The notes below the pieces were generated by a model. The model saw nothing but the letters and a program-made list of their open reading frames with translations, was not told the DNA's origin and did not search any database. 64,000 nt of DNA from Natrarchaeobius chitinivorans (GTDB lineage: Archaea > Halobacteriota > Halobacteria > Halobacteriales > Natrialbaceae), in contig NZ_REGA01000007.1 of NCBI RefSeq assembly GCF_003841505.1, positions 1 through 64,000 on the forward strand, in the 5' to 3' direction. How positions within the stretch are numbered: the first letter of the stretch is position 1; each line of letters starts with the position of its first letter. Shown in pieces: positions 1 to 64,000 of the stretch. Made by a program: the position numbers and the translations under genes.

Positions 1-192
1 CGTCTCATCAGCTGTCGAGTTGTAGCTGCGTCTGAAGCCAGCGAGTGTTCGGCTTTCGCCTGCGGCGAAACCGAACACGAATGCCCAGACGAATGCGGGA
101 ATCTGGAGCTTGCGGTCGCGTTCGACCACGCCGAGTTCCTCGGCGTGCTCTTCGAGGAACTCGGAGGGAAACAATGTAGTGAGCCGACGCAT
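1..192 (-). CDS. IS4-type transposase, N-terminal part, cut by window edge
   Basis: The reverse strand gives an open frame that starts at ATG 192 and runs off the left edge. The visible 64 residues begin MRRLTTLFPSEFLEEHAEEL and continue with a hydrophobic stretch (FVWAFVFGFAAGESRTLAGF). This matches my memory of the N-terminus of haloarchaeal IS4-family (ISH8-like) transposases, which cut and rejoin DNA during transposition. The DDE catalytic residues lie outside the window, so neither activity nor completeness can be judged. A 39-bp palindrome sits just upstream (201-239) and may be part of the element's end or its leader. The family assignment rests on recall of the N-terminal pattern only. 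Confidence 0.6.
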   Translation of the reverse strand, partial: MRRLTTLFPSEFLEEHAEELGVVERDRKLQIPAFVWAFVFGFAAGESRTLAGFRRSYNSTADET

Positions 193-200
193 AATCCGAG

Positions 201-239
201 ATGAGGAGGTTTCGTTGTGCACACTCGATACCTCCTCAT
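201..239. repeat. 39-bp palindrome at the IS4-type element end
   Basis: ATGAGGAGGT at 201-210 is repeated perfectly inverted as ACCTCCTCAT at 230-239, and the loop holds a second small palindrome (TGTGCACA). On the reverse strand the arm contains a Shine-Dalgarno-like GAGGAGGT upstream of the transposase start. The structure could therefore fold in the transposase mRNA and mask ribosome binding. This role is inferred. Confidence 0.6.
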
Positions 240-2321
240 TCCTTCCGAAAAGTATCCACGATAAGCTGTCGCTGTCACGTGGTTTCACGCTTAGCTAAAG
301 ACGGATACTTCAGTGCTATTGCTGTCGTACTGATCGCTGTTGTTGGTGTAATATTGGGTGAAGTAGGACTTGTAATCGAAGAACTGTCTTGGCTGGTTCA
401 GAACCCCTCAAATGACTTTTTCAGTTCTTCGATGAACCTCATTCTTAGTATCATCAGCTTAGTATTCGTTGTCGTAATTTTCCTCATACAAAATGCCAAC
501 CAAGAATATTCGTCCCGCTTGTCGGGCGTTATTTTTCACAACTTTTACTTCCTTGCAATTATAGTAGTCATCCTAATTGCATCCGTCTTTAACATCTCAG
601 GTAGCTATTTTGACTGGGGATCTCCCTTCACAGTGATTGGGTATGCTTTCTCAATTGCGACCGTCCTTCTTGTTGGCTCTCTGATTGCCTTCACGGGTTA
701 CTTCATTAATATCGCTAATATTATAGAATACATCACTCGGAATATAGAAGAAGATATTGCTACTGAACAGATTTATCGACCCAATTATTTCGGTGTCCCA
801 TTACAGGATGAAGATTATATTGGGCAACTCACCAGTGATACACAGCTTATTGTCAGCACATGTATCGGAGCTATCGAGAAAAACCAGCGGCCCGTAGTTG
901 ATACATGTCTGAGTTCATTGAGCCGAATTGTCGATAAATATCTTGATCAAACCTCAGAAAGAGATGTGAGTGAAGGTTTCCTTCAAGAACTCAATGATCA
1001 GTTCAAATTTATTGGTTCGGCGGCTTTTGAGGATTACTCCCGTCAAAAGTACTCTGAGAGCGTAGTTGAGACAATTGGCGATATCGGTGTGGCGATTACT
1101 AAGAATCGAGAGCTCGGTGCCCAGGCCTCAATGTGGGCAGACCTGTTGAAAGATCTTTTCCAGGATTCATTGGAGTTCGATAGAACGGCTGCTGCATCCC
1201 TCAGTATTCAAAAACTTGGTGAGATGTCTGTTACAGCAATCGAAAAAGGAGACTCGGATTCTGTGCGGGTCTTCCAAGGCAAGCTGGAGACGATATCCAC
1301 TATCTGTAGTAGCGGGAATCATAGTTATCTTGCCTCTCTTTTACAGTCTCTTCATGGACAATACCAGAAAATGTATGCGGCGTACATAGCGGCATTATTG
1401 GATATAGGATTTGCACCAGAGTACGATGTCTCATCGTTATTAGAGGTATTTGCGGACAGTTTCAATCAAGCGAAATCAAACTATAGCTATATGAACAAAC
1501 AGGTACTGTATGCAGGTCTTTTTGGACTGAATCCTTTTGCGGGTAGAATTGCGCAGTCGCTTTCAGAAAATCAAGACTCGGACCCTCGAACCCAACGTTC
1601 TCTTCACGATCTTCTATCTCAGATTGTGGATTTCCTTCGAGATATAAGTCTAACAAACTCTGAAGAAAACCACTCAGATATCTATAAGGGATTTACTCAG
1701 TTTCTTTTTGTCTTTGAAACGGGAGTGCCGGTAGAAGATGAAATGAAACTCGATTTGATTACTGATCTTAATGAAACCTGGATTGAACTAATTGAGACCA
1801 CTTACATAGACGCCTTTGAAAGCTCAGAGAACGTTGATTCCGAACTAAATCAGAGGATCAGTGACTTCACAGCATTCTTGATTTACTTTCATCGAGATGA
1901 TCCAGAAGTGCTTGCTGAACTTATCGAACCCTATCCAGAACTCTACCAAGAACTCTCTGAGGAATATTCTTCGTCCGGTGATATCAACGAGAGGAATCTG
2001 AAAAAAATGTACAAACAACTCAAGATGACTGGGGCTTGGATCAACCAATATCACGATCCTGAGTCGATTACACCTGAGCTTTGGAATGTTCTTGTAGATG
2101 ATTTCTATGAGATTCCTGAAAGTAGAAGTCGGATCCCTCGACCACTAATGGAGGAGTATGGATATCCAACTGGTTCTAGAACCTATGCGAGGGATGGATG
2201 GTGGCTGAGACCGGATAATCTATGGAGTTATACCGGTTTCCAAGACGAGATTACAGAAAGTTTGAATGGAGAGGACGGAAGCAACTACGTAGAGTTCCAC
2301 GAGCGTTTAGAGGACTCATGA
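201..2321 (+). CDS. Large membrane protein with helical cytoplasmic domain, function unknown
   Basis: This 706-codon frame is clearly AT-richer than the rest of the window. Four membrane segments can be seen: about residues 37-60, 77-100, 112-135 and 148-175. A long, mostly helical, acidic soluble region of about 520 residues follows. The topology and the stretch after helix 2 (IQNANQEYSSRLSGVIFHNF) recall DUF2254-type membrane proteins, but I would not assign the family firmly. The first ATG lies inside the palindrome at the transposon end and the first ~27 residues look non-native. An in-frame GTG at 279 is a likelier start, or the gene lost its 5' end to the insertion. No enzyme motif is visible. 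The gene stands alone, with its 3' end facing an integrase remnant. Confidence 0.6.
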   Translation: MRRFRCAHSIPPHSFRKVSTISCRCHVVSRLAKDGYFSAIAVVLIAVVGVILGEVGLVIEELSWLVQNPSNDFFSSSMNLILSIISLVFVVVIFLIQNANQEYSSRLSGVIFHNFYFLAIIVVILIASVFNISGSYFDWGSPFTVIGYAFSIATVLLVGSLIAFTGYFINIANIIEYITRNIEEDIATEQIYRPNYFGVPLQDEDYIGQLTSDTQLIVSTCIGAIEKNQRPVVDTCLSSLSRIVDKYLDQTSERDVSEGFLQELNDQFKFIGSAAFEDYSRQKYSESVVETIGDIGVAITKNRELGAQASMWADLLKDLFQDSLEFDRTAAASLSIQKLGEMSVTAIEKGDSDSVRVFQGKLETISTICSSGNHSYLASLLQSLHGQYQKMYAAYIAALLDIGFAPEYDVSSLLEVFADSFNQAKSNYSYMNKQVLYAGLFGLNPFAGRIAQSLSENQDSDPRTQRSLHDLLSQIVDFLRDISLTNSEENHSDIYKGFTQFLFVFETGVPVEDEMKLDLITDLNETWIELIETTYIDAFESSENVDSELNQRISDFTAFLIYFHRDDPEVLAELIEPYPELYQELSEEYSSSGDINERNLKKMYKQLKMTGAWINQYHDPESITPELWNVLVDDFYEIPESRSRIPRPLMEEYGYPTGSRTYARDGWWLRPDNLWSYTGFQDEITESLNGEDGSNYVEFHERLEDS

Positions 2322-2334
2322 GTCAATAGAATGC

Positions 2335-2625
2335 TTACTTGGCATCCTCTTGGCCCAATTTCTGGATTTTGTCCAGTATTCCTTTCTTCTCAAGTTCAGC
2401 TAAACGTTCTAAGACTTCTCTCTTCTCCTCTTCCTCTGTCTCCTGTTTGAGTGAGAGTATTCTTCCACAGTTCCGACACTCAGTATGACCTGGTTTGTTC
2501 TCGGCGTTACAGAAACTGCACTCGATATTCTTCTCCTCGTCTTTGTCATTCGAGATCCCGTACTGTTCTCTGATCGCTTGGTTTACATCATCATTGTTCA
2601 GATGAACATAGACCCAGTACTTCAC
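2335..2625 (-). pseudogene. Tyrosine recombinase (integrase) C-terminal remnant
   Basis: The reverse-strand frame carries YWVYVHLNNDDVNQAIREQYGI, then a four-cysteine zinc ribbon (CSFC...CRNC) and a charged helical tail. This is how many haloarchaeal phage-type integrases end, after their catalytic tyrosine region. The catalytic core (R-H-R-Y) is absent. The apparent GTG start at 2625 lies at the edge of the ISH3-like element. Joining the flanks by removing the element and one GTACT copy extends the frame only a few codons before an in-frame TAG. The N-terminal part was therefore already missing before the ISH3 insertion. Function is presumably lost; it marks an older integration event. Confidence 0.6.
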
Positions 2626-4008
2626 AAAGCCGCTTAGTTAGAACATCTGCTTGCTGTGAATGTGCCTAGCAAACAGCAGCAAGCAGACAGTGAAATCCAT
2701 GGGGACCAACTCCTTAACTTTCTCGTCAACGTTCTCACCGGCGCATTTACCCTGAACCTCGGAGAGAACGCTGAAATCGACCCAGAGGACATTTTCGAGG
2801 TCCTCGTCGGCGCGACCGCCGACGGGACCTCGATCTCTTCACTCTGCGAGAAGAGCGAAGACGCACCCTCTGGCAACTATGTTCTCTACCACCTGCGCAC
2901 CAAGTTCGACCTCAAAACTGTCGAATCAACCGGGAGCACGCTTCTCCAGCAAGATGTCCTCGAAACGCTCCCCCAGCAGGTGGAGGTCGTCACGGACCTC
3001 CACCTGCGGCCCTACTACGGTAACGAAGACGAGACTGACGGCCTCTACTACAGCGAGGCCAAAGCAGGAACGACTGCGTTCCACGCTTACGCCACACTCT
3101 ACGCCCGCGTGAACAACAAGCGATACACCTTGGCGGTGCGCCGTCTTACCGACGGCGACACCGCCAGCGATGTCCTCGCTGAGTTCCTTGGATTGCTCGA
3201 AAACTTCGAGTCGACGTCAAAGCGGTCTATCTCGACAGCGGTTTCTACGACGGCAAGTGTCTCACATTGCTCCAAGCCCACAATTTCGCGTACATCGTTC
3301 CAGTGATCAAGTGGGGCAGCAAGATCAAGAACGAACTCAGCACCGGTTGGAGTCGTGAGATCACTCACGATCTCACGACGACCTACGGCGAGAACAAGTG
3401 GACCGTCGAGTTTCCAGTGGTGATCGACTGTACCTACAAGAACGGGCGATACGGTGAGCACGGGGTGGCGCGTCACGGCTACGCCGTCGACGCGCCGTTC
3501 GTCGATGAACCTCGACAAGCCCGATCCCACTACAGCAAACGGTTCGGGATCGAAGCGAGCTATCGGCTCTCCAAGTCAACGATCATCTCAACGACGACGC
3601 AAGATCCAACGAGACGGCTGTTGTTCGTCGTTCTCAGCCTGCTGATTCAGAACGTCTGGCGGTACTTGCACTGGGAGTATGTGGCGACGCCCCGCCGAGG
3701 CGGGCGTCGCCTCTGGTGGTGGCCCTTCGAAGAGTTCGACGACATGGTGACTCGGGCAGCGTGGACGGCCCTCGCAGTGCGTCGGGCCGTCCCCGCGAAT
3801 CGGCCACCAGATGATCGCTTCAACCGGTAACCGGTGACCGGGGATGCCCTATCGACCAGTGGCAACACCGTCGCGTCGGCGGCTGATCGCCGCCGACTGC
3901 GACAGCCTCTCATCTCTTGTTGTCGGGTAGATCTACGGAGCACAGATTCGGCTCTGATTCGTCGGCAAATCACGCTTCAGCGCCAGTTAGCCGAGGCTGA
4001 TTTGTGAG
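2622..4008 (+). mobile_element. Complete ISH3-family insertion sequence with frameshifted transposase
   Basis: The element is bounded by GTACT at 2617-2621 and again at 4009-4013, a 5-bp target duplication. The ends form short imperfect inverted repeats: TCACAAAGCC on the left against CTCACAAATC on the right when reversed. The length of 1387 bp fits the ISH3 family (about 1.39 kb). It carries one transposase gene with a one-base deletion, so this copy probably cannot move by itself. It landed beside an already truncated integrase gene. The exact terminal base is uncertain by one position, because the duplication can also be read as GTAC with the element starting at 2621. Confidence 0.85.
2656..3830 (+). 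pseudogene. ISH3-family transposase, one-base frameshift
   Basis: Frame one (GTG 2656 to about 3210) encodes residues typical of ISH3 transposases, from ADSEIHGDQLLNFLVN through the DLHLRPYYGNEDETDG region to VLAEFLGLLENFE. The match then continues in another frame (VKAVYLDSGFYDGKCL, ending ANRPPDDRFNR at 3830). One base is missing near 3208-3212, in the sequence CTTCGAGTCGACGTC. The acidic catalytic residues expected in DLHLRPYYG and YLDSGFYDG lie on opposite sides of the break. The usual protein is about 390 residues, so the gene was otherwise full length. It is inactive unless rescued by frameshifting or in trans. Confidence 0.88.
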
Positions 4009-4041
4009 GTACTGAGGACGTGCGAAATTCCGATCCTAAAA

Positions 4042-5031
4042 TCAGACCCATTCGAGTACCGCATTATGCGCTTCGAGATGCTTCGGAGAAACCGTGTTCT
4101 CGGGTAGTGAAATCCGCTCACCGGCACGATCACAAATGGTTTCACGCAGCAGTTGGCTGTCCGTCTCAAACTGGGGATTCACTTGCAAATGGAACTCAGC
4201 ATCGATTGTGAACAGCCTCCGATCGAATGCTGCATGATGGATCTTACTCAGCGGGAGGACATTCTGGAGGTCAGCTCGATATTCTGGATAATCCGACCAC
4301 GGAAGGATATGGGCAACGTCCAACAAAGCTGGATGGTCTACATCAGAGACAGCACAGGTCTGATCGAATTGATAGAGTGCAGTCGCTCGAAACTCGGGAT
4401 CAATTGCTCTGGCCTCTACTGTGGTTTCATAGGTACCAGCCATCATTGAATCCGACGTATCTGACTCCTCTGTCATTGTTGAGCCTGCCCACTCCTCTAC
4501 CGCGTTGTCGGCAAACTGACGCCCCTCAGCTGTCAGTGCGTACTGGTCACCATCTTTCTGAACAACACCGAGACTACGGAGCCAATTGACCCGCTGTAGC
4601 GCCATATCGTCGTTTGATGGATCCCAGCCAAGCTCGGGATGCGTGTTGAGCTGTTGTCGACTGACGCCTTCGATGGACATTGACCCCACAGACAGCGCAT
4701 AGAGCAAGCTCCGAAGTCCGAGATTTCGTCGACACATGATCTCGAGGAGGGTTTCAGTTGATCGATTAGCCAAATACCGTTGGCCCTCTGGGCCAAGGTC
4801 CCACTTATCGGCATGAACCTCGAGGAAGCCAACGTCCTCGAGATAGTCACACCGTCTCAAGATCGAATCCCGACTCGAGACCTGTTCAAACCGTCCTCGA
4901 TGCCAACCAACGAGTTCGTCCGTCGTTGGCTGTTGAGCCTCTACGCACTCAATGATTGCATCGAGTGTCTCGACGTAGCTTGTCGCTCCGCCAAACATCG
5001 GCACGATGCTTCGGAGCCGTTCAGACGACAT
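4042..5031 (-). CDS. HNH endonuclease-domain protein with winged-helix N-terminus
   Basis: This 329-residue protein has two parts. Residues 1-175 look like two winged-helix-type units, each ending in a charged strand pair (VHADKWDLGPEGQRYL and KDGDQYALTAEGRQF). Residues 210-275 form an HNH nuclease domain: C226 (QTCAVSD), the histidine of DVAHILPW at 241, N257 and the H265-H266 pair. Proteins of this layout are common next to restriction or plasmid genes in haloarchaea, and are presumed sequence-specific DNA-cutting enzymes. The stop at 4042 lies about 30 bp from the ISH3-like element, and there is no partner methylase nearby. The ATG at 5031 is preceded by an AT-rich stretch (TAGATCTACAATAC). 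Target and physiological role cannot be told. Confidence 0.7.
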   Translation of the reverse strand: MSSERLRSIVPMFGGATSYVETLDAIIECVEAQQPTTDELVGWHRGRFEQVSSRDSILRRCDYLEDVGFLEVHADKWDLGPEGQRYLANRSTETLLEIMCRRNLGLRSLLYALSVGSMSIEGVSRQQLNTHPELGWDPSNDDMALQRVNWLRSLGVVQKDGDQYALTAEGRQFADNAVEEWAGSTMTEESDTSDSMMAGTYETTVEARAIDPEFRATALYQFDQTCAVSDVDHPALLDVAHILPWSDYPEYRADLQNVLPLSKIHHAAFDRRLFTIDAEFHLQVNPQFETDSQLLRETICDRAGERISLPENTVSPKHLEAHNAVLEWV

Positions 5032-5110
5032 TTATAGATCTACAATACATTTCGAAGGATCCCACATCACTATTTGGGCAACCCCAGACCCGCCTTCGCG
5101 TCGTGTTTTG

Positions 5111-5134
5111 TGCGCCTGAATGGGTGCAGGCGCA
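5111..5134 (+). promoter_or_regulatory. 24-nt hairpin ahead of a small zinc-protein gene
   Basis: TGCGCCT (5111-5117) and AGGCGCA (5128-5134) form a perfect 7-bp stem with a 10-nt loop. The motif follows GTTTTG and ends 28 bases before the ATG at 5163. The same stem, loop length and TTTTG prefix recur at 24342-24365, ahead of another small zinc-binding protein gene. It may be an operator or a leader RNA hairpin. Confidence 0.45.
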
Positions 5135-5162
5135 TCAGAGAATGTGTCCGCGTGAAAACCCA

Positions 5163-5318
5163 ATGAATCAGTCAACGACACGTACTGCCAAACCCGTAAG
5201 GACGGCGTGCCTCAACCAAGTCTGTGAAAACCCAACGTTGACGGTATACTGCTCGCCGGCATGCGCCATTTCGCACCAAGATCAAATCAGACTCGAGATC
5301 ACGGAGGGACAGTCATGA
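5163..5318 (+). CDS. 51-residue protein with four cysteines
   Basis: The ATG at 5163 opens a 51-residue frame whose centre reads ACLNQVCENPTLTVYCSPAC. This is a CX4C and CX3C pair spaced like a small zinc finger. Its TGA (5316-5318) overlaps the ATG of the next gene as ATGA, so the two are probably translated together. A hairpin motif shared with the SWIM gene at 24390 lies just upstream. I do not recognise the family. Small zinc proteins like this are frequent in haloarchaea and often act in regulation, but no function can be given. The overlap with a real downstream gene and the clean cysteine spacing are the reasons to believe it. Confidence 0.5.
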   Translation: MNQSTTRTAKPVRTACLNQVCENPTLTVYCSPACAISHQDQIRLEITEGQS

Positions 5319-5692
5319 TGCTCGAGATCCAGCAGACTCGAGGACATCACGTCGTACTCGACGTCGACGAAGAGTTCTGCGAGACAGTCGTCTCGGCCTG
5401 CGAGCTTCGAGGAGAGTGGTTCGAATCATACGGTGACAATGCAGTCGGAAATCGACTGGATGCGATCGCGACGATCTGGATGGTCGGACGTCGCCATGGG
5501 CGTGTCCACACTCGAGTTGCGTGGCTGGCTCTCGCTGCTGATGCCTGTGAGTGGTACGCCGACATGCTTCAGCGAACTCGAGAGGGTGAACTTGCTTATC
5601 GAGCGAAAGATGCCTGTCGCCAGCTCAAGTCTGTAATCCGAGAGCATCGACGGATGAACGGTCTTGACATCCTCCACACGGCTGAACAGTAG
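5315..5692 (+). CDS. Hypothetical accessory protein, 125 residues
   Basis: The start at ATG 5315 is chosen because it overlaps the stop of the preceding small gene. The product is soluble, rich in Glu, Arg and Ala, and probably mostly helical (AIATIWMVGRRHGRVHTRVAWLALAADACEWYADML). No signal peptide or membrane segment is seen, and no catalytic motif stands out. Short proteins of this look accompany haloarchaeal plasmid replication regions, but I cannot name the family. The stop codon lies inside the left arm of a 15-bp inverted repeat (5686-5750). The next gene on this strand is orc1/cdc6, about 960 bases further on, so this two-gene unit borders the predicted origin. Confidence 0.6.
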   Translation: MMLEIQQTRGHHVVLDVDEEFCETVVSACELRGEWFESYGDNAVGNRLDAIATIWMVGRRHGRVHTRVAWLALAADACEWYADMLQRTREGELAYRAKDACRQLKSVIREHRRMNGLDILHTAEQ

Positions 5693-5750
5693 TTGCTGAT
5701 ACGAGACTTCAATCCTCACCGGCTTTCCTGATCGAATCAGCAACTACTGT
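5686..5750. repeat. 15-bp inverted repeat spanning a stop codon
   Basis: ACAGTAGTTGCTGAT (5686-5700) and ATCAGCAACTACTGT (5736-5750) are perfect inverted copies with 35 bases between them. The left arm includes the TAG of the 125-residue gene. It may be a terminator-like structure or the footprint of a small element. No T-run follows it. Confidence 0.55.
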
Positions 5751-5791
5751 AAAGCCGTGGGCTTTCGCCTGTTCTCCCTGTAACTATGATC

Positions 5792-6083
5792 CCAAAACGA
5801 GGGGGAGTGTCACCGTCTCGAATCGCCAACAGCGGAAATAGTAGAAATAGTGGCATCTCCTGCTGAGACTCGAGTTACGCTACATAGAGCTAGAACTGTA
5901 TTTTGAGAGGTGATTTACACTAAGAACGTTTCCAACGGAATCCTGTCGATTGTCTGCACTGGCCCCACCACCAAATAGAGACGAATTCACAGAATCTCCA
6001 GCAATGGTTAACCAACACAAAGGATTCACCGAGCATATGTTGGTTAACCAATTCGATTGAATACACCCCATCACAATATGAAC
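5792..6083. repeat. Long direct repeat, copy A (left border of origin module)
   Basis: About 290 bases here align in order with 13702-13998. Shared blocks include CTCGAATCGCCAACAGC, TTGTATTTT-like and TGTCNNCACTGG stretches, TATGTTGGTT and GAATACACCCC. Copy A contains a strong inverted repeat, TGGTTAACCAACA (6005-6017) against TGTTGGTTAACCA (6038-6050), kept in weaker form in copy B. No coding frame is visible. The two copies bracket the ori, orc1 and helicase-nuclease unit. Confidence 0.75.
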
Positions 6084-6265
6084 CACTGAGGGAAGTCCTC
6101 AGGGTGCACCTCTATCGATCTGTTCCTGAAACATCCCTCAGAGAACGCACCCATATCGGCTTGTTCTTCATAACTTACGATCAAGCACCAGCCATTCAGC
6201 CGTAATGGAGTTACTGTTTCCTCCGTTACACGAAATTACACAGAAGCATAGCAAGAGCACAGAGA

Positions 6266-6570
6266 GACACCACCCATTCAAACGTTTCCACCGGGATAGC
6301 ACTCTGGGTATTCGTCCGACACCCACCACCCATTCAAACGTTTGGAGGAAATAGGCGCGCTCTCGTGAATATTCTCAACAAAATCCTTGCCAGAATAGGA
6401 TATTAGAGCGGACACACCACCCACTCAATCGTTTCTGGGTCACTAGCAGTACGGGTTTGGTTCTCACCTGACCGCGATAAATCTAACCTAGTTACTAGAC
6501 CCACATTCGAACAAATTCCAGCAGTGGCGAGTTCTCTCGCCATGGAACGATTGAATCAGTGGTGTCTCTC
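6266..6570. other. Predicted replication origin: four Orc-binding-box-like repeats
   Basis: Three direct copies of GACAC(C)ACCCATTCAAACGTTT lie at 6266-6292, 6318-6348 and 6411-6439. One inverted copy (GGAACGATTGAATCAGTGGTGTC) lies at 6544-6570. Read on the other strand each gives GAAACGTTTGAATGGGTGGTGT, the layout of archaeal origin recognition boxes: a core plus a G-rich flank. The inverted site faces the three direct ones across about 100 bases that include an AT-rich run near 6475-6520, a candidate unwinding element. The orc1/cdc6 gene starts 85 bases further on. The call is inferred from layout; no replication data are available. Confidence 0.75.
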
Positions 6571-6621
6571 TACCCAACTATCGACTGAAACGAGCGCATC
6601 GTTCGTAACGTTCGCACCGAT

Positions 6622-6631
6622 GGCTTTATTT
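6622..6631 (+). promoter_or_regulatory. TATA-type promoter of orc1/cdc6
   Basis: GGCTTTATTT lies about 25-33 bases before the ATG at 6655, the distance expected for a leaderless haloarchaeal transcript. It sits between the inverted origin box and the gene, so Orc1 bound at the origin could also repress its own gene. Confidence 0.55.
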
Positions 6632-6654
6632 GTGGCTTACATAGTAAATAACAC

Positions 6655-7893
6655 ATGACATTATTCAAGAGGTCTGAAGCCATCTTTGAGGATGAAAACG
6701 TCCTCCACGACGATTATCAGCCTAAATCACTTGAGGAGCGCGGCGACGAACTCGAGCAGTACACAGCGTATCTTCAACCCGTCATCAACGGTTCACAGCC
6801 TCGAAACATCTTTCTTTATGGGAAAACAGGTGTGGGGAAAACAGCCGCCACGAAGTATCTTCTTCACCATCTTGAGGAAGATGCCAAGCAGTACGACGAC
6901 ATCACGGTAACGACGGTCTATCTCAATTGCGAGGATCTGACCAGTAGTTATCGGGTTGCTGTGGAACTCGTTAATACGTTCCGTGACCCGTCCGAACAGA
7001 TCAGTCGCACGGGCTATCCGCTGAATGCTGTCTATAAAAAGCTCTGGGCAGAACTCGATCGGATCGGTGGAACGATTTTGATCGTCCTTGACGAAGTAGA
7101 CTACATCGGCGATGACGACTCGATTCTCTATCAACTTCCCCGTGCACGTAGCAATGAAAAAATCGAATATGCTCGTATCGGGATTATCGGAATTAGTAAT
7201 GATTTCAAATATCGAGAGAAGCTCGATCCACGTGTTGAAGATACCCTTTGCGAACGCGAACTCCACTTCCCACCATACGGCGCGAACAAACTCCAGAATA
7301 TCCTCGAAAAACGAGCAGCGCTAGCGTTCAAAGGTGGAATCCTCGAGGGCGATGTCGTTCCACTGTGTGCGGCGTTCGCTGCGCAGGACAAGGGCAGTGC
7401 CCGTCAAGGACTCGATCTGCTTCTCGAGGCTGGAGATCTGGCTCGTCGACGAAACGACCCCTTTGTCACCGAAGATCACGTCCGCGAGGCAAAGCAATTG
7501 CTCGAAAAGCAACGAATTGGAGAGAGCATGAAAGAGCTAACTTCCCACGGACACCTCACACTCTTAGCCGTGGTTACTTCTATGGTTACCGATCCATCGC
7601 AAGTCCCGTTCCAGAAACAACAGCTCTATGAGCAGTACCGCGATCTCACAGCCGCAACCAATCGCGATCCACTCGGTGGAAGAGCCTTCCATAATCATCT
7701 TGCTGAACTCTCGATGCTCGGTATCCTCGATCGAACGAAGCGAAACGAAGGCAGAGGTGGCGGGATCTATTACGAATACGAAATTGATGTCCCGATTGAT
7801 GCGGCCCTTTCGACACTCGAGAATCTGTATATGAGCGGCGAACTGGATCTGGAATCGCTTCGTCAGAACGCTGAAAGCCAGGGGTTTCTGTAG
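6655..7893 (+). CDS. orc1: Orc1/Cdc6 origin-binding initiator
   Basis: This 412-residue AAA+ protein recognises origin boxes and recruits the replicative helicase. Walker A is GKTGVGKT (56-63) and Walker B is LDEVD (145-149). Sensor-1-like ISNDFKYRE follows, then the arginine region LDPRVEDTL, typical of archaeal Cdc6. The last 120 residues form a winged-helix DNA-binding domain ending in GGIYYEYEID. Length and motif order are normal, so the gene should be intact. Four origin-box-like repeats precede it and a fifth follows it (7921-7949), so this protein very probably has its own origin here. The helicase-nuclease pair converges on it from downstream. Haloarchaea carry many orc paralogs, so the paralog number cannot be given. 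Confidence 0.93.
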   Translation: MTLFKRSEAIFEDENVLHDDYQPKSLEERGDELEQYTAYLQPVINGSQPRNIFLYGKTGVGKTAATKYLLHHLEEDAKQYDDITVTTVYLNCEDLTSSYRVAVELVNTFRDPSEQISRTGYPLNAVYKKLWAELDRIGGTILIVLDEVDYIGDDDSILYQLPRARSNEKIEYARIGIIGISNDFKYREKLDPRVEDTLCERELHFPPYGANKLQNILEKRAALAFKGGILEGDVVPLCAAFAAQDKGSARQGLDLLLEAGDLARRRNDPFVTEDHVREAKQLLEKQRIGESMKELTSHGHLTLLAVVTSMVTDPSQVPFQKQQLYEQYRDLTAATNRDPLGGRAFHNHLAELSMLGILDRTKRNEGRGGGIYYEYEIDVPIDAALSTLENLYMSGELDLESLRQNAESQGFL

Positions 7894-7920
7894 CTTGCTG
7901 GCGTGATCAGAAGCTGACCT

Positions 7921-7949
7921 ACACACCACCCGTTCAAACGTTTCTTGAG
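7921..7949. promoter_or_regulatory. Fifth origin-box-like repeat, downstream of orc1
   Basis: ACACACCACCCGTTCAAACG followed by TTTCTTGAG matches the three direct copies upstream of orc1 with one change in the centre. It lies between the converging ends of orc1 and the AddA-like gene. Confidence 0.65.
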
Positions 7950-7970
7950 CAGAGTCGCAGTGACGTTCAG

Positions 7971-10838
7971 CTACACAGCCAATTCGGCGAGTTCAGCCTT
8001 GGACAGCGGATTAACCATGACTCGGTCGTTGTCAGCAGTGTAGAATATCGATGCCATCACGGTGCGATCACTGTACCACTCCTCGAGGACGTGGTAGTAG
8101 ACGCTGAGCTGGATTCGATACTCTGACTCGGCGTGACGGCCGAGATCAGTCTTGAAGTCGATAATCTCGACGGTATCGTCGGTCACGTGAACCAGGTCGA
8201 TAACCCCGGACAGTGTAACCTGTGTACCGTCAACCTCGAGCGGGAGGTACGCTCGCTCCTCGACCAGTAGCTCACCAGATAGTCCATCGAGGAACGTTTT
8301 GACGTGTCGTTCGTCGTCACTGGTGGGTGTAACCTCTTCACCGAGAGCGTAGTTTTCGGCGAACTCGTGTACGTGAGACCCGAAGTCCATTCCTCTCCCA
8401 TCGGAGACGTCCTCGTAAACGCTGTCGTCCATGAGCGAGTGTGGCGAATAGCCACGCGGTCCTGCCGGGGCTGGAATGTCGACGCTGAACGCCGTCTGCG
8501 TTTCCACGTCCACGTCGACGGACGAAACAGTCGGCTCGAGTTCGTCGATTTTGACTGGCAATTCCTCGAGGAACGTATTCGGCTCCTCTCCCGCCGCAAA
8601 CAACAGATGGTCTTCGGCGCGAGTCATCGCGACGTAGAGGAGGCGGCGTTCTTCGTCGTACTCGGTCGGCTGGCACAGTCGGAGGACGTCGGCTCGCCAG
8701 TTGTCGTAGACGTGTGGCTCACCGTGGGCGTCGGCGTAGCACTTCCGCTGACGGAGACCGATCGGCTCGTCGTACGTGATCGTTCCGCCGGACCCCCCGG
8801 AAGGTGGGAATTTGCCACTGTTCATATTCCCGAGAATCACGATCGGATGCTCGAGTCCCTTCACCGAGTGGATCGTCTGTACGGTGACCGAATCGGAGCC
8901 GGCAGCGGCCTCCACTTCCTGGGTATAGCCGTTGTCGACACCGTGTTCGATGATCCGGATCAGGTCGCCCCGCGTCATCGTCGTCGAGCGGTGGATCGAC
9001 TGGATCGTCGTGAGGACGACGTCCGCCGTCGACCCGTCGTATCCGTAGCGGTCGAACACACGCCGAGCAACGGCCGTGTGGGTCTCGAGTGCTGTGAGTT
9101 CGGAACGAAACGCATCCATTTCACTCGGATAGGCGTCGTGTTCGAGGACGTACTCGATCTCGTCGAGCGTGTAGCCGGCGCGCTCCAGTACGACCGCCCA
9201 CCCTCGTTCGGCCTCCGAGTTGGCCTCGAGGATCCGTAACCAGGCGAGCACCAGTTTCGCCTGATCAGTTCGGAAGAGTTCGATCCCTCCCTCGTACGCC
9301 ATCGGGAAGTCGAACGTCTCGGCGGTCGCGAGCAAGTCCCGCCCGAAATCGCGAGTTCGGGTGAGTACTGCGATATCGCCGTACGTCGGCGCTCGAAGTT
9401 CGCCGTCTTCTTCGACCGCATATTCGTCGTTGCCGACGATTTCCTGGATCTTTGTGAGGATCGCCTCGTGTTCGTCGGCGTGCTGGAACGCCTCGATTTG
9501 TGAGTGATCGTGGTCGGTGTTCGAAAACAGTGACACGATCCGCTCGAGAATCGACTTCTGGTCGATCGACTCGCGACTACTGCCCGGTGCTACGAGCGCG
9601 TGCTCGGAGAAGTCGAGGATCGACTGCGTCGAGCGATAGTTCTGCTCGAGTTCGATCGTGGTGACGGGTTCGAGCGGGAACGACACTCGCTCGGCATCGT
9701 CGTTCAGTTCGCCGGCAAAGCGCTGCAATCGAGCGTCGAACTCGGCGATGTTCTCGATCGCCGCGTACTGAAACGAGTAGATGCTCTGTTTCCAGTCACC
9801 GACAACGCAGAAATTGTCGGTTCCCGAGAGCAGCAGTGCGAGTTTGAACTGAATCTCGCTCGAGTCCTGAAACTCGTCGATCATCACGTACTCGAACTCC
9901 AGTGATTCGCGAAGGTCGCCGTCCTCACAACACAGGACGAACGCGAAGAGCTGAAGGAACGAGAAGTTCAGATAGTTCCGCCCGAGTGCGAACTCGAGGT
10001 ATTTAAAGTAGACGTCGTGGACGAACTCCACGAGATGATCGCGATCCTCGGTGAAGACCAGTCGAGCGACGTCTTCGGGGACCGACTTCGAGCCGTACTC
10101 ACCACGGAGTTCTCCTCGGTCGGGTGCATCCGGCAGATAGCACTTGTTCTTGCCATATCGGCCGAGACTCGAACGGAGTTTCGACTGTTTGTTGCCATCG
10201 TTTCGCGGCCGGTTCAGCTCGTCGAAGGTAGCTTTGAACGCCTCGAAGTCGCCCTCGAGTACGTCTCTGGAGTTGCGGTACCAGCCGTCTGCAGTCGGAA
10301 AGATGCCCTTCGAGGCGAGATTGTTGATGAGACTGAGCAGTTCCGTCGGATCCGAGAGGCAGCGAAGCAGGTCGTCGTATTCGTCGTGATCATCGCTAAA
10401 TCGGTCGACGAACTCGTGGAAGTACTCCCGTTCGATCGTCTCGTTCTCGAGGACCTGCGTCGAGCCGGTGATCGCGTCGTCGATACCGAGATACGAAGGG
10501 GCGTGAAAGCCGTGCTGGTCGAGAATATCGTTACACAGGCTGTGGAAGGTCTGAATCGGAGCGTCGTTTAGCGCCCGCATATCGTAGTCGCAGCTGGCGA
10601 CGATTCGATCTTTCATCTCCGACGCCGCATTGCGTGTGAACGTGATCAACAGGACGTCGTCGGGGTCGACGTCGTCCTGATCGACGATGTTCGCATACCG
10701 ATGGGTCACCGTGAACGTCTTGCCGGTCCCGGCGCCGGCGTCGACGAGGTACAGTCCGTCTGTGTTCTCGATGAGTCGTTGCTGACGTTCGTTCGGTGAC
10801 AGCCCCTCGTCCAGTGACGCGTCGGACGACGATGTCAT
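7971..10838 (-). CDS. AddA-like UvrD-family helicase with C-terminal nuclease domain
   Basis: The 955-residue protein begins with a UvrD/Rep-type helicase core. Walker A is AGAGTGKT near residue 35, Walker B is MIDEFQDSS near 318, EQNYRST and the C-terminal helicase motifs (TIHSVKGLEHPIVILGN, LLYVAMTRAEDHL) follow. The end is a PD-(D/E)XK nuclease: GSHVHEFAENY, then GVIDLVHV...VEIIDFKTD near 880-896. This is the plan of AddA and RecB, enzymes that resect double-strand breaks, though it is shorter than bacterial AddA (about 1200). It overlaps the AddB-like gene upstream by 4 bp (10835-10838), which argues for one complex. Both lie tail to tail with orc1, inside the repeat-bracketed module. A role in processing replication-linked ends is inferred. 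Confidence 0.85.
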   Translation of the reverse strand: MTSSSDASLDEGLSPNERQQRLIENTDGLYLVDAGAGTGKTFTVTHRYANIVDQDDVDPDDVLLITFTRNAASEMKDRIVASCDYDMRALNDAPIQTFHSLCNDILDQHGFHAPSYLGIDDAITGSTQVLENETIEREYFHEFVDRFSDDHDEYDDLLRCLSDPTELLSLINNLASKGIFPTADGWYRNSRDVLEGDFEAFKATFDELNRPRNDGNKQSKLRSSLGRYGKNKCYLPDAPDRGELRGEYGSKSVPEDVARLVFTEDRDHLVEFVHDVYFKYLEFALGRNYLNFSFLQLFAFVLCCEDGDLRESLEFEYVMIDEFQDSSEIQFKLALLLSGTDNFCVVGDWKQSIYSFQYAAIENIAEFDARLQRFAGELNDDAERVSFPLEPVTTIELEQNYRSTQSILDFSEHALVAPGSSRESIDQKSILERIVSLFSNTDHDHSQIEAFQHADEHEAILTKIQEIVGNDEYAVEEDGELRAPTYGDIAVLTRTRDFGRDLLATAETFDFPMAYEGGIELFRTDQAKLVLAWLRILEANSEAERGWAVVLERAGYTLDEIEYVLEHDAYPSEMDAFRSELTALETHTAVARRVFDRYGYDGSTADVVLTTIQSIHRSTTMTRGDLIRIIEHGVDNGYTQEVEAAAGSDSVTVQTIHSVKGLEHPIVILGNMNSGKFPPSGGSGGTITYDEPIGLRQRKCYADAHGEPHVYDNWRADVLRLCQPTEYDEERRLLYVAMTRAEDHLLFAAGEEPNTFLEELPVKIDELEPTVSSVDVDVETQTAFSVDIPAPAGPRGYSPHSLMDDSVYEDVSDGRGMDFGSHVHEFAENYALGEEVTPTSDDERHVKTFLDGLSGELLVEERAYLPLEVDGTQVTLSGVIDLVHVTDDTVEIIDFKTDLGRHAESEYRIQLSVYYHVLEEWYSDRTVMASIFYTADNDRVMVNPLSKAELAELAV

Positions 10839-13501
10839 CGACTCACCTCCGGTTTCCGCTCTGTGGCTGAAGTCGCAGAATCAGTCTGTGCGTCGTCTCG
10901 AGCGGATCGCGAGTCGGTGAGCAGCATATCGCGGTTGTTCACGTAGCGGTAGTTCGGCTCGCCGGCGCGGCCGGCGACGGGAAAGCGATCCTCGCCGCGG
11001 CGGTAGCGGTTCAACTCCGCGAGTTGCTCGTCGATGAACCGTTCGAAGTTGTCGAGATCTTCGACGAAATAGCCTTCCGTCCGATAGCCACAGAGATGTC
11101 TAAATGCCTGTACGCAGCCGTTTTTGACATACTTGTAGTCGCCGACGTCGTCGATCATTCGCTCGACGAGTGCCTCGCCGAACGGTGAGGCCGCCATCTC
11201 GTCTGCATCCCTCGTTCTGGGAATCTCGTGGGAATCGAACACCGTCAGATACGTTTCGTAGCAGGTCTTCGAGAACGTCTTATTGCAGTCGTTAGCGGCG
11301 TCTTCGCAGAGTGCATCGAAGACCGACCGGGACTGAACGAACTCGTCGAACGCGATTGGGTGGTAGGTCACCGTCGTGAGACAATCCTCGAGAGAGGCGT
11401 CTCCGCTGACGACATCGTCGATCGTCTCGAGGAAGTGGAAAAACGTAAACGCCAGTCGCTCGTCGGGCTGTTGGTGTCGCCAGTAGGTGAGATAGAGTAC
11501 CGCCTGGAAGTTTGGCCTGTCGCTCGGCGTCTCAATTGAGGCGTGTTTCGTGACTTGGGATGCAGTGTTCCTGCGTCCGCTCTTGAAATCGACCAGCTGC
11601 GTCGGCGACTGGACGAGGTCGATTTTTCCGTTGAGTCCCAGGCTCTCGTCTTCGAACCAGCGTTCAGTGACCGGTGAATCGACCGTTCGATCGAAGTACT
11701 CCGCGAAGAAGTTTCGTCCCCAGCCGCTCGAGGGGGTCAGGAACGTCGTATCGGATGGTGCGTGTTCGTCGAGGTACTCACAGATCGTCTCGAGTCCGAT
11801 TCGGTATCGCGTTCGGCGCGTCTCGATATCGACGTTCCGGTGGAACGCACGCGTCTCCTCGATCATGACCTCGACGACCTCCTCGAGGCGATCATCGTCG
11901 ACAGCCTCGGGATGATTCACGACGAATTCGGCGAAGTCGTGGAAGAGGTTCCCCTCGGCGAAGTAGTGTTTATCGGGCGTCTCGACGAGTCGCCCGAAAA
12001 AGTAGTCTCGTGGGGAGTTCGCGTACGCGTTGAGACTCGACTGACTGATCGTCTCGACAGATTTGGGTTCGACGTCCGCGGTAAGTGGTTCTGTCTCGAA
12101 TCCGTTGTCGACCGTTCGATCCGGGCGCGTGTGGCGAATCGACTCGAGGTCGCTGAAGCGCTCGAAGTCGGTCTCGAGAAGATCCTCGAAGTACAGACAC
12201 GGCGTGACGGGCGAGCCGCCGGCTGAATCCTGAACCAAATAGTACTGGTCGACGCCACTTTGGAGGAGCGACTGGAACCCCTCGATGTTTCGCTCGTACT
12301 CCTCGTCGCGATCGACCCATGGGCGGTTCGGCGAGTCGTGTGTCCAGCGTTCGTCGAGACCCAGATAGAAGACGACCGGTCGGTCAACGAACGAAGCCGA
12401 TTTTGCATCCGCCAGCAAGACCCCCTCGTTGTCCCGGTCGATCGGGACGTCGTAGGTCTCGAGATAGAACGTAAGCTGATCGATCGCCTTCGGAGTCATC
12501 GATTCTTCGAGCACGTCCAGATTCTCGAGTTCGTCGCGAAACGCCTCGAGCGTTCGTCCCGTTCGATCTTCGTATGCGTTCAACGCCTCCGCAAACGTGA
12601 GTTCGTTCGCCCGACTGGTGAACTCCTGGAGCCAGTCGACTTCCGAGTCGTCGACGTCGGAGAGACACTTCTCGTCGTGTTCGACGGATACCGTCGCACC
12701 GAGACACGTGAGCAACGGCTTGACGGACCGGACACGGGTATCGGAGCCAGCAGTCGTACAGCGGAGCAACTGGACGAACGCGCGGTGGTCGCGCTGGTCC
12801 ATGAATCCAGGGCCGCCGTAGTATGGAATCCCTGCGGTCTCGAGTGCCGATTCGACGAGCGGCGAGTACTCGCTCCCAGCGTCGAGCACGATCGCGATGT
12901 CAGTTGCGTTTTCACGCGTCACGGAATCGAGTACCGCGTCGACGATAGCCGCCGGTGACTCGAAGATTCTGAACGGCGGCATTTCGACGGGGGTGTCGGT
13001 GAATCGGTCAATCGAATCGTACTCCGTGGGAAGAATCGAACGCTCGAGGTTCGTCAGTTGGCGTTCGCCGACGACCGCGATCGACTCGTCTGAACCGACG
13101 TCGATCTCATAGTCTGCAAGAAGACGCGAGGACGTCTGCAGCGAGTCGATGATATCGACGACCGTCCGTGTCGCCGGCGTATCGAACGCCTCGTACTCGA
13201 AGATTCCGTCAGCGGTTCCTTCGTATTCCCAACACTGGAGGACGTTCCCGACCGTGTAGGCGATCTGCTTCCAGCTCAACTCGGTCTCGTCGATCACCTC
13301 GAGAAATGCGGTTCGGTCCTCTGCAGTTTCTCGTCGTCTCGTTGCGAGCCGTCGGGGTGTGATCGCGAACGGGCCAAAATGTGATCGCTCGAGGCGCCGG
13401 TTGAGAGCATCCGCGAGCGGTGAGTCGGGAACGATCACGAGGTCGTAATCGGTGACCTCCTGATACAGCCGATCGATCGATTTCGACTGCTTGAATAACA
13501 C
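10835..13501 (-). CDS. AddB-like nuclease subunit (PD-(D/E)XK)
   Basis: The GTG at 13501 opens 888 residues. The N-terminal half is a degenerate helicase-like fold without a clear Walker A, as in AddB partners. The C-terminal part has a nuclease domain: YFAEGNLFHDFAEFVVNHPE, then GLNGKIDLVQSPTQLVDFKSGRR near residue 625-645, giving the D...DFK signature. Several cysteines flank this domain (CEDAANDCNKTFSKTC, CVQAFRHLC). They could include the iron-sulfur cluster ligands known in AddB, though the exact spacing differs from what I remember. The ATG of the AddA-like gene overlaps its stop. Together they probably form a two-nuclease resection enzyme. Upstream lies the second direct-repeat copy. 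Confidence 0.78.
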   Translation of the reverse strand: MLFKQSKSIDRLYQEVTDYDLVIVPDSPLADALNRRLERSHFGPFAITPRRLATRRRETAEDRTAFLEVIDETELSWKQIAYTVGNVLQCWEYEGTADGIFEYEAFDTPATRTVVDIIDSLQTSSRLLADYEIDVGSDESIAVVGERQLTNLERSILPTEYDSIDRFTDTPVEMPPFRIFESPAAIVDAVLDSVTRENATDIAIVLDAGSEYSPLVESALETAGIPYYGGPGFMDQRDHRAFVQLLRCTTAGSDTRVRSVKPLLTCLGATVSVEHDEKCLSDVDDSEVDWLQEFTSRANELTFAEALNAYEDRTGRTLEAFRDELENLDVLEESMTPKAIDQLTFYLETYDVPIDRDNEGVLLADAKSASFVDRPVVFYLGLDERWTHDSPNRPWVDRDEEYERNIEGFQSLLQSGVDQYYLVQDSAGGSPVTPCLYFEDLLETDFERFSDLESIRHTRPDRTVDNGFETEPLTADVEPKSVETISQSSLNAYANSPRDYFFGRLVETPDKHYFAEGNLFHDFAEFVVNHPEAVDDDRLEEVVEVMIEETRAFHRNVDIETRRTRYRIGLETICEYLDEHAPSDTTFLTPSSGWGRNFFAEYFDRTVDSPVTERWFEDESLGLNGKIDLVQSPTQLVDFKSGRRNTASQVTKHASIETPSDRPNFQAVLYLTYWRHQQPDERLAFTFFHFLETIDDVVSGDASLEDCLTTVTYHPIAFDEFVQSRSVFDALCEDAANDCNKTFSKTCYETYLTVFDSHEIPRTRDADEMAASPFGEALVERMIDDVGDYKYVKNGCVQAFRHLCGYRTEGYFVEDLDNFERFIDEQLAELNRYRRGEDRFPVAGRAGEPNYRYVNNRDMLLTDSRSARDDAQTDSATSATERKPEVSR

Positions 13502-13539
13502 GATGCATAGCGGGTTGAATTACTAGACAATAAGTTTGT

Positions 13540-13692
13540 ATGTCAGCTGTTGCAGATTGTCCCCTCTGTATACAGCCGACATCGTGCTGGCAAACGAGAA
13601 TCTGGGCATCGATCGATGCGACCCTTTCCGCACTCGAGAAGTTCCACAGAGTAGAAGAGGAAGCAGCCATCAGCGAGACGTATAGTGGGTAA
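13540..13692 (+). CDS. Possible 50-residue protein (low support)
   Basis: ATG 13540 opens a 50-codon frame starting MSAVADCPLCIQPTSCW and ending in a helical, acidic stretch. It has three cysteines, two as CPLC. It is divergent from the AddB-like gene and stops ten bases before repeat copy B. There is no clear promoter or ribosome-binding site and no family I recognise. It may be a small zinc protein or chance. Confidence 0.28.
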   Translation: MSAVADCPLCIQPTSCWQTRIWASIDATLSALEKFHRVEEEAAISETYSG

Positions 13693-13701
13693 TCACGGCC
13701 T

Positions 13702-13998
13702 CAGAATGAGGGGGATAGTGGCACCCTCTCGAATCGCCAACAGCAGAGATACTGGAAGTGGAGGTGCTCTTGATACGACTCCAGTTACCCTACTCGGTAT
13801 TAACATTGTATTTTATGGGACAGCTCACATCGGAATTGTCTCTATTGGGGTGCTATCGGTTGTCCACACTGGTTTCTGCCGCTAACCAGAGATGAATCCT
13901 CAGAATTATTGGATACTATTAACCAACGGAAAATGGTTTTCTCAGCGTATGTTGGTTGATTTTCGATGATCGAATACACCCCGTGTGCGATATGATTT
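13702..13998. repeat. Long direct repeat, copy B (right border of origin module)
   Basis: This stretch aligns collinearly with 5792-6083 with many substitutions and small gaps. It keeps CTCTCGAATCGCCAACAGC, TTGTATTTT, GTTGTCCACACTGGTTTCTG, TTAACCAAC...GTTGGTTGA and CGAATACACCCCG. The divergence shows it is an old duplication, not a fresh insertion. Confidence 0.75.
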
Positions 13999-14073
13999 CG
14001 AAACCACTTCCGAAGATTCGAATATATTTGATATACCAGGAAACATATTGAGAGTGACCACCTATAGACAGGT

Positions 14074-14601
14074 ATGACTAGGTTCGATCCGGCACCCGCA
14101 TCCGACGATACGCAGCGACGATGGCAGACGGGAACAGATACGTTTGGTCGTATCTACGATGTCGTCCTTGGGATCACGTCTCCGACGGAGTACACCGAGA
14201 TTGCTGACCTTGCGGACTGTTCTCCAAATGCCGCGAAAAAGCATCTTGACCGGTTGGCGGAGATGGGCATCGTCCGAGCCGATCAGGACAGACGTCCAGC
14301 GACATACGAACGAAACGAGGGTTATCTCGAATGGCAGGACGCCAGTCGGATCGCAACCGATCTCCCCGTCGAAAAGATCATCAGCCGTATAGAGGACCTT
14401 GAAGCACAGCGGACGGAATACGAAGCGCGATTCGAGACAACAGACCCAACAGCTGTCAACGTGTTCGACTACGATGACCATGAAACGATTCACGAGCGGA
14501 TGACTGCAGTCAGCGAATGGCAGGGCGTAATTCGAGATATTCGACTGTACGAACTTGCACGCCAGCTCTCACAGAACGACGGGCATCTCATTCCAGCATA
14601 A
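14074..14601 (+). CDS. DUF7342-type winged-helix protein, possible antitoxin
   Basis: This 175-residue protein has an N-terminal winged helix (EYTEIADLADCSPNAAKKHLDRLAEMGIV) followed by a helical region with LEDLEAQ-type heptads. It resembles the haloarchaeal DUF7342 (ArsR-like) family of DNA-binding proteins. Its stop directly abuts the ATG of the next gene (14601/14602), a common antitoxin-toxin arrangement. The partner resembles TumE-type toxins, so this protein is likely the DNA-binding antitoxin and repressor of the pair. A TATA-like TTTGATATACC lies about 40 bases upstream. A decayed paralog is present at 25022. The toxin-antitoxin role is inferred from order and partner type. Confidence 0.6.
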   Translation: MTRFDPAPASDDTQRRWQTGTDTFGRIYDVVLGITSPTEYTEIADLADCSPNAAKKHLDRLAEMGIVRADQDRRPATYERNEGYLEWQDASRIATDLPVEKIISRIEDLEAQRTEYEARFETTDPTAVNVFDYDDHETIHERMTAVSEWQGVIRDIRLYELARQLSQNDGHLIPA

Positions 14602-15057
14602 ATGAGCCAGCCACCCGAGGATTCAGCGCCACACTCAACAGGCCCACCGGATCGACAGACTCTACGCCTGCTGGAGCGACATCTTGCATCAGATTCCCTC
14701 ATTATCGAGACCGCGTTCAATCCAGATCCCTACGAACCCCGGCTGGTTACTGGACAGCTCAACCCTGAACAATATCCTGACTCGGTGACTGCGGCCCGAC
14801 TTAACATCCGATGGTTCACAACTGGTGACTTCTCGATTCACTACGTAGAAGAACACGAGGATGGCACACTCTGGGAGTGTCGCTGGGACTGGCATTCGAA
14901 CACGCACAACACTCGATTGCACTTCCATGAGCCACCATCTGCCACCGAAGTCACTGACATCGAACTTCCATCACTCCACCCACTCGAAATATACTCGACC
15001 GTTCTTACGACAATAGCACCAGATATAAAGAATATTCTAATTTTTTATAAACCTTAA
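14602..15057 (+). CDS. TumE-like (DUF6516-type) putative toxin
   Basis: This 151-residue protein shows the pattern of the TumE/DUF6516 family. A strand-rich domain with RLNIRWFTTGDFSIHYVEEH precedes WECRWDWHSNTHNTRLHFHEPP, where histidines cluster, and a short helical end follows. Members are described as toxins paired with HTH antitoxins, and the upstream gene fits that partner. No membrane segment is seen. The 3' end runs into AT-rich DNA (TTTTTTATAAACC), which could serve as a T-rich terminator. Family assignment is by pattern only; a general ligand-binding role is possible. Confidence 0.5.
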   Translation: MSQPPEDSAPHSTGPPDRQTLRLLERHLASDSLIIETAFNPDPYEPRLVTGQLNPEQYPDSVTAARLNIRWFTTGDFSIHYVEEHEDGTLWECRWDWHSNTHNTRLHFHEPPSATEVTDIELPSLHPLEIYSTVLTTIAPDIKNILIFYKP

Positions 15058-15140
15058 CTTGATCAATTGCCGTTCTTGTAGGCGGTCCAACAATTGAAAC
15101 AACAACTACCCTTATCAAGGACGCATGCGTTGGTGTATGC

Positions 15141-15368
15141 ATGAGCACTTCAATTCGACTATCAGACGAGGCAAAGTCCCGCCTGGACATCTTCAAACGG
15201 GAGGGTGAAAGCTACGACGACGTAATCTTCCGACTTACGTCGACTGACAAGTGGAGTGGGTTCGGAATCGCATCAGGAGATCCTGAGGAGTCTCGAGAAG
15301 GCATGGATGAGATCCGAGATGGGCTACGTGGACGGATGGATCAGCACGTCGAGGAGATGGATCAGTGA
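15141..15368 (+). CDS. vapB: VapB-type antitoxin
   Basis: This 75-residue protein starts MSTSIRLSDEAKSRLDIFKR, a ribbon-helix-helix or AbrB-like N-terminus found in haloarchaeal VapB antitoxins (DUF7557 type). It ends with a charged tail that would wrap the toxin. Its TGA overlaps the GTG of the PIN-domain gene (GTGA at 15365-15368), typical for antitoxin-first operons. It should bind the operon promoter and neutralise VapC. The short upstream gap (15058-15140) holds AT-rich promoter-like DNA. The antitoxin call rests mainly on the VapC partner. Confidence 0.8.
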   Translation: MSTSIRLSDEAKSRLDIFKREGESYDDVIFRLTSTDKWSGFGIASGDPEESREGMDEIRDGLRGRMDQHVEEMDQ

Positions 15369-15781
15369 CGTTAATCGTCCTCGACAATAATCTTTTGAGC
15401 GATTATCTCAATGGAACAGACGACGCCAGAGAGTTCCTTGAGGAGTATGATCGATATAGGTGGGGAGTCCCATCTATCGTACTATTCGAAGCGCTCATGG
15501 GCTCACTCTATGGACATATAGATGCCGCTCCAGACGAAATTAACCACGCAGTCGCGACGTCGATGGATGTCCTCACAACGACACAGCGGACTGCAACCGA
15601 AGCTCATGACTTGCAATCAGAACTCCACGATCGAGGAGCACCAGTCGATCAGCTCGATGCACTGATTGCTGCCTCTGCCTTAGAACATGGTGGGAGGTTT
15701 GCGACAGCTGAGAAGCAGTTCTGGACAAAGGATGTCCAAGAAGTACTACCTGTAGAGGAGTACAATCCGCACCGAGTGTAA
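15365..15781 (+). CDS. vapC: VapC toxin, PIN-domain ribonuclease
   Basis: The 138-residue protein has the PIN fold acidic residues in order: D7 in IVLDNNLLSDYL, the glutamate of VLFEALMG near 40, and D98 with the following region (DQLDALIAASALEHGG). VapC proteins cut RNA, mostly tRNA or rRNA, when the antitoxin is lost. The start is GTG 15365, overlapping vapB. Length and motif order are normal, so it should be active. Being close to the replication origin and following another toxin-like pair, it probably helps keep this replicon in the population. The RNA target cannot be read from the sequence. Confidence 0.87.
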   Translation: MTLIVLDNNLLSDYLNGTDDAREFLEEYDRYRWGVPSIVLFEALMGSLYGHIDAAPDEINHAVATSMDVLTTTQRTATEAHDLQSELHDRGAPVDQLDALIAASALEHGGRFATAEKQFWTKDVQEVLPVEEYNPHRV

Positions 15782-15880
15782 TCTCCCAACGATTCACCGA
15801 CTTGATACAGAGGTGATTTTCACAGAGACGGTTTTATTGAGTCAAATAACTTGACTGGGCTAACTCACAATCCCTGTCAG

Positions 15881-16900
15881 TCAGGTTATTTTCTCGAATG
15901 CTAGTTCGCCAGCAGAGTACGTGTAACTCTTGATTTCGTTTTCTTCACAGTGTTCTGCAAGTTTCGATGGCCACACGCCCTCGTCGTCGAAGTCGCCGAG
16001 ATACGCAACGGTGACCGAATCTTCGTCGTCATTACCGCGTTCGACCACAACAGCCGTGTTCGGGTCGTTGTGACTGGTTTTGATGACGCGGTCACCCGGA
16101 ACATACGGGTTGTCGGCGAACTCGAGGTTTTCGTGTTTGTAGGTCCAGAGTTTGATTTCGGTGTCGACACAGTAGGATGCGAGTATCCCAGGGTGGTACT
16201 CGCGCCAGTCTGCGGGCCCTTTGTCGAGTGTGCTAGGGAATGCTACGCGAACGGCCTCGCCGTCTAGTTCCTGTCCGAAGGCACCGGTATTCTTCTCTGG
16301 CGGCATCACCTCGATGACGACGCCGACTGACGCGTCATCGTCACCCGTTTTAATCACACGGTCGCCGGGCTTGAACGGGTTCTCCGGTTTCTGATTCATG
16401 TATGCCGTGTTCGGCCCCAGCTCCTGTAACTCGTTCATCGGCCGCGCGGCGAGATGGGCTAGTTTTTCCGGTTCATCACCCGAGTACGTTGCTTGGGTCT
16501 TCACTTTCGACTTGAGCGTTTCAGTGCGTTCCCACCCTATCAGGATCAGTGCATCCTCGTTGTCCCGATGCCAGACCATCACGATGATATCGTCGTCGGG
16601 GTCGTTCTCCAACAGGTTCGCGGGGCGAAACGCCGAGACGTCCCTCGACGTCTTCACGTCCACTTCGTAGCCGAATACTTCGAAATCGTGCCCGGAGAAA
16701 CTCTCGGGATTACACCGCCGAATTGCTTCTTCGTTCTCCCACTCCCACATCTCGATCGGAAGGTACTCCCGGCAGAATTGCTCGAACGCAAGCTCACCGA
16801 GATTCCCAATTCGCTTCACGTCAATATCGTCCGCACCTTGAATGACCGCCTGGTGATTCGCTCGCTCTCGGTCGATCTCGTCCGGCGAATATAGATACAT
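15881..16900 (-). CDS. PD-(D/E)XK nuclease-like protein with duplicated C-terminal domain
   Basis: The start is set at ATG 16900, giving 339 residues; a TTG further upstream is possible. Residues 28-90 show a restriction-nuclease-like core: GNLGELAFEQF (E36), SFSGHDFEVFGYEVDVKTSRD with D72 and the D81-V-K83 pair. After a linker come two copies of an ~80-residue unit, at about 174-257 and 264-336. Each begins NPF/YVPGDRVIKT and ends IK-W/Y-TY. The units look like small beta domains and may bind DNA or protein. The gene stands alone, convergent with VapC, without a methylase. It could be a single-protein restriction or modification-dependent nuclease, or a repair enzyme. No named family is recalled. 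Confidence 0.6.
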   Translation of the reverse strand: MYLYSPDEIDRERANHQAVIQGADDIDVKRIGNLGELAFEQFCREYLPIEMWEWENEEAIRRCNPESFSGHDFEVFGYEVDVKTSRDVSAFRPANLLENDPDDDIIVMVWHRDNEDALILIGWERTETLKSKVKTQATYSGDEPEKLAHLAARPMNELQELGPNTAYMNQKPENPFKPGDRVIKTGDDDASVGVVIEVMPPEKNTGAFGQELDGEAVRVAFPSTLDKGPADWREYHPGILASYCVDTEIKLWTYKHENLEFADNPYVPGDRVIKTSHNDPNTAVVVERGNDDEDSVTVAYLGDFDDEGVWPSKLAEHCEENEIKSYTYSAGELAFEKIT

Positions 16901-17265
16901 TACACGTAGATTATCTATCAACAAGATATACTTTGGGTGCTAGTTATCACTACTGGAGTTGGGAACCCAATATCAATATTGTATTCGGGTTATCCAATCG
17001 GGTAGTTGGTGTTCTAATTGTGTGGTGAGGAGATCTGAAGAGAAGTCAACCGTAGGAGAGTTATCAACCAGATTAGTGAGTAGATCGGTAATTCCAGCGT
17101 TGCTCCGGAGCAAGATTGACCAAGAAGGTAATCCGCATATCCGACAGGAAGATGGTAACGAAATATGATATAGTATAGACCGGTCCAGGCTCGGGAATCC
17201 AATTCTGTTGGCAGTCAACCTGAGACTACCAGATCATCAGAACGAGCTAAAGAAATGGTCTGGCT
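16901..17265. other. Gene-free stretch, 365 bases
   Basis: AT-rich DNA between two reverse-strand genes. No frame with a supportable product was found, only short overlapping frames. The promoter of the nuclease-like gene should lie near 16920-16935 (TCAACAAGATATAC). Confidence 0.5.
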
Positions 17266-17631
17266 CTATGGCTGTCGCCCGGACCCACGTTCAGCCGATT
17301 TGAGATAGAGCGACCACGCGTCCGTCGGTTCACCCGTCTCTTTGTGTTTCACTTTCTGGAGTTGGATATCAAGCCGCGTGTTCATCGACTCACAATCGAC
17401 AAATGCTTTGAGCAGTCCCGCGATCGTCTCCACGAACTCTGCATCTCCTTTGATCCGTACGTCCGATATCGATTTATTGAACGTCTTCCCTTTCTGTCCG
17501 TACGGCTTTGGGGTGATAGCATCGACAATCTCCTCAGACGTCGGTTCTGATCGTTCCCGTAGCCACTGAACCGAATCATCCTTCCGCACATATTCGTTAT
17601 CCGTCCGCGGTAACTGTTCGAGATCAGTCAT
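17266..17631 (-). CDS. Conserved-looking hypothetical protein, 121 residues
   Basis: The longer open frame reaches 17793, but its first 54 residues are hydrophobic, AT-rich and unlike the rest. The ATG at 17631 (MTDLEQLPRTDNEYVRKDDS) is therefore preferred. The product is soluble and charged, with a SEEIVDAITPKPYGQKGKTF segment, a predicted helix pair (DAEFVETIAGLLKAFVDC) and a basic, strand-rich end (TRLDIQLQKVKHKETG). No catalytic motif or known domain is recognised. It is divergent from the SWIM-HNH gene, with about 186 bases between starts, so the two may share control. Confidence 0.5.
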   Translation of the reverse strand: MTDLEQLPRTDNEYVRKDDSVQWLRERSEPTSEEIVDAITPKPYGQKGKTFNKSISDVRIKGDAEFVETIAGLLKAFVDCESMNTRLDIQLQKVKHKETGEPTDAWSLYLKSAERGSGRQP

Positions 17632-17817
17632 CCAATTATACAGTCCACAGAACAGAACGATATAGGTTATTGCAAGTGGGATTACATTTATCCGGGTTTG
17701 TAACCGCACTAAGTAAAATGTATAGGTGAAAACTTGAGGAGGCGGCCAAAAAGCTATAGATTGTTTGTAGGAATATACATAGTGTCTGACCAATGATTGT
17801 GACGAATCACTCCCTCT

Positions 17818-18831
17818 ATGCCAGTTAACACGGACGACCTACCAACTGATCTAAAACGGCTTGATCGTGCGATTGAACAAGATATTGATATCATCGGTGA
17901 ATTTGAAAATGGAGTTTATCTAATCAATGGTAATAGAGATCTCAATTACCTAGTAAACATGAATGAGTTTACCTGTACGTGCCCTGACTGGCGGAAAGAG
18001 GGAGTCGCAGGTGGATGCAAACATATCCTAAAAGTAAGAATGCACGGTTCTGACGCACCATGTATTAGTATACAAACAGGAAGCAGAGCAACCAATAACG
18101 CGAGTGATTCTACAAGCTCTTCGTATCCAGGAGACTGGAGTAGCCGCCGCAAAAAAGTCCTCAAACGAGACGAACACATTTGTCAATCATGTGGTGCACA
18201 TGTAGAACAAGATGGAACCAATGCCGAGGTTCATCACTCGACCTATCTCAAAGAAGGCGGCTCAAACGACCTAGAGAACTTGCTCACGCTTTGTACAAGC
18301 TGTCACAAACGACTACACAGCAGTCCAGTCAAAGCCTCACAGGCTGTAACAGATTCATCTGAAAACTCCAGATCTACGGGCGCTAGTTCCAGCGATCATT
18401 CACCCTCGAGCCAAGAGACGCCAAAAGTGGACGCACCACCGGTAAATTCGCCATCCGCGGATAAGCGAACTCAAAGTTCGAAGAAGCCCCGTTCACTAAA
18501 CAGGAACACTTCCAGTCACCGACAAACCAAGTCAAAGAACAATAGTAAACATCCTCACCAAAAGCGAGATCACAATTCAAAAACACCGGCGACAGCAGCT
18601 ACCTCTACGGCTCAGCAAATCGATAGGGAGACAGTGGAAAATGAACACGATCTTGGTTTCTCCAGCATATTTCTTGGAGGGATTGTTTTATCCCTAGTAC
18701 TTTGGGGTACTCTAGAAGTTCTCTTGATGGTACTTAGCTCGATGACAACATGGTCAGCAACGCGCTTTATCTTAGTCCTTGGAATAGTGGAAACAGCGGT
18801 CATTGTCGGTTATCTCAACGAAGGAACGTGA
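17818..18831 (+). CDS. SWIM zinc finger - HNH nuclease - membrane anchor fusion
   Basis: This 337-residue protein has three clear parts. Residues 45-72 hold a SWIM finger (CTCPDW...GGCKH, ligands C53, C55, C67, H69), a small DNA- or protein-binding motif. Residues 105-168 hold an HNH nuclease domain with CXXC pairs at C122/C125 and C159/C162 and the histidines of EVHHSTY. A low-complexity Ser/Lys/His-rich linker (about 170-275) leads to two membrane helices near 281-305 and 313-332. A nuclease tied to the membrane is unusual and fits a sensor or invader-DNA role. The gene stands alone. Base composition is lower in GC than its neighbours, suggesting transfer. Function is inferred from domains only. 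Confidence 0.7.
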   Translation: MPVNTDDLPTDLKRLDRAIEQDIDIIGEFENGVYLINGNRDLNYLVNMNEFTCTCPDWRKEGVAGGCKHILKVRMHGSDAPCISIQTGSRATNNASDSTSSSYPGDWSSRRKKVLKRDEHICQSCGAHVEQDGTNAEVHHSTYLKEGGSNDLENLLTLCTSCHKRLHSSPVKASQAVTDSSENSRSTGASSSDHSPSSQETPKVDAPPVNSPSADKRTQSSKKPRSLNRNTSSHRQTKSKNNSKHPHQKRDHNSKTPATAATSTAQQIDRETVENEHDLGFSSIFLGGIVLSLVLWGTLEVLLMVLSSMTTWSATRFILVLGIVETAVIVGYLNEGT

Positions 18832-18832
18832 A

Positions 18833-18998
18833 TCACCTCGAGGTTACGTGGTTCGAAACGGCCCGTGTTTCGTCATCACGAAGATCTCTGATTTTCGAAT
18901 GATTCCGAGACATTCGTCCTGCTATTTCAGGGCTGACCACCGCAAATGTCGCATATATCAGCGCCACAAAAATAGCAATTGGAACGTACTCGAGTCGC
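18833..18998 (-). pseudogene. Possible remnant of a small membrane protein
   Basis: The reverse strand reads an open stretch containing EYVPIAIFVALIYATFAVVS, one membrane helix, followed by a charged tail ending at 18833. No normal start codon lies in frame before the helix; only a GTG inside it is available. It may be the end of a lost gene. Confidence 0.25.
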
Positions 18999-19113
18999 GC
19001 TGGGTCGAATTCTGAATCCGGATTCTCAGAACACCTTTAGCTCGAGTGAATAGAATCGGCGATCAATCCCCGAGGTATTCTCCAGTTGTGCTGACAAACC
19101 GGCGATCCGCGCC

Positions 19114-22100
19114 TCAGCCAAGTCGCGAGAGAAGCGCTGTCGCCCGGTCGTTCGCGTCGGCTCGGTCGACCCCGGTTTCGACGAGCCGTTCGACCATCCG
19201 AAGTCGGATCTGGTCGTCGTCTAGGGGGTCAGTCGGTTCGATGTAGCCGTTTTCCTCGAAATACGTCTCGAGTTCGTCGGTCTTGTCGCTGTGGAACCGA
19301 TTGACCTCCCCGTTTCGCAGTCCCTCAATGATCCCTTCGGCGTCACCATTGACTGATTCCGCGAGATCAGTGACCCTGTCGATGAAGTTGTCGCTGACGG
19401 CGCCGGAGTCCTCGAGGATCTGCCGGTCGACGGGTTCGCCGCGACCGACCTTCCATGCCTTCACGAAGGCGTCGAACCCGGCGGCGTTCTGTCGAACGGG
19501 TTCCAGTCGATCGGGGTCGTCAACGGCGAGGGCTCCGTTGCCGCGCTCGAGCAGGTTCTTGAGTTGGCCCCAGCGGTCGATCCCGAGTTTCAGCAATTCG
19601 TAGAGCATCTCGGGATCATCGACGACGTACCAGAGGTGTGCGGTTCCGGCCCCGCGATGGGGGTTGAACGACGGAACGTCCAGCTCCTCGCCGTAGGTTT
19701 CGTGATTGTGTCCGTCGGGGCGTGGCGGCTCGGGTACCTGGGCGGAAATCTCGTCGATGTCGGGTACCTGTACAGTTCGGTCGAGGTCGCGTGCGTCCGC
19801 CAGATCGATCACTGAGTGGTCGACGGCGTCAGTATCCTCGAGTGCGGCAAGCCACTTCGCTACCTCGTCGCCCTGTGCGGTGAAGTAAAACACCTGCCGG
19901 CCTGCTCGCGCGAGTTCGATCATCGACTCGATGATCACGTCGGCCCGCAGGTCGTCCGAATTTGCGAGTGTTTCGTCGAGGAGAAGCGGCAGCTGGACGT
20001 CTTGCTCCTGTTGCTCGACGAACGCGATTCGGACGGCCAGCAGCACCTGCAGACGGGTACCACTTGAAAGCTCGTCTAATGCAAAGCCCTTCCCCTTGGC
20101 CGTATCGAAGGCCCGGAACGAGGTTTCGTCTTCGTCGAGATCCAACCGATACCGGCCACGGGTGATTGTCGTCAAAATCTCTCGAGCGCGTTCGAAGACC
20201 ACCGGCCGACCAGCCTCCAGCGTGGTTTCCTGGACGTGTCCGACGAGTACGTCACCGACCATCGCAGCGGAGTCTGACTCGAGTTGGCCCCGAAGCGATT
20301 CCAGCGCACGCTCCTTTGCTGTGATCGCCGCCTCGACCGCATCATTGCGTTTAGCCTGGTCGATCTTCGTCTCGATCTCGGCGATATCGTCGCGGATCTC
20401 GTCGTATCGATCGGCGACCTCCACCGCTTCCCGCTTCTCGTCCTCAAGTTCGGGGACGGTTCGCTTTTCGAGGCCCGGATCGTACTCCGCGTACGCCTCA
20501 AGGTCGGAGCGTTCGTTCTCGGCGACGGCTTTAGCCGATTCGACGTCTTTCACTGCTTGCTCGTAGTCGTCGACCTGCTCGCACAGGTGTCGGAGTGCGT
20601 CACGGTCACCGGGCTCGAGATCGAGATCGATGAAGACGGTGTCTCGCTCTGTCTCGAGTGATTCGATTTTCTCGGTGGCCTCTTCGATCGTCCCCTGGGT
20701 GCGCTCGAGCGTCGATTTCGCCGACTCATGCCGACTCTCACGCCGTTCGAGGTCTCGGATCACCTCCGTCGCTGGCGCCGCGTCCGCGACGTCATCGTAG
20801 CCGTACGGTTCCAGCTCGGTATGGAGCTGTTCGCGGAGCGAAGCAATCTGTCGCTCGACTGACTCGAGTTCTTGCTGGAGCCCAACTACGTCGTCGTGGG
20901 CCTCCTGCCAGTCGAGGATCCGCTTCGTGAGGACAGTGAGTTCCACGTCGGTGGCGTCCGGACTCGCACCGAGTCGCTCTTGAAGCTCTTCGCGCGTCTC
21001 CTCGAGCGATCGTTGCTTTGCTTCGAGGTTCTCCTGGTCAGGGACGAGCGTTTTGTGCAGCTGGTTACGCTCTTGGGCCACCTCATACTGGGCAAGCGCA
21101 TCGTAGAGTTCGACCAGCCGGGCGTGGACATCGTCTTCCGTCCAGGAGTCCGGAGCGGCCACACCAGTCCCCTCGAACGACTCGCGGTATGGCCGCCGCG
21201 GATCGTGGCCGGTGTCCGTCGGTTTCCGGTTGCGGTAGCCGTACAGGAAGACCCCGGCCGCCGCCAGCAACGTCACGAAAAGTGCCGGATTGACCAGCAG
21301 TCCGAGCGCGATGCCGGCTACTGAGAGCATCGCAGACGAGACGAGGGCGATCCGATAGGCGGCATCGTCCGTCTCGGTATTGTCAGGTGACGGCGTCGCT
21401 AACCACTGCTCCAGCGACTGACTGGCCCGCTGCAGTGTCGCTCGATCACTGTCGAACCAGTCTACCTCTGCGTCCTCGAAGTGGGACTCGATCGCCGCTC
21501 GAGACTCGCGTTCGGCCCGCACTGACTCTGCCCGCCGGGCGAATCGCGAGACGTCCTTCCACGTGACGGGATCGAACTCAACTAGTTCGTCTTGATTGAC
21601 CTCGAGGGGGATATCATGACGAGCGTTTGCTCGAGACGCTTTGACACTTTCGAGCTCTGCCTCGAGATTCCGTTTCCGGTCTTGAGCCCCCTCGAGTTCG
21701 TCCCTGCGTTTCTTCAGTTGATCAATACGGCCGGTGGGGACGCCTTCGTTTGGAAGCTCGACGTCACCGAGTTGCTGGCGGGCCTCCCGTCGTTCAGCTT
21801 CGGCCGCATTTCGTTTCTCCGTCCATTCCTGAATTTCGTCTTCGAGTCCATCCACCGTCTTGAGTTCGTTGCCGTCGACGCGCTCGAGGACATCAGAGAA
21901 CTCGTCGAGTTCTGCCTGCGCCGCTTGCAGCTCGTCGCGGGTCTCGACGTACTCGATCGCTTGGTCGAGTAAGTCAACCTTCGCCTTCGCGTCTCTCGCT
22001 TCCTCGAGGGCGTCCTGGAGCGTCGAGAGCCGGTCCCGTTCCCGCTGAAGATCGGTGACGTCAGCCTGCGCCTCACGCCACTGCTGGACTGCGTTCTCCG

Positions 22101-22596
22101 CCTCTTTGACCTCGCTCTTGCGGCGCGTATTCGGCGTGTCGTCGTATCCCAGTTCATCGTGGACCGCCGCGAGGTCGTAGCCTCCGGCGGACTCGCGTTC
22201 GATGGTTTCGGCGAAGCTCTCGTTGCGGGTATCCTGCTGGAGGAGATCATGCAGCGAGAGCTGGTAGCGGTCGCGGTGGTCGGCGGTCGGGAGCGGTGGC
22301 CCGTTCGCGTCTTGGCCGTTGCGTTGGTAGGAGACACGTCCGCCGTCCAGTTCGATTCGCCAATCCGTCCCGTTTAGCGAGAGGGAGCCGAGGACGGTCG
22401 CTCGATCAGCGCTGGTCTCCGGCCAGAGCAGCCACTGGATCGCCTCGGCCATGGTCGTCTTCCCAGCCGCGTTCGGGCCGTGAACGACGTTGATACCCGG
22501 AGATACGTCCTCGACCGCGACCCCCTCAGACTCAAACCCAGGGGCGCGGACGAGGTCGACGCTGTCCAACGTGAGCCCCTCTGCGTCCTCGGTCAT
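19114..22596 (-). CDS. YhaN/Rad50-like ATPase with coiled coils and membrane helices
   Basis: The 1160-residue protein has Walker A GPNAAGKT (40-47) and then long heptad coiled coils (about 165-400 and 460-800). Two adjacent hydrophobic helices break the coils at about 413-452 (ALVSSAMLSVAGIALGLLV...). The ABC signature LSSGTRLQVLLAVRIAF and Walker B LPLLLDET lie near 835-870. This is the plan of SMC/Rad50 ATPases, and the mid-coil membrane pair is a YhaN feature. About 240 further residues follow the ATPase core, with helix-hairpin-like pieces; I do not recognise them. Its start overlaps the stop of the phosphoesterase gene by 4 bp. The pair should form an SbcCD/Mre11-Rad50-like DNA end-processing complex, perhaps at the membrane. 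Confidence 0.82.
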   Translation of the reverse strand: MTEDAEGLTLDSVDLVRAPGFESEGVAVEDVSPGINVVHGPNAAGKTTMAEAIQWLLWPETSADRATVLGSLSLNGTDWRIELDGGRVSYQRNGQDANGPPLPTADHRDRYQLSLHDLLQQDTRNESFAETIERESAGGYDLAAVHDELGYDDTPNTRRKSEVKEAENAVQQWREAQADVTDLQRERDRLSTLQDALEEARDAKAKVDLLDQAIEYVETRDELQAAQAELDEFSDVLERVDGNELKTVDGLEDEIQEWTEKRNAAEAERREARQQLGDVELPNEGVPTGRIDQLKKRRDELEGAQDRKRNLEAELESVKASRANARHDIPLEVNQDELVEFDPVTWKDVSRFARRAESVRAERESRAAIESHFEDAEVDWFDSDRATLQRASQSLEQWLATPSPDNTETDDAAYRIALVSSAMLSVAGIALGLLVNPALFVTLLAAAGVFLYGYRNRKPTDTGHDPRRPYRESFEGTGVAAPDSWTEDDVHARLVELYDALAQYEVAQERNQLHKTLVPDQENLEAKQRSLEETREELQERLGASPDATDVELTVLTKRILDWQEAHDDVVGLQQELESVERQIASLREQLHTELEPYGYDDVADAAPATEVIRDLERRESRHESAKSTLERTQGTIEEATEKIESLETERDTVFIDLDLEPGDRDALRHLCEQVDDYEQAVKDVESAKAVAENERSDLEAYAEYDPGLEKRTVPELEDEKREAVEVADRYDEIRDDIAEIETKIDQAKRNDAVEAAITAKERALESLRGQLESDSAAMVGDVLVGHVQETTLEAGRPVVFERAREILTTITRGRYRLDLDEDETSFRAFDTAKGKGFALDELSSGTRLQVLLAVRIAFVEQQEQDVQLPLLLDETLANSDDLRADVIIESMIELARAGRQVFYFTAQGDEVAKWLAALEDTDAVDHSVIDLADARDLDRTVQVPDIDEISAQVPEPPRPDGHNHETYGEELDVPSFNPHRGAGTAHLWYVVDDPEMLYELLKLGIDRWGQLKNLLERGNGALAVDDPDRLEPVRQNAAGFDAFVKAWKVGRGEPVDRQILEDSGAVSDNFIDRVTDLAESVNGDAEGIIEGLRNGEVNRFHSDKTDELETYFEENGYIEPTDPLDDDQIRLRMVERLVETGVDRADANDRATALLSRLG

Positions 22597-23894
22597 GCTT
22601 CGGCCTCCGTTTGTTCCAGCAGCGTATCGAGGACCAGCCTAGCCTGTGTTTCGAGCGTCTCTATCGCATCGTCTCTGTCGGGACGGTCTATGTCTGTCTC
22701 CTGCCTGAGCACGGTGTACGCGCTGGCGTTGTGGGCCTGGCGCATAGCGTCCAGTGATTCCCCGAGGAGTCGTTCGTTCTCGTCGCTCAGCTCGCCATTC
22801 TTGAGTTCTATGAGCAGCTTGGCGACGGCCGCGACCGCGTCGTCGCCCGTAGCGCGCTCCTCGAGGTCGACCTCCGGTCGCGTGTCGACTTCGACGGCCT
22901 CGATGCGGACGTCGGCCGAGCCCGCCCTGGTACCTAGCTGCTCCCGGATCGCGTCACTTCGATCGACGAGATCTGCGTGGGCTTCCGTCCGGCCCATGAG
23001 TCGGATACAGGGGAGTATGAGTTCCAGTGATCCGTGCCCCGACAACGACTCAACGTGTTCTCGGAGGCGGTCGGAGATTTTCGGCATGGCGGCCTTCGGA
23101 TCCTCGATACCGGAGACGTCGATCTCGAGGGTATCATAGCGGACTGTCGAGAGCGGGATCCGTTCAACAGCCGGCTGGTCGTTCGAGTCAATTGATAGCA
23201 ACCACGGACCGTGAGGACCTGATTCACCCGGATCAAGTGCCTGTGGTGATCCCGGATAACAGACCAACGGGTTGGACTTATTCGGGATCGACGGTCTGTG
23301 AATGTGGCCAAGCAGCCACGCCATCACCGGCTTCTCACGAAGGTCGGCGAGTTCGACTGGCGCATACGGGCTCTCCCGAGAGCCAAGATCGGCGTGCAGG
23401 ACGCCAATTCGCGGTACGTTGCTGTCGGGCAGGTCGTACGACTCAAGCGGGGACTCATAGACGTGCTCGTCAGGGAACGACCAGCCGTCGAAGCGGACGA
23501 GCGGCTGGCCGTCGCGCTCGAGAGTCCAGTAGTCCCATGTCCCGTCCTCCCCGAGTAGGTGGAGGCTCTCGAGCTCGAGATCGCGCTGGATTCGTGGAAA
23601 CACGTCGAAATCATGGTTTCCGGCCACTGCGACGACGGGAATGTCGGCGGCGTCAAGTCGAGCGGCGCCGTCCTCAAAGGCACCGTAAGCCTCGAAATAC
23701 TTGTTCTCTCGATCGGCGACGTCGCCGCTGATTGCGACCGCATCGACGTCGCGCTTGATGGCCTCTCGGACGATATCTCGCCAGACGGCAGTCGGCGAGA
23801 ACTCGGGACTATCTAAATCTTTGGGGATCCGACTGGAGTGACGTCCTAGGTGAATGTCACCCGTACAGAGGATCGTAATTTCATCCCGCACCAT
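22593..23894 (-). CDS. YhaO/Mre11-like metallophosphoesterase nuclease
   Basis: This 433-residue protein shows all calcineurin-type metal-binding motifs in order: D13-I-H15, GD58, GNHD 92-95, the histidine of LHADLGS and GHIHRP. Mre11/SbcD proteins use these for manganese-dependent nuclease activity on DNA ends. The region after the catalytic domain is acidic and helical and would contact the ATPase. It starts at ATG 23894 with TATA-like TATATAAATCC about 35 bases upstream. The following gene overlaps by 4 bp and encodes the YhaN/Rad50-like partner. The haloarchaeal mre11-rad50 pair is separate, so this is likely an accessory paralog used in repair or defence. Confidence 0.85.
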   Translation of the reverse strand: MVRDEITILCTGDIHLGRHSSRIPKDLDSPEFSPTAVWRDIVREAIKRDVDAVAISGDVADRENKYFEAYGAFEDGAARLDAADIPVVAVAGNHDFDVFPRIQRDLELESLHLLGEDGTWDYWTLERDGQPLVRFDGWSFPDEHVYESPLESYDLPDSNVPRIGVLHADLGSRESPYAPVELADLREKPVMAWLLGHIHRPSIPNKSNPLVCYPGSPQALDPGESGPHGPWLLSIDSNDQPAVERIPLSTVRYDTLEIDVSGIEDPKAAMPKISDRLREHVESLSGHGSLELILPCIRLMGRTEAHADLVDRSDAIREQLGTRAGSADVRIEAVEVDTRPEVDLEERATGDDAVAAVAKLLIELKNGELSDENERLLGESLDAMRQAHNASAYTVLRQETDIDRPDRDDAIETLETQARLVLDTLLEQTEAEA

Positions 23895-24389
23895 GTTTCT
23901 CAGATGATGTGCCTCTGGAGAACATAACTATATAAATCCAGTGATATTTTGTTAAATCTGGCAGACTTCAACGAGTGGCGCGGGGGAAGAAGCCTGAGTT
24001 GCTGGTTTGGAGATGTTAGACAGATAAGTTAGGTGTTGGGGATTGCACCATTGACAAGACCATCAAAAACTGTCCGAAGTGCATTGCCGAGCATCGTCAG
24101 GACTCAGGACGCGCTCTGCACGCCCGTAGGTTTGAGTGCAAACCGTTCCGTTGAATCCGTACTGACACCCGCGTTCCCGTCCAGAACAGAGTCGCGGCAC
24201 AGTTCAGAGTCTCATCGGAGTTCGATTCTTCGTCGTAGTCGTGCGGATACGACTGGTCATCGTGGCCGGCTCCAACACTGCTTCCTCCGATGGTACCAAC
24301 ACTACTGGATCTCAACAGCAGACGCTCAAAGTCATTTTTTGTGCGCCTGAGAGGCTCGAGGCGCAACTGAGTGTGCCTCGAGATCACTG
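23895..24389. other. Gene-free stretch, 495 bases, with hairpin at its right end
   Basis: The left 60 bases hold the AT-rich promoter of the phosphoesterase gene. The middle has only short frames on both strands; a reverse-strand fragment ending LGNALRTVFDGLVNGAIPNT (24032-24100) looks protein-like but has no start. The right end holds the hairpin described at 24342. Confidence 0.4.
24342..24365 (+). promoter_or_regulatory. 24-nt hairpin ahead of the SWIM protein gene
   Basis: TGCGCCT (24342-24348) and AGGCGCA (24359-24365) enclose a 10-nt loop. It is preceded by TTTTTTG and ends 24 bases before ATG 24390. Stem sequence, loop length and T-run match the copy at 5111-5134. Confidence 0.45.
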
Positions 24390-24950
24390 ATGAGTACGGA
24401 TCAGCCACTGCAGAGCGACCCGCATCGGAACGAATCGGCCCAGACAGACACAAGCGATCGAGACCGCAGCTATCCAGGTGACGTTGCCCACCTACACGGA
24501 CATGAGCTCGTCGCCATTGACGAGTGGCTCCTCGGCACGGAGCCGTCACCGTACGAGATTGACCTGACTGAGGGTCACGAATACCCGACACGCTACTGGC
24601 GCTGCAGAAAATGTGGACACGAACGCGGCCGTCGAGACGAGTTCACCAGCCCTTGTGACACCCCACAGCCACCAACTGCACTCGAGGCGGGTGGGTACTC
24701 GATCGACGAACCACGAACTCGCCGTGCACTTACCGAAGATATAGACGTACGATTCGGCCAACAAGGACCCGTCTATACCGTCCTCAGCGAGAGTGGAACA
24801 ACGTACGTAGTCGACGTCGAAAAAGAGACGTGCACCTGCCCTGATTTCGAACAGCGCCAACCAGACGGGGGTTGCAAGCATCTCCGCCGTGTTGACCTCG
24901 AGATTCGGACTGGACTTGTTCCTGCACCAGATGGGACGTTCGTTCGGTAA
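24390..24950 (+). CDS. SWIM zinc finger protein
   Basis: The 186-residue protein contains a C72-X2-C75...C89 cluster (RCRKCGHERG) that may bind zinc. A C-terminal SWIM finger is complete: CTCPDFEQRQPDGGCKH with C148, C150, C162 and H164. SWIM domains bind DNA or proteins; small SWIM proteins are common on haloarchaeal plasmids and have no settled function. The finger resembles that of the SWIM-HNH fusion at 17818 (CTCPDW...GGCKH), so the two may recognise related targets. The start at 24390 is supported by the nearby leader hairpin. It is followed by a zone of decayed genes. Confidence 0.72.
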   Translation: MSTDQPLQSDPHRNESAQTDTSDRDRSYPGDVAHLHGHELVAIDEWLLGTEPSPYEIDLTEGHEYPTRYWRCRKCGHERGRRDEFTSPCDTPQPPTALEAGGYSIDEPRTRRALTEDIDVRFGQQGPVYTVLSESGTTYVVDVEKETCTCPDFEQRQPDGGCKHLRRVDLEIRTGLVPAPDGTFVR

Positions 24951-25021
24951 CCACTGCCTCTCCGATATAGCGGCCTACTCTCAAATTGAAAGTTCAGAGA
25001 CTCATATCCACGCCCAATACC

Positions 25022-25379
25022 GTGGGCGACTGGACTGAAGCGATGACTGCCTGAGATCGGATCGAAGCCGTTGCTTTCACACTTCGTGAGCTCCGGTCGG
25101 TCAACTGGACAAAAGAACAAGCGGAGGTTGCATCTTGGGAAACAACGAAATCCCAACTCGAGTATCTCATTGATGCAGGCCAGCTCACAACCGTCGAGAT
25201 AGACACCGATACCCGCTACAAGATCGATCCGATGCGAGCGTATCTCGACCATGTCTAGGAGCTTGTCGTCGAAAATACGAAAGACGAGCTCCGAGACGAA
25301 CTCGAGGCAATCGCATCGGAGATTGGAACGTGGAAACGCAAATACGACGTCGATTCACTGCAAGAGCTCGAGCCAACGT
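25022..25379 (+). pseudogene. Decayed DUF7342-type winged-helix gene
   Basis: GTG 25022 opens a frame with VGDWTEAMTA, then DRIEAVAFTLRELRSVNWT, a winged-helix middle (TKSQLEYLIDAGQL) and a DUF7342-like end (WKRKYDVDSLQELEPTS). In-frame TGA at 25052 and TAG at 25256 break it. It joins the TFB remnant at about 25380 without a proper end, so a deletion fused the two genes. It is a relative of the intact gene at 14074. The TATA-like sequence lies just upstream. Confidence 0.7.
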
Positions 25380-26192
25380 CGAATAGGTACTCCGCTCACA
25401 GCACGCCGACACGACCGTGGACTGTCCACTGAAATCGGGTGGTAGACGGATGGGCAAGGGAACGCACTCCCCGGACAGAAGCGTAGTCAACTCAATCGCC
25501 TTCGGCGGGAGCATCGACGCAGTCGATAGCGATCAAAACGTGAACGAAATCTTGGATACAGTCTCGGTGAAATCCGTCGGATCGTAAGTGCGCTCGAGTT
25601 GCCAGACTCGCTGTGCGAACAGGCGTGTCTGCTCATTCGGCGTGCCCAAGGAGAGGACCTCTGTTAAGGGCGGTCACTTGAGGGAAGTGCAGCAACGAGC
25701 GTCTACGCAGTGTGTCGGTGCAATGGACTCAGACGGACCCTCGAAGAGATCAAGCAGGTGGCGACGTGCTCACGATCAGAGCTATAGTAGCCACTGGAAG
25801 TCAATGCACACCTGGTCGCACGACAGCTGTGCGATCAGTGTGTAAATAGTTCCAGTTGTTACTATAGAGTGTGCGTACTCGGAGATGAACACCGACCTCG
25901 AGATACTAAACCAATTCCACGGCTACAGAATGCCCTCCCACGACTCGCAGCCACGCCCGAGGTTCCAGATGAGATTCGACACCGAGCACTCGAGTTAGCA
26001 ACGCTCGCAGAAGATGCTGGGATCTCAAGTGGACGTCGTCCTCGAGGCTTCGCTGCAACCTGTCTATACCGAGCCAGCCACGAGTTCGGTTATGGGCTCT
26101 CACAGCAAGAGGTTGCTGACAGTGCAAACACGTCGACGACGATTCGAGCACACCGTGATGGCCTGCTCGAAGTCCTCGAAGATCGGAAGTAG
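25380..26192 (+). pseudogene. Decayed TFB (transcription factor IIB) gene with MITE inside
   Basis: One frame reads RIGTPLTARRHDRGLSTEIGW, KRSQLNRLRREHRRSR, RERNLGYSLGEIRRIVSALELPDSL and SVYAVCRCNGLRRTLEEIKQVA: the linker and first cyclin fold of an archaeal TFB. In-frame TAG 25443, TAG near 25530 and TAA near 25665 interrupt it. After the MITE the sequence continues as ECAYSEMNTDLE, then shifts frame into PRLAATPEVPDEIRHRALELA and ...SANTSTTIRAHRDGLLEVL, the second cyclin fold. The N-terminal zinc ribbon is missing. TFB directs RNA polymerase to promoters; haloarchaea keep many copies, and this one is dead. Confidence 0.88.
25785..25864. mobile_element. 80-bp MITE with TA target duplication
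   Basis: Ends are TAGTAGCCACTGGAA (left) and, reversed, TAGTAACAACTGGAA (right), 13 of 15 identical. TA lies directly outside both ends (25783-25784, 25865-25866). The centre holds the imperfect palindrome TCGCACGACAGCTGTGCGAT. Removing the element plus one TA restores the TFB frame to SELECAYSEMNTDLE. TA duplication suggests IS630/Tc1-type mobilisation. A related half copy lies at 37671-37720. Confidence 0.75.
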
Positions 26193-26525
26193 TTACCTCA
26201 CAAGGTTCAACGGCAAAGTATCGTGGGGTGACTTGAAGTGAAAGCTGAACAAACGCCTCAGAAGTTCGTTGATCGGTCTCGGCTTGAGTTTAAGTAGGAG
26301 ACGTGCCTACAAAGAGTACCTCGATGAATCAAAGATATCACGATCGCCAGGAACTTCGGTCGCTTGGAGAGGCGTTCCTCGGTGTCAATCTCACCCTTGA
26401 GGGAAAACGATACCACAGTAACAGAAGTCTGTAACAGACATCTCTTACAGACGAGTGTGTAACCAAACTACCGTACCCTCCCGAAGTAGAATGACTCTTA
26501 CACGCCCAACTGCGAGTTCGAACCG
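26193..26525. other. 333 bases without a firm gene; partition-type palindrome
   Basis: A 36-codon frame at 26324-26434 (MNQRYHDRQELRSLGEAFL) is too short to trust. GTCTGTAACAGAC at 26427-26439 and CTTACAGAC at 26444 belong to the palindrome family found ahead of parA. The dihydrofolate reductase promoter should lie here. Confidence 0.5.
26427..26455. repeat. Outlying partition-type palindrome pair
   Basis: GTCTGTAACAGAC followed by TCTCTTACAGACGAG. It is the same half-site (TCTGTAACAGA) as the cluster at 27441-27945, here about 75-100 bases ahead of the folA start. Confidence 0.55.
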
Positions 26526-27029
26526 ATGAAACTCGTCTCGGTTGCGGCACTCGACGAAAACCGAGTAATCGGAAAGGACGGTGACGTCCCCTGGCGCTTG
26601 CCCAAGGACGTCGAACAGTATCGGGCTCGAGTCGCCGACTCGCCGGTCATCCTCGGTCGGCGAACGCACGACGAGATGAACGCTGACCCTGCTGGGTCAC
26701 ACCGGATCGTCCTGAGTCGCACCCGGTCCGACAGTGACGATGCCACGACGACGTACGTCTCGTCGGTCGAAGCGGCCATCGAGACGGCAGCGGCGACGGA
26801 CTCGAGTACGGCGTACGTTCTGGGCGGTGAATCGATCTACGAACTCTTCCAGCCCCACGCCGACGAGATGGTGCTGACTCGAGTGGCCGGCGACCACGAC
26901 GGTGATTCGTACTTCCCGTCCTGGGAACGCGACGAGTGGCGAGTCGACAATCGGACGTCGTACGAGTCGTTTACTGTCGAAAAATGGGTCCGGTCCGACC
27001 GACCGGCAGTTATCGACGTTGTGAATTGA
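26526..27029 (+). CDS. folA: Dihydrofolate reductase
   Basis: The 167-residue protein starts MKLVSVAALDENRVIGKDGDVPWRLPKDVEQYRARV, the DHFR signature with the catalytic region GDVPWRLPKD. Next come VILGRRTHDEM for NADPH binding and AYVLGGESIYELFQPHADEMVLTRV at the far end of the fold. It reduces dihydrofolate to tetrahydrofolate with NADPH, in the cytoplasm. Length is normal for haloarchaeal DHFR, and the codon use is that of a high-GC core gene. No thymidylate synthase lies next to it. The gene sits between copies of the palindromic repeats ahead of parA, so it is enclosed in the predicted partition region. Confidence 0.93.
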   Translation: MKLVSVAALDENRVIGKDGDVPWRLPKDVEQYRARVADSPVILGRRTHDEMNADPAGSHRIVLSRTRSDSDDATTTYVSSVEAAIETAAATDSSTAYVLGGESIYELFQPHADEMVLTRVAGDHDGDSYFPSWERDEWRVDNRTSYESFTVEKWVRSDRPAVIDVVN

Positions 27030-27440
27030 GACGACCGTCATGCGTCGGTTCCGATAGAATCGGTACTCGCCTGCGGTCCGTGTAACTCGAGGGTTCGGTC
27101 GTAATTGCTGCACGACTTGCTCACGATCGCACTCAGCGGCCACCGGGCTGAGTCGTCTGGAACGTTCTGCCCGAGTGGGAGCTTGGCTGGACGGACGACC
27201 AAAGGGCGAGTAGTGTCTCTTCCGGAGGTGCTGGTTACCGAAACTTTGCCAGTGGTCACCAGACGACGGCCGGGGATCAGTGGCTGAGAACGATTGTACT
27301 CTCGAGACCGGTCTCTGGCCGAACTGGTCCGCTCGGAATCGTAGCTCGAAACGTTTTCACACAGCGTGTTGGTTTACGGACCGCCCGAGGACTGTCCGAG
27401 AGCATGACGTGCCTGGCCTGTTATCGAAGCCCATGACGGG

Positions 27441-27945
27441 CATCTATTACAGACGTCTGTAACAGTCGCTCGTCACAGTTGATCGAGAGGGCTTACTGAG
27501 TGAACTCCGAGAATAGCTCCAGACGGCCATCTGTTACAGATGAGCATATGTTACAGGCATCTGTGAAAGAAGTCTGTACCAGAGTTCCGTTACGCATCAT
27601 AGGCCGGCCGATCTGTCCGTAATGTATCTCTGTGACAGATATCGTAACGAGATTCGAGGGAGCGATCGACGCCGTCGGCCGAAATACGAACGCTCCCGGA
27701 CCTGCCACAGATAGCTGTTATAGGCGTCTGTAATAGATATCTGTATATTGAGTCAGACACAGCGAGCTCGGAAATGAGCCTCTGGATCGAACCACAATCG
27801 GTAGCATGTGCTCGAGTCTGATCGCATGTAAGAGCGAACTACAGGTGTCTGTCACAGCCACTTGACACGCCCAGATATCACATCCATGTATTACAGGAAC
27901 CAATTACATACGTCTGTTATAGACGTCTGTTACGAGCATCTGTTC
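27441..27945. repeat. Cluster of TCTGTAACAG-type palindromes, candidate centromere
   Basis: The best site is TTACAGACGTCTGTAA (27447-27462), a perfect 16-bp palindrome extended by CTA and CAG. Degenerate copies follow: CTGTTACAGATGAGCATATG (27531), TTACAGGCATCTGTGAAAG, CTCTGTGACAGATATCGTAAC (27628), CTGTTATAGGCGTCTGTAAT (27714), GTGTCTGTCACAG (27846) and CGTCTGTTATAGACGTCTGT (27911). They end about 60 bases before parA. Spacing is irregular. Such arrays upstream of parA usually bind the ParB-like partner. There is no gene in 27030-28007; the part 27030-27440 shows nothing else. Confidence 0.7.
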
Positions 27946-28007
27946 CGATAATGAGTGACGACATTCTGGGACAGAATTAAGTACTCTAAATCGAAATTAC
28001 TCCGCGT

Positions 28008-29003
28008 ATGATTACCGTTGTCGTCTACTCGGAATCGGGCGGGACGTTCAAAACCACGACGACCGCTAACCTTGCGGCGGCGTGGGCTCGGATGGGGCTG
28101 GACGTCTGCGTCATCGACCTCGATCCACAGGAGGGGAATTTGACGAGTCTCTTCGACGTGGGCGAGCACCGAAGCGATCCCGACGTGGACAACCTGGTCA
28201 AACACATCCTCGAGATGCCCGACGGTGACTTCGACGACCTGATCGAGACGTCCGACGAGGGGGTAGACGTCATCCCAAGTCACGACATGCTCAGCGACTT
28301 CACGTCGAATCTCGAGCAGAAGATTTCCTACGAGACGGGGATGAAGAACATGAGCAAAGCGGAGTATCCACGGTACGAACTCCTCCACGAGTTGCTCTGG
28401 GAGAAGCAGGCGTTACACGAAGAGTACGACGCCGTTCTCATCGACCCGAACGCCCGCGCGGAAGACCTCCTTTACAATGCTATCTTTGCCCTCCGCACGC
28501 TCGTCGCCCCGGTCAAACCCGCAGGAAAAGGCAACCTGAGTCTGGACGGACTCGAAGAGCTCGTAGCGAACATGAGCGACGAACTAGATATACAGATCGG
28601 GCTTTCCTGTGTCATCCCATCTGGTGTCGGACAAACCAACGCCCACCAGCAGTACTACAAACAGTTCGACGGAACCGACGAGTTCGATACCCCGGTCGCC
28701 ATCGCAGACCGAGAGAGCTTGATGGACACGATGTGGGAGGCCCGAGGATCGGCGTTTAAAGTCCTCGAAGAGGGGTGGAAGACGTTCGAAGACGACGGTG
28801 AGATGGTCAGTGAGCCGGGGCACCGTAGAGTGCGAGACAGGGAAGTAGAAACGCTGTGTGATCTCTACGAGCTCGCGGCGTTTATCGCCACCGACACGTT
28901 CGGCGTCGACGTCGATACGGAACTGGTCCTCGACATCCAGGACGACGAACCGAGGACGTTCGACGTCCGAGAACGGGCGGAAACGGAGGTCGTGACACGA
29001 TGA
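28008..29003 (+). CDS. parA: ParA-family partition ATPase
   Basis: This 331-residue protein begins MITVVVYSESGGTFKTTTTANLAAAWARMGLDVCVIDLDPQEGN, the deviant Walker A of ParA/Soj, with D in VLIDPNA as Walker A'/B. The usual signature lysine (KGG) is replaced by serine (S10-GG), as I recall for a haloarchaeal ParA branch. ParA drives movement of plasmid copies over the nucleoid with a DNA-bound partner. The stop overlaps the start of the partner gene (ATGA, 29000-29003). The palindrome cluster upstream is the likely binding site and operator. With Orc1 at 6.7 kb it marks this as an independently maintained replicon. Confidence 0.85.
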   Translation: MITVVVYSESGGTFKTTTTANLAAAWARMGLDVCVIDLDPQEGNLTSLFDVGEHRSDPDVDNLVKHILEMPDGDFDDLIETSDEGVDVIPSHDMLSDFTSNLEQKISYETGMKNMSKAEYPRYELLHELLWEKQALHEEYDAVLIDPNARAEDLLYNAIFALRTLVAPVKPAGKGNLSLDGLEELVANMSDELDIQIGLSCVIPSGVGQTNAHQQYYKQFDGTDEFDTPVAIADRESLMDTMWEARGSAFKVLEEGWKTFEDDGEMVSEPGHRRVRDREVETLCDLYELAAFIATDTFGVDVDTELVLDIQDDEPRTFDVRERAETEVVTR

Positions 29004-29446
29004 CCAGCTTCAAATCCGGTTCCGGGAACCTGGATTTCGGCGACGGAGGATCCGACTCGTCCGACCGATCGGACGAAGACGAGGAGTCCGCGACGGACTT
29101 TACAGAACGTGATAGTGATTCTGGACAAACCAAGAATAGAAAAGATAGTGATAGTTCAGGGCCAGAGACAGAAGGCCGTTCGTCGGCGGAGAAACCGCCG
29201 GAAGAGTATCCATACTTCATCCGTCGAAGCAACGTTTCCGACGAAAGGAATCGGCGGATCGAGATCCACCTTCGTGAGCAGGTCCACAGTCAGGAGTCCG
29301 AATTTCGCCAGGAGCTCGCCACCCACCTCGACGTCGACGACGTCTCGAAGACGGACGCCCGCGAGTTCGCTCTCATCCACGCGTTTCGAAACCCGGAGGC
29401 AGTCGCAGAGTTGATGGCCGAGGAAGGGTACGGTGTATTCGACTAA
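29000..29446 (+). CDS. ParA partner, probable DNA-binding adaptor
   Basis: This 148-residue protein has an acidic, Ser/Asp-rich, probably disordered first half (DFGDGGSDSSDRSDEDEESATDF). The second half is folded, beginning PYFIRRSNVSDERNRRIEIHLREQV and ending in helices (DAREFALIHAFRNPEAVAELMAEEG). It overlaps parA by 4 bp. Such a second gene in a parA operon usually encodes the centromere-binding protein, although no ParB or ribbon-helix-helix motif can be named here. An N-terminal disordered part that stimulates ParA is common in these adaptors. The role is inferred from position. An array of palindromes ahead of the operon offers a binding target. Confidence 0.65.
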   Translation: MTSFKSGSGNLDFGDGGSDSSDRSDEDEESATDFTERDSDSGQTKNRKDSDSSGPETEGRSSAEKPPEEYPYFIRRSNVSDERNRRIEIHLREQVHSQESEFRQELATHLDVDDVSKTDAREFALIHAFRNPEAVAELMAEEGYGVFD

Positions 29447-29921
29447 CTCCCGACACAAATCCTAAAACATCAGTTTAGCAGATAGATAATAAGGCCATTA
29501 TTTTTCCTCATATTTCCAACAAAGCCACGACTGTTGGGCCGAAACTCGTCACTCACGGTTCCAGTGCGGTCGAACGATCGAACGAAACCAGCGTCTCATA
29601 CGGTCTGCTATGAGTCTTTACCGGTCGATCGCAGAACGGTGGGCGATCGACCGGCAATCAGTCATAGCAAACCGTATCAATCGACGAGATATACGAACCA
29701 GACACGACACGAACCAAACGTCGAAACCCCACTCTGTACGAGGCGAGGTTCCGTCGGGAGATCTCGAGTGGATGCGTAGAAACTAATCCAAAAGTTTCAC
29801 CGATTGGCACGGGTCTCCCATTCAGACGCCGAACCTGCTTATCGAATATCTGACACAGAGACGGCGACCCATAGATTTAACTCGTCTGTATCGACTCTAT
29901 TCAACAATTGCAGGAGATCAT
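29447..29921. other. 475 bases without a gene; large palindrome and hyuA leader
   Basis: Contains the palindrome at 29598-29677 and, at the right end, a Shine-Dalgarno-like GGAG at 29913-29916, five bases before the hyuA ATG. This marks a leadered transcript, less usual in haloarchaea. This is also where base composition changes from the accessory to the catabolic part. Confidence 0.55.
29598..29677. repeat. 35-bp imperfect inverted repeat
   Basis: Arms 29598-29632 and 29643-29677 match at 30 of 35 positions around a 10-base loop, with the inner CCGGTCGATCGC perfect. This could be a MITE, a strong terminator-like hairpin behind the par operon, or a protein-binding site. Confidence 0.7.
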
Positions 29922-32036
29922 ATGGGATACCGAATAGGCACTGACATCGGCGGGACGTGTACCGATTCGACGGTGATGGACGAAGAGGGGCGAGTGTACA
30001 TCGGAAAGGATCTGACGACGTATCCGGATTTCTCCCAGGGGATCTTCGATTCGCTGTCGGATGCGACCGAGGACATGGATATCGGCCTCGAGGAACTGCT
30101 CCAGAACACCGACCTGTTCTTGCACGCGACCTCAGTTGGCGAAAACGCGCTGTTCGAGCGCGATGGCTCGGAAACCGGACTGTTGACCACGGAAGGGTTC
30201 GAGGAAACCCTTCACGCCACACGTGGTGGGTACGGACGGTGGTCCGGACTTCCCTTCGAGGAAGTCAAAGACATCGTCAGTGCGGATAAGCCGGAGCCGC
30301 TGATCCCTCGCCAGCGAATCGAGGGACTCTCCGAACGCGCATACCGAGAACGCGTCGTCAAAGAACTCGACGAAGAGGAGGTGCTCGAGGCAGTCGACGC
30401 CCTCGTAGAAGACGGCGTCGAGTCGATCGCCGGCTGTCTACTCTGGTCGTTTACCGTTCCGGAGCACGAACGCCGTATCAAAGAGCTCATCGAGGAACGG
30501 TATCCCGAGGTGTACGTATCCATCTCGAGTGAGGTATCCCCGACACTCGGTGAGTACGAACGAACGTCGACGACGGTACTGAACGCCTATCTCGGTCCCG
30601 CGACCGAGCAGTATCTGACGAGTCTGCGTTCGACGCTGGTCGAGTACGGCTTCGACGGGTTGCTCCTGTTGATGTTCGCTCACGGCGGGCTCGTCAGTCG
30701 GCAGGACGCGATCGAGCGCCCGGTCGGGTTGATGGAGTCCGGGCCGGTCGGCGGCCTCCTCGGGAGCAAGTTCGTCGCGAACCGCCGAGGAATCGACAAC
30801 ATCATCTCGACGGATATGGGCGGAACGACGTTCAAAGTCGGCGTCATCAACGACAACCGCATCGAGTACGCCGACGAGCCGATGGTTGGTCGCCACCACT
30901 ACCAGTTCCCCAAGCGTGACATCCACTCGATCGCCGTCGCAGGCGGCAGCGTCGTATCACTCGACGAGAAAAACAACGTCCCCACGATCGGACCGGAGAG
31001 CGCCGGTTCCGATCCCGGCCCCGTCTGTTACGACCGCGGTGGAGAGAAACCGACCGTGACCGACGTCGACCTCATCCAGGGCTACTTCTCGCCGGAGCAC
31101 TTCCTCGGCGGCGAAAAGGAGATGGATCCCGACGCCGCCTACGACGCCTTCGAAGAACAGATCGCCGATCCGCTGGGCAAGTCGGTCACCGACGCTGCAG
31201 CGGACATCTACAAGCTCATCAACTCGATGATCGCGGACCTCCTCCGCGAGATGACCGTCGAGAAGGGGATCGACCCGCGGACGTTCACGCTCGTCTCTAT
31301 CGGCGGCGCGGCCGGTATGCATGCGACCTCCTACGCACGCGAACTGGACATCCCCGAGGTGCTCATCCCCTACACGGCGTCGGTCAACAGCGCGCTCGGC
31401 CTGCTCTCGACGGACGTCACTCACGAACACATCGACGTCAGACAGATCGAGCCGCCGTTCGATCCAGACGAGATCAACGGCATCTTCGCCGACCTCGAGG
31501 AGACGGCACGGGACAAACTCGCCCGCGAAGGGTTCGACGAAGACGAGGCCGATATCGAACGGTCGATCAGTATGCGGTATCAGCGGCAGGTCCACGAGCT
31601 GCTCACGCCCGTCGAGACGACGGGGCCGTTGAACTCGGCGGACGTCGACGAGGTCGTCGAGCAGTTCGAGACGCTGTACGAACAGCGCTACGGCAAGGGC
31701 TCGGCGTTCAAAGAGGGCGGCATCGAGATGACCGAGTTCAGAGTTCGGGGAATCGGCCCGCTGGAGACGCCCGATCTCGACGAGAAGGCGATAACCGACT
31801 CGAGCGCCGAACACGCCCGAATCGGAACGAAAGAGATGCACTTTGAAGCAGCCGGCGGCCGTATCGACGCCGGACTGTACGACTTCGAAGCGCTCGAGCC
31901 GGGCGACGAGATCCGAGAGCCTGGCGTTATCCTGACGCCGGTGACGACGATCGTCCTCAACCCCGGCGACGTCGCACGAATGGACCGCTATCAGAATATC
32001 GAGATACAGATCGACGAAGACGACTACGAGCGGTAG
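29922..32036 (+). CDS. hyuA: Hydantoinase/oxoprolinase family subunit A
   Basis: The 704-residue protein starts MGYRIGTDIGGTCTDSTVMDEEGRVYIGKDLTTYPDF, the actin-like ATP-binding fold of the HyuA family. Further motifs include TDMGGTTFKVGVINDN, GPESAGSDPGPVCYDRGG and VSIGGAAGMHATSYARELDI. With HyuB it forms ATP-dependent hydrolases or carboxylases acting on lactams, hydantoins or ketones (N-methylhydantoinase, oxoprolinase, acetophenone carboxylase, the 2-oxoindoleacetate hydrolase of auxin degraders). Length is normal. The start is supported by a Shine-Dalgarno-like GGAG. The expected HyuB is not next door; a candidate is encoded about 18.5 kb away (50550). The substrate cannot be fixed from sequence. 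Confidence 0.88.
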   Translation: MGYRIGTDIGGTCTDSTVMDEEGRVYIGKDLTTYPDFSQGIFDSLSDATEDMDIGLEELLQNTDLFLHATSVGENALFERDGSETGLLTTEGFEETLHATRGGYGRWSGLPFEEVKDIVSADKPEPLIPRQRIEGLSERAYRERVVKELDEEEVLEAVDALVEDGVESIAGCLLWSFTVPEHERRIKELIEERYPEVYVSISSEVSPTLGEYERTSTTVLNAYLGPATEQYLTSLRSTLVEYGFDGLLLLMFAHGGLVSRQDAIERPVGLMESGPVGGLLGSKFVANRRGIDNIISTDMGGTTFKVGVINDNRIEYADEPMVGRHHYQFPKRDIHSIAVAGGSVVSLDEKNNVPTIGPESAGSDPGPVCYDRGGEKPTVTDVDLIQGYFSPEHFLGGEKEMDPDAAYDAFEEQIADPLGKSVTDAAADIYKLINSMIADLLREMTVEKGIDPRTFTLVSIGGAAGMHATSYARELDIPEVLIPYTASVNSALGLLSTDVTHEHIDVRQIEPPFDPDEINGIFADLEETARDKLAREGFDEDEADIERSISMRYQRQVHELLTPVETTGPLNSADVDEVVEQFETLYEQRYGKGSAFKEGGIEMTEFRVRGIGPLETPDLDEKAITDSSAEHARIGTKEMHFEAAGGRIDAGLYDFEALEPGDEIREPGVILTPVTTIVLNPGDVARMDRYQNIEIQIDEDDYER

Positions 32037-32337
32037 AGTACTCGTTTTCCGTCATTGCACTCCCGTTTGCGAATCAACGGCCAGCACTGGGGGTGTGGTC
32101 GGCTGCGTGCGATCGGAGAGAATCTGTTCAACGGCGCGAACGGACAGGATCGCTTCAACGGTGAGAGCGGGGCGAATCGCTTCGACGATTACTATTACTC
32201 CGAGCTACCCGGTAGTCGATTCGGCCCGGACAAATTCGACAGGGCACGCTGTGAAACGGATACTACCAGGAAACGAGTACTGACAAGAGACGACTGCTGG
32301 AGAGAAGTCTCGCTCCGTCGATCGTCGGTCCGAAAAC
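32037..32337. other. Convergent 301-base gap, no gene seen
   Basis: Lies between the ends of hyuA and the paa zinc-ribbon gene. It holds short tandem-like pieces (GAACGGACAGGATCGCTTC, GGCGAATCGCTTCGACG) but no supportable frame and no clear terminator. Confidence 0.4.
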
Positions 32338-32511
32338 TCAGCCGAACTCTTCGAAGGGCTGCTCGCAGTCCGTACAGTAGTGGACGGTTCGACAGAGTCC
32401 CGGCCCCCGTTCACGCTCGAGGACGCACTCGTCGGACCCGCAGTAGGGACACCGAACGGTTTTGTCGCCCGTTTCGTCCCCGGTCCGTCCGCGATTTCGG
32501 TCGAACGACAT
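32338..32511 (-). CDS. Small zinc-ribbon protein of the paa operon
   Basis: A 57-residue frame from ATG 32511 reads VRCPYCGSDECVLERERGPGLC followed by RTVHYCTDCEQPFEEFG. It has two CXXC pairs plus two further cysteines. This corresponds to the C-terminal zinc-ribbon part of bacterial PaaD proteins, where it follows the DUF59 domain in one chain. Here it starts only 3 bases after the paaD stop, so the domain is a separate gene. PaaD is needed to mature or support the PaaABC oxygenase; this piece probably works with it. The gene is short but the cysteine pattern and position make it convincing. Confidence 0.8.
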   Translation of the reverse strand: MSFDRNRGRTGDETGDKTVRCPYCGSDECVLERERGPGLCRTVHYCTDCEQPFEEFG

Positions 32512-32514
32512 CGG

Positions 32515-32913
32515 TTACTGGGTGCAGGCCGCACCGGACGTCGACGACTTCTCCGGGAGGGCCAGTCCCCACTCCGAAAGCTCGTCCCGACCGACGTCCG
32601 TGATGTGGTCGGTAGACCACGGGGGTGAGTAGACGAGGTCCACCTCGACGGAGTCCACGCCGGACACCGAGGTAACCGCTCGTTCGACGTCGTCGACGAT
32701 CATCTCGCGGGCCGGACAGCCCGAGTACGTAAGCGTCATCTCGACCGTCGCGTGTCCGCCCTCGAGGGAAACGTCGTACACCAGCCCGAGGTCGACGATA
32801 CTGACCGGAAGCTCGGGATCCTCGACCGTCAACAGTGCGTCCCAGACCGCCCGTTCTTCGGCCGGGGCCGTCTCGAGTTGCTGTCGTGGATCCGGGATGG
32901 ATGCGTCGGTCAT
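32515..32913 (-). CDS. paaD: PaaD, MIP18/DUF59-type oxygenase maturation protein
   Basis: The ~132-residue protein carries a DUF59 fold: VEDPELPVSIVDLGLVYDVSL, the conserved cysteine in LTYSGCPAREMI and VDLVYSPPWSTDHI. This is the PaaD signature. PaaD helps assemble the metal centre of the phenylacetyl-CoA epoxidase. ATG 32913 is taken as start; a GTG at 32919 overlaps the paaB stop and is also possible. The C-terminal zinc ribbon of bacterial PaaD is encoded by the next gene. The operon order here is paaB-paaD-ribbon, under its own promoter, while paaA and paaC are in a second operon to the right. Confidence 0.88.
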   Translation of the reverse strand: MTDASIPDPRQQLETAPAEERAVWDALLTVEDPELPVSIVDLGLVYDVSLEGGHATVEMTLTYSGCPAREMIVDDVERAVTSVSGVDSVEVDLVYSPPWSTDHITDVGRDELSEWGLALPEKSSTSGAACTQ

Positions 32914-32915
32914 AC

Positions 32916-33182
32916 TCACGTCGAACCGTCCGTAGGCTGTGCGGAGTAGCCGGACACTTCCCGATACGTCCGGTCAGTACTCGGCGTCAATGCGGTTTCG
33001 TCCTTCGACATCTCCGTTATCTCGCTTTCCGGTGTGACCCAGATGTCGAGCGGATCGGATCGGAGGTCGATGTTACGTTTTGCGAGCATGAGAGCCATCT
33101 CGTCGTCCGCGGCGGTCACGGTCTGGGCGTACTCGTGGGGTTTTCCCCGCTGCCATTGAACGAAGACCCTGTACGGTTCCAT
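32916..33182 (-). CDS. paaB: PaaB, phenylacetyl-CoA epoxidase subunit
   Basis: Starting at ATG 33182, the 88-residue protein begins MEPYRVFVQWQRGKPHEYAQTVTAADDEMALMLAKRNI, the PaaB pattern, with DIWVTPESEI after it. PaaB is a small structural subunit that bridges the PaaAC catalytic trimers. A longer frame to 33203 is open, but the ATG matches the family's start (MxxYEVFxQ). A TATA-like run (GTTTTTAC on the reverse strand, about 33205-33212) lies around 25 bases upstream. The gene ends overlapping the possible GTG start of paaD. Confidence 0.88.
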   Translation of the reverse strand: MEPYRVFVQWQRGKPHEYAQTVTAADDEMALMLAKRNIDLRSDPLDIWVTPESEITEMSKDETALTPSTDRTYREVSGYSAQPTDGST

Positions 33183-33204
33183 ACAATGATTATCGAGAGC
33201 CATG

Positions 33205-33212
33205 GGTAAAAA
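33205..33212 (-). promoter_or_regulatory. TATA-type promoter of paaB-paaD
   Basis: On the reverse strand GGTTTTTACCC lies about 25 bases before the paaB ATG. It separates this short operon from the paaA-paaC-synthetase operon. Confidence 0.45.
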
Positions 33213-33441
33213 CCTTATCCATGATTGGGAGCTATATGCCCCGTCAAAGCGTTCGTTGTAACTTCACCGAGCTGCATCCCGGTATTCGCCAGGCTGAATC
33301 TCGGAACGGAAATCGAGAGCGCCAGCGGTACACCGAGGGACGATGGTTACGGAACGGTCGACCGCGGTTCGCAACTCGGTTCCCACGGCCGACGGTCGGG
33401 TGTGACCGACGCGAAATTCGAAAGCGAGTTTTCCGCGAGGC

Positions 33442-34143
33442 TCAGTCGTCGTCCGCCCGCACCACGAGTGCGTCGAGTGCAACGACGCCCGTCTCGGTCG
33501 CCAGCAACGGATTGATCTCGATCTCCGCGATCCACTCCTCGTCGGCGACGAGATCGCTCACGGTCGCGATGGTCGACGCGATCGCTTCCCGGTCCGTTTG
33601 TGGTGAGCCACGGAACCCCTCGAGCAACTCCGCACCCTGTATCTCTTCGGTCATTTGCCCGGCCTCGTCCGTTCCGATCGGTGCCAGACGGTGGGTCACG
33701 TCCTCGAGTACCTCCGTGAACGTGCCGCCGAGGCCGAAGACGACCGTCGGGCCGAACGCCTGCGTCTGCGTTCCGCCGACGATCGTTTCGACGCCCTCGT
33801 CGGTGTCCACCGCCGCTTCGACCAGAATATCGACCTCGAGTTCGCGGTCGTCTGCCGCCTCCTGGATGGCTTCGGCGGCGTCTCGTACCGCCTCCGCGTT
33901 CGACAGACCGAGATGGACGCCGACACCGTCGCCCCACTCCGATTTGTGCTGGACAGCCGGTGAGGACACCTTCACCACGACCGGATAGCCGATCGAGTCG
34001 GCGACGTCGACCGCCTCCTCCGGCGACGAGACGAGTTCGAAGTCCGGAACCGGAACTCCGGCCTCGGACAGCAGCGATTTCGCGTCCGCTTCGGTCAGGA
34101 CGTCGGCACTGCCGGCGTTCTCGTGATCGGTCCCGCCGCTCAT
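33442..34143 (-). CDS. ADP-forming acyl-CoA synthetase, beta (ATP-grasp) subunit
   Basis: This 233-residue protein is an ATP-grasp domain: LLSEAGVPVPDFELVSSPEEAV at the start, VVVKVSSPAVQHKSEWGDG, then the GPTVVFGLGGTFTEVLEDV and EIEINPLLA signatures. In ADP-forming acetyl- or acyl-CoA synthetases (ACD) this subunit binds ATP or ADP. It overlaps the alpha gene by 4 bp. Known haloarchaeal ACDs are usually one fused chain, so a split alpha/beta pair is less common in this group. The location in the paa cluster suggests that the acyl group is aromatic, such as phenylacetate. This could activate it to the CoA form before PaaABC acts, in place of PaaK. Confidence 0.85.
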   Translation of the reverse strand: MSGGTDHENAGSADVLTEADAKSLLSEAGVPVPDFELVSSPEEAVDVADSIGYPVVVKVSSPAVQHKSEWGDGVGVHLGLSNAEAVRDAAEAIQEAADDRELEVDILVEAAVDTDEGVETIVGGTQTQAFGPTVVFGLGGTFTEVLEDVTHRLAPIGTDEAGQMTEEIQGAELLEGFRGSPQTDREAIASTIATVSDLVADEEWIAEIEINPLLATETGVVALDALVVRADDD

Positions 34144-35522
34144 CGTTCGGACCCCGCTGTGGTCACGGTCGGTGAGTCCGTCTTCATCTCAGCGTACGTC
34201 GCGAGTGCGTTGACCGCCTCTGCGCCGCGCTCTGGGCTCTGGAACGCCGGGATGCCGGCGGAGTGAAACCGCTCGACCGCATCGTCGACGGCGTCGGATG
34301 GTCCGGTCGTCGCAAACACCGCAGGGACGCCCGTGTCTTCGACGAGTCCCTCGAGGATATCGACCGGATACTCGACTCGCTCCTCGTAGAGCTGGTAGAC
34401 GAGGAGGATGTCGACCGCCTCGTCTTCGGCGATCGCTCCGAGCAGCGTCTCGTATGCGGCCGGATCCGGGGGCTGGCCCGTATCGACCGGGTTCGACGTG
34501 TACGTCAGCCCGGGCAAGATGTCGTCGATCGTCTCGCACGTCCGCTCCGAGAGGGACGGCAGCGTCGTCCCGGCACGTTTGAGCCGGTCCGTGATCGCGA
34601 TTCCCGGCCCCGCCTGGCCGGTGACGAGCGCCACGTTCGACCCGTCCGGTTCCGGAAGCGACGCGAACGCGTTTCCGACGTCGAGCAGCTCCTGACACGA
34701 GTCGACCATCGGAACGCCGTATTGTGCACAGCCGGCCTCGTACAGCTGGTAATCGCCGACCATCGATCCCGTGTGCGACGCGGCGAAGTCCGTCACGTCC
34801 TCCCGACCGACCTTGTAGATCGAAACCGGCGTTTCGACGCCACGACAGGTCTCGAGCAACGCCCGCGCGTCGTCCGTCCCTTCCACGTGCAACAGGATCG
34901 ATTCGGTATCGTCGTCCGCGTCCAGGTAGGTGATCACCTCGGCGAAGTCGGTGTCGGCCGCGTTTCCGAGCCCGATCGCTTTCGAGATCCCGACGCGGTT
35001 GTTCTCAGCCATGAACATGAGGACGTGGTTGATCCCGCCGCTCTGTGCGACGACCGCGACGTTTCCCGCGGGCACCGCGTCGGTATCGGAGACGAACGAG
35101 GCGATAACGCCGTCGTTCGCGTTGATGAAGCCGCTCGTGTTCGGTCCGAGAACGGCGAGGTCGTGCTCTCGAGCGGTCGCGACGATTTCGGCCTCGAGTT
35201 CGCTCCCCTCTTCGGTGTGTTCGGAGAACCCCGCCGCGTAGACGACGACGCCGCCGACGTCCGCCTCGCCGCACTCCTCGACGACCGCGGGAGTCACCTG
35301 CCGCGGTACACACGACAGCGCCAGATCGACCCGGTCGTCGACCTCGTCGATCGCGTCGTAACATCGGTGACCGAACAGTTCGCCCGTGCTCGGGTTGACC
35401 GGATACACCCGGCCGTCGAACGACCGAATGTTGTCCATCGCGGCGTACCCGATCTTCCCCTCGTCGGCGGAGGCCCCGATCACCGCGATCGATTCGGGTT
35501 CGAACAGCCTACTGAGGCTCAT
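34140..35522 (-). CDS. ADP-forming acyl-CoA synthetase, alpha (CoA-ligase) subunit
   Basis: The start is ATG 35522, which overlaps the paaC stop; an upstream open extension is out of character and is excluded. The 460 residues begin MSLSRLFEPESIAVIGASADEGKIGYAAMDNI, a CoA-binding Rossmann fold. A central domain with VAVVAQSGGINHVLM and the phospho-histidine region FAASHTGSMVGDYQ follow, then a ligase domain ending near NPVDTGQPPD. The histidine in SHTGSM is the expected phosphate carrier. It forms acyl-CoA from acid, CoA and ATP, giving ADP and phosphate; the reaction also runs backward. The operon places it between paaC and the beta subunit. Confidence 0.85.
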   Translation of the reverse strand: MSLSRLFEPESIAVIGASADEGKIGYAAMDNIRSFDGRVYPVNPSTGELFGHRCYDAIDEVDDRVDLALSCVPRQVTPAVVEECGEADVGGVVVYAAGFSEHTEEGSELEAEIVATAREHDLAVLGPNTSGFINANDGVIASFVSDTDAVPAGNVAVVAQSGGINHVLMFMAENNRVGISKAIGLGNAADTDFAEVITYLDADDDTESILLHVEGTDDARALLETCRGVETPVSIYKVGREDVTDFAASHTGSMVGDYQLYEAGCAQYGVPMVDSCQELLDVGNAFASLPEPDGSNVALVTGQAGPGIAITDRLKRAGTTLPSLSERTCETIDDILPGLTYTSNPVDTGQPPDPAAYETLLGAIAEDEAVDILLVYQLYEERVEYPVDILEGLVEDTGVPAVFATTGPSDAVDDAVERFHSAGIPAFQSPERGAEAVNALATYAEMKTDSPTVTTAGSER

Positions 35523-36301
35523 ATCTGGTCGATCGTCGCCGGTTCCATTTCCTCGAGGACCGCCGGGAACTCGTCCGTGTGTTCGCCGCGCCGGCCGTTC
35601 GTCGACGGGGAGTTCGAGACGGCGTCGGCGACCGCCTGGCTGTCGACGTCGATCGGGAGCTCGGAGAGCGTCTTCGTCACCTCCGTTTCCCACGTCTCGG
35701 CGAGTTCGTCCGGCGAGCGAGCGAGAACGCCCGCATCGACGAGTGCGTCCTGCTGGGATTCCTCGAACGCAAAGAGGTCCGACGCGGCCTCGAGGTTCGT
35801 CTCGAACGCACGCTCGAGGCGCTCGGTTCCCTCGTCGGTGGCGTGGAGAACCTCGAGCCACTTCGCCGCGTGTTCGCGGTGGAACGGCTCCTCGTTGAGC
35901 GCGACCGACGCCGTGTCAGCGAGCGCTTCGACGTCGCCGTCGCGGATCGACTCGAGGAAGAGCAGTTCGGCTCGATCGTAGAGGTAACTTCGGACGATCG
36001 CGTCGGCGAAATCGTGATGCTCGCGCTCGACGAGAATCGAGTTACGCCGATCGTCGTGGCCTCGGCCGATCGCGAGGTCGTCGGTCGTGGTCGATCGCTC
36101 GTCGGCAACGACGTCGTACCACAGTCGAGCGTGGCCGAGTTCGTCCTGTGCGATGCTGGTCAGCGCGTTGTCTTCCTCGAGGGTCGGACTGACTGCCAGC
36201 CACATTCCGAGGCGGTGTCCGGTGAAGTACTCGTCGTCGGCGATGGCGAGCAGAAACTCGAGGGTTTCCGTTCGGCTGTCGTCTGGGATAGATGGTGTCA
36301 T
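35519..36301 (-). CDS. paaC: PaaC, phenylacetyl-CoA epoxidase structural subunit
   Basis: This 260-residue ferritin-like protein shows EFLLAIADDEYFTGHRLGMWLAVSPTLEEDNALTSIAQDELGHAR and FAAIVRSYLYDRAELL-type helices (HDFADAIVRSYLYDRAEL), matching PaaC. PaaC pairs with the diiron subunit PaaA and supports the epoxidase, though it lacks an active metal site itself. Length is normal. It follows paaA by 44 bases and its stop overlaps the start of the synthetase alpha subunit (ATGA). No reductase gene paaE lies in the cluster, so electrons must come from elsewhere, perhaps a ferredoxin. Confidence 0.9.
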   Translation of the reverse strand: MTPSIPDDSRTETLEFLLAIADDEYFTGHRLGMWLAVSPTLEEDNALTSIAQDELGHARLWYDVVADERSTTTDDLAIGRGHDDRRNSILVEREHHDFADAIVRSYLYDRAELLFLESIRDGDVEALADTASVALNEEPFHREHAAKWLEVLHATDEGTERLERAFETNLEAASDLFAFEESQQDALVDAGVLARSPDELAETWETEVTKTLSELPIDVDSQAVADAVSNSPSTNGRRGEHTDEFPAVLEEMEPATIDQI

Positions 36302-36345
36302 TGGTCTGTTATGTGTAGTTGTGTTTGTGCGTCGAACGGCGCGTC

Positions 36346-37287
36346 TCAGTCGGCCGTGGCGTCGAGATTGTCGCCGATTCGGTTGGTTGCCCGGTCGTTG
36401 TGCGCCGCGAGCGCGTCACGAACCCACTTCGTGTCGTCGAACACGCGTCGTCGTTCGTCCAGGCGCCGCTGTCCCGCCGGCCCGCCTTCCGTTCGGATCT
36501 TCTCGAGCATCTCCATGCTGGGTTCGGTGTAAGACCACTCACCCGCCTCCTCGTCGTACTCCAGCTTGTCGTCGGGGATCTCGAGGCCGAGCTCGTCGAG
36601 TTTCGGCACCCAGAAGTCCAGGTAATCCTGTCGGAGTTCGTCGTTGCTCTTCGTACGGATTCCCAGATCGTACATTCGCAGTGCCGCGTCGCTTTGCTCG
36701 TCGTCGGTCGGTCCGAAAAACAGCATTCCGCGGGGCCACCAGCGGTCGACGGCCTCCTGCATCGCCTCCTGCTGGGCTCTCGTTCCGGTCGCGTACTCCC
36801 GCAGGAGGTCCCGACCGTGACGAAGGTGGAACTCCTCTTCGCGACAGATGCGGCGCATAACTCGCGCGTACGGTCCGTAACTGGTCTGGAGCAACGAGTG
36901 CTGGAGGATCATCGCAGCACCGTCGGTCAGACACGTAAACGCCGTTAGCTCGATCCAGTCGTCGACCGGAAACTGCATACTGCTCCCGTATCCGACCTTT
37001 CCGTCGAGCAGATCCTCGAGCATCTGCTCTCGGTCCCGTCCGAGGTCCTCCGCGATCCGATACTGCATCAGCGCGTGGCCGATCTCGTCCTGGTTTTTCG
37101 CGAGCAACGCGAGCTTCCGGTGGTAGTTCGGCGCTCGCTCGATCATTGGCCGTTCCGTGAACGCACCGATCAGTTCGCTGTTCGCCGTGAACTGGACGAT
37201 CCTGGAGACGAGCCGCTCGTACTCGTCGGTCAGGTCGTCCGTCGGTTCGATCGTTTGACCCTCCGCGATTCGTTCTTCGAGTTCCAT
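36346..37287 (-). CDS. paaA: PaaA, diiron subunit of phenylacetyl-CoA epoxidase
   Basis: The 313-residue protein has PaaA features: ERAPNYHRKLALLAKNQDEIGHALMQYRIAEDLGRDREQMLEDLL, with the diiron ligand motif DEIGHA, and ICREEEFHLRHG with the second E-X2-H. PSMEMLEKIRTEGGPAGQRRLDERRR near the end also fits. It inserts one oxygen atom into the ring of phenylacetyl-CoA, giving the 1,2-epoxide, in the cytoplasm. It leads the operon paaA-paaC-synthetase. A TATA box (TTTATAT) about 25 bases before the ATG points to a leaderless mRNA. Related oxygenases act on other aryl-CoA esters, so the substrate is probable, not proven. Confidence 0.92.
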   Translation of the reverse strand: MELEERIAEGQTIEPTDDLTDEYERLVSRIVQFTANSELIGAFTERPMIERAPNYHRKLALLAKNQDEIGHALMQYRIAEDLGRDREQMLEDLLDGKVGYGSSMQFPVDDWIELTAFTCLTDGAAMILQHSLLQTSYGPYARVMRRICREEEFHLRHGRDLLREYATGTRAQQEAMQEAVDRWWPRGMLFFGPTDDEQSDAALRMYDLGIRTKSNDELRQDYLDFWVPKLDELGLEIPDDKLEYDEEAGEWSYTEPSMEMLEKIRTEGGPAGQRRLDERRRVFDDTKWVRDALAAHNDRATNRIGDNLDATAD

Positions 37288-37311
37288 GCACGTGTACTAG
37301 GCCTCGACTAA

Positions 37312-37318
37312 TATAAAT
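37312..37318 (-). promoter_or_regulatory. TATA box of the paaA operon
   Basis: ACATTTATATTAG on the reverse strand, centred about 27 bases before the ATG at 37287. It fits a leaderless haloarchaeal promoter. Confidence 0.6.
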
Positions 37319-37737
37319 GTACCCTCCAATCACCGGCCTCTATTTAAGTTGAAGATTATGATGTAACTCGATTCAGGTCAGTATGAGTTCAACGAACGAT
37401 CACTCGAGGTCCCATCCCGTGATGGCACGTCCTCGGAGAGGAGGGTAACGACGAAACCTCGAGGAAGCGCCACGGGGTCGTCGCGTACCCGTGAGCAGAA
37501 CGTCGCCTCGAGCCGTGAGGAGAAATCGGCCGGGGAGGACCTGACCTCCCTGCAGTCACGAGAGCCGGACGCGTCGTGGACTCACAGCACCTGCGACACA
37601 ATCGGATCCGTCTTCTCACCACTACCCACGAGCGATCCGACGAGTACGGATCGGACGAACCACGAGTACGGATCGCACGACAGCTGTGCGATCAGGTGTG
37701 CATCGACGTGCAGTGGCTCCGAAAGTATCAGTGCGCC
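37319..37737. other. Gap of about 420 bases, MITE remnant at right end
   Basis: No frame with a supportable product. Two near copies of ACGAGTACGGATCG lie at 37640 and 37662. The half MITE described at 37671 follows. Confidence 0.4.
37671..37720. mobile_element. Half copy of the TA-type MITE
   Basis: GATCGCACGACAGCTGTGCG followed by ATCAGGTGTGCATCGACGTG and CAGTGGCTCC corresponds, in inverted orientation, to the right two thirds of the element at 25785-25864. It keeps the central palindrome and the GGTGTGCAT-CAGTGGCT end. The other end is missing. Confidence 0.6.
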
Positions 37738-38184
37738 TTACTCCGCATCGATCGTTTCGACGTCCCAGTCGTCCTCGGGAACGATCGCCTCGGCTTCGAT
37801 TTCGATGTTGCCACGGACGAGCGTGTCGATCTGGACCAGCGTGCTCGCCGGGAAGTGATCTCGATCGAAAAACTGTCCGCGGACCTCGTGGACCGTCGTA
37901 AACTCGTCGCCGACGACGTCCTGTACGAAGATTCGTACCCGGACGACGTCGTCCATCGTACCGCCCTGATCCGCGAGGAGGTCCTGAATTATCTCGAGGA
38001 CCTCCCTCGTCTGTTCTTCGACCGAGTCGTCTGCCGTCTCGACCGGCGTAACCCCCGAGCAGTACACTCGCTTGTACCCGTCGTGATCGACGACGACGCC
38101 CCTCGAGTAGGCCGTCTCGTCGACGGAATCGGCGTCTTCTACGAGTTCGTTGCCTGCGGCCGGATCGATAACGGTTTTCTTCAT
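37738..38184 (-). CDS. RidA/YjgF-family protein
   Basis: The 148-residue protein has the RidA fold: YSRGVVVDHDGYKRVYCSGVTPV, TREVLEIIQDLLADQGGTMDDVVRVRIFVQDV, then FPASTLVQIDTLVRGNIEIEAEAIV near the end. RidA proteins hydrolyse reactive imines or enamines made by amine oxidases and dehydratases. The usual arginine that pairs with the substrate carboxylate is not obvious at STLVQI (commonly R-x-x-V), so this may belong to a non-deaminase Rid subgroup. Its stop lies just beyond the half MITE. It stands between the paa cluster and the cupin gene. A second RidA is found at 48571. Confidence 0.82.
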   Translation of the reverse strand: MKKTVIDPAAGNELVEDADSVDETAYSRGVVVDHDGYKRVYCSGVTPVETADDSVEEQTREVLEIIQDLLADQGGTMDDVVRVRIFVQDVVGDEFTTVHEVRGQFFDRDHFPASTLVQIDTLVRGNIEIEAEAIVPEDDWDVETIDAE

Positions 38185-38435
38185 CGTCAGTTACCTCTCT
38201 GTCGATACTGGTACTTATTCGTATGGGATCGTCCGTTCTCCGGTCGCGTCTCGGACTGTCTTCGGCCGCTCGTCCGCGTTCGGTATCGATCGCGGCCGGT
38301 TCGATGACTCCCGGTCTGTGCGATGACTCTAGTCGACTCGAGTGACGTCTCCGTTCTGAGGACAGAAGTGAAAACGTCCTCTCGGGTTCTTCGGGGCGCT
38401 CAGCTACGCGTACGCACTCCCCCTGCTCGTTGCGT

Positions 38436-39470
38436 TCACTCGTCTTTCCGCTCTTCGTGGTACAGGTTGAACGCGTCGAAGATCGGCCGATCGCTCATCG
38501 CGAACAGGACGCTCTCGTCCGCGGTCGTCTCGTGTGAGTGCCACTTGCCCGGCGGGACAACGAACGAGTCCTTCTCGCTCCACTCGAGGGTCTCGTCGCC
38601 GACTTCGGTTTTGCCGGCTCCCTTGACGACGTAGTAGATTTCGGACGTGTTGTGTTTGTGCGTCTTCGTCGAGTCGCCATCCCGGAGCATCTGCTGGCGA
38701 AGCGCGATCGTCGACATCACTGGTCCCTGGCCGGTTTCGGGATTGACGTACTCCATGTTCACCCCGTTGTACGGATCGTACGCCTGGTCGTTGTCGGCTG
38801 CGGTCGTCAGCACGTCGTAGGTCTCCTCCCAGCTGAACCGGTACGGCGGCGTGTCTCGGAACCGGCTGGCGTTGTCGTTCGCCGGCCGCATCGTCCCGAA
38901 CTGGCTGTTGTAGTATCCCTGCTCTTTGTCCACCGGCTGCTCGAACTCCTTGTGGTTGTCGAAGATCGGTGCGCCCAGCGCGCTTCCGATAAACGGCCAG
39001 TCGAGCACGTCGACCCAGACCGCGGTCTCGTCCGACTGGTTCTCGTGGTCGTGGTAGGTCCAGTTCGGCGTGAGGATCAGGTCGCCCGGCTCCATGGGGA
39101 ACTCCTCACCTTCGACGACGGTGTACATCTTGTCGTTCCCTTCGACGACGAATCGGAAGGCACCGACGTTGTGTCGGTGTGCGCCAGCGACCTCCCCCGG
39201 GGTGACGGTCTGGTAGAACGCCGCGATCGTCGACGACGTGATATCCGAACCCGGCGTTCGAAGCGCGAGGGAGCGTCGGATCCCCTGTGGCAGATCCTCG
39301 AGCGGGGCTTCCTCTTCGATCGTACGCAGCGACGCTTCGATATCCTCCCACTCCCAGAGGTACGGTTCGAGATCGGTGTCCGGCGAACTCCACTGGTCGT
39401 GGACGTCCCACATCGTCCGCAGATTCCGATCGTCGATGGCTTCTCGAGACTCCTCAGTCAGGTATGACAT
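38436..39470 (-). CDS. Gentisate 1,2-dioxygenase-like double cupin
   Basis: Taking ATG 39470 as start, the 344-residue protein has two cupin domains. The first carries GEVAGAHRHNVGAFRFVVEG and LTPNWTYHDHEN, giving the His ligands for iron. The second has DGDSTKTHKHNTSEIYYVVKGAG and FVVPPGKWHSHE. This is the layout of gentisate 1,2-dioxygenase and of salicylate or 1-hydroxy-2-naphthoate dioxygenases, which cut hydroxylated rings with oxygen. Length fits. An IclR regulator gene lies 56 bases upstream on the same strand, with its own promoter. Gentisate is a well-known haloarchaeal intermediate, but here the true ring substrate is not certain. Confidence 0.85.
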   Translation of the reverse strand: MSYLTEESREAIDDRNLRTMWDVHDQWSSPDTDLEPYLWEWEDIEASLRTIEEEAPLEDLPQGIRRSLALRTPGSDITSSTIAAFYQTVTPGEVAGAHRHNVGAFRFVVEGNDKMYTVVEGEEFPMEPGDLILTPNWTYHDHENQSDETAVWVDVLDWPFIGSALGAPIFDNHKEFEQPVDKEQGYYNSQFGTMRPANDNASRFRDTPPYRFSWEETYDVLTTAADNDQAYDPYNGVNMEYVNPETGQGPVMSTIALRQQMLRDGDSTKTHKHNTSEIYYVVKGAGKTEVGDETLEWSEKDSFVVPPGKWHSHETTADESVLFAMSDRPIFDAFNLYHEERKDE

Positions 39471-39526
39471 CTCGTTAGGAAGATTTGTAGTCAAAGTATA
39501 TTAGCGTTTCCACGAACTTGTGACAA

Positions 39527-40300
39527 TTACGAGTAGGTGAGTCGGAGTTCGATCTCGTTTGCTGTGCCGAGCAGCGCGTTCGGAATGTCCTCCCGGTACT
39601 TGTCGCCGATGAGCCTGTTTTTCGGCCCGGTGACGGACAGCGCCCCGACGGGGTACCCGTTTTGGAGTATCGGAACGGCGACCGCCCGAACGTCCCGAAC
39701 CGTTTCCCCGTCGTTGAACGCGATGCCTTCGTTTCGGATGCGCTCGAGTTCCGCCTCCAGTTCGTCCCGATCCGTGATCGTACTCGGTGTCCGTGCCGGG
39801 AGGCCGACCGTTTCGATGACGTCGTCGATCTGTTCGTCCGGCAGGTGGGCGAGGATCGCCTTTCCCGCTGCGATGGTGTGAAGGTACTCCCACTTTCCGA
39901 TTCGGGCGTGGGTCTGGACGGCCTGTGGCGTCTTTCCCTGACAGAGGTACACCGCGTAGTTGTGTTGTTCGACGACACACCACGCCGCCTCCCCGGTTTC
40001 GGTTGCGAGTTCCTGGACGCGCGGTTCGGCCAGGTCGTAGATCTCCGACCTCGTCTGCACGTATCGGCCAAAGTCGAGAAACTTGTAACCGAGTTCGTAC
40101 TCGCCCTCCCGCTTGACGACGTACATACTTTGCTCGAGGGTCGTCAGATGACGGTGAATAGTACTTTTCGCCATGTTCAATCGATCCGCGAGTTCGGCCA
40201 CCGTTGCACCGTCTTCGTCCTTGAGCGCCTGAATTATTCGCAACACGGTCTTATCCGTTTCCACGGGCCCCCGAGGTTCCTGACTGTCGTGCATACACAT
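39527..40300 (-). CDS. IclR-family transcription regulator
   Basis: This 257-residue protein begins with a winged helix (TVLRIIQALKDEDGATVAELADRLNMAKSTIHRHLTTLEQ). The IclR effector domain follows, with EYELGYKFLDFGRY, HTIAAGKAILAHLPDEQIDDVI and AVAVPILQNGYPVGALSVTGP. Such proteins respond to aromatic acids or similar ligands and usually control neighbouring catabolic genes. A second ATG at 40294 is an equally good start. A 19-bp palindrome overlaps its promoter (40327-40345), which suggests autoregulation. A matching half-site lies in the long gap before the acyl-CoA synthetase gene (41054-41064), so both may be targets. Confidence 0.9.
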   Translation of the reverse strand: MCMHDSQEPRGPVETDKTVLRIIQALKDEDGATVAELADRLNMAKSTIHRHLTTLEQSMYVVKREGEYELGYKFLDFGRYVQTRSEIYDLAEPRVQELATETGEAAWCVVEQHNYAVYLCQGKTPQAVQTHARIGKWEYLHTIAAGKAILAHLPDEQIDDVIETVGLPARTPSTITDRDELEAELERIRNEGIAFNDGETVRDVRAVAVPILQNGYPVGALSVTGPKNRLIGDKYREDIPNALLGTANEIELRLTYS

Positions 40301-40316
40301 CTCATGGAACTACCGT

Positions 40317-40345
40317 CATATAAGTGCATTGCATAATATGCAATG
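40317..40345. promoter_or_regulatory. IclR promoter with palindromic operator
   Basis: CATTGCATAATATGCAATG (40327-40345) is a 19-bp palindrome with one central base. Directly beside it, CTTATATG on the reverse strand (40317-40324) is the likely TATA box of the IclR gene. Binding there would block the promoter. Confidence 0.65.
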
Positions 40346-41517
40346 ACGGCCGGTCCAACGTTTTCGGTGGTGATACCGGTTGCTGGGCCACCCACCGAGT
40401 GTGACACGCTCGGTGCCGTGTCACCGCGACGATGCCACAGTCTCCCGTGCCGGCCGATATCGAAGACCATCCCCGACAGACACGTTCGTCGTCGCGACGG
40501 GGTTCGAATTTAAAGGACGGTGATATCGCCTTGCAACGTCCGTGACGGCCGGATATTTCGATTGTTCCCGCGATCTTTCCTCGTCCGTGTCGATTCGAAA
40601 TCGTCGAATTCCTGGATACAGAGAGTTATTACAAACATACAGATGTAATCAGTTCTCGGGGCCGTACTACCGTACGTCCCACGGAACGAGTGGAGGAATA
40701 ACCCTTCCACTGTACGTTCGAGTCCTCAGGCGACCGTTGGACGACTAACTCGGCGCGTCCGATCACCAGTTTCGAGCGGCTCTACACGTAGCCGTGGCCG
40801 CGTGTGACAACCGACCCACCGTCACAGACCTCTCCTCAATACTGACAGATGATCGTAACCGACTTCACCACACCATTCATCGAGAACTGTAATGTAGAAT
40901 AGCGATTATACTCCCAAAAACCGGTATTTTTCCGATATTCGTTACTGAAACCGTTCCGTATGTTGTTTCGTCACTGCTGGGACTGGCACTAACCTGTCAG
41001 GCTATACGAAAAGCGAATCGCGACGATCCGTTGGCCCACCATCACGTGTTCCGTATTATGCAATTGATGATGGGCGTGACAGTACATTCTTCACGCGCCT
41101 CGAGTCGGTACGGCGGTCAGGATTCGGCACAGAACAGACACGTCAGCAGGCAAGTAGCGGGATATCGTAGCCGCTTGCCTCCATGGTCGTTCGATTGCGA
41201 CCGCAGACAGTGGCGCTCGCACCCGATCTTCCGGGCAGCGGAAGATTTAAGAAGCAATCGATAACTGCTTTAGAACGCTATACGATCCCGACCTATGACG
41301 GCACCCAAGGAACTATCGATCGAATTATCGCGACACACTCACGGGTTTCCGGGAGCGACCAGTCGGCACTCGGACCGATATCTGCCGACACTCGGGAGCC
41401 GAACCCGGAGCGATCGGGGACGCTCACGCAGTCGGGAGCAGTTCAGTTCACACGGTAACGGACGACGAACGTACTCGAGTCGGCCCGAATCGGACACCAC
41501 ACTATCCAACCACTACC
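40346..41517. other. Long gene-free stretch of 1.17 kb
   Basis: Frames here are short, overlapping and without recognisable products on either strand. TATTATGCAAT at 41054-41064 matches half of the IclR operator. The promoter of the acyl-CoA synthetase gene should be near the right end. The stretch may hold a worn-out gene or an RNA, but nothing can be supported. Confidence 0.5.
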
Positions 41518-43062
41518 ATGCGAATTAACACTTTCACGATTCCCGCCCTGTTCAGTCAGGCGGTCGAACGAACGCCCGAAAAAGACGCGATCATCGATCT
41601 AGAAACCGACGAACGGCTCACGTACGGCGAGCTACGGGAGGAAGTAAACGCCGTCGCGAACGGATTGCACAGACGCGGTGTCGAAAAGGGAGACTACGTC
41701 GCGATCTGTCTGAAAAACCGCCCGGAACACTGCATCACGTTCCTGGCCTGTCAGGAACTTGGAGCGGTCGCCGTTCCGTTTAACTTCCGTCTGAAAGCGG
41801 AGGGAATCGAGTACACGCTGGCGGACGCCGAGCCGACGGCGTTCGTCTTCGGTGATACGATCGCAGAGACCGTTTCGGACCTCTACAGCGACGTGGCGGT
41901 GGACACGTTTGTTCACGTCGGCGAACGGACCCCGTCGTTTGCGACACCGTTCGACGATATCCGGGCGGCCGAGACGGATCGACCGGACGTGACGGTCACG
42001 CCGGACGACCTGAGCGTCATCCAGTACAGTTCGGGGACGACGGGCGATCCGAAAGGAGTCGAACTAGACCAGCTCGCGAGTGCGAGCAGAGTCGTTCTGA
42101 ACGCGTACGGACAGCAGTTCCGCATCGATGGGGAAACGATGCTCGGCGTCATGCCACTGTATCACACCGTTGGCCTCCACGGCATCCTCTGTTCGATGCT
42201 CGCACTCAGCGGCACCTACCTCTGTCAGCCGAACTTCGATCCCGAACGGTGTGTCGACGCGATTTCGGAGTACGACGTGACCGCCCTGCACGAGGCACCG
42301 ACGATCTTCAAAAAGCTGGTCGAAGCGGACGGGATCGACGAGTACGACCTCGAGTCCGTACGCGTCCTCACCTACTCGGGTGCGCCGATGGACTCGACGC
42401 TCATGGAACAGGTGACGACGCAGTTCGATCCGGACTACCTGTCGAACCAGTACGGGTGTACGGAAGCGTACGGGCCGCTCGGACAGCTCAATCTACTGGA
42501 TGACGGCGAACCGACCGAAACTGGACCCGCGAACTTCCTGCAGGCGACCAGAATCGTCGAACTCGAATCGAACGATCCCGACGCCGTCGTCGAACAGGGA
42601 ACGGAAGGTGAGCTGATCGTCTCGATGGAGTCACCGATCGTCTTCTCCGGGTATCACAATAAACCACGCGTCACCGACGCAGCGATTCACGACGGCTGGT
42701 TTTTCACCGGCGACGTCGCATACGAGACGTCGGAGGGACGTACGGTCATCACCGGCCGAAGCGACGACATGATCATCAGCGGCGGAGAGAACATCTACCC
42801 GGCAGAGGTCGAAGACGAGATCGCAGCCCACCCTGCCGTTCTCGACGTCGGCGTCATCGGTATCGACGACGACACGTGGGGAGAGATTCCGAAGGCCTAC
42901 GTCGTCTGCGACGAGGACGTCGACGAGGAGACGCTCGATCAGTGGTGCAAAGACAGTTCGTCGTTGCCCGACTTCAAACGCCCCCGGCGCTACGAGTTTC
43001 TCGAGTCCTTGCCCCGAAACGCGAGCGGGAAGATACTTCGGTACAAACTTCGGAGCCAGTAA
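41518..43062 (+). CDS. AMP-forming acyl-CoA synthetase
   Basis: The 514-residue protein has the adenylate-forming motifs: SVIQYSSGTTGDPKGVE (P-loop), YGCTEAYGPLGQL, DGWFFTGDVAYE, ITGRSDDMIISGGENIYPAEVE and the C-terminal lysine in PRNASGKILRYKL. It activates a carboxylic acid as acyl-AMP and then acyl-CoA. Sequence alone cannot separate aryl, medium-chain or other acids. It differs in mechanism from the ADP-forming pair at 33442-35522, so the cluster has two ways to make a CoA ester. A flavin-reductase-like gene follows after about 80 bases. The IclR half-site upstream suggests common control. Confidence 0.9.
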   Translation: MRINTFTIPALFSQAVERTPEKDAIIDLETDERLTYGELREEVNAVANGLHRRGVEKGDYVAICLKNRPEHCITFLACQELGAVAVPFNFRLKAEGIEYTLADAEPTAFVFGDTIAETVSDLYSDVAVDTFVHVGERTPSFATPFDDIRAAETDRPDVTVTPDDLSVIQYSSGTTGDPKGVELDQLASASRVVLNAYGQQFRIDGETMLGVMPLYHTVGLHGILCSMLALSGTYLCQPNFDPERCVDAISEYDVTALHEAPTIFKKLVEADGIDEYDLESVRVLTYSGAPMDSTLMEQVTTQFDPDYLSNQYGCTEAYGPLGQLNLLDDGEPTETGPANFLQATRIVELESNDPDAVVEQGTEGELIVSMESPIVFSGYHNKPRVTDAAIHDGWFFTGDVAYETSEGRTVITGRSDDMIISGGENIYPAEVEDEIAAHPAVLDVGVIGIDDDTWGEIPKAYVVCDEDVDEETLDQWCKDSSSLPDFKRPRRYEFLESLPRNASGKILRYKLRSQ

Positions 43063-43144
43063 CTTCGGTACAAGCTCCGAGACCAGTAACGGCGCTCTTC
43101 GCTGAAACCACAACGTACATGCCCGTTCGATCGAACAGTGACCT

Positions 43145-43735
43145 ATGGAATTGGCTAGATCCGAGATCGACTACCGGACCGTAGCAGGCGCGGTCGTTCC
43201 GCGGCCGATCGCCTGGACGAGTTCGATCTCACCCGACGGTGAGGAAAACCTCGCACCGTTTAGCTTTTTCAACGTCGCAACCACCACTCCGCCCGTGTTG
43301 CTCCTCTCGGTGACGAAGTTCGACGAGGAGAAACCCGATCTCCTCAAAGACACCTTCGTCAACATCCGTGAGACGGAGGAGTTCGTGGTCAACATCGTCA
43401 CCCATCCGCTGCTCGAGACGATGAACGAAACCAGTGCGCGCCTCCCTCACGGGGTCAGCGAGTTCGAGCACGCGGACGTCGAACGCGCCGAGTCGACCGT
43501 CGTCTCCCCGCCCCGGGTCGGCAACGCCGACGTCTCCTTCGAGTGTACGCTCCACGAGATCGTCCCGGTCGGGAAATCCGCACTCATCCTCGGAGACGTC
43601 GTCCGCGCACACATCGACGATTCGATCACGGTGGACGGAAAACTCGACGTGAAAGAACTCGACGCGGTCGGACGCCTCTCGGGCGGCTACTACTCCCCAA
43701 TTAGCGAGTACGAGTACCACGAGCGCCCGCCGTAG
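43145..43735 (+). CDS. Flavin reductase-like FMN-binding protein
   Basis: The 196-residue protein begins MELARSEIDYRTVAGAVVPRPIAWTSSISPDGEENLAPFSFFNVATTTPPVLLLSV. This is the split-barrel FMN-binding fold of the flavin-reductase-like family. Later DTFVNIRETEEFVVNIV and FECTLHEIVPVGKSALILGDVV fit the same family. Such proteins supply reduced flavin to oxygenases or act as flavoenzymes themselves. It lies about 80 bases behind the acyl-CoA synthetase and likely shares its transcript. It could serve the P450 or the PaaABC oxygenase, which lacks a reductase here, but that is a guess. Confidence 0.85.
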   Translation: MELARSEIDYRTVAGAVVPRPIAWTSSISPDGEENLAPFSFFNVATTTPPVLLLSVTKFDEEKPDLLKDTFVNIRETEEFVVNIVTHPLLETMNETSARLPHGVSEFEHADVERAESTVVSPPRVGNADVSFECTLHEIVPVGKSALILGDVVRAHIDDSITVDGKLDVKELDAVGRLSGGYYSPISEYEYHERPP

Positions 43736-43809
43736 TTTCCGACCGGCGACCGCGGGCCGACGACGTTACATCCAGTTGAATTATTACGGTGGCCTCAGTA
43801 CGGAGAGCT

Positions 43810-44346
43810 ATGACGCTGACCCCACCGTCGGACGACATCTCCCCGCGCGACGTGGTCATTCTCAAAGTTCGAGTTGCGAACCCGACCGCGTCCACGAGAG
43901 AACTCAGCGAAATCCTCGCCGAAAAACACGACATCAACCTCTCGCACAACCGGATCAACGAGATACTTCGCGAGATGGCCGAAGAGGACATGTTTCGGGA
44001 AACGATCATCCCCGACGAACGCCTCTTCAGACACTACCTCTTCAGAATCGCCTTCTTCTACCCGAACTTCGACGAGTACTGGGAGTCGTGTTACTGGGAC
44101 ATCGTCAACGATCCCCACGTACTGATGTTCTTCAATGCAGACGGGAACTACCACTGGCACATCATCGCGCAGTTCCGGACGGACGAGCAACAACAGAAGT
44201 GGGTCCACCAGTTGTTCAAGCAGTACGGCCCGTTGATCGCCCAGTTCCACACGACGATGCTTCACACCGTCCACAAGTTCCAGACCGACGCGGAAATCTT
44301 CGACGACGTGTTAGAAGAGACGCCGGCGGGCAAGCAGTACCTGTAG
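43810..44346 (+). CDS. Winged-helix regulator, Lrp/AsnC-like
   Basis: Start at ATG 43810 (MTLTPPSDDISPRDVVILK); an upstream in-frame start at 43789 is less fitting. The 178-residue protein has an N-terminal helix-turn-helix (ASTRELSEILAEKHDINLSHNRINEILREMAEEDMF). An alpha/beta domain rich in aromatic residues follows (FRIAFFYPNFDEYWESCYWDIVNDPHVLMFF), ending in MLHTVHKFQTDAEIFDDV. The layout recalls Lrp-type regulators, but the ligand domain is divergent. It probably controls the adjacent synthetase or reductase genes or the Etf genes. No operator can be named. Confidence 0.7.
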   Translation: MTLTPPSDDISPRDVVILKVRVANPTASTRELSEILAEKHDINLSHNRINEILREMAEEDMFRETIIPDERLFRHYLFRIAFFYPNFDEYWESCYWDIVNDPHVLMFFNADGNYHWHIIAQFRTDEQQQKWVHQLFKQYGPLIAQFHTTMLHTVHKFQTDAEIFDDVLEETPAGKQYL

Positions 44347-44426
44347 TCGCGCCGGCCTGTCACACCGGACACCCCCACCGGCGGACGAGTTCCGTTCGGC
44401 CAGCCACACGAGACCGACTGCGACCG

Positions 44427-45881
44427 TTATCCGAGTTTCAACACGGCGAGGGAAACCGAATCAGCGCCGGCGTCGGTCTCGATCGCATCACTCGAGTCGT
44501 GCGTGAGGGCCATCTCGATTCGATCGCCGGCCTCGAGCTCGGCGTGCGTCATCGCCCGGGTCGACACGGCCCCGTCGTCGGACGGTGTTGCGGCAGTCGC
44601 TCGAGCCACGACGTCGTCGTTCCGTCGAATCGAGAGCGTGACTTGCGCTCCCGCTGACGCCTCCGCGACGGTGACGGCACCGTGAAGTTCGTAGGTCCCG
44701 CCGACCGTAACCGTGATCCCGTCGCGTTCGTCGTCGAACTCGCCGCGGTGGTCGAACCGGGTGGAATCGAGCGATACCGTCGTCGACCCGTCCGGTTCGA
44801 TCGTCTGCGGGTTCGATTGATACGCCATCGCGCCGATCTTCTCGGTGGTCGCCGTCTCCGCGGTGATCGACCCCGCCTCGAGGTCGTCGACGTGGACCGG
44901 CTCTCTACCCGCGGACAATCGCACCGGCGTCGCCGAGTATCGAAGCACCTCGTCGAGCGAGTCGACCCACTCGCCACCCCGTTCGCGAACGTACTCCACG
45001 ATCGACTCGATCTTCTCGACCGACGTCTCGAACCCGTCTTCGTCCTCGAGGCTCCCGCCGGTTACGTTGTGGCCGAAAAACACCATCCCGGTCTCGTTCT
45101 CGATCGCCCGGTCGATCGCCGCCTCGATCTCCGCCATCTCCTCGCGTTCGATCAACACCCGCGGGAGTTCGTACGGCGAGTCGACGTCGACGATGCCGTC
45201 CGCATCGGGCGCGTGAACCGTCCCCCACGCGAACGGGTACCTGGAAGCGACGATCGATCGTCCGTCCCGACCGCCGGATTTCCCCCACGAGTACATGTAG
45301 TGATCGTGGTGGACCTGCTCGCGTTGTAGCGCGTCGATCCCCTCGTCGATCTCCCGCTCCTGTTCCGGCGGGTCGATTTCGTCGAACCGATCGTGTCTGT
45401 GTCCGTGATTCGACATCCGCCAGCCGTACTCCCGCTGGAGTTCGCGGACCTGGTCCCACGTCATCTTCCCGTCGTCGCCGATCGCCGCGGGCGTAAGCGC
45501 AAGCGTCGGCGTCACGCCGAGTTCCTCGAACACCTCCCGGAACTCGTGGTTGTTGTCCGCCCCGCCGTCGAACGTCAGGTGAAAGACCGGCTTCGTGTAC
45601 CCGCCCTCGTAGCTCGCGAGACGCGATCGAAGGTCGTGATCGACCGACGCGAATCCCGTCTTTCCGGGTCGTACCGGCGGTCTAATGCTTCGAAACGGCT
45701 CTGATCCGAGCGAGGGGCCACCTTCCGCGGCGTCGATTTCGATCCAGTCGGAGCCGTCGCCGACGTACGTACGGCCGGTATCGGTCGCCCTGTACACCGT
45801 CCCGCGAACCGGCGGATACGCGTCGAGGTTCGATTCGGTCCCGTGTATCCGGTCGCCGTTGGATGGGGATCCCTCCGTCAT
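44427..45881 (-). CDS. Polysaccharide-deacetylase-like protein with beta-sandwich tail
   Basis: The 484-residue protein has an NodB-type core: TKPVFHLTFDGGADNNHEFREVFEELGV (first Asp and the FDGG motif), then MSNHGHRHDRFDEIDPP with the metal-binding histidines. The first ~90 residues form a short beta domain (GTVYRATDTGRTYVGDGSDW) like surface-glycan proteins. The last ~140 residues read like a jelly-roll (TNF/C1q-type) domain. There is no signal peptide, odd for a surface enzyme, so export may be by a different route or it may act inside. Family members remove acetyl groups from sugars or act on other amides. It is not obviously related to the catabolic genes around it. Confidence 0.72.
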   Translation of the reverse strand: MTEGSPSNGDRIHGTESNLDAYPPVRGTVYRATDTGRTYVGDGSDWIEIDAAEGGPSLGSEPFRSIRPPVRPGKTGFASVDHDLRSRLASYEGGYTKPVFHLTFDGGADNNHEFREVFEELGVTPTLALTPAAIGDDGKMTWDQVRELQREYGWRMSNHGHRHDRFDEIDPPEQEREIDEGIDALQREQVHHDHYMYSWGKSGGRDGRSIVASRYPFAWGTVHAPDADGIVDVDSPYELPRVLIEREEMAEIEAAIDRAIENETGMVFFGHNVTGGSLEDEDGFETSVEKIESIVEYVRERGGEWVDSLDEVLRYSATPVRLSAGREPVHVDDLEAGSITAETATTEKIGAMAYQSNPQTIEPDGSTTVSLDSTRFDHRGEFDDERDGITVTVGGTYELHGAVTVAEASAGAQVTLSIRRNDDVVARATAATPSDDGAVSTRAMTHAELEAGDRIEMALTHDSSDAIETDAGADSVSLAVLKLG

Positions 45882-46023
45882 GTCGTCTCGTCGTGGGAGC
45901 TACAGCGCCATTATTATACCGGATCGACGGGTTCGGACGCCGGTCTCGAGGGACCCGACCGCTCGAGGCACCGACCCGTGTGAAAGAGTTACACTTATTG
46001 AGTGCTGACGAGAGTGATCGGGT

Positions 46024-46815
46024 ATGAAGATTCTCGTTCCGGTCACGGAAGTCACGACCGTCGAAGACGAGTTCGAGATCGAGGGCACCGCCATCGCCGA
46101 TCGCTATCTCGGTGCCGACCTCAACGAGTGGGACGAGTACGCCATCGAGGAGGCCGTCCAGCTCCAGGAGGCCGGCCTCGCCGACGAAATCGTCACCGTC
46201 ACCATCGGTCCCGACGACTGCGAACAGACCATTCGACAGGCCCTCGCGAAGGGCCCAGACCGCGCCATCCGCGTCTGGGACGACGCTCTCGCCGACGCCG
46301 ATCTCCTCGACGTCGGCCTCAAATCCCAGATTCTGGCCGCCGTCGTCGACGCCGAGGAGCCAGATCTCGTCCTCTCGGGCGTCCAGTCCGGCGACGACAG
46401 CTTCGGCGCCACCGGCGTCACCCTCGCCGACGCCGTCGGCTACGAGTGGGCCGCCGTCGTCAACCACCTCGCCCACGACTTCGACGACGATACCGCCTCC
46501 GTTCGACGCGAACTCGAGGGCGGCGTCGAGGAGCTGACCGACGTCGAGCTTCCCGCCGTGTTGACGATCCAGACCGGCATCAACGAACCCCGCTACGCCA
46601 GCCTCCGGGGTATCCGGCAGGCCCAGCGCAAACCACTCGAGGTGCAGGATCTCGCCGACCTCGGCATCGACGCCGACGGCCTCGAATCGGCGCTCACCCT
46701 CGAGGAGATGGCCGAACCCGAAAGCGAGACCGACGTCACCGTCTGGGAGGGCGACGCCGACGAGACCGCCGCCGAACTCGCTGACCTGCTCCGCGAGAAG
46801 GGGGTGGCACAATGA
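46024..46815 (+). CDS. etfB: Electron transfer flavoprotein beta subunit
   Basis: The 263-residue protein starts MKILVPVTEVTTVEDEFEIEGTAIADRYLGADLNEWDEYAIEEAVQLQEAGLADEIVTVTIGPD, the EtfB pattern. The ETF signature is VLSGVQSGDDSFGATGVTLADAVGY. ETF takes electrons from acyl-CoA dehydrogenases and related flavoenzymes and hands them to the membrane quinone pool. Its stop overlaps etfA by 4 bp. The pair is typical of haloarchaea. Position within the catabolic cluster suggests that it serves the breakdown of CoA esters made by the neighbouring synthetases. A TATA-like TTACACTTATTGAG lies about 35 bases upstream. Confidence 0.92.
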   Translation: MKILVPVTEVTTVEDEFEIEGTAIADRYLGADLNEWDEYAIEEAVQLQEAGLADEIVTVTIGPDDCEQTIRQALAKGPDRAIRVWDDALADADLLDVGLKSQILAAVVDAEEPDLVLSGVQSGDDSFGATGVTLADAVGYEWAAVVNHLAHDFDDDTASVRRELEGGVEELTDVELPAVLTIQTGINEPRYASLRGIRQAQRKPLEVQDLADLGIDADGLESALTLEEMAEPESETDVTVWEGDADETAAELADLLREKGVAQ

Positions 46816-47765
46816 GCGCCGTTCTCGCGGTCGCCGACCACCGCCGCGGCGAACTCAGAGACGTCAGCTACGAACTCCTCACCGCCGGCAGAGCCCTCGC
46901 CGACGACGTCGGCGCCGACCTCCACGTCGCCGTCATCAGCGGCACCGTCGACGACTTCGCCCCCAAACTCGACCGCGACGGCGTCGACACCGTCCACACC
47001 GTCGACTACGGCGAGGAGTTCGACCACGGCGTCTACACCCAGACCACCGTCCAGCTCGCCACCGAACTCGAGGCCCAGTACGTCCTCACGCCCAACAGCG
47101 TCAACGGGCTGGACTACGCCCCCGCCGTCGCCTCACGCCTCGACGTTCCCATCGTCACCGATACCGTCGCCCTCGAGAGCGATGGCGACGAACTGCGCGC
47201 GACCCGCGAGATGTACGGCGGCAAGGTCGAAACGACCGTCTCGCTGTCCGGACCCGCCGTCGTCACCATCCGCGGCGCGGAGTGGCCCGCCGCCGAGGGC
47301 ACCGGTGACGCCACGATCGAGGCGTTCGACCCCGACATCGACGAAGATGCACTGGGCGCGACCGTCACCGGCTTCGAAGAGGTCGCCGGCGGCGACGTCG
47401 ACATCAGCGACGCCGACGTCCTCGTCTCCGTCGGTCGCGGCATCGACGAAGAAGAAAACCTCGAACTCATCCACGACCTCGCCGACGCGCTGGACGCCAC
47501 CGTCTCCTCTTCGCGCCCGATCGTCGACAGCGGTTGGCTACCGAAGAACCGACAGGTCGGCCAGTCCGGGAAAGTGGTGACACCCGACGTCTACATCGCG
47601 ATCGGCATCTCCGGAGCGGTCCAGCACGTCGCCGGCATGAAAGGCTCGGAGACGATCGTCGCGATCAACACCGATCCGAACGCGCCGATCATGGACATCG
47701 CCGACTACGCCATCCAGGACGACCTCTTCGACGTCGTCCCCGCGCTGACCGAGCAGTTCCAGTAA
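46812..47765 (+). CDS. etfA: Electron transfer flavoprotein alpha subunit
   Basis: The 317-residue protein has an N-terminal alpha/beta domain. The EtfA FAD-binding domain follows: [105 protein letters not shown], all in the standard order. FAD sits in this part. It overlaps etfB by 4 bp, so the two are translated together. Length and motifs are intact. GC content is the highest seen in the window, in line with a core metabolic gene. Confidence 0.94.
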
Positions 47766-47824
47766 GACGAGCGGGGACGCGGTAGCGCTGACGGCGGAAC
47801 CGGACGATTCGGAACCGCAAATAG

Positions 47825-47843
47825 TATACTTTCCGACAGTATA
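47825..47843. promoter_or_regulatory. Possible operator, TATACT-N7-AGTATA
   Basis: TATACT (47825-47830) and AGTATA (47838-47843) are inverted around seven bases, in the gap between etfA and the deaminase gene. The left part could also be a TATA element. Support is weak. Confidence 0.3.
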
Positions 47844-47949
47844 ACAACTGGAAGCGACCGTCCTGATCTACCGCTAGCCCGGTTCGCTTACCGATCTACG
47901 AACGGCGTGGAAACAGTACTACTTTGGTCGTATGGGAGAGAGTGACTGT

Positions 47950-48453
47950 ATGGCTGAACGCGAAGAACTCATCCAACGAACCTACGAACTCGCCGAGCAG
48001 GCGGCGGAAAACGGGGACTTCCCATTCGGTGCGCTGATCGCCGTCGACGGAGACGTCGTCGAGACGTCGGCGAACACGGTCGACAGCGACCGCGACGTGA
48101 CGGCCCATCCCGAGTTGAAACTGGCGCGATGGGCGGCGCGCTCTCTCGAGCCAGCGGAACTCGATCAGGCGATCCTGTACGCGAGTACGGAGCCGTGTCC
48201 GATGTGTGCCGGCGCGATCTACTGGTCCGGCATCGCGAAGGTCGTCTACGGCGTGAGCGCAGAGGAGGCGGACGTTTCGGGGACCGGGATGGTGCCGTCG
48301 ATGTCCTGTCGAGAAGTCGTCGACTCCGGCTCGATCGACGTCGAAGTCGAGGGCCCGACGCTCGAGGACGACGGGCGGGAGATCCACAGTCGGTTCTGGT
48401 CCAAACCGCTCCCGGACGATTCCTTTACGGCCCAGTTACACGGGTCGGAGTAG
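47950..48453 (+). CDS. Nucleoside/guanine-type deaminase of the cytidine deaminase superfamily
   Basis: Start at ATG 47950 (MAEREELIQRTYELAEQAAENGDFPFGALIAVDG). The 167-residue protein has zinc ligands in AHPELKLARWAARS (H-P-E instead of the usual H-A-E) and EPCPMCAGAIYWSGI. This is the signature of guanine/cytosine or tRNA-adenosine type deaminases. It would hydrolyse an amino group from a base or a related heterocycle. In this cluster, with an amidohydrolase of the ATZ/TRZ type, it may act on a heterocyclic amine; a housekeeping role in purine salvage is also possible. An upstream in-frame ATG at 47932 cannot be excluded. Confidence 0.85.
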   Translation: MAEREELIQRTYELAEQAAENGDFPFGALIAVDGDVVETSANTVDSDRDVTAHPELKLARWAARSLEPAELDQAILYASTEPCPMCAGAIYWSGIAKVVYGVSAEEADVSGTGMVPSMSCREVVDSGSIDVEVEGPTLEDDGREIHSRFWSKPLPDDSFTAQLHGSE

Positions 48454-48570
48454 ACGGGCTCTGTAACGCCTGCGATCGGTACACGGAACCGATCACATTC
48501 TGTCGCGCTCGAACCCCAGCGGGGGCGGAAAACACATATCTTTAAGCGGACCTGCTCACACAGTGGGTGT

Positions 48571-48951
48571 ATGACGCGCGTTATTCACAACGAGGACGTT
48601 CCAGTCGCACCGGAAGATTTCAGTCAGGGATGGGAAGTCGGCGATCTGGTCGTCACGGCCGGACAGGTTCCGATGAAAAACGACGGTTCGGTCCTCATCG
48701 ACGAACCGATCGACGTTCAAACGCGTCAGTGTCTGGACAACCTGGTCGGAATCCTAGAGGAGAGCGGACTCGACGCGGACGACGTCGTCAAGACGACGGT
48801 GTATCTCGACGATATCGACGATTTCGACGCGATGAACGAGGTGTACCAGGAGTATTTCACCGGCGACATGCCGGCGCGAAGCGTCGTCGAGGTGGCGACG
48901 GTGCTGAAGGGTGCAGCCGTAAAGATCGAAGCGATCGCGGCCAAAGAGTAA
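48571..48951 (+). CDS. RidA-family imine hydrolase
   Basis: The 126-residue protein is a standard RidA: FSQGWEVGDLVVTAGQVPMKNDG, TRQCLDNLVGILEESGLDADDVVKTTVYLDDIDDFDAMNEVYQEYF and the end MPARSVVEVATVLKGAAVKIEAIA. The arginine in ARSVVEVA is where RidA holds the imino-acid carboxylate, so the imine-hydrolysing activity should be intact. This contrasts with the RidA at 37738. Upstream of a DAO-type oxidoreductase gene, it could clear imines made by that enzyme. A TATA-like TCTTTAAGCGG lies about 28 bases before the ATG. Confidence 0.9.
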   Translation: MTRVIHNEDVPVAPEDFSQGWEVGDLVVTAGQVPMKNDGSVLIDEPIDVQTRQCLDNLVGILEESGLDADDVVKTTVYLDDIDDFDAMNEVYQEYFTGDMPARSVVEVATVLKGAAVKIEAIAAKE

Positions 48952-49223
48952 GCTGAGCGATCACGAGGAGCCGACGGATTTTCGAGGGCGGACGGATCCG
49001 AACGCCGCATTGGACTGGCGAATCTGAACGGCGTGTTGGACTGGTAAGTGGCGAATCTGAACGTCCCTGTCACTCGAGCGATTGCGGACGGGATGGACGG
49101 ATTTTCGACCGCCGTGACGTCGACGTGCGACCGGGCGTCTCGGAATCGGGATACCGTCTTTCGCCTGGGAACCGCCCGCCAGAAACTAGATTTATGTGGA
49201 CACGGTTTCTCTCACCAGTAACG

Positions 49224-50402
49224 ATGGCTTCCTATGCAATCATCGGTGGCGGTATCGTCGGAGCGAGCGTTGCGTACCATCTGAGCTGTCGAACCGACGC
49301 GGACGTCACCATCTACGAGCGCCAGTCACCAGCATCCGAGACGACCTACCGGTCGATGGCTATCCTCGGGCGGACCGGAAACGAGACGATGACCGAGATG
49401 AAGCGCTACGGACTCTCCCTCTACAACGACTTCTTCTCCGATCCCAAGGCGAACTCCCGGTTCGACCTGACCGGAAGCCTCGCGGTTGCGACGACCAGCG
49501 AAGGCGACGCGGAACTCGAAGACAGCCTCAAAAAGGAGTCGAAAACCGGGCTGTACACCGCCGGCGGAAAGCACGAACCGGTCGAGTACCTCCCCGGCGA
49601 CGAGATCACCAGGACCGCGATCGTACCCTACCTCAGGACCGACGACGTCGAGGGGACGCGATATCGGCCGAACAAAGGGTTCACCCGGCCACAGGAAGTC
49701 GCCTACGAGTTCTTAGAGCGGGCGACCGAAAACGGCGTGACCGTCGAGAACAACACTGCGGTCGAAGACGTGATCGTCGAGGACGGAGCGGTGACGGCAC
49801 TCGAGACCGAGCGGGGAACCGAAGACGTAGACCACGTGGTCTGTACGGCAGGGCCGTGGAACGTATCACTGGCCGAGAAAGTCGGGCTCACGCTTCCGGT
49901 CCGCCACGAGCCGGCACCCATCCTGCAACTCGAGCCGGATCGGTCGCTGCCGTTTACGTTCCCCTACACTCACCACCACGAATCGGGGATCTACTTCCGG
50001 GGGAGCCACGAGGGAGACATCTACGTCGGGAAACACGACAAGTCGACGACGTACGAGGACGTCGAACAGCTCGATCCCGACACGGTTCGTGACTCCGTAT
50101 CGATCGAGTTTCGCGACCTCGCCACGGACGTCATCGAGACACTGTATCCCTTCCTGCTCAACGCCGACATAACCGAGGAGTGGGTCGGCGTGGGATCGCG
50201 AACGCCCGACCGGTGGCCGATCCTCGGCTGGACCGACGTCGAGGGCTTTTCGATCGCAGCGTTTCACTCACAGGGGATCCAGCTCGCACCGATCGCGGGC
50301 CACATCATCTCACGACAGATCGTCGACGGCGAGCCGACCGAGTACTACGAGGACGTATCGATCTCGCGGTTCGACGGGTACTCCGACACCTACAGCGGCT
50401 AA
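49224..50402 (+). CDS. FAD-dependent amine oxidoreductase (DAO family)
   Basis: The 392-residue protein starts MASYAIIGGGIVGASVAYHLSCRTDADVTIYERQ, the FAD-binding GXGXXG motif of the DAO family. Substrate-domain pieces follow (VAYEFLERATENGVTVENNTAV, HVVCTAGPWNVSLAEKVGL), and the end reads VGVGSRTPDRWPILGWTDVEGFSIAAFHSQGIQLAPIAGHIISRQI. Members include sarcosine, glycine and D-amino acid oxidases or dehydrogenases. It would oxidise an amine to an imine; RidA next door could hydrolyse that imine. Start at ATG 49224 fits the family; upstream in-frame starts add an unlikely extension. Confidence 0.87.
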   Translation: MASYAIIGGGIVGASVAYHLSCRTDADVTIYERQSPASETTYRSMAILGRTGNETMTEMKRYGLSLYNDFFSDPKANSRFDLTGSLAVATTSEGDAELEDSLKKESKTGLYTAGGKHEPVEYLPGDEITRTAIVPYLRTDDVEGTRYRPNKGFTRPQEVAYEFLERATENGVTVENNTAVEDVIVEDGAVTALETERGTEDVDHVVCTAGPWNVSLAEKVGLTLPVRHEPAPILQLEPDRSLPFTFPYTHHHESGIYFRGSHEGDIYVGKHDKSTTYEDVEQLDPDTVRDSVSIEFRDLATDVIETLYPFLLNADITEEWVGVGSRTPDRWPILGWTDVEGFSIAAFHSQGIQLAPIAGHIISRQIVDGEPTEYYEDVSISRFDGYSDTYSG

Positions 50403-50549
50403 CTCGACGACGGACCGACGACCGATCACCGAAAAGAATCGACTGGGTTCGAGGTGGGGTCCTTTTTACAGACGAATCGACGGGATAGCCGGGCCACGTC
50501 GATGGGTACTTCGTCGAACGAGCGGTCGAAAAGCGGATAGACCGATTTC

Positions 50550-52715
50550 TTACTCGAACAGACGGCTGCTGAGGTGGGCGTCGTCGGCGAGTGCCACTTC
50601 GGTGTCGAGCAGGGTTCCACACTCGGGACAGGTGAACTCCCGCAACACGACGTCGTCGGTCGACTCGCGGTGGGCTCCTGCCGCCGAAATCGGCTTCTCG
50701 GTACTGGTGACGGCCGCCTTCCAGTCGCCCGAGGCGCTGGCAAGCGGCGTGTCACAGTTTGCACAGGCTGCGAACAACTCGCCATCGGCGCGACCGACCG
50801 AGACGTTCACGCCGAGTTCGAACTCGGTCGGCTCGAGGTCGGCGGCCGAAATCGGCGGGTCGAACGAGCCGTCGCCGGCCTCGAGCCGCTCGGCGTAGAG
50901 CTCGTCCCGTCGCTCCTCGACGTCGTCGACGATCGTTCCGTCGGCGTCGACCGGGACGCCGTAGACGTCGATTGCCGTCTCCGGCGTAACCAGCCCGTCG
51001 GAGACGTCGCTGGCGACATCGTTCGGATCGCGGTCCAGCGGGTCGCCGTATCCACCGCTGCCGGGCGCACGGACGTAGAGCGCGTCGTCGTCGTCGAGCG
51101 CGTTGTTGCCCCACTGGACGTTTTCGACGTCGTGTCCGTCGTCGGACGGTCTCGGGAAACCGGTCTCCGAGGATCCGGAGGCGCCTTTCAGCTTCGCGAA
51201 CTCGATCGTACAGCCCGGATACCCGCCGAAGAGGCCGATCGATTGTGGAATCGAGACCCCGCGGCCGGTCGTTCTCGAGATTATCTCGTCGAACCCTTCC
51301 TCGGGGACGGGCGTCACCGCGTACTCGTGGCCGACGCCGCCGCGGTATTGACCGGCACCGCCCGAATCGGCGGTGAACTTCCGACCAAGGAACCGCAACG
51401 GCTGGTTGCTCTCGTGGCGTTCGGCGTTCGCCCACCGCGTGACGACGTTGGTCACTTCGCCGGCGAGATCCACGCCGTCTCCGGTCGCGCGGGCACCGCC
51501 GGCGCCCGCGAACGTGTCGGTGATCATGTCGACTTTCGTCTCGTCTCCCTTGCGCATCGTCAACCCGACGCCGCAGTGTGAGCCGTGCCAGACCGCCGTC
51601 GCGCGGTCGTCGTAGGACTCACTCGAGCCCTGCATCTTCGAGACGGCGAGCGTCGAGAGGCTGTTACAGACCTGCAACGTCGCGACGGTCGCGATCGAGA
51701 CAGGTGCCGGCCGCGTGGCGTTGACGACGGTCCCTTCGGGCGTTTCGACGTCCACCTGACTGATGATCCCGTCGTTCCACGTGATGTCGTGACACATCAG
51801 GGGCAAAAGCGGCGCGAGCACGCCGCCGACGGTCCCGATGTGCGTACAGTTCAGCCCGTACTCGCTCTGCCCGGTGGTCCCACTGAAGTCGAAGGTGAGC
51901 GAATCGCCGGACTTGCGCAGCGTCATCTCGATCGTGAAGGTCTCGTCGTCGGGGTAGGAGTCGAGGTACATCCGCTCTTCCCACTCCCCGTCGGGTAAGT
52001 CGAGGAGCCGCTGTCGGAACTGGTCGCGCGATTGCTCGATGAGTTCCTCGCCGACGGCCTCGACCGTGTCGGCTCCGAAGTCGTCGATCATCTCCTGCAT
52101 CCGCTCGATCGCGACGTTGTTCGCCGCGATCTGTGAGCGGAAGTCGAGTTCGAGCCGGCCCGGGTCGCGGCTCATGTTGAGGATCGTATCGAGGACGTCC
52201 CGGCGAATCTCTCCCCCTTCGACGATCTTCATTCCGGGGGTCTGGAACCCTTCGTGGTAGATCGACGTCGAGTTCGGCGAGAATCCGCCCGGATCGATCG
52301 CACCGATGTCGCCGACGTGAACGAAGTTCGCGGCGAACGCCTTCAGTTCGCCCTCGTAGAAGATCGGACTGATAATGTAGACGTCGGGCGGGTGCAACGC
52401 AGCCGTATACGGGTCGTTCAGGATGAACGTGTCTCCCTCGTTGATGTCCCCCTCGAACGTGTCGATGATGTGTTTGGTCGCCTTGGACGCGCCGACGTAG
52501 TGATGTAAGAATCCGACCCCGCCAGTCAGGAGGTCGCCCTCTTTCGTATACAGCGCCACCATCAGGTCGTGGCCCTCGTTCGTCGTCGACGATCCGGAAA
52601 CGCGCTTGAGCGCTTCGACTGCTTCGTCAGTCACGCGAACCAGTCGATGCTTGATGATCTGGAACGTAACCGGATCGATACGTTCGATATCGAGTGACAC
52701 GTCTGACTTACTCAT
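50550..52715 (-). CDS. hyuB: Hydantoinase/oxoprolinase family subunit B with zinc-ribbon tail
   Basis: Starting at ATG 52715, the 721-residue protein contains the HyuB core: RIDPVTFQIIKHRLVRVTDEA, TNEGHDLMVALYTKEGDLL, GDTFILNDPYTAALHPPDVYIISPIF, SDSLTFDFSGT and APGSGGYGDPLDRDP. The end is unusual: after residue ~620 there is a separate domain with CANCDTPLAS near 652 and FTCPECGTLLDTEVAL near 697, two CXXC pairs that probably bind zinc. This recalls the small zinc subunits of acetone- and acetophenone-carboxylases, fused here. It should pair with the HyuA at 29922, although the genes are apart. The amidase gene follows upstream in the same direction, about 150 bases away. Confidence 0.87.
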   Translation of the reverse strand: MSKSDVSLDIERIDPVTFQIIKHRLVRVTDEAVEALKRVSGSSTTNEGHDLMVALYTKEGDLLTGGVGFLHHYVGASKATKHIIDTFEGDINEGDTFILNDPYTAALHPPDVYIISPIFYEGELKAFAANFVHVGDIGAIDPGGFSPNSTSIYHEGFQTPGMKIVEGGEIRRDVLDTILNMSRDPGRLELDFRSQIAANNVAIERMQEMIDDFGADTVEAVGEELIEQSRDQFRQRLLDLPDGEWEERMYLDSYPDDETFTIEMTLRKSGDSLTFDFSGTTGQSEYGLNCTHIGTVGGVLAPLLPLMCHDITWNDGIISQVDVETPEGTVVNATRPAPVSIATVATLQVCNSLSTLAVSKMQGSSESYDDRATAVWHGSHCGVGLTMRKGDETKVDMITDTFAGAGGARATGDGVDLAGEVTNVVTRWANAERHESNQPLRFLGRKFTADSGGAGQYRGGVGHEYAVTPVPEEGFDEIISRTTGRGVSIPQSIGLFGGYPGCTIEFAKLKGASGSSETGFPRPSDDGHDVENVQWGNNALDDDDALYVRAPGSGGYGDPLDRDPNDVASDVSDGLVTPETAIDVYGVPVDADGTIVDDVEERRDELYAERLEAGDGSFDPPISAADLEPTEFELGVNVSVGRADGELFAACANCDTPLASASGDWKAAVTSTEKPISAAGAHRESTDDVVLREFTCPECGTLLDTEVALADDAHLSSRLFE

Positions 52716-52883
52716 TACGTTCACCTTCCGAGTCACGGCTCATTACAGTTCCCTTCCTGACAGAGCCGACTGCCGATGTCCGACCGGTCGCTCCGTTGCT
52801 GTCCTGTCTCGTCATGTACACACGTCTCGAGTCGGTACGTCTCGCTGGAAGACGATAACCGTTTCCCGACGAGGCCGCCCCGA

Positions 52884-54434
52884 TCATGCGCCGGTCTCCA
52901 CGTCCAGCGTCGCGTCGTTTCGCTCGAGCGCGCTCGCAGCCCGGAAGATAGCGCGTTCGTCGAAGTGACTGCCGACGAGCATCAACCCGACCGGAAGCCC
53001 GTCGACGGTATCGACCGGGACCGACATGGCAGGATGGCCGGTCATGTCGAACGGCATCGTGTTTCGTCCCCGGCCAGCTTTTCCCTGCGCGCGGTTGACG
53101 AGCTGGGTCCGGTCTTGCTCCGGTTCCCGCTCGAACGCCGTCATCGGCGTCGTCGGCATCGCGAGGAGGTCACACTCCTCGAGGACGTCGTCGTAGGCTT
53201 CGGTCAGCGACTTCCGGAGGTTCTGAGCTTTGCGCCGGTGGCGGCCGTGGAACTTCTTCCGGAGGTAGCCGCCGAGCAACATCATGTGTTTGACCGTGGG
53301 CGCGAACAGATCCGGACGCGCCCGTCGCAACGCCCCGAAGACGTCCGCGAACTGCGCGTCGTACTGACCGCCGGTGAAGTACCCGACGCCGTCGCTTTCC
53401 CACATCTCGATGGTTTCCTCGAGTTGCACCGCCATACAGATCACGACGCCGTCGTTGTGTTCCTCGATCGAGATTTCCCGTTTCTCCGCTCCGAGGTCGA
53501 CGAGGTCGTCGACTGCATCGCGGACGGCCTGATCGACGGCGGGATCGGCGTGTTCCGATCCGAACCCGTCCTCGACAACGCCGATCGTCAACCCGGACGG
53601 GTCGTCCGTCAGCGCGTCGAGGTAGTCTTCGGATCGACCCGGCTTCTGTCGCGGATCCTGCGGGTCGCGACCGACGATGGCTTCTAAGACTCGAGCGTTG
53701 TCGTCGACGGTCGTGGTCATCGGTCCGACGTGGTCGAAGGAGTGGCCGAGCGGAACCGTTCCCCGATAGGAGACGAGTCCGTGGGTCGGTTTCAACCCGA
53801 CGCAGCCACACCAGGCCGCAGGGACGCGCAGCGATCCAGCCTGGTCGGTGCCGATCGCGACGTCGACCTGACCGGTGACGACGGCGACCGCCGAGCCACC
53901 CGAGGAACCGCCTGCCAGGTGGTCCTCGCTGTGTGGATTGACGATCGGGCCCGACGCGGTGACTTCGCCGCTTCCGGAGACGGCCATCTCGTCCATGTTC
54001 GTCTTCGCGGTTATCGTCCCGCCGGCGTCGAGTACTTGCGTGACGACGAACGCGTCTTCGGCCGGGATGTATCCGTCCAGTACCCGAGAACCACAGGTCA
54101 TTTCGACGCCACGAACGGCGATATTGTCCTTGATACCGACGGTGTGGTCGCTCAGCAGGCCATCCTCCTCGCCCTCGACGCGGCAGTTCGTCACGATCGC
54201 GTTGAGCGGATCCTCGTCCGCCGATGGTCGGTATCCGGGGTCGCGTGTACGGTGTTCGTGTGATTTCGGCGGAACGGATAGCCCCTCCAGATATTCGAAT
54301 GCACCCAATCTCGATTGGATCAGCTCCCTGTGGGCCTCCAGATCCTCGTCCGTAAGGGTGAGCCCGAACTGATCGGCCAACTCGGCCATCTCTGCCTCCG
54401 TAGGTGGATCAAGCGTTGGTGGTACTTCGGTCAC
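52884..54434 (-). CDS. Amidase-signature family hydrolase
   Basis: Starting at GTG 54434, the 516-residue protein has the Ser-Ser-Lys amidase triad. Lys is in DHTVGIKDNIAVRGV, the first Ser in EDHLAGGSSGGSAVAV, and the nucleophile Ser in AIGTDQAGSLRVPAAWCGCVGLKPTHGLVS. The nucleophile loop reads DQAGS, where DTGGS is usual. It hydrolyses amides to acids and ammonia; family members include indoleacetamide, mandelamide and nylon-type hydrolases. Divergent from the oligopeptide-type ABC transporter, with about 120 bases between starts, it is a strong candidate for acting on the imported compound. A longer open frame exists but its N-terminus is AT-rich and unlike the family. Confidence 0.88.
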   Translation of the reverse strand: MTEVPPTLDPPTEAEMAELADQFGLTLTDEDLEAHRELIQSRLGAFEYLEGLSVPPKSHEHRTRDPGYRPSADEDPLNAIVTNCRVEGEEDGLLSDHTVGIKDNIAVRGVEMTCGSRVLDGYIPAEDAFVVTQVLDAGGTITAKTNMDEMAVSGSGEVTASGPIVNPHSEDHLAGGSSGGSAVAVVTGQVDVAIGTDQAGSLRVPAAWCGCVGLKPTHGLVSYRGTVPLGHSFDHVGPMTTTVDDNARVLEAIVGRDPQDPRQKPGRSEDYLDALTDDPSGLTIGVVEDGFGSEHADPAVDQAVRDAVDDLVDLGAEKREISIEEHNDGVVICMAVQLEETIEMWESDGVGYFTGGQYDAQFADVFGALRRARPDLFAPTVKHMMLLGGYLRKKFHGRHRRKAQNLRKSLTEAYDDVLEECDLLAMPTTPMTAFEREPEQDRTQLVNRAQGKAGRGRNTMPFDMTGHPAMSVPVDTVDGLPVGLMLVGSHFDERAIFRAASALERNDATLDVETGA

Positions 54435-54552
54435 GGTGCAATCCTGATGAACGTACAAGATAAGTGTATGGGTAAACTGTCCCACACTCATACGAGAAAG
54501 AGTGACCATATAAGGGAAACAACTAAATAGTATACGTGACATCCATTGTATC
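54435..54552. promoter_or_regulatory. Divergent promoter region: amidase and ABC transporter
   Basis: An AT-rich 118-base gap. A TATA-like AACTAAATAGTATACG lies about 25 bases before the binding-protein ATG (54553). On the other side, reversed, ACTCTTTCTCG and CTTATCTTGTACG precede the amidase start. Control of both directions from one site is likely, but no operator could be named. Confidence 0.5.
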
Positions 54553-56259
54553 ATGCCAAAGCCTAACAGTGGGGAGTCGATCCTGGAATACGATGACGTC
54601 GAGTCGACCGGGCTGACGAGACGGCAGTACGCAACGATCGTCAGTTCACTCGGCGTCGCCTCGCTGGCCGGCTGTGCCGGCGAGAACGGAAACGGCGATA
54701 CCGACGGCAACGGTGGGAACGGAAACGGAACCGGAACGGACGACGACGACGGTGACGCCGGCGAACCTCAGGACGGTGGGACGCTCGAGGTTGCGCTGTC
54801 GACCGGACTGTCCAACCTCGACGGGCACATGCAGACTGCGCCGGCGGATCAGATCGTCACGTACGCAAACACCGACTTCCTGTTCCGCGTCGACCACGAC
54901 ATGGAAGTCGTGGGCGGGCTCGTCGAAAGCGTCGACGTGAACGACGACGGCACGCAGTGGGAGATGAACATCCACGAGGGCGTCACCTTCCACCCGCCAC
55001 ACGAACGCGAACTGACGGCCGAGGACATCGCCTGGAACTTCGATCACGTCACGGATCCCGAACGGTTCTCGCCGCGGAACAAACCGTGGGCGGGGATCGC
55101 CGATTGGCACGCCGAAGACGATCACACGTTCGTCATCGAGTTCGACGAAGGTCAACTCGAGTTCGACAGCTACATGGCGGGATGGCACGGGTTCCCGATC
55201 TATTCGCCCGACGCAATCGAGGACGGGATGGACATGCAGACCGAGCCCGTCGCGACCGGCCCGTTCGTCTTCGAGGACTGGGTGACCGGCGAACAGCTCA
55301 CCCTCACGAGGTTCGACGACTACTGGCACGACGAGTATCCGTACGTCGACGAAGTGGTCTTCCGACCGATCCCGGACGGATCCGGACGGATGACCGAGAT
55401 CATGCAAGGCGACGTCGACATCGTCGTCGACGTTCCCTTCGATCTCCTCTCACAGCTAGAAGACGACGATGCGACCGTCGTCGACCAGACCGACTCGTTC
55501 GCGATCCTCGATCTGTTGATCAACCCGACGGAAGAGACCGAGGAGAACCGCGGCGAAGACTACCCGACGACCCACCCGGAGGTCAGACAGGCGATCTCGG
55601 AGGCGATCGACCGGAACGCGATGGTCGACATCATCTACAACGGCCAGGCGACGGCGACGCAGAACTACTTCCCCGAGGGGAGTCCGTATCACATCGATTA
55701 CAACCCCCACTCGATGGGGGCGGATCCCGACGCCGCACGGGCACTGCTCGACGAGGCCGGTTTCGACGAACCGGAAGTAACCCTCATCTCGACGGCCGAA
55801 CGAGACGACATGCGCGAACTCGGCCAGATCACGGCCGAAAACCTCGAGGCCGCCGGCTTCGCTCCCGACCTCCAGGAGTACGAGCAGACCGTCTGGTCCG
55901 ACCGCATGTGGGCCGGCGAGTTCGACATCGCCGTCGAAGACCTGTTCGGCGCGCCGAGTCTCTCTGCACTTCGTGGCTTCTGGCGCTACGAGGAGGACGA
56001 CCCGCCGTTCTTCAACTACATGTACGAAGAACACGAGACGATCTATCAGATGTGGGACGAAGAGGGGCTCACCGAAGAGGATCCTGAGGAACGGTTGAGC
56101 ATCTTCGCGGAAGTTCAGCGAATGATGGTCGACGATCCGATTCGGTGTGTCGTCTGTCACCCCGACCAGATCACCGCGTACAACGAGTCCGTTCAGGGGT
56201 ACAGTACCCATCCGTGGGGATCGAACCTCGACATTCACGGTACCTGGCTAGATCAGTAA
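54553..56259 (+). CDS. ABC transporter substrate-binding lipoprotein (family 5)
   Basis: The 568-residue protein has a Tat-type signal (TGLTRRQYATIVSSLGVASLAGC) with the twin arginine at 23-24 and lipobox cysteine at 41. It is therefore a membrane-anchored lipoprotein facing outside. A Gly/Asn/Asp-rich linker follows, then the family-5 fold: TLEVALSTGLSNLDGHMQTA, WEMNIHEGVTFHPPHERELTAEDIAWNFDH, VATGPFVFEDW and a C-terminal RGFWRYEEDDPP. Members bind peptides, nickel or other small amides. The four genes 54553-60263 form one operon. In the cluster context the ligand may be an amide or an N-containing aromatic. Confidence 0.93.
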   Translation: MPKPNSGESILEYDDVESTGLTRRQYATIVSSLGVASLAGCAGENGNGDTDGNGGNGNGTGTDDDDGDAGEPQDGGTLEVALSTGLSNLDGHMQTAPADQIVTYANTDFLFRVDHDMEVVGGLVESVDVNDDGTQWEMNIHEGVTFHPPHERELTAEDIAWNFDHVTDPERFSPRNKPWAGIADWHAEDDHTFVIEFDEGQLEFDSYMAGWHGFPIYSPDAIEDGMDMQTEPVATGPFVFEDWVTGEQLTLTRFDDYWHDEYPYVDEVVFRPIPDGSGRMTEIMQGDVDIVVDVPFDLLSQLEDDDATVVDQTDSFAILDLLINPTEETEENRGEDYPTTHPEVRQAISEAIDRNAMVDIIYNGQATATQNYFPEGSPYHIDYNPHSMGADPDAARALLDEAGFDEPEVTLISTAERDDMRELGQITAENLEAAGFAPDLQEYEQTVWSDRMWAGEFDIAVEDLFGAPSLSALRGFWRYEEDDPPFFNYMYEEHETIYQMWDEEGLTEEDPEERLSIFAEVQRMMVDDPIRCVVCHPDQITAYNESVQGYSTHPWGSNLDIHGTWLDQ

Positions 56260-56276
56260 CTACTCAGTAGGTATTG

Positions 56277-57224
56277 ATGAGTATACTTAGTTACGCTGCA
56301 AAACGCCTCTTCGTCAGTATCTGGGTACTGTTCGGTGCGTCCATCCTGATCTTTGGAATCGTTCATTTAGTTCCCGGCGACCCCGCCAGAGTCACACTCG
56401 GACGGTTCGCCGACCGCGAGGCCGTCGAAGGCGTCCGTCAGGAAATGGGGTTGAACGATCCGCTGTACGTCCAGTACAGTGACTGGCTCGTCGGAACGCT
56501 CACCGGCGACTGGGGCAACAGTCTGATCTCCAACCAGCCAGTCCTGACGCTGATCGTCGAGCGATTCCCCAAGTCGATCGAACTCGCGCTGTTCGCACTG
56601 GCAATCGCCGTCGTCATCTCCCTCCCGCTCGGGATCATGGGTGCGCTCAACCGGAGCACGAAGACGGATCAGGCCACGCTGTTTTTCTCCCAGATCGGTA
56701 TCGCGATTCCGAACTTCTGGCTCGGTATCATGCTCGCGCTAATCTTCGGGAGGTATCTCGGCGTGCTTCCGGCGTCGGGCTCCGTGGCGTTCACGGAGGA
56801 TCCGGTACAGAACATCCGGCATCTGATCCTTCCGGGCGTCTCGCTCGGCATACTGGCTGCTGCTGTGTTGACCAGATACATGCGTTCGGAGATGATCGAT
56901 CAGTTGAACAAAGACTACGTCACCACCGCTCGAGCGTTCGGCCATCCGAAAAAGCGGATCGTCTGGAAGTACACGCTCAAGAACGCGCTGATTCCGTACG
57001 TCACGATGCTCGGGATGCAGTTCGGGTTCCTGATCGGCGGCGTCGTCGTCATCGAGACGGTGTTCGCCTACGGTGGCGTCGGTCAGTTGATCCTGAACGG
57101 GCTTTTGAACAGGGACTACCCCATCGTTCAGATGAGCCTCCTGATCCTGGCCGGGACGTTTATTCTCGTCAACCTGGTCGTCGACATCGTCTACGGCTAT
57201 CTGAACCCGCGGATAAGCTACTAA
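56277..57224 (+). CDS. ABC transporter permease, DppB type
   Basis: The 315-residue integral membrane protein has six likely helices and the permease signature MRSEMIDQLNKDYVTTARAFGHPKKRIVWKYTLKNALIP, with the EAA-loop. It starts MSILSYAAKRLFVSIWVLFGASILIFGIVHLVPGDPARV, typical of DppB/OppB. TTG 56274 just before the ATG is an unlikely start. It forms the membrane channel together with the next permease. It follows the binding protein by 17 bases, and 19 bases separate it from the next gene. The family and role are clear; the substrate is not. Confidence 0.94.
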   Translation: MSILSYAAKRLFVSIWVLFGASILIFGIVHLVPGDPARVTLGRFADREAVEGVRQEMGLNDPLYVQYSDWLVGTLTGDWGNSLISNQPVLTLIVERFPKSIELALFALAIAVVISLPLGIMGALNRSTKTDQATLFFSQIGIAIPNFWLGIMLALIFGRYLGVLPASGSVAFTEDPVQNIRHLILPGVSLGILAAAVLTRYMRSEMIDQLNKDYVTTARAFGHPKKRIVWKYTLKNALIPYVTMLGMQFGFLIGGVVVIETVFAYGGVGQLILNGLLNRDYPIVQMSLLILAGTFILVNLVVDIVYGYLNPRISY

Positions 57225-57243
57225 CAATGGAGAGTGAAAACTG

Positions 57244-58152
57244 ATGGTATACGGAAAAATCGTATCATTTGCTCGAAACGGCTTCCACGACGGGAGCCAG
57301 TTTCACCTCGCGTACAAACGTTTCAGGTCGCACCGATTGGGAGTGATCGGTCTCGTGATCGTTATCGGCTATCTCTTCTTCGCGATCGCAGGGCCGATCA
57401 TCGTCCCACGTGACCCGACGGCGATGGACTCCGCCAGCCGTCTCGCCGGACCGTCCATGGCACACCCGTTCGGGACGGACCACTACGGTCGAGACGTGTT
57501 TACCCGGACGGTCGTCGGCGCACGAGCGAGCCTGCAAGTCGCCGTTCTCTCCGTCGGATTCGCGACGATCGCCGGCGTCACGTTCGGCCTCGTCTCGGGC
57601 TTCTTCCGGGGGTACGTCGACGAAGCGATCATGCGGGCGGTCGACGTCATGCTGGCGTTCCCGAGCATCCTGCTCGCGCTCGTCGTCATCGCAATCTTGG
57701 GACCCGGCCTAAACAGAACAATTTTGGCGCTCGGAATCGCATACACGCCACTGATGTTACGGATTACGCGTGGTAGCGCTCTCTCTGTCCGCGAAGAAGA
57801 GTACGTGACGGCTGCCGTCGCGTACGGCGAGCGAAGCTGGAACGTCATGTTCAAGGAGATGTTTCCGAATCTCTTTCCGACGGTCATCGTCCAGGCGACG
57901 ATTACGTTCGCGTTCGCGATCCTCGTGGAGGCTGCCCTCTCGTATCTCGGTCTGAGCGCCCAGCCACCGACCGTAACGTGGGGAATCATGATCAGCGAGG
58001 GACAGGAAGTCCTGACGGTCAACCCCTGGATGAGCATCTTCCCGGGGCTTGCGATCATCGTCACCGTCCTCGGCTTGACGTTCCTCGGCATCGGGCTTCG
58101 TGACTCACTCGACGCACAGGAAGACGGAACGATCGGAGGTGGATTCCAGTGA
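57244..58152 (+). CDS. ABC transporter permease, DppC type
   Basis: The 302-residue protein has six likely membrane helices and begins with a cytoplasmic stretch, then IGLVIVIGYLFFAIAGPIIVPRDPTAMD, typical for DppC/OppC. HPFGTDHYGRDVFTRTVVGARASLQVAV and the EAA-loop EEYVTAAVAYGERSWNVMFKEMFPNLFPTVIV are standard. Its TGA overlaps the GTG of the ATPase gene (58149-58152). It pairs with DppB-type permease 56277 to form the channel. Length and motifs are intact. Confidence 0.94.
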   Translation: MVYGKIVSFARNGFHDGSQFHLAYKRFRSHRLGVIGLVIVIGYLFFAIAGPIIVPRDPTAMDSASRLAGPSMAHPFGTDHYGRDVFTRTVVGARASLQVAVLSVGFATIAGVTFGLVSGFFRGYVDEAIMRAVDVMLAFPSILLALVVIAILGPGLNRTILALGIAYTPLMLRITRGSALSVREEEYVTAAVAYGERSWNVMFKEMFPNLFPTVIVQATITFAFAILVEAALSYLGLSAQPPTVTWGIMISEGQEVLTVNPWMSIFPGLAIIVTVLGLTFLGIGLRDSLDAQEDGTIGGGFQ

Positions 58153-60263
58153 GTTCGTCCGACGAACCGCTGCTCGAGGTCGAGAACCTCAGGACGGAGT
58201 TTCGGACGGACCGTGGCACCGTCAAGGCCGCCGACGGCGTGAGCTTCTCGATCGAACGCGGCGAAACGTACGGCGTCGTCGGCGAGAGCGGCGCGGGAAA
58301 GACTGTAACCGGGCTCTCGGTGATCGGGCTGATCGACAACCCCGGTCAGATCGTCGGTGGCGAAATCCGGTATAAAGGGCGTGACCTCCGAACGCTCTCT
58401 CAGGAGGAGCTGCGCTCGATCAGGGGCGACGAAATCGCCATGATCTTCCAGGATCCGATGACCGCTCTCAATCCAGCGTACACCGTCGGAACCCAGATCA
58501 TCGACACGATACTCACGCACAACGACTGCTCGAAATCCGAGGCTCGCGAACGGACGATCAAACTGCTCGAGGACGTCGGCATACCGGATCCCGAGGAACG
58601 AGTCGATTCCTATCCACACCAGTTCAGCGGCGGTATGCGACAGCGAGCGCTCATCGCGATGGCTCTCTCCTGCGATCCGGACCTGATCATCGCCGACGAG
58701 CCGACGACCGCGCTCGACGTGACGATACAGGCACAGATACTGGATCTACTGGACGATCTCCAGGAAAAGCACGGCCTCAGCATTCAGCTAATCACCCACG
58801 ACATGGGGCTGGTCGCCGAGATGTGCGACCGGGTCAGCGTGATGTACGCCGGAAAGAAGATCGAAGAGGGGCCGGTCGGGGAGATATTCAGTTCGCCGAA
58901 ACACCCGTACACGGTCGGGCTGATGAACGCCGTTCCGCGTCTGAACGATCCACGAGAACGGCTCGAGGCGATCCCCGGAAACATGCCCGACCTCATCGAC
59001 AACCCGTCCGGGTGTTCGTTCCGTCCGCGGTGTGAGTACGCGACCGAGGAGTGCAAGCAGATCGAGCCGCCCCTGGAACCGGCCGGAGCGGGTGGTGCCC
59101 ACACGTCGGCGTGTCTCAAACTCGACGAGATAGACTTCGACACCTCGATCGTACCGGACCGGACCACCGACGAAACGCCCGTCGAGGGGACGAACTTCGG
59201 TGAACCGATCATCGAAGCCGACGGCCTCCAGAAGTACTTCGATCCCGAGAACCAGTCGTGGTTCGAGAAGTACCTCGGCGACCGCGACTACGTCCACGCG
59301 GTCGAAGACGTGTCGTTGACCGTCCACAGGGGAGAAACCCTGGGAATCGTCGGAGAGAGCGGCTGCGGAAAGAGTACGCTCGGTCGAGTCCTCCTCAGGT
59401 TGTACGAACCGGACGAGGGAACGATCGTCTACTCCGGCGACGATATCACCGAGATGGGACGATCGGAGCTGCGAAACCTTCGATCGGAGGTCCAGATGGT
59501 GTTTCAGGACCCGTTCTCGAGTCTGAATCCCCAGAAGACGGTTCTGGACATCATCGGACGGCCCCTCGAGGTCCACGATCAGGTCGCAAACAGCGAGGAG
59601 AAACGAGAACGGGTCGTCGAACTCCTCGAGGACGTCGGAATGAGCGAGCGCCACCTGAACCGGTATCCACACGAGTTCAGCGGTGGGCAGAAACAGCGAA
59701 TCGGAATCGCTCGTGCGCTGGCGGTCGAGCCGGATTTCATCGTCGCCGACGAACCGGTCAGCGCACTCGACGTGAGCGTGCAGGCGAAGATCATCAACAT
59801 GCTCGACGATCTGCAGGAGAAGTACGATCTGACCTACCTGTTCATCGCCCACGACCTGAACGTCGTCCAGCACATCTCCGATCACATCGGCGTGATGTAT
59901 CTCGGGGAGATTGTCGAGTTCGGGACCGTCCAGCAGGTGTTCGAGCCACCGTATCACCCGTACACCGAGATTCTCCTCTCGTCGATTCCGAAACACCATC
60001 CGGACGTCGACGAGGAACGGATCGACCCGGACGGCGAGCTTCCGAGTGCGATCCACCCGCCGAGTGGCTGTCGGTTCCACACCCGATGTCCACAGGCGAT
60101 GCCGGAGTGTGAGACGAAGAACCCTGAGCAACGGACGATCGACGGCAACCACGAGATCAGCTGTCACCTGTTCGATAGCGACGGAAATCCGACCGACGAG
60201 TACGAAACGACGATCGACGTCTCCGCGAAGTCACAGATGGTCGATCCGGGCGAGCCACAGTAA
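58149..60263 (+). CDS. Fused dipeptide-type ABC ATPases (DppD-DppF)
   Basis: The 704-residue chain contains two complete ATPase domains. The first has Walker A GESGAGKT (45-52), signature [12 protein letters not shown], Walker [14 protein letters not shown] and the DppD-type C-terminus [18 protein letters not shown] with cysteines for an iron-sulfur cluster. The second has GESGCGKST (401-409), signature [28 protein letters not shown] and the same cysteine-rich end [19 protein letters not shown]. Separate DppD and DppF genes are usual; a fusion gives a fixed 1:1 ratio. The start is GTG 58149, overlapping the permease stop. It powers import by the preceding binding protein and permeases. Confidence 0.94.
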
Positions 60264-60312
60264 CGCCGCCTCGGCGTTCGACGGTTCGGGGCGCTTTTCT
60301 ACCAGTTCGGTG

Positions 60313-61608
60313 TCATTCTCGCCGTCGGGGACGGAGGTAGACGGGCGAGTTCAACACCCCTGCCGGACGGTCCCCGAGCTGATCGGTATTGGTATCGCGT
60401 TCGAACGAAAACGCCGAGAGGAGTTCTCCGAGAACGACTTTCGACGCTGCGAGCGTAAACTCCTCCCCGGGACACCGGCGCGGTCCGACTCCGAACGGGA
60501 AGTACGCGAACGAATGCCGGGGCTGGTCGGTTTCGAACCGATTCGGAACGAACCGTTCCGGCTCGTCCCACCACCGCTCGTCCCGATGGACGGTGATCGC
60601 CGGAAAGTAGACGACGTCGCCTGCCGGAAGCGTGTACTCATCGAGGGAAACGTCAGCCGACAGCTGCCGTGACAACACCGGTGCAGGCGGATACAGCCGC
60701 AGTACTTCCCGAAGCACCCGCTCGACGTATTCGAGTTCGTCGACGTGTTGCGCTCCGAGTCGGCCGTCCGGTGCGACCGACTCGAGTTCCGCGAGACACT
60801 CCCGTTCGATGTCTGGGGAAGTGGCGATCGTATACAGACAGTACGTCCACAGTTCCGACGTCGTCCTGTGTGCCGAGAAGAACTTCGCGAGCATCTCGTC
60901 GCGGATCCGATCGGTCGTGTACTGTGCGTCGCTGTCCGGGCCGGCGGCGAGCAGTACCGGAATGAGCCCGCCATCGTCGTCCAGTTTCCCGGCGTCATCC
61001 GACCGGCGCCGTTTTTCGATCAGGGTATCGATCCGATCGACCAGCGTCGCGTGAGCCGACTCGAACCGATCCGTTATCTCCGGCGGTATCTCGCCGTCCG
61101 CTGCCTTGGCCTCGTGCCAGTCGACGATCGGAGCCGAACACTCGAGGATGTCGTCCGAAACATGCTCGTCACCGAAGATCGTTCGCAGTATCACCCTGAC
61201 CGCCGTTCGTCGCATCAGTTCGTGAACGTCGATCCGCTCGCCGGTGACGACCTCGTCGACGACGTTTCTGGCAATCTCCCCGAACGTCGAACAGTTCGAT
61301 CGAACCCGATCCGGTCCGAAATACGGCTGCTGGACGCTACGCTGGGCCCGCCACTGATCGCCGTAGACGCTGCCGACGCTCTTGGTGGCGACGGACGTCT
61401 GTCCGACCATGTGTTTCTCGAGGATGTCCTGATGCTCGAAAAACATCCGTTCGATATCGGACGGGTGGGACAACACGTGGCGGTCGGTTTCGGATCCGGT
61501 TATTCGAACCACATCCCCGTGTTCTCCCCACTGCTCGAGGCGTCGAAACGGGTTTTCGTCGTACTCCGATACGGTTCCGACTGCTGGGGGACAGTCCTGA
61601 GTTGACAC
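60313..61608 (-). CDS. Cytochrome P450 with atypical oxygen-activation helix
   Basis: The 431-residue protein shows the heme loop FGVGPRRCPGEEF (cysteine near 377), the ExxR motif in RVLREVLRLYPPAP and the PERFVPNRF region. The I-helix reads AKFFSAHRTTSELW near 245, where AG-x-D/E-TT is expected: the acid is Arg and the Gly is Ala. P450s insert oxygen into C-H bonds with electrons from a ferredoxin or flavin reductase. The start is GTG 61608. Convergent with the transporter operon and facing the catabolic genes, it may hydroxylate the substrate. The changed helix makes peroxide-type or isomerase-like chemistry possible. Confidence 0.9.
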   Translation of the reverse strand: MSTQDCPPAVGTVSEYDENPFRRLEQWGEHGDVVRITGSETDRHVLSHPSDIERMFFEHQDILEKHMVGQTSVATKSVGSVYGDQWRAQRSVQQPYFGPDRVRSNCSTFGEIARNVVDEVVTGERIDVHELMRRTAVRVILRTIFGDEHVSDDILECSAPIVDWHEAKAADGEIPPEITDRFESAHATLVDRIDTLIEKRRRSDDAGKLDDDGGLIPVLLAAGPDSDAQYTTDRIRDEMLAKFFSAHRTTSELWTYCLYTIATSPDIERECLAELESVAPDGRLGAQHVDELEYVERVLREVLRLYPPAPVLSRQLSADVSLDEYTLPAGDVVYFPAITVHRDERWWDEPERFVPNRFETDQPRHSFAYFPFGVGPRRCPGEEFTLAASKVVLGELLSAFSFERDTNTDQLGDRPAGVLNSPVYLRPRRRE

Positions 61609-61845
61609 TGCATGCTAATACTTGCCAATGACACATGTAGCTTGCGACGCGGAACTGATTACCGTCGAGATTCGGTGTCGAGAGGCACCTCGCTATATAG
61701 CAACAACCGAAACGAGTTCCACACCGATCGCCGGGTGCGCCGGTACATCGGTACAGGAATCCGTACGAGGAGAGATGTCAATAACGACGGAGGTACTTCC
61801 GAAATAAGTAGACGGTGAAGGGGTGAAGGTCGATGGTGTGACGAC

Positions 61846-62367
61846 CTAGTTCAGGAACCGATCGACCACGAACAGCGACACGAGCGTCGCGATCAGCAGG
61901 CGAACGTGGGTGTTAGCGAGGTCGTACGCGATAAAGACCTCCGTCATGATCATAAACGCACCGAAAAAGCCGATGGCGACGACAAACGCCCGGTAGACGT
62001 GTTCTCTCGAGGGCGTCCCCGAGAGCGCACCAACGAGCGCCTGCCACATGAGCAACGCAATCAGCAGTTCCCAGAGTACCCCTCCCGCAAACAGGAGAGC
62101 AACGAGGGCTTCGGGTGTGCCGTGGACGTCCGTCACCATGAGCAAGAAGCCGTAATTCCCGGACGCGAACGTCCATCCCTCGCCAAGAACGCCGAGATTG
62201 ATCAGCCCGTCGAAGAAGTTCGTCGCGAAGACGATCGTCCACCACACCGCCCAGATTCCGAGTAGAACCTGAACGATCGTGTTCGGACCCCACCGAAGAT
62301 TGACGTTGACGGGTTCTCTACTCGCTTCCTCGGCTTGCTGTGTGTTAGCGCCAGCCATATTACCCAT
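61846..62367 (-). CDS. Small four-helix membrane protein
   Basis: The 173-residue protein starts MGNMAGANTQQAEEASREPVN and has four hydrophobic helices: about 31-53, 70-90 (SGNYGFLLMVTDVHG is a loop), 85-115 and 125-145, with a last one at 155-170. No catalytic motif is seen. Membrane proteins of this plain type are frequent in haloarchaea with no assigned role. It stands divergent from the amidohydrolase gene with about 175 bases between. A TATA-like run (TTTAATAGGTAATAG) lies just upstream on its own strand. A transport or sensing role linked to the cluster is only a guess. Confidence 0.7.
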   Translation of the reverse strand: MGNMAGANTQQAEEASREPVNVNLRWGPNTIVQVLLGIWAVWWTIVFATNFFDGLINLGVLGEGWTFASGNYGFLLMVTDVHGTPEALVALLFAGGVLWELLIALLMWQALVGALSGTPSREHVYRAFVVAIGFFGAFMIMTEVFIAYDLANTHVRLLIATLVSLFVVDRFLN

Positions 62368-62542
62368 GATAAACTATTACCTATTAAACATTGCGGAGGG
62401 ATAATTAGAGTATTCTGTCATTACGTGTCCGAATTGGCGATTGGATGGACCGAACGCGCCAGAGCGGTCACGCCCCACCGCACCGATCGCAGCCTGTGCA
62501 TCAGAATTCACTTATATTTGATTCCGGAAGGTTGGGGTATCG

Positions 62543-63970
62543 ATGGTCGATTTACTCGTCAAAAACGGGACGATCGTGACGCAAAACGCCGACCGAGAGG
62601 TCGTTACGGATGGTGCCGTCGCGATCGACGGCGAAACGATTGCTGCCGTCGGTGAGACGGCGGATCTCGAAGACTCGTTCGATGCCGATCGCGAGATCGA
62701 TGCGACCGATCACGTCGTGATCCCGGGCCTGATCAACACCCACACACACGTATCGGACATTCTCCTCAGAGGGCGAGATACAGCCGATCGCGGGCTGTAC
62801 GACTGGCTGTTCAACGTCAAACAGCCGGGTACGTCCGTCATGACGGAGACCGAGCACGAGATCGCGGCTGCACTGTACTCACAGGAGGCACTGTGCAGCG
62901 GCATAACCACCTTCGTCGACAACGATGCCGAGATGCAGGTCGGCGAAAAAGCGAGTCTGCGGTCGAAGTTTCGCGCGTTCGATGCGGCAGGGGTCCGGAC
63001 CATCTACGCACGCGGCATCCGTGATCGGCCGGTCGACAGCGGCTTTCAGGCGCTCATCGATCGTATCACTGCACGGGAACCCACGTTCGAACACCCCGAT
63101 CAGGACGAGTACGTGGCCGAGTTCGACGTCTGGCGCGACGAACTCGAGTCGCTGGTCGAGGACCATCACGGGAGTTCGAACGGGCGGCTCGAAATCTGGG
63201 TCGCACCCGTCGTCATCGAGGCGATGACCGACGACGGACTCGCCGGAGCATACGAGTTCGCCGAGACCCACGACGTCATGACGACGATCCACACCGCGGA
63301 GGCACCCGTACAAAGCGACGGGGCGCTGTCGCCGATCGAACACCTCCGGAACGTCGACTCCCTCGGCGAACACGCACTGCTGGGCCACTGCGTTCACGTC
63401 GACGACAGGGACCTCCGGATCCTCGCCGAAACCGATACGCGCGTCGCACACAACGTCGCCTCGAACATGGCGCTCGGGAACGGATTCGCACCCGTCCCGT
63501 CGATGCGGAATCTGGGTGTTCAGGTCGGAATCGGCACCGACAACTCGATTCTCAGCGACACCGTAAACGTCCTCGCCGACCTCCGACTCGCTGCGCTCTC
63601 ACACAAAGGCCACCACCACGATCCGGGCGTCATGCAACCGCAGGACGTCTTCGATATGGCCACGATCGAAGCGGCGAGAACGATTCGAAAGGGAGCGAAA
63701 CTCGGTTCGCTAGAGTCGGGGAAAGACGCCGACCTCGTCCTGCTAGACTTCGATCAGCCACACCTCAAACCGGCACCGGACGTCGTCTCCGCGCTCGTGT
63801 ATCAAGCGCAGGGGACCGAAGTCGACACCGTCGTCTGTAACGGTCGGGTGGTCGTCGAAGACGGCACCGCAATCGGCGTCGAACGGGAGTATCCGACCCT
63901 CTCCGAACGAGTCGAGGACGCAGCCGCGCGAATCGGAGAGAAATCCGGGCTCGGCTCACCACAGCAGTAA
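62543..63970 (+). CDS. Amidohydrolase of the ATZ/TRZ deaminase group
   Basis: The 475-residue protein starts MVDLLVKNGTIVTQNADREVV and has the amidohydrolase metal motif GLINTHTHVSDILLRGRD (HXH). Later metal and substrate residues lie in TIHTAEAP, LGHCVHVDDRDLRIL and VGIGTDNSILSDT. The C-terminal half carries RTIRKGAKLGSLESGKDADLVLLD, the standard end of this group. These zinc or iron enzymes deaminate or dechlorinate N-heterocycles: SAH/5'-deoxyadenosine, guanine, 8-oxoguanine, triazines. Both a core purine-type role and a catabolic role are possible. With the CDA-type deaminase and HyuA/B nearby it supports a nitrogen-heterocycle substrate for the cluster. Confidence 0.85.
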   Translation: MVDLLVKNGTIVTQNADREVVTDGAVAIDGETIAAVGETADLEDSFDADREIDATDHVVIPGLINTHTHVSDILLRGRDTADRGLYDWLFNVKQPGTSVMTETEHEIAAALYSQEALCSGITTFVDNDAEMQVGEKASLRSKFRAFDAAGVRTIYARGIRDRPVDSGFQALIDRITAREPTFEHPDQDEYVAEFDVWRDELESLVEDHHGSSNGRLEIWVAPVVIEAMTDDGLAGAYEFAETHDVMTTIHTAEAPVQSDGALSPIEHLRNVDSLGEHALLGHCVHVDDRDLRILAETDTRVAHNVASNMALGNGFAPVPSMRNLGVQVGIGTDNSILSDTVNVLADLRLAALSHKGHHHDPGVMQPQDVFDMATIEAARTIRKGAKLGSLESGKDADLVLLDFDQPHLKPAPDVVSALVYQAQGTEVDTVVCNGRVVVEDGTAIGVEREYPTLSERVEDAAARIGEKSGLGSPQQ

Positions 63971-64000
63971 CAGCGTATTTCCCGAGTGCGGGGATTTCGT

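Follow-up and report, generated by a model that had tools for sequence, protein, structure and literature searches.

A described precedent for the protein analysed here is HHPV4I, an endonuclease of the pleolipovirus HHPV4. Its report describes it as m6A-dependent, more exactly Gm6ATC-dependent, and its authors suggest a role in excluding other viruses (PMC10101028). HNH-like nucleases have likewise been reported from pleolipoviruses (PMC10599561). A stand-alone PD-(D/E)XK protein of haloarchaea, HVO_A0006 of Haloferax volcanii, is described as a fragment of a Type IIG enzyme with the motif D60-E75-K77, and as rare (PMC4389544).

We analysed a window of 64,000 nucleotides from the haloarchaeon Natrarchaeobius chitinivorans, in which one gene encodes a candidate nuclease of related design. 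Like HHPV4I, it is a single-gene nuclease with putative reader modules, and some members of its family are borne by pleolipoviruses. As described in its report, HHPV4I is built from an SRA domain, a winged helix and an HNH nuclease and depends on Gm6ATC, whereas the protein here pairs a PD-(D/E)XK-type domain with predicted SH3-like domains, and D12 methylases occur in 44 of 98 carrier genomes. Compared by published description, HVO_A0006 shares the format of a stand-alone haloarchaeal PD-(D/E)XK protein and differs as a Type IIG fragment whose D60-E75-K77 contrasts with D72-x8-D81-x-K83 here.

The protein belongs to a viral family that has so far carried no functional label. Pfam, NCBIfam and PADLOC gave no significant match for the 339-aa protein, and phrog_18072 (PHROGs v4, "unknown function") matched residues 2-337 at E 4.8e-179; this is the same family, matched end to end, with no function assigned in PHROGs. 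The PDB returned nothing by sequence and chance-level rows by two profiles (E 0.44-1.3). Among 50,697 phage records one, Halfgib1, carries the nuclease, and four scans of IMG/VR contigs found no relative. Stand-alone restriction-like nucleases with reader domains are a known kind. The pairing of this nuclease with SH3-like repeats and its repeated carriage by pleolipoviruses appear undescribed in the literature searched, where we recognised no paper on the family. Our analysis offers a proposed mechanism, and a test of it, for a family labelled "unknown function", and adds another kind of nuclease to those of pleolipoviruses (HHPV4I; HNH-like).

Nuclease motif and tandem repeat

The gene lies exactly where the first-pass annotation, made from the sequence alone, had placed it (Table 1). 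Its start codon is ATG, and the encoded methionine is invariant in an alignment of 37 rows, in which the protein stands with 36 sequences of 63-94% identity to it. The TATA-like element upstream would fit a leaderless archaeal promoter. The gene is single copy in the source genome (48 contigs, 4.57 Mb).

Table 1. Features of the nuclease gene, in window coordinates; fractions give the homologues that keep the residue
Feature	Coordinates	Strand	Remarks
Nuclease CDS (phrog_18072 family)	15881..16900	(-)	339 aa; PD-(D/E)XK-type with two predicted C-terminal SH3-like domains
N-terminal nuclease domain, residues 1-170	16391..16900	(-)	Alignments, conservation; full-length model of low confidence from residue 41
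E36 codon, putative helix glutamate of active site	16793..16795	(-)	80/80
D72 codon, putative active-site aspartate	16685..16687	(-)	80/80
D81-V82-K83 codons, (D/E)xK motif	16652..16660	(-)	D81 and K83 80/80
Repeat 1, residues 174-262, predicted SH3-like, strongly conserved	16115..16381	(-)	Profile comparison, model, conservation
Repeat 2, residues 263-336, diverged copy; missing from single-repeat relatives	15893..16114	(-)	
TATA-like element, 23-30 nt 5' of start codon	16923..16930	(-)	Sequence

Conservation supports the proposed PD-(D/E)XK core. E36, D72, D81 and K83, the residues proposed for it, are present in all 80 distinct near-full-length homologues, none of which lacks the acidic residues, and they are also kept in the more distant proteins L086, L087 and L089 (six-row alignment). 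The conserved E - D - (D/E)xK residues expected of the PD-(D/E)XK superfamily are thereby all found. Because residue 79, the second acid in some motifs, varies (E 49, T 19, K 8, others), the motif read from the alignment is D72-x8-D81-x-K83. The nuclease gene is under strong purifying selection: against seven relatives, dN/dS is 0.013-0.103 at dS 0.55-2.9, with 19 of 21 domain comparisons computable.

Fold prediction adds little to the motif. The full-length AlphaFold model places a helix at 26-46 and then strands at 73-75, 78-85, 105-111 and 119-125, the expected order, at low pLDDT (blocks at 50-67 for residues 41-140, about 42 for 141-170). Folded alone, the domain reaches a mean pLDDT of 50, worse than within the full-length model. 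Its structural matches are weak: influenza PA endonuclease at probability 0.54 (Foldseek) and a Rai1-Rat1 entry at Z 6.1 (VIA-align). We take PA endonuclease and Rai1 to be members of the PD-(D/E)XK superfamily. The assignment as a putative nuclease is therefore based on the motif pattern and not on the fold.

Paralogues share the nuclease domain and have another C-terminus or none (L086 905-1897, L087 7944-9020, L088 7712-8815, L089 7891-8583). The open frames of L086 (331 aa) and L087 (359 aa) end in different C-termini, that of L089 spans 231 aa, and L088, which lay outside the alignment, looks near-identical to L087. In these proteins the nuclease domain may be joined to different readers. 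Outside Halobacteria we saw weak matches of the domain to proteins of about 190 aa and nothing else.

The tandem repeat is real and no chance resemblance: copy 2 is recovered from the same protein with a profile made from copy 1, and hhalign aligns the two over 73 columns at 41% identity (probability 99.6%, E 1.2e-23). Both copies contain PGDRVIKT, as noted in the first reading (residues 178-185 and 268-275 of the 339-aa protein), and each closes with a TY motif (..LWTY.. in copy 1, ..SYTY.. in copy 2). The tandem pair stands as first described, and its boundaries, given then as 174-257 and 264-336, are better set at about 174-262 and 263-336. An origin by internal duplication, also proposed at that stage, agrees with the 41% identity between the copies as against 17-32% for 14 outside members of the domain family.

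The two copies are conserved to different degrees. Across the 80 distinct homologues, the mean modal-residue fraction is 0.85 in the nuclease part, 0.79 in repeat 1 and 0.58 in repeat 2; F221, W232, Y243 and Y254 are each kept in at least 79. Two repeats occur in 63 of these sequences and one in 17. Repeat 2 has undergone more than one loss or gain, since the tree, a quick one with many weak forks, shows at least five changes in the number of repeats.

Fold and recurrence of the repeat domain

Each repeat is predicted to form an SH3-like (Tudor/KOW-like) barrel. The repeats are modelled at pLDDT 74-91 in blocks of ten, with one repeat-1 loop at 49. In the PDB, most of the best 50 Foldseek rows are tandem Tudor/Agenet proteins, headed by ZGPAT (probability 0.99) and including ADCP1 (0.97), 53BP1 and SETDB1, all of low significance and none reaching E<=0.001. 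VIA-align gives its best Z, 7.4, to UBE2O and R67 DHFR, followed by Spt5 KOW, UHRF1, MRG15 and PWWP; these matches mainly cover residues 262-339, and their Z lies under the level at which fold alone convinces. Most rows listed by the two structure searches are Tudor, Agenet, KOW or other SH3-like barrels. The SH3- or KOW-like barrel suggested at first reading is thus the predicted fold, with matches of low significance. ADCP1, 53BP1, SETDB1 and Spt5 resemble the protein here in having two SH3-like barrels, which are predicted in our case; they differ in being protein readers or transcription-factor domains, and the likeness is a weak structural match with no match in sequence.

A viral structure library gave a more significant neighbour. 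With the full model as query, its top row is a 144-aa protein of the tailed halovirus HHTV-2 (probability 1.00, E 1.7e-4). A protein consisting of the domain alone, used as a sequence query, finds HHTV2_83, also of 144 aa (E 2e-4, 39% over a third of the query), and a second such query found nothing. From virus and length we infer that the two HHTV-2 proteins are one and the same. HHTV2_83 (L241 1042-1476) matches the domain in part and adjoins an HTH gene.

The domain is not peculiar to this nuclease. It had been presented as a new domain of the enzyme, and a profile search with the repeat unit finds it joined to HNH, ParB-like, SWIM or weak C2H2-like modules, or nearly alone; haloarchaeal ParB-like, SWIM and near-solo proteins with the same domain rule out its restriction to nucleases. 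Profile searches join it to an HNH nuclease in L146, L150 and L151, and to a ParB-like module in L139 (from the source genome), L140 and L147-L149, with Pfam below cut-off in the two scanned. It accompanies a SWIM zinc finger by Pfam in L153 and weak C2H2-like fingers in L092, and it forms small proteins with a short extension in L090, L141-L143 and L145. No Pfam model above cut-off matches the domain in the proteins scanned. By eye, L212-L215 and L217-L222 combine a CxC..CxH SWIM-like pattern with a diverged copy of the SH3-like domain.

The domain profile matches 60 of 145 haloarchaeal genomes, nuclease copies counted in, and 26 of 196 genomes phylum-wide, one of which, G417 (a 114-aa frame), is only distantly related. 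The viral HNH family phrog_2118 matches the domain in its N-terminal part. These HNH endonucleases and the fusions in L146, L150 and L151 carry the same SH3-like domain at the N-terminus and differ from the present protein in their HNH catalytic domain and their single domain copy. In L003 and L151 an HNH fusion protein lies less than 200 bases from the nuclease frame.

Genomic context and proviral carriage

The nuclease is widespread and patchy among haloarchaea. In a sample of one genome per species, 131 of 391 genomes, representing 54 of the 86 genera covered, have a match at E<=0.01. Near-full-length copies, whose match covers at least 262 of 338 model positions, occur in 98 of the 391, a count made by hand that includes rows with stops inside the matched stretch (for example G054, G217 and G386). 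The remaining 33 matches are partial: fragments, gapped assemblies, domain-only hits and distant paralogues. Two copies (L046, G247) seem, by eye, to be interrupted by transposase-like frames. The long open frame in L043 does not represent a longer protein; its apparent extension is translated from a stretch of N in the assembly. The source copy and four others form a fully supported group in the tree, and because one of these comes from a metagenome-assembled Halovenus (L004, 91%), the grouping suggests horizontal transfer, unless that bin is wrong. Carriage on plasmids is also seen.

No gene accompanies the nuclease constantly. Across 54 loci, some from the same or sister genomes, no neighbour family beyond the gene itself occurs in more than 11, which rules out a constant operon partner and supports the single-gene architecture first proposed. 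The commonest neighbouring methylase family is found at 7 of the 54 loci. No methyltransferase was seen among 19 window genes between 201 and 32036 searched with Pfam, a set that includes the nuclease and is a selection of the open frames, in keeping with the earlier remark that no methylase lies nearby.

Across genomes, methylases likewise show no association with the nuclease. The C5-methylase family PF00145 occurs in 50 of 98 carriers and 133 of 293 other genomes (p 0.35), the D12/Dam-type family PF02086 in 44 of 98 and 102 of 293 (p 0.09), neither test being corrected for phylogeny, and this lack of association rules out an obligate restriction-modification pair with a Dam- or C5-type methylase. 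The source genome has no match to either of these two families at E<=1e-10. Neither family is present in 35 of the 98 carriers, which speaks against them as obligate protectors. Since carriers possess such methylases no less often than other genomes, general dependence on Dam or C5 methylation is also unlikely. The architecture would suit a Type IV enzyme, with a predicted nuclease and putative reader repeats in one chain and no methylase as a constant neighbour. The stand-alone system proposed in the first-pass annotation is upheld in being restriction-like and set among defence genes; it may be modification-dependent, and the C5 methylases in 50 and the D12 methylases in 44 of 98 carriers speak against a broadly methyl-dependent enzyme.

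The neighbours of the nuclease are rich in defence genes. At 37 loci outside proviruses, 141 near neighbours were compared, of which 133 match 214 PADLOC families at E<=1e-10, as against 11 families for 133 genes in ten arbitrarily chosen stretches of the source genome; these counts are of models, which are redundant, and not of proteins, the control comes from one genome, and seven Halorubrum loci in the set share one methylase-plus-restriction cluster.

In a subset of the family, the nuclease is interchangeable cargo of pleolipovirus proviruses, a context absent from the earlier annotation. Halfgib1, an active provirus of Haloferax gibbonsii by its report (PMC7911831), carries a single-repeat copy. 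At least one pleolipovirus core gene lies in the fetched stretch at 10 of 48 loci, several from one genus. With VP8 of HRPV-1, a virus in which no copy of the nuclease was found, as an independent query, we obtained 20 matches at E<1e-30. The search covered 80 carrier genomes, made up of every one of the 16 whose copy has a single repeat (about 265 aa) and 64 of the remaining 82. The nuclease is 255-3545 bp away from 16 of the matches, and the other 4 fall outside that range. A profile from nuclease-adjacent NTPases, biased by construction, places 18 of 23 matches (E<1e-60) within about 3.5 kb. VP8-NTPase and integrase genes are present together in 17 distinct loci, and in 16 of these, all except L033, the nuclease lies between the two, inside the provirus. 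Small winged-helix genes precede it on the same strand in at least seven loci.

Single-repeat copies tend to lie in provirus loci, and the surroundings of proviral copies vary. Provirus loci account for 14 of 17 single-repeat and 8 of 63 two-repeat distinct sequences (Fisher p 1e-7, ignoring relatedness, and with the single-repeat loci fetched on purpose). Haloferax proviruses share backbones of 91-97% DNA identity over matched stretches and differ in their fillings: two in G267 have another small gene in place of the nuclease, one of them also another integrase, and that of G190 has the nuclease without dcm or SIR2. The cargo block of Halfgib1 (L050 8994-14219) combines the nuclease with a Type II REase (E 3.1e-30), a C5 methylase (5.2e-107) and SIR2 (1.5e-52). 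Its dcm was considered as a partner of the nuclease and rejected, its neighbour 8994-10115(-) being the Type II REase. Ten genes close to the nuclease at provirus loci were compared with PADLOC; six match at E<=0.01, including PDC-S59, PDC-S45 and PDC-M19A candidates, and four have no match. The source copy itself has no Halfgib1-like core gene within 8001-26000. The slot between the VP8-NTPase and integrase genes is worth searching for further archaeal defence genes that are new.

Candidate functions and window neighbours

We lean, with confidence a little above even, towards a stand-alone, single-gene, restriction-like defence nuclease that reads one fixed feature. The repeat pair would bring the nuclease to a feature of invading DNA, or of a protein bound to it, that is absent from the host genome, and the N-terminal domain would then cut in a metal-dependent manner. 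Repeat 1, conserved and present in every near-full-length member, would be the main sensor, and repeat 2 an auxiliary copy that can be lost. A lone nuclease of this kind must tell self from non-self without a partner; borne by a provirus, it would protect the lysogen against competing viruses. Protein sequence changes very little in the nuclease and in repeat 1, whereas silent sites are heavily diverged; the target is therefore probably a single constant feature, chemical or structural, and not a sequence motif that diversifies. Candidates that would fit are one of the less common base modifications, a structure in the DNA and a conserved protein bound to it. The likeliest target would be a modified base, general Dam-GATC and C5-methylcytosine aside, and we rate modification somewhat higher because of the HHPV4I precedent and the Tudor domains found with nucleases in BREX-related defence helicases. 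Patchy spread, partial copies, defence neighbours and provirus carriage probably fit a defence nuclease, its activity being predicted.

The Tudor-like pair could instead detect a protein (methylated or bound to RNA polymerase) or a ligand made during infection, after which the nuclease would degrade the cell's own DNA as an abortive or conditional effector. We consider this rather unlikely, although most of the best 50 structural matches are tandem Tudor/Agenet protein readers, the same domain occurs with ParB-like and SWIM modules, and RapA and BREX-related Swi2/Snf2 helicases are described as bearing Tudor domains, some with an active PD-(D/E)XK nuclease (PMC12839542); those Tudor matches are of low significance, and matches to the gene spread over 54 of 86 sampled genera. 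A Type II-like enzyme that cuts an unmodified motif, with a host that either lacks the motif or is protected by a methylase that is unlinked or an orphan, would account for the restriction-like architecture, and orphan methylases are reported as common in haloarchaea, a CTAG methylase, one such candidate protector, being counted in 174 of 217 genomes (PMC6471742). The cognate methylase expected in the same locus is missing as a rule (7 of 54 loci for the commonest family), the dcm of Halfgib1 adjoins a Type II REase of its own, and the 35 of 98 carriers without PF00145 and PF02086 weigh in the same direction, which makes this reading distinctly improbable.

Two readings do without defence altogether. 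Proximity to an integrase gene in proviruses and carriage on plasmids would suit a structure-specific nuclease that serves these elements in resolution, replication or integration, but related Haloferax proviruses (91-97% identical DNA in matched stretches) lack the gene, the stretch fetched around 58 of 80 distinct copies is free of pleolipovirus core genes, and the neighbours are rich in defence genes; we give it a slim chance. An enzyme of host nucleic-acid processing, such as repair, with defence neighbours by accident, is very improbable in our judgement: strong purifying selection and the DNA-repair-like neighbours in the window speak for it, and its uneven distribution (any match in 131 of 391 genomes, near full length in 98), copies that are partial or seem interrupted, and viral carriage speak against it.

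A wider form of the defence reading is improbable. The haloarchaeal SH3-like domain could be a general reader of a DNA-bound mark, either a modified base or a methylated chromatin protein; the enzyme would then be a Tudor-guided prokaryotic restriction nuclease, carried by pleolipoviruses to exclude rivals. If true, this would amount to a check of self against non-self through a mark not yet described in archaea. The ligand of the domain, once found, would inform several haloarchaeal protein families together.

The window holds further genes of DNA metabolism and defence around the nuclease. A HNH_2 protein at 4042-5031 (-) (E 1.5e-13) has a weak match to a winged-helix-like model; it was considered as a relative of HHPV4I and set aside, two records matching, neither a pleolipovirus. 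DUF7342, a winged-helix gene, lies with a small partner at 14074-15057 (+), and relatives of both occur near the nuclease in L022 and L042. A PIN-domain, VapC-like gene (E 3e-12) occupies 15365-15781 (+). Next but one to the nuclease, 17818-18831 (+) encodes a SWIM zinc finger just under cut-off followed by an HNH domain (E 6.5e-12) that partly resembles the HNH of IscB and ZorE. At 19114-23894 (-), a Rad50/SMC-like ATPase (best PADLOC match LmuB, E 1.8e-17) overlaps a Mre11/SbcD-like phosphoesterase, a possible SbcCD- or Lamassu-like pair. An AddA/AddB-like pair at 7971-13501 (-) comprises a UvrD helicase with PD-(D/E)XK and a second, PD-(D/E)XK_1 protein, and relatives of both genes lie near the nuclease in L018 and L046.

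Follow-up and report, generated by a model that had tools for sequence, protein, structure and literature searches.

Type IV modification-dependent restriction enzymes such as EcoKMcrA have an N-terminal recognition-type domain followed by an HNH domain. A related HNH domain is found in the haloarchaeal protein described here, encoded in a stretch of 64,000 nucleotides from Natrarchaeobius chitinivorans that is called the window below. A group of haloarchaeal HNH proteins with C-terminal membrane helices, annotated only as 'HNH endonuclease', shares with this protein the HNH domain, a variable linker and the helices. Haloarchaeal SWIM proteins of about 197 aa contain the same SWIM region (mostly 28–37% identity); they are common in the family and one of them is encoded in the window (Table 1). 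ZorE of the type II Zorya system is similar to the HNH part of the protein (32.1 and 36.7 bits). The adjacent pair of genes resembles Mre11-Rad50/SbcCD, Lamassu and Bacillus YhaO-YhaN in that an Mre11-like gene and an SMC-like gene stand in tandem. The match of the ATPase to AAA_27 is above the cut-off, and it is through AAA_27 that we liken this ATPase to YhaN.

The sequence-only reading that preceded this work knew of no described family with the domain order SWIM, HNH, linker and membrane helices, and our literature searches likewise returned none. More specifically, neither a SWIM-HNH nor a membrane-HNH family was found in the literature on haloarchaea. A study on plasmid vesicles describes HNH genes near replication regions and does not mention SWIM (PMC10818511), and a BREX survey includes auxiliary HNH effectors without SWIM (PMC12839542). 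As far as the searches reach, the SWIM-HNH fusion is new; its two domains are known ones, and HNH proteins with a membrane anchor are common among haloarchaea.

Results

The SWIM-HNH gene is a single open frame starting from ATG (Table 1). A SWIM finger, an HNH domain, a linker and two terminal helices had been read from the sequence as parts of one chain, and Pfam, composition, hydropathy, the AlphaFold model and relatives all agree with this. The SWIM match (PF04434) scores 18.0 bits, slightly below the curated cut-off of 19.6, while the HNH match (PF01844) reaches 45.9 bits as compared to a cut-off of 21.4. Four aligned fusion members agree without exception at C53, C55, C67 and H69 of the SWIM finger and at the HNH residues. 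In the fifth member (genome G478) the CxCxnCxH motif is visible, CECPDWKKNQPGGGCKH, and the HNH motifs are likewise present. The fusion is also matched over this region by about 30 SWIM proteins retrieved from haloarchaea. In the AlphaFold model both the SWIM and HNH domains are confident and the two helices lie at the positions given in Table 1. The linker of the window protein is rich in S and T, with K, R and H. A basic linker as a conserved DNA-binding feature was considered and rejected, as three other members, when checked, proved to have acidic linkers.

Table 1. Location of the SWIM-HNH gene, its parts and other genes of the window
Feature	Position	Strand	Basis
SWIM-HNH-linker-membrane hairpin protein, 337 aa	17818..18831	+	ORF, Pfam, relatives
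SWIM zinc finger, aa 44–73, CxCx11CxH (C53, C55, C67, H69)	17947..18036	+	Pfam SWIM; invariance in four aligned members
HNH nuclease domain, aa 107–168; zinc cysteines C122/C125/C159/C162; H139, H140, N154, H163	18136..18321	+	Pfam HNH, conservation, confident model
Low-complexity Ser/Thr/basic linker, aa 169–281, predicted disordered	18322..18660	+	Composition; pLDDT ~45
Two C-terminal membrane helices, aa 282–308 and 314–335	18661..18822	+	Hydropathy; helices in model
Rad50/SMC-like ATPase, membrane hairpin in coiled-coil region (aa 412–451), convergent neighbour	19114..22596	-	Pfam AAA_23, AAA_27; Walker A, signature, Walker B
Mre11/SbcD-like nuclease, overlaps ATPase gene	22593..23894	-	Metallophos 48.2 bits; SbcD/Mre11 matches; motifs
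Separate SWIM protein, 186 aa, related to the SWIM half of the fusion, on the other side of the pair from it	24390..24950	+	Pfam/relatives
UvrD helicase with nuclease domain and PD-(D/E)XK partner (AddAB-like), same island	7971..13501	-	Pfam
HTH-like N-terminal part and HNH_2 domain	4042..5031	-	
Orc1/Cdc6, plasmid-type	6655..7893		Close relatives are plasmid initiators
Dihydrofolate reductase, between the Mre11/Rad50-like pair and ParA	26526..27029	+	119.7 bits
ParA-like	28008..29003		

The sequence-only reading had named unconserved HNH residues as a finding that would speak against it. The residues turned out to be conserved. In an alignment of 51 HNH domains, 49 have H139 and all have N154, two positions left free by the selecting pattern; H140, H163 and the zinc cysteines, which this pattern did fix, are likewise present in 51 of 51. 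The best solved relative by sequence is EcoKMcrA (6ghc, E=1.4e-11), and it holds rank 1 by fold as well (E=2.4e-3). All predicted catalytic and zinc residues of the HNH domain are intact.

Exhaustive searches in four families (125, 146, 28 and 170 genomes) revealed SWIM-HNH fusions in 5 of 469 genomes. A relative encoded on a plasmid of Halapricum desulfuricans aligns to 95% of the query at 28% identity (E=6e-23) and shares all four parts; profile searches brought in three further members, from genome G283, Halorubrum vacuolatum and genome G478. The SWIM-HNH order is thus held by homologues in four other genomes at 27–31% overall identity, and because of this recurrence the predicted architecture is not a chance one. 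A phylum-wide sample of 393 genomes contained no further fusion at 1e-40. In the window's own family, SWIM relatives were found in 110 and HNH relatives in 116 of 125 genomes. Taken separately, the two halves are ordinary; it is the fusion to SWIM that is rare. Because of its shortness, the HNH domain does not yield a resolved tree; a topology that unites the fusions is not rejected (p-AU 0.74), which is in line with a single fusion event. In phages we saw short HNH matches and no fusion. Single-sequence scans of the genome_contigs and viral_contigs sets and a two-row alignment scan of viral_contigs gave no match; the back-translated patterns used were strict, so that these scans are weak evidence of absence from viruses.

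The membrane helices have a different distribution. C-terminal membrane helices occur in 39 of the 58 distinct nearest haloarchaeal HNH frames that lack SWIM, i.e. a C-terminal membrane anchor is typical of these proteins. Reading of the fusion sequences shows a clear membrane hairpin in the window and Halapricum proteins and one clear plus one probable helix in the G283 protein. The H. vacuolatum fusion ends in a tail without membrane helices, beta-rich in appearance, and the G478 fusion has a shorter form of this tail, also without helices. Two of the five members lack helices, so the family can do without the tether. The window protein, with its two terminal helices, fits the idea of a membrane-tethered nuclease, but the anchor is neither unusual nor common to all the fusions.

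The contig of the window is 172 kb long, has no tRNA gene and carries a plasmid-type Orc1/Cdc6 gene and a ParA-like gene, so it is plasmid-like. GC content is lower and uneven (~43–65%) at window positions 1–28000 and mostly 58–68% past ~30000, which suggests that the first 28000 positions are an island of acquired genes. A dihydrofolate reductase gene also lies in this part (Table 1). None of the ten window proteins scanned with PADLOC models could be assigned clearly to a named defence system. The best score of the ATPase was a partial match to LmuB (61.8 bits), LmuA and LmuC had no match among the ten proteins, the UvrD helicase matched helicase models broadly and no Zorya genes were seen among the scanned neighbours.

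The sequence-only reading also pointed to a nuclease/ATPase pair in the next large genes, one of them with membrane helices. This is borne out by Pfam matches and by the hairpin in the ATPase. The hydrophobic hairpin, at about residues 410–450, is found in all 17 members checked; Walker A is present in all, and the signature and Walker B in most. At high identity, relatives of this accessory pair occur in about 20 of 392 genomes of the order, often on plasmids, and most pairs have no SWIM-HNH gene. In the window, the SWIM-HNH gene is convergent with the pair at a distance of 282 bp, and in Halapricum it lies 205 bp downstream of the same kind of pair. These are two of the five fusion loci; the pair is absent from the examined neighbourhoods of the other three, and G283 is missing from the genomes in which an order-wide search matched the Mre11-like protein. 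According to the ATPase tree, the window and Halapricum pairs are not sisters, and the SWIM-HNH gene has opposite orientations relative to the pair in the two loci. Juxtaposition has thus arisen twice, or has been lost and rearranged many times. GC3 of the SWIM-HNH genes is 0.31–0.40 in four of five cases, as compared to 0.52–0.75 in the measured neighbours. This difference in base composition suggests that the SWIM-HNH gene and the pair arrived separately.

Partner genes of the pair vary between plasmids and include MrfAB-like genes, a gene for an NrS-1 HBD-domain protein, HNH_2 and AddAB-like genes. Other copies of the pair are accompanied by MrfAB-like helicase and RNase H-like genes. The window's own HNH_2 gene (Table 1) has relatives directly upstream of the pair in L118, L119 and L121, each from a different genome, and in Salinigranum (L100) a SWIM gene follows the pair.

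The sequence-only reading supposed that a nuclease at the membrane might meet incoming DNA, as in some anti-phage or anti-plasmid systems, and the neighbourhood survey did find defence-type genes near its relatives. The H. vacuolatum locus contains a PglX-like methylase and a helicase that scores 1803 bits as BrxHII, far above DrmD, for which reason a DISARM label was rejected for it. Near the G283 fusion there is a type IIG-like restriction-methylation gene. The Halapricum locus has CARF and CARF-PIN genes together with Mre11/Rad50-like and AddAB-like pairs. In G478 a pAgo gene (1066 bits), UvrD and PD-(D/E)XK genes, CARF and CARF-PIN are found. The G478 island spans L164 1686–15018 and L165 2952–4467 and holds pAgo, helicase/nuclease genes, two HNH genes and the CARF/CARF-PIN pair. 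In a small control set of 20 large genes, taken from two stretches elsewhere on the window's contig, there was a single PADLOC match at 1e-20. It is important to note that the association with defence is guilt by location, and plasmids collect such genes.

Discussion

Patchy distribution (5 of 469 genomes) and AT-rich composition indicate that the SWIM-HNH gene is an accessory, mobile gene. We give an even chance to the reading that its product would be an accessory, membrane-tethered DNA nuclease of a plasmid-borne defence or DNA-processing island, with a likeness to type IV (McrA-like) restriction enzymes. No signal peptide was seen, from which we infer that the N-terminal domains are placed in the cytoplasm. 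The nuclease would then be suspended from the cytoplasmic side of the membrane by a tether of about 110 residues. The SWIM finger may replace the recognition domain of McrA-like type IV enzymes and bind DNA or a partner, and the HNH domain could nick or cut foreign or damaged DNA close to the membrane. The protein would probably act by itself or supplement other DNA-processing systems; in the window and in Halapricum the membrane-anchored Mre11/Rad50-like pair is a candidate partner.

The main rival to the defence reading is plasmid DNA repair. According to it, the protein is an auxiliary repair or recombination nuclease of large haloarchaeal plasmids, which joins Mre11/Rad50-like and AddAB-like enzymes in acting on plasmid DNA that is broken or newly arriving, and immunity is not its purpose. 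The presence of both kinds of gene pair in the window and Halapricum loci fits with this, as do the MrfAB-like helicase and RNase H-like genes, known from repair in Bacillus, that accompany the pair elsewhere. However, three of the five SWIM-HNH genes lack the pair in their examined surroundings and are accompanied instead by BREX-, pAgo-, CARF- or restriction-type genes, and the base composition of the gene differs from that of the pair. We consider repair somewhat unlikely as the explanation.

Could the protein belong permanently to a membrane-bound complex with the Mre11/Rad50-like pair? In the two genomes known to have both, the spacing is 205–282 bp although the pairs are not sisters, membrane hairpins are present in the ATPase as well as in the HNH protein, and a different HNH_2 gene adjoins the pair in three other loci. 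On the other hand, relative orientation is opposite in the two loci, SWIM-HNH is missing from most pairs and, as noted above, three fusions, including that of G283, are found apart from it. Given the AT-rich composition of the gene, unlike that of the pair, and its apparently separate movement, a fixed complex is not established, and we find it improbable. An extended form of this idea has a slim chance of being right: the SWIM-HNH protein and the pair would make up a membrane-bound DNA surveillance machine, in which the ATPase, anchored by the hairpin of its coiled-coil arms, takes hold of DNA as it comes in at the envelope, the ends are processed by Mre11 and the tethered HNH domain cuts, the HNH and helicase modules being exchangeable in other plasmids.

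A selfish homing-type HNH gene that inserts between genes and has little host function would account for a single AT-rich gene in varied settings with a very patchy distribution, but it is very doubtful, since we know of no homing enzyme with an N-terminal SWIM finger or a membrane hairpin and since two fusions adjoining non-sister Mre11/Rad50-like pairs are unexpected under random insertion.

If the reading as an accessory defence nuclease is true, haloarchaea would guard the cytoplasmic side of their membrane, the entry point of virus and plasmid DNA, with a nuclease, and SWIM fingers would be seen to guide enzymes of the restriction type to their targets. Membrane-HNH proteins as a wider group are common in haloarchaea and, within the reach of our searches, undescribed, so that a function found for one could carry over to many annotated 'HNH endonucleases'. 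The membrane-hairpin Mre11/Rad50-like pair with its shifting partners is of at least equal interest.

Comparison with known systems

The haloarchaeal membrane-HNH proteins differ from the fusion in having no SWIM finger and in the number of helices, which ranges from one to four. The small haloarchaeal SWIM proteins have neither HNH nor membrane helices. Similarity to ZorE is restricted to the HNH part, and its 32.1 bits compare with an equivalog cut-off of 600. The neighbouring pair is set apart from Mre11-Rad50/SbcCD, Lamassu and YhaO-YhaN by the membrane hairpin in the coiled coil of the ATPase, found in every member checked.

As regards the McrA-like type IV enzymes, no modified-base sensor (SRA, McrA N-domain etc.) was found N-terminal to the HNH domain, where there is SWIM only, and we therefore do not file the protein as a type IV member. 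It has a SWIM finger where those enzymes have an McrA-type or SRA sensor and adds a long disordered linker and a membrane hairpin to an HNH domain whose likeness to that of the type IV enzymes is known from sequence and fold.
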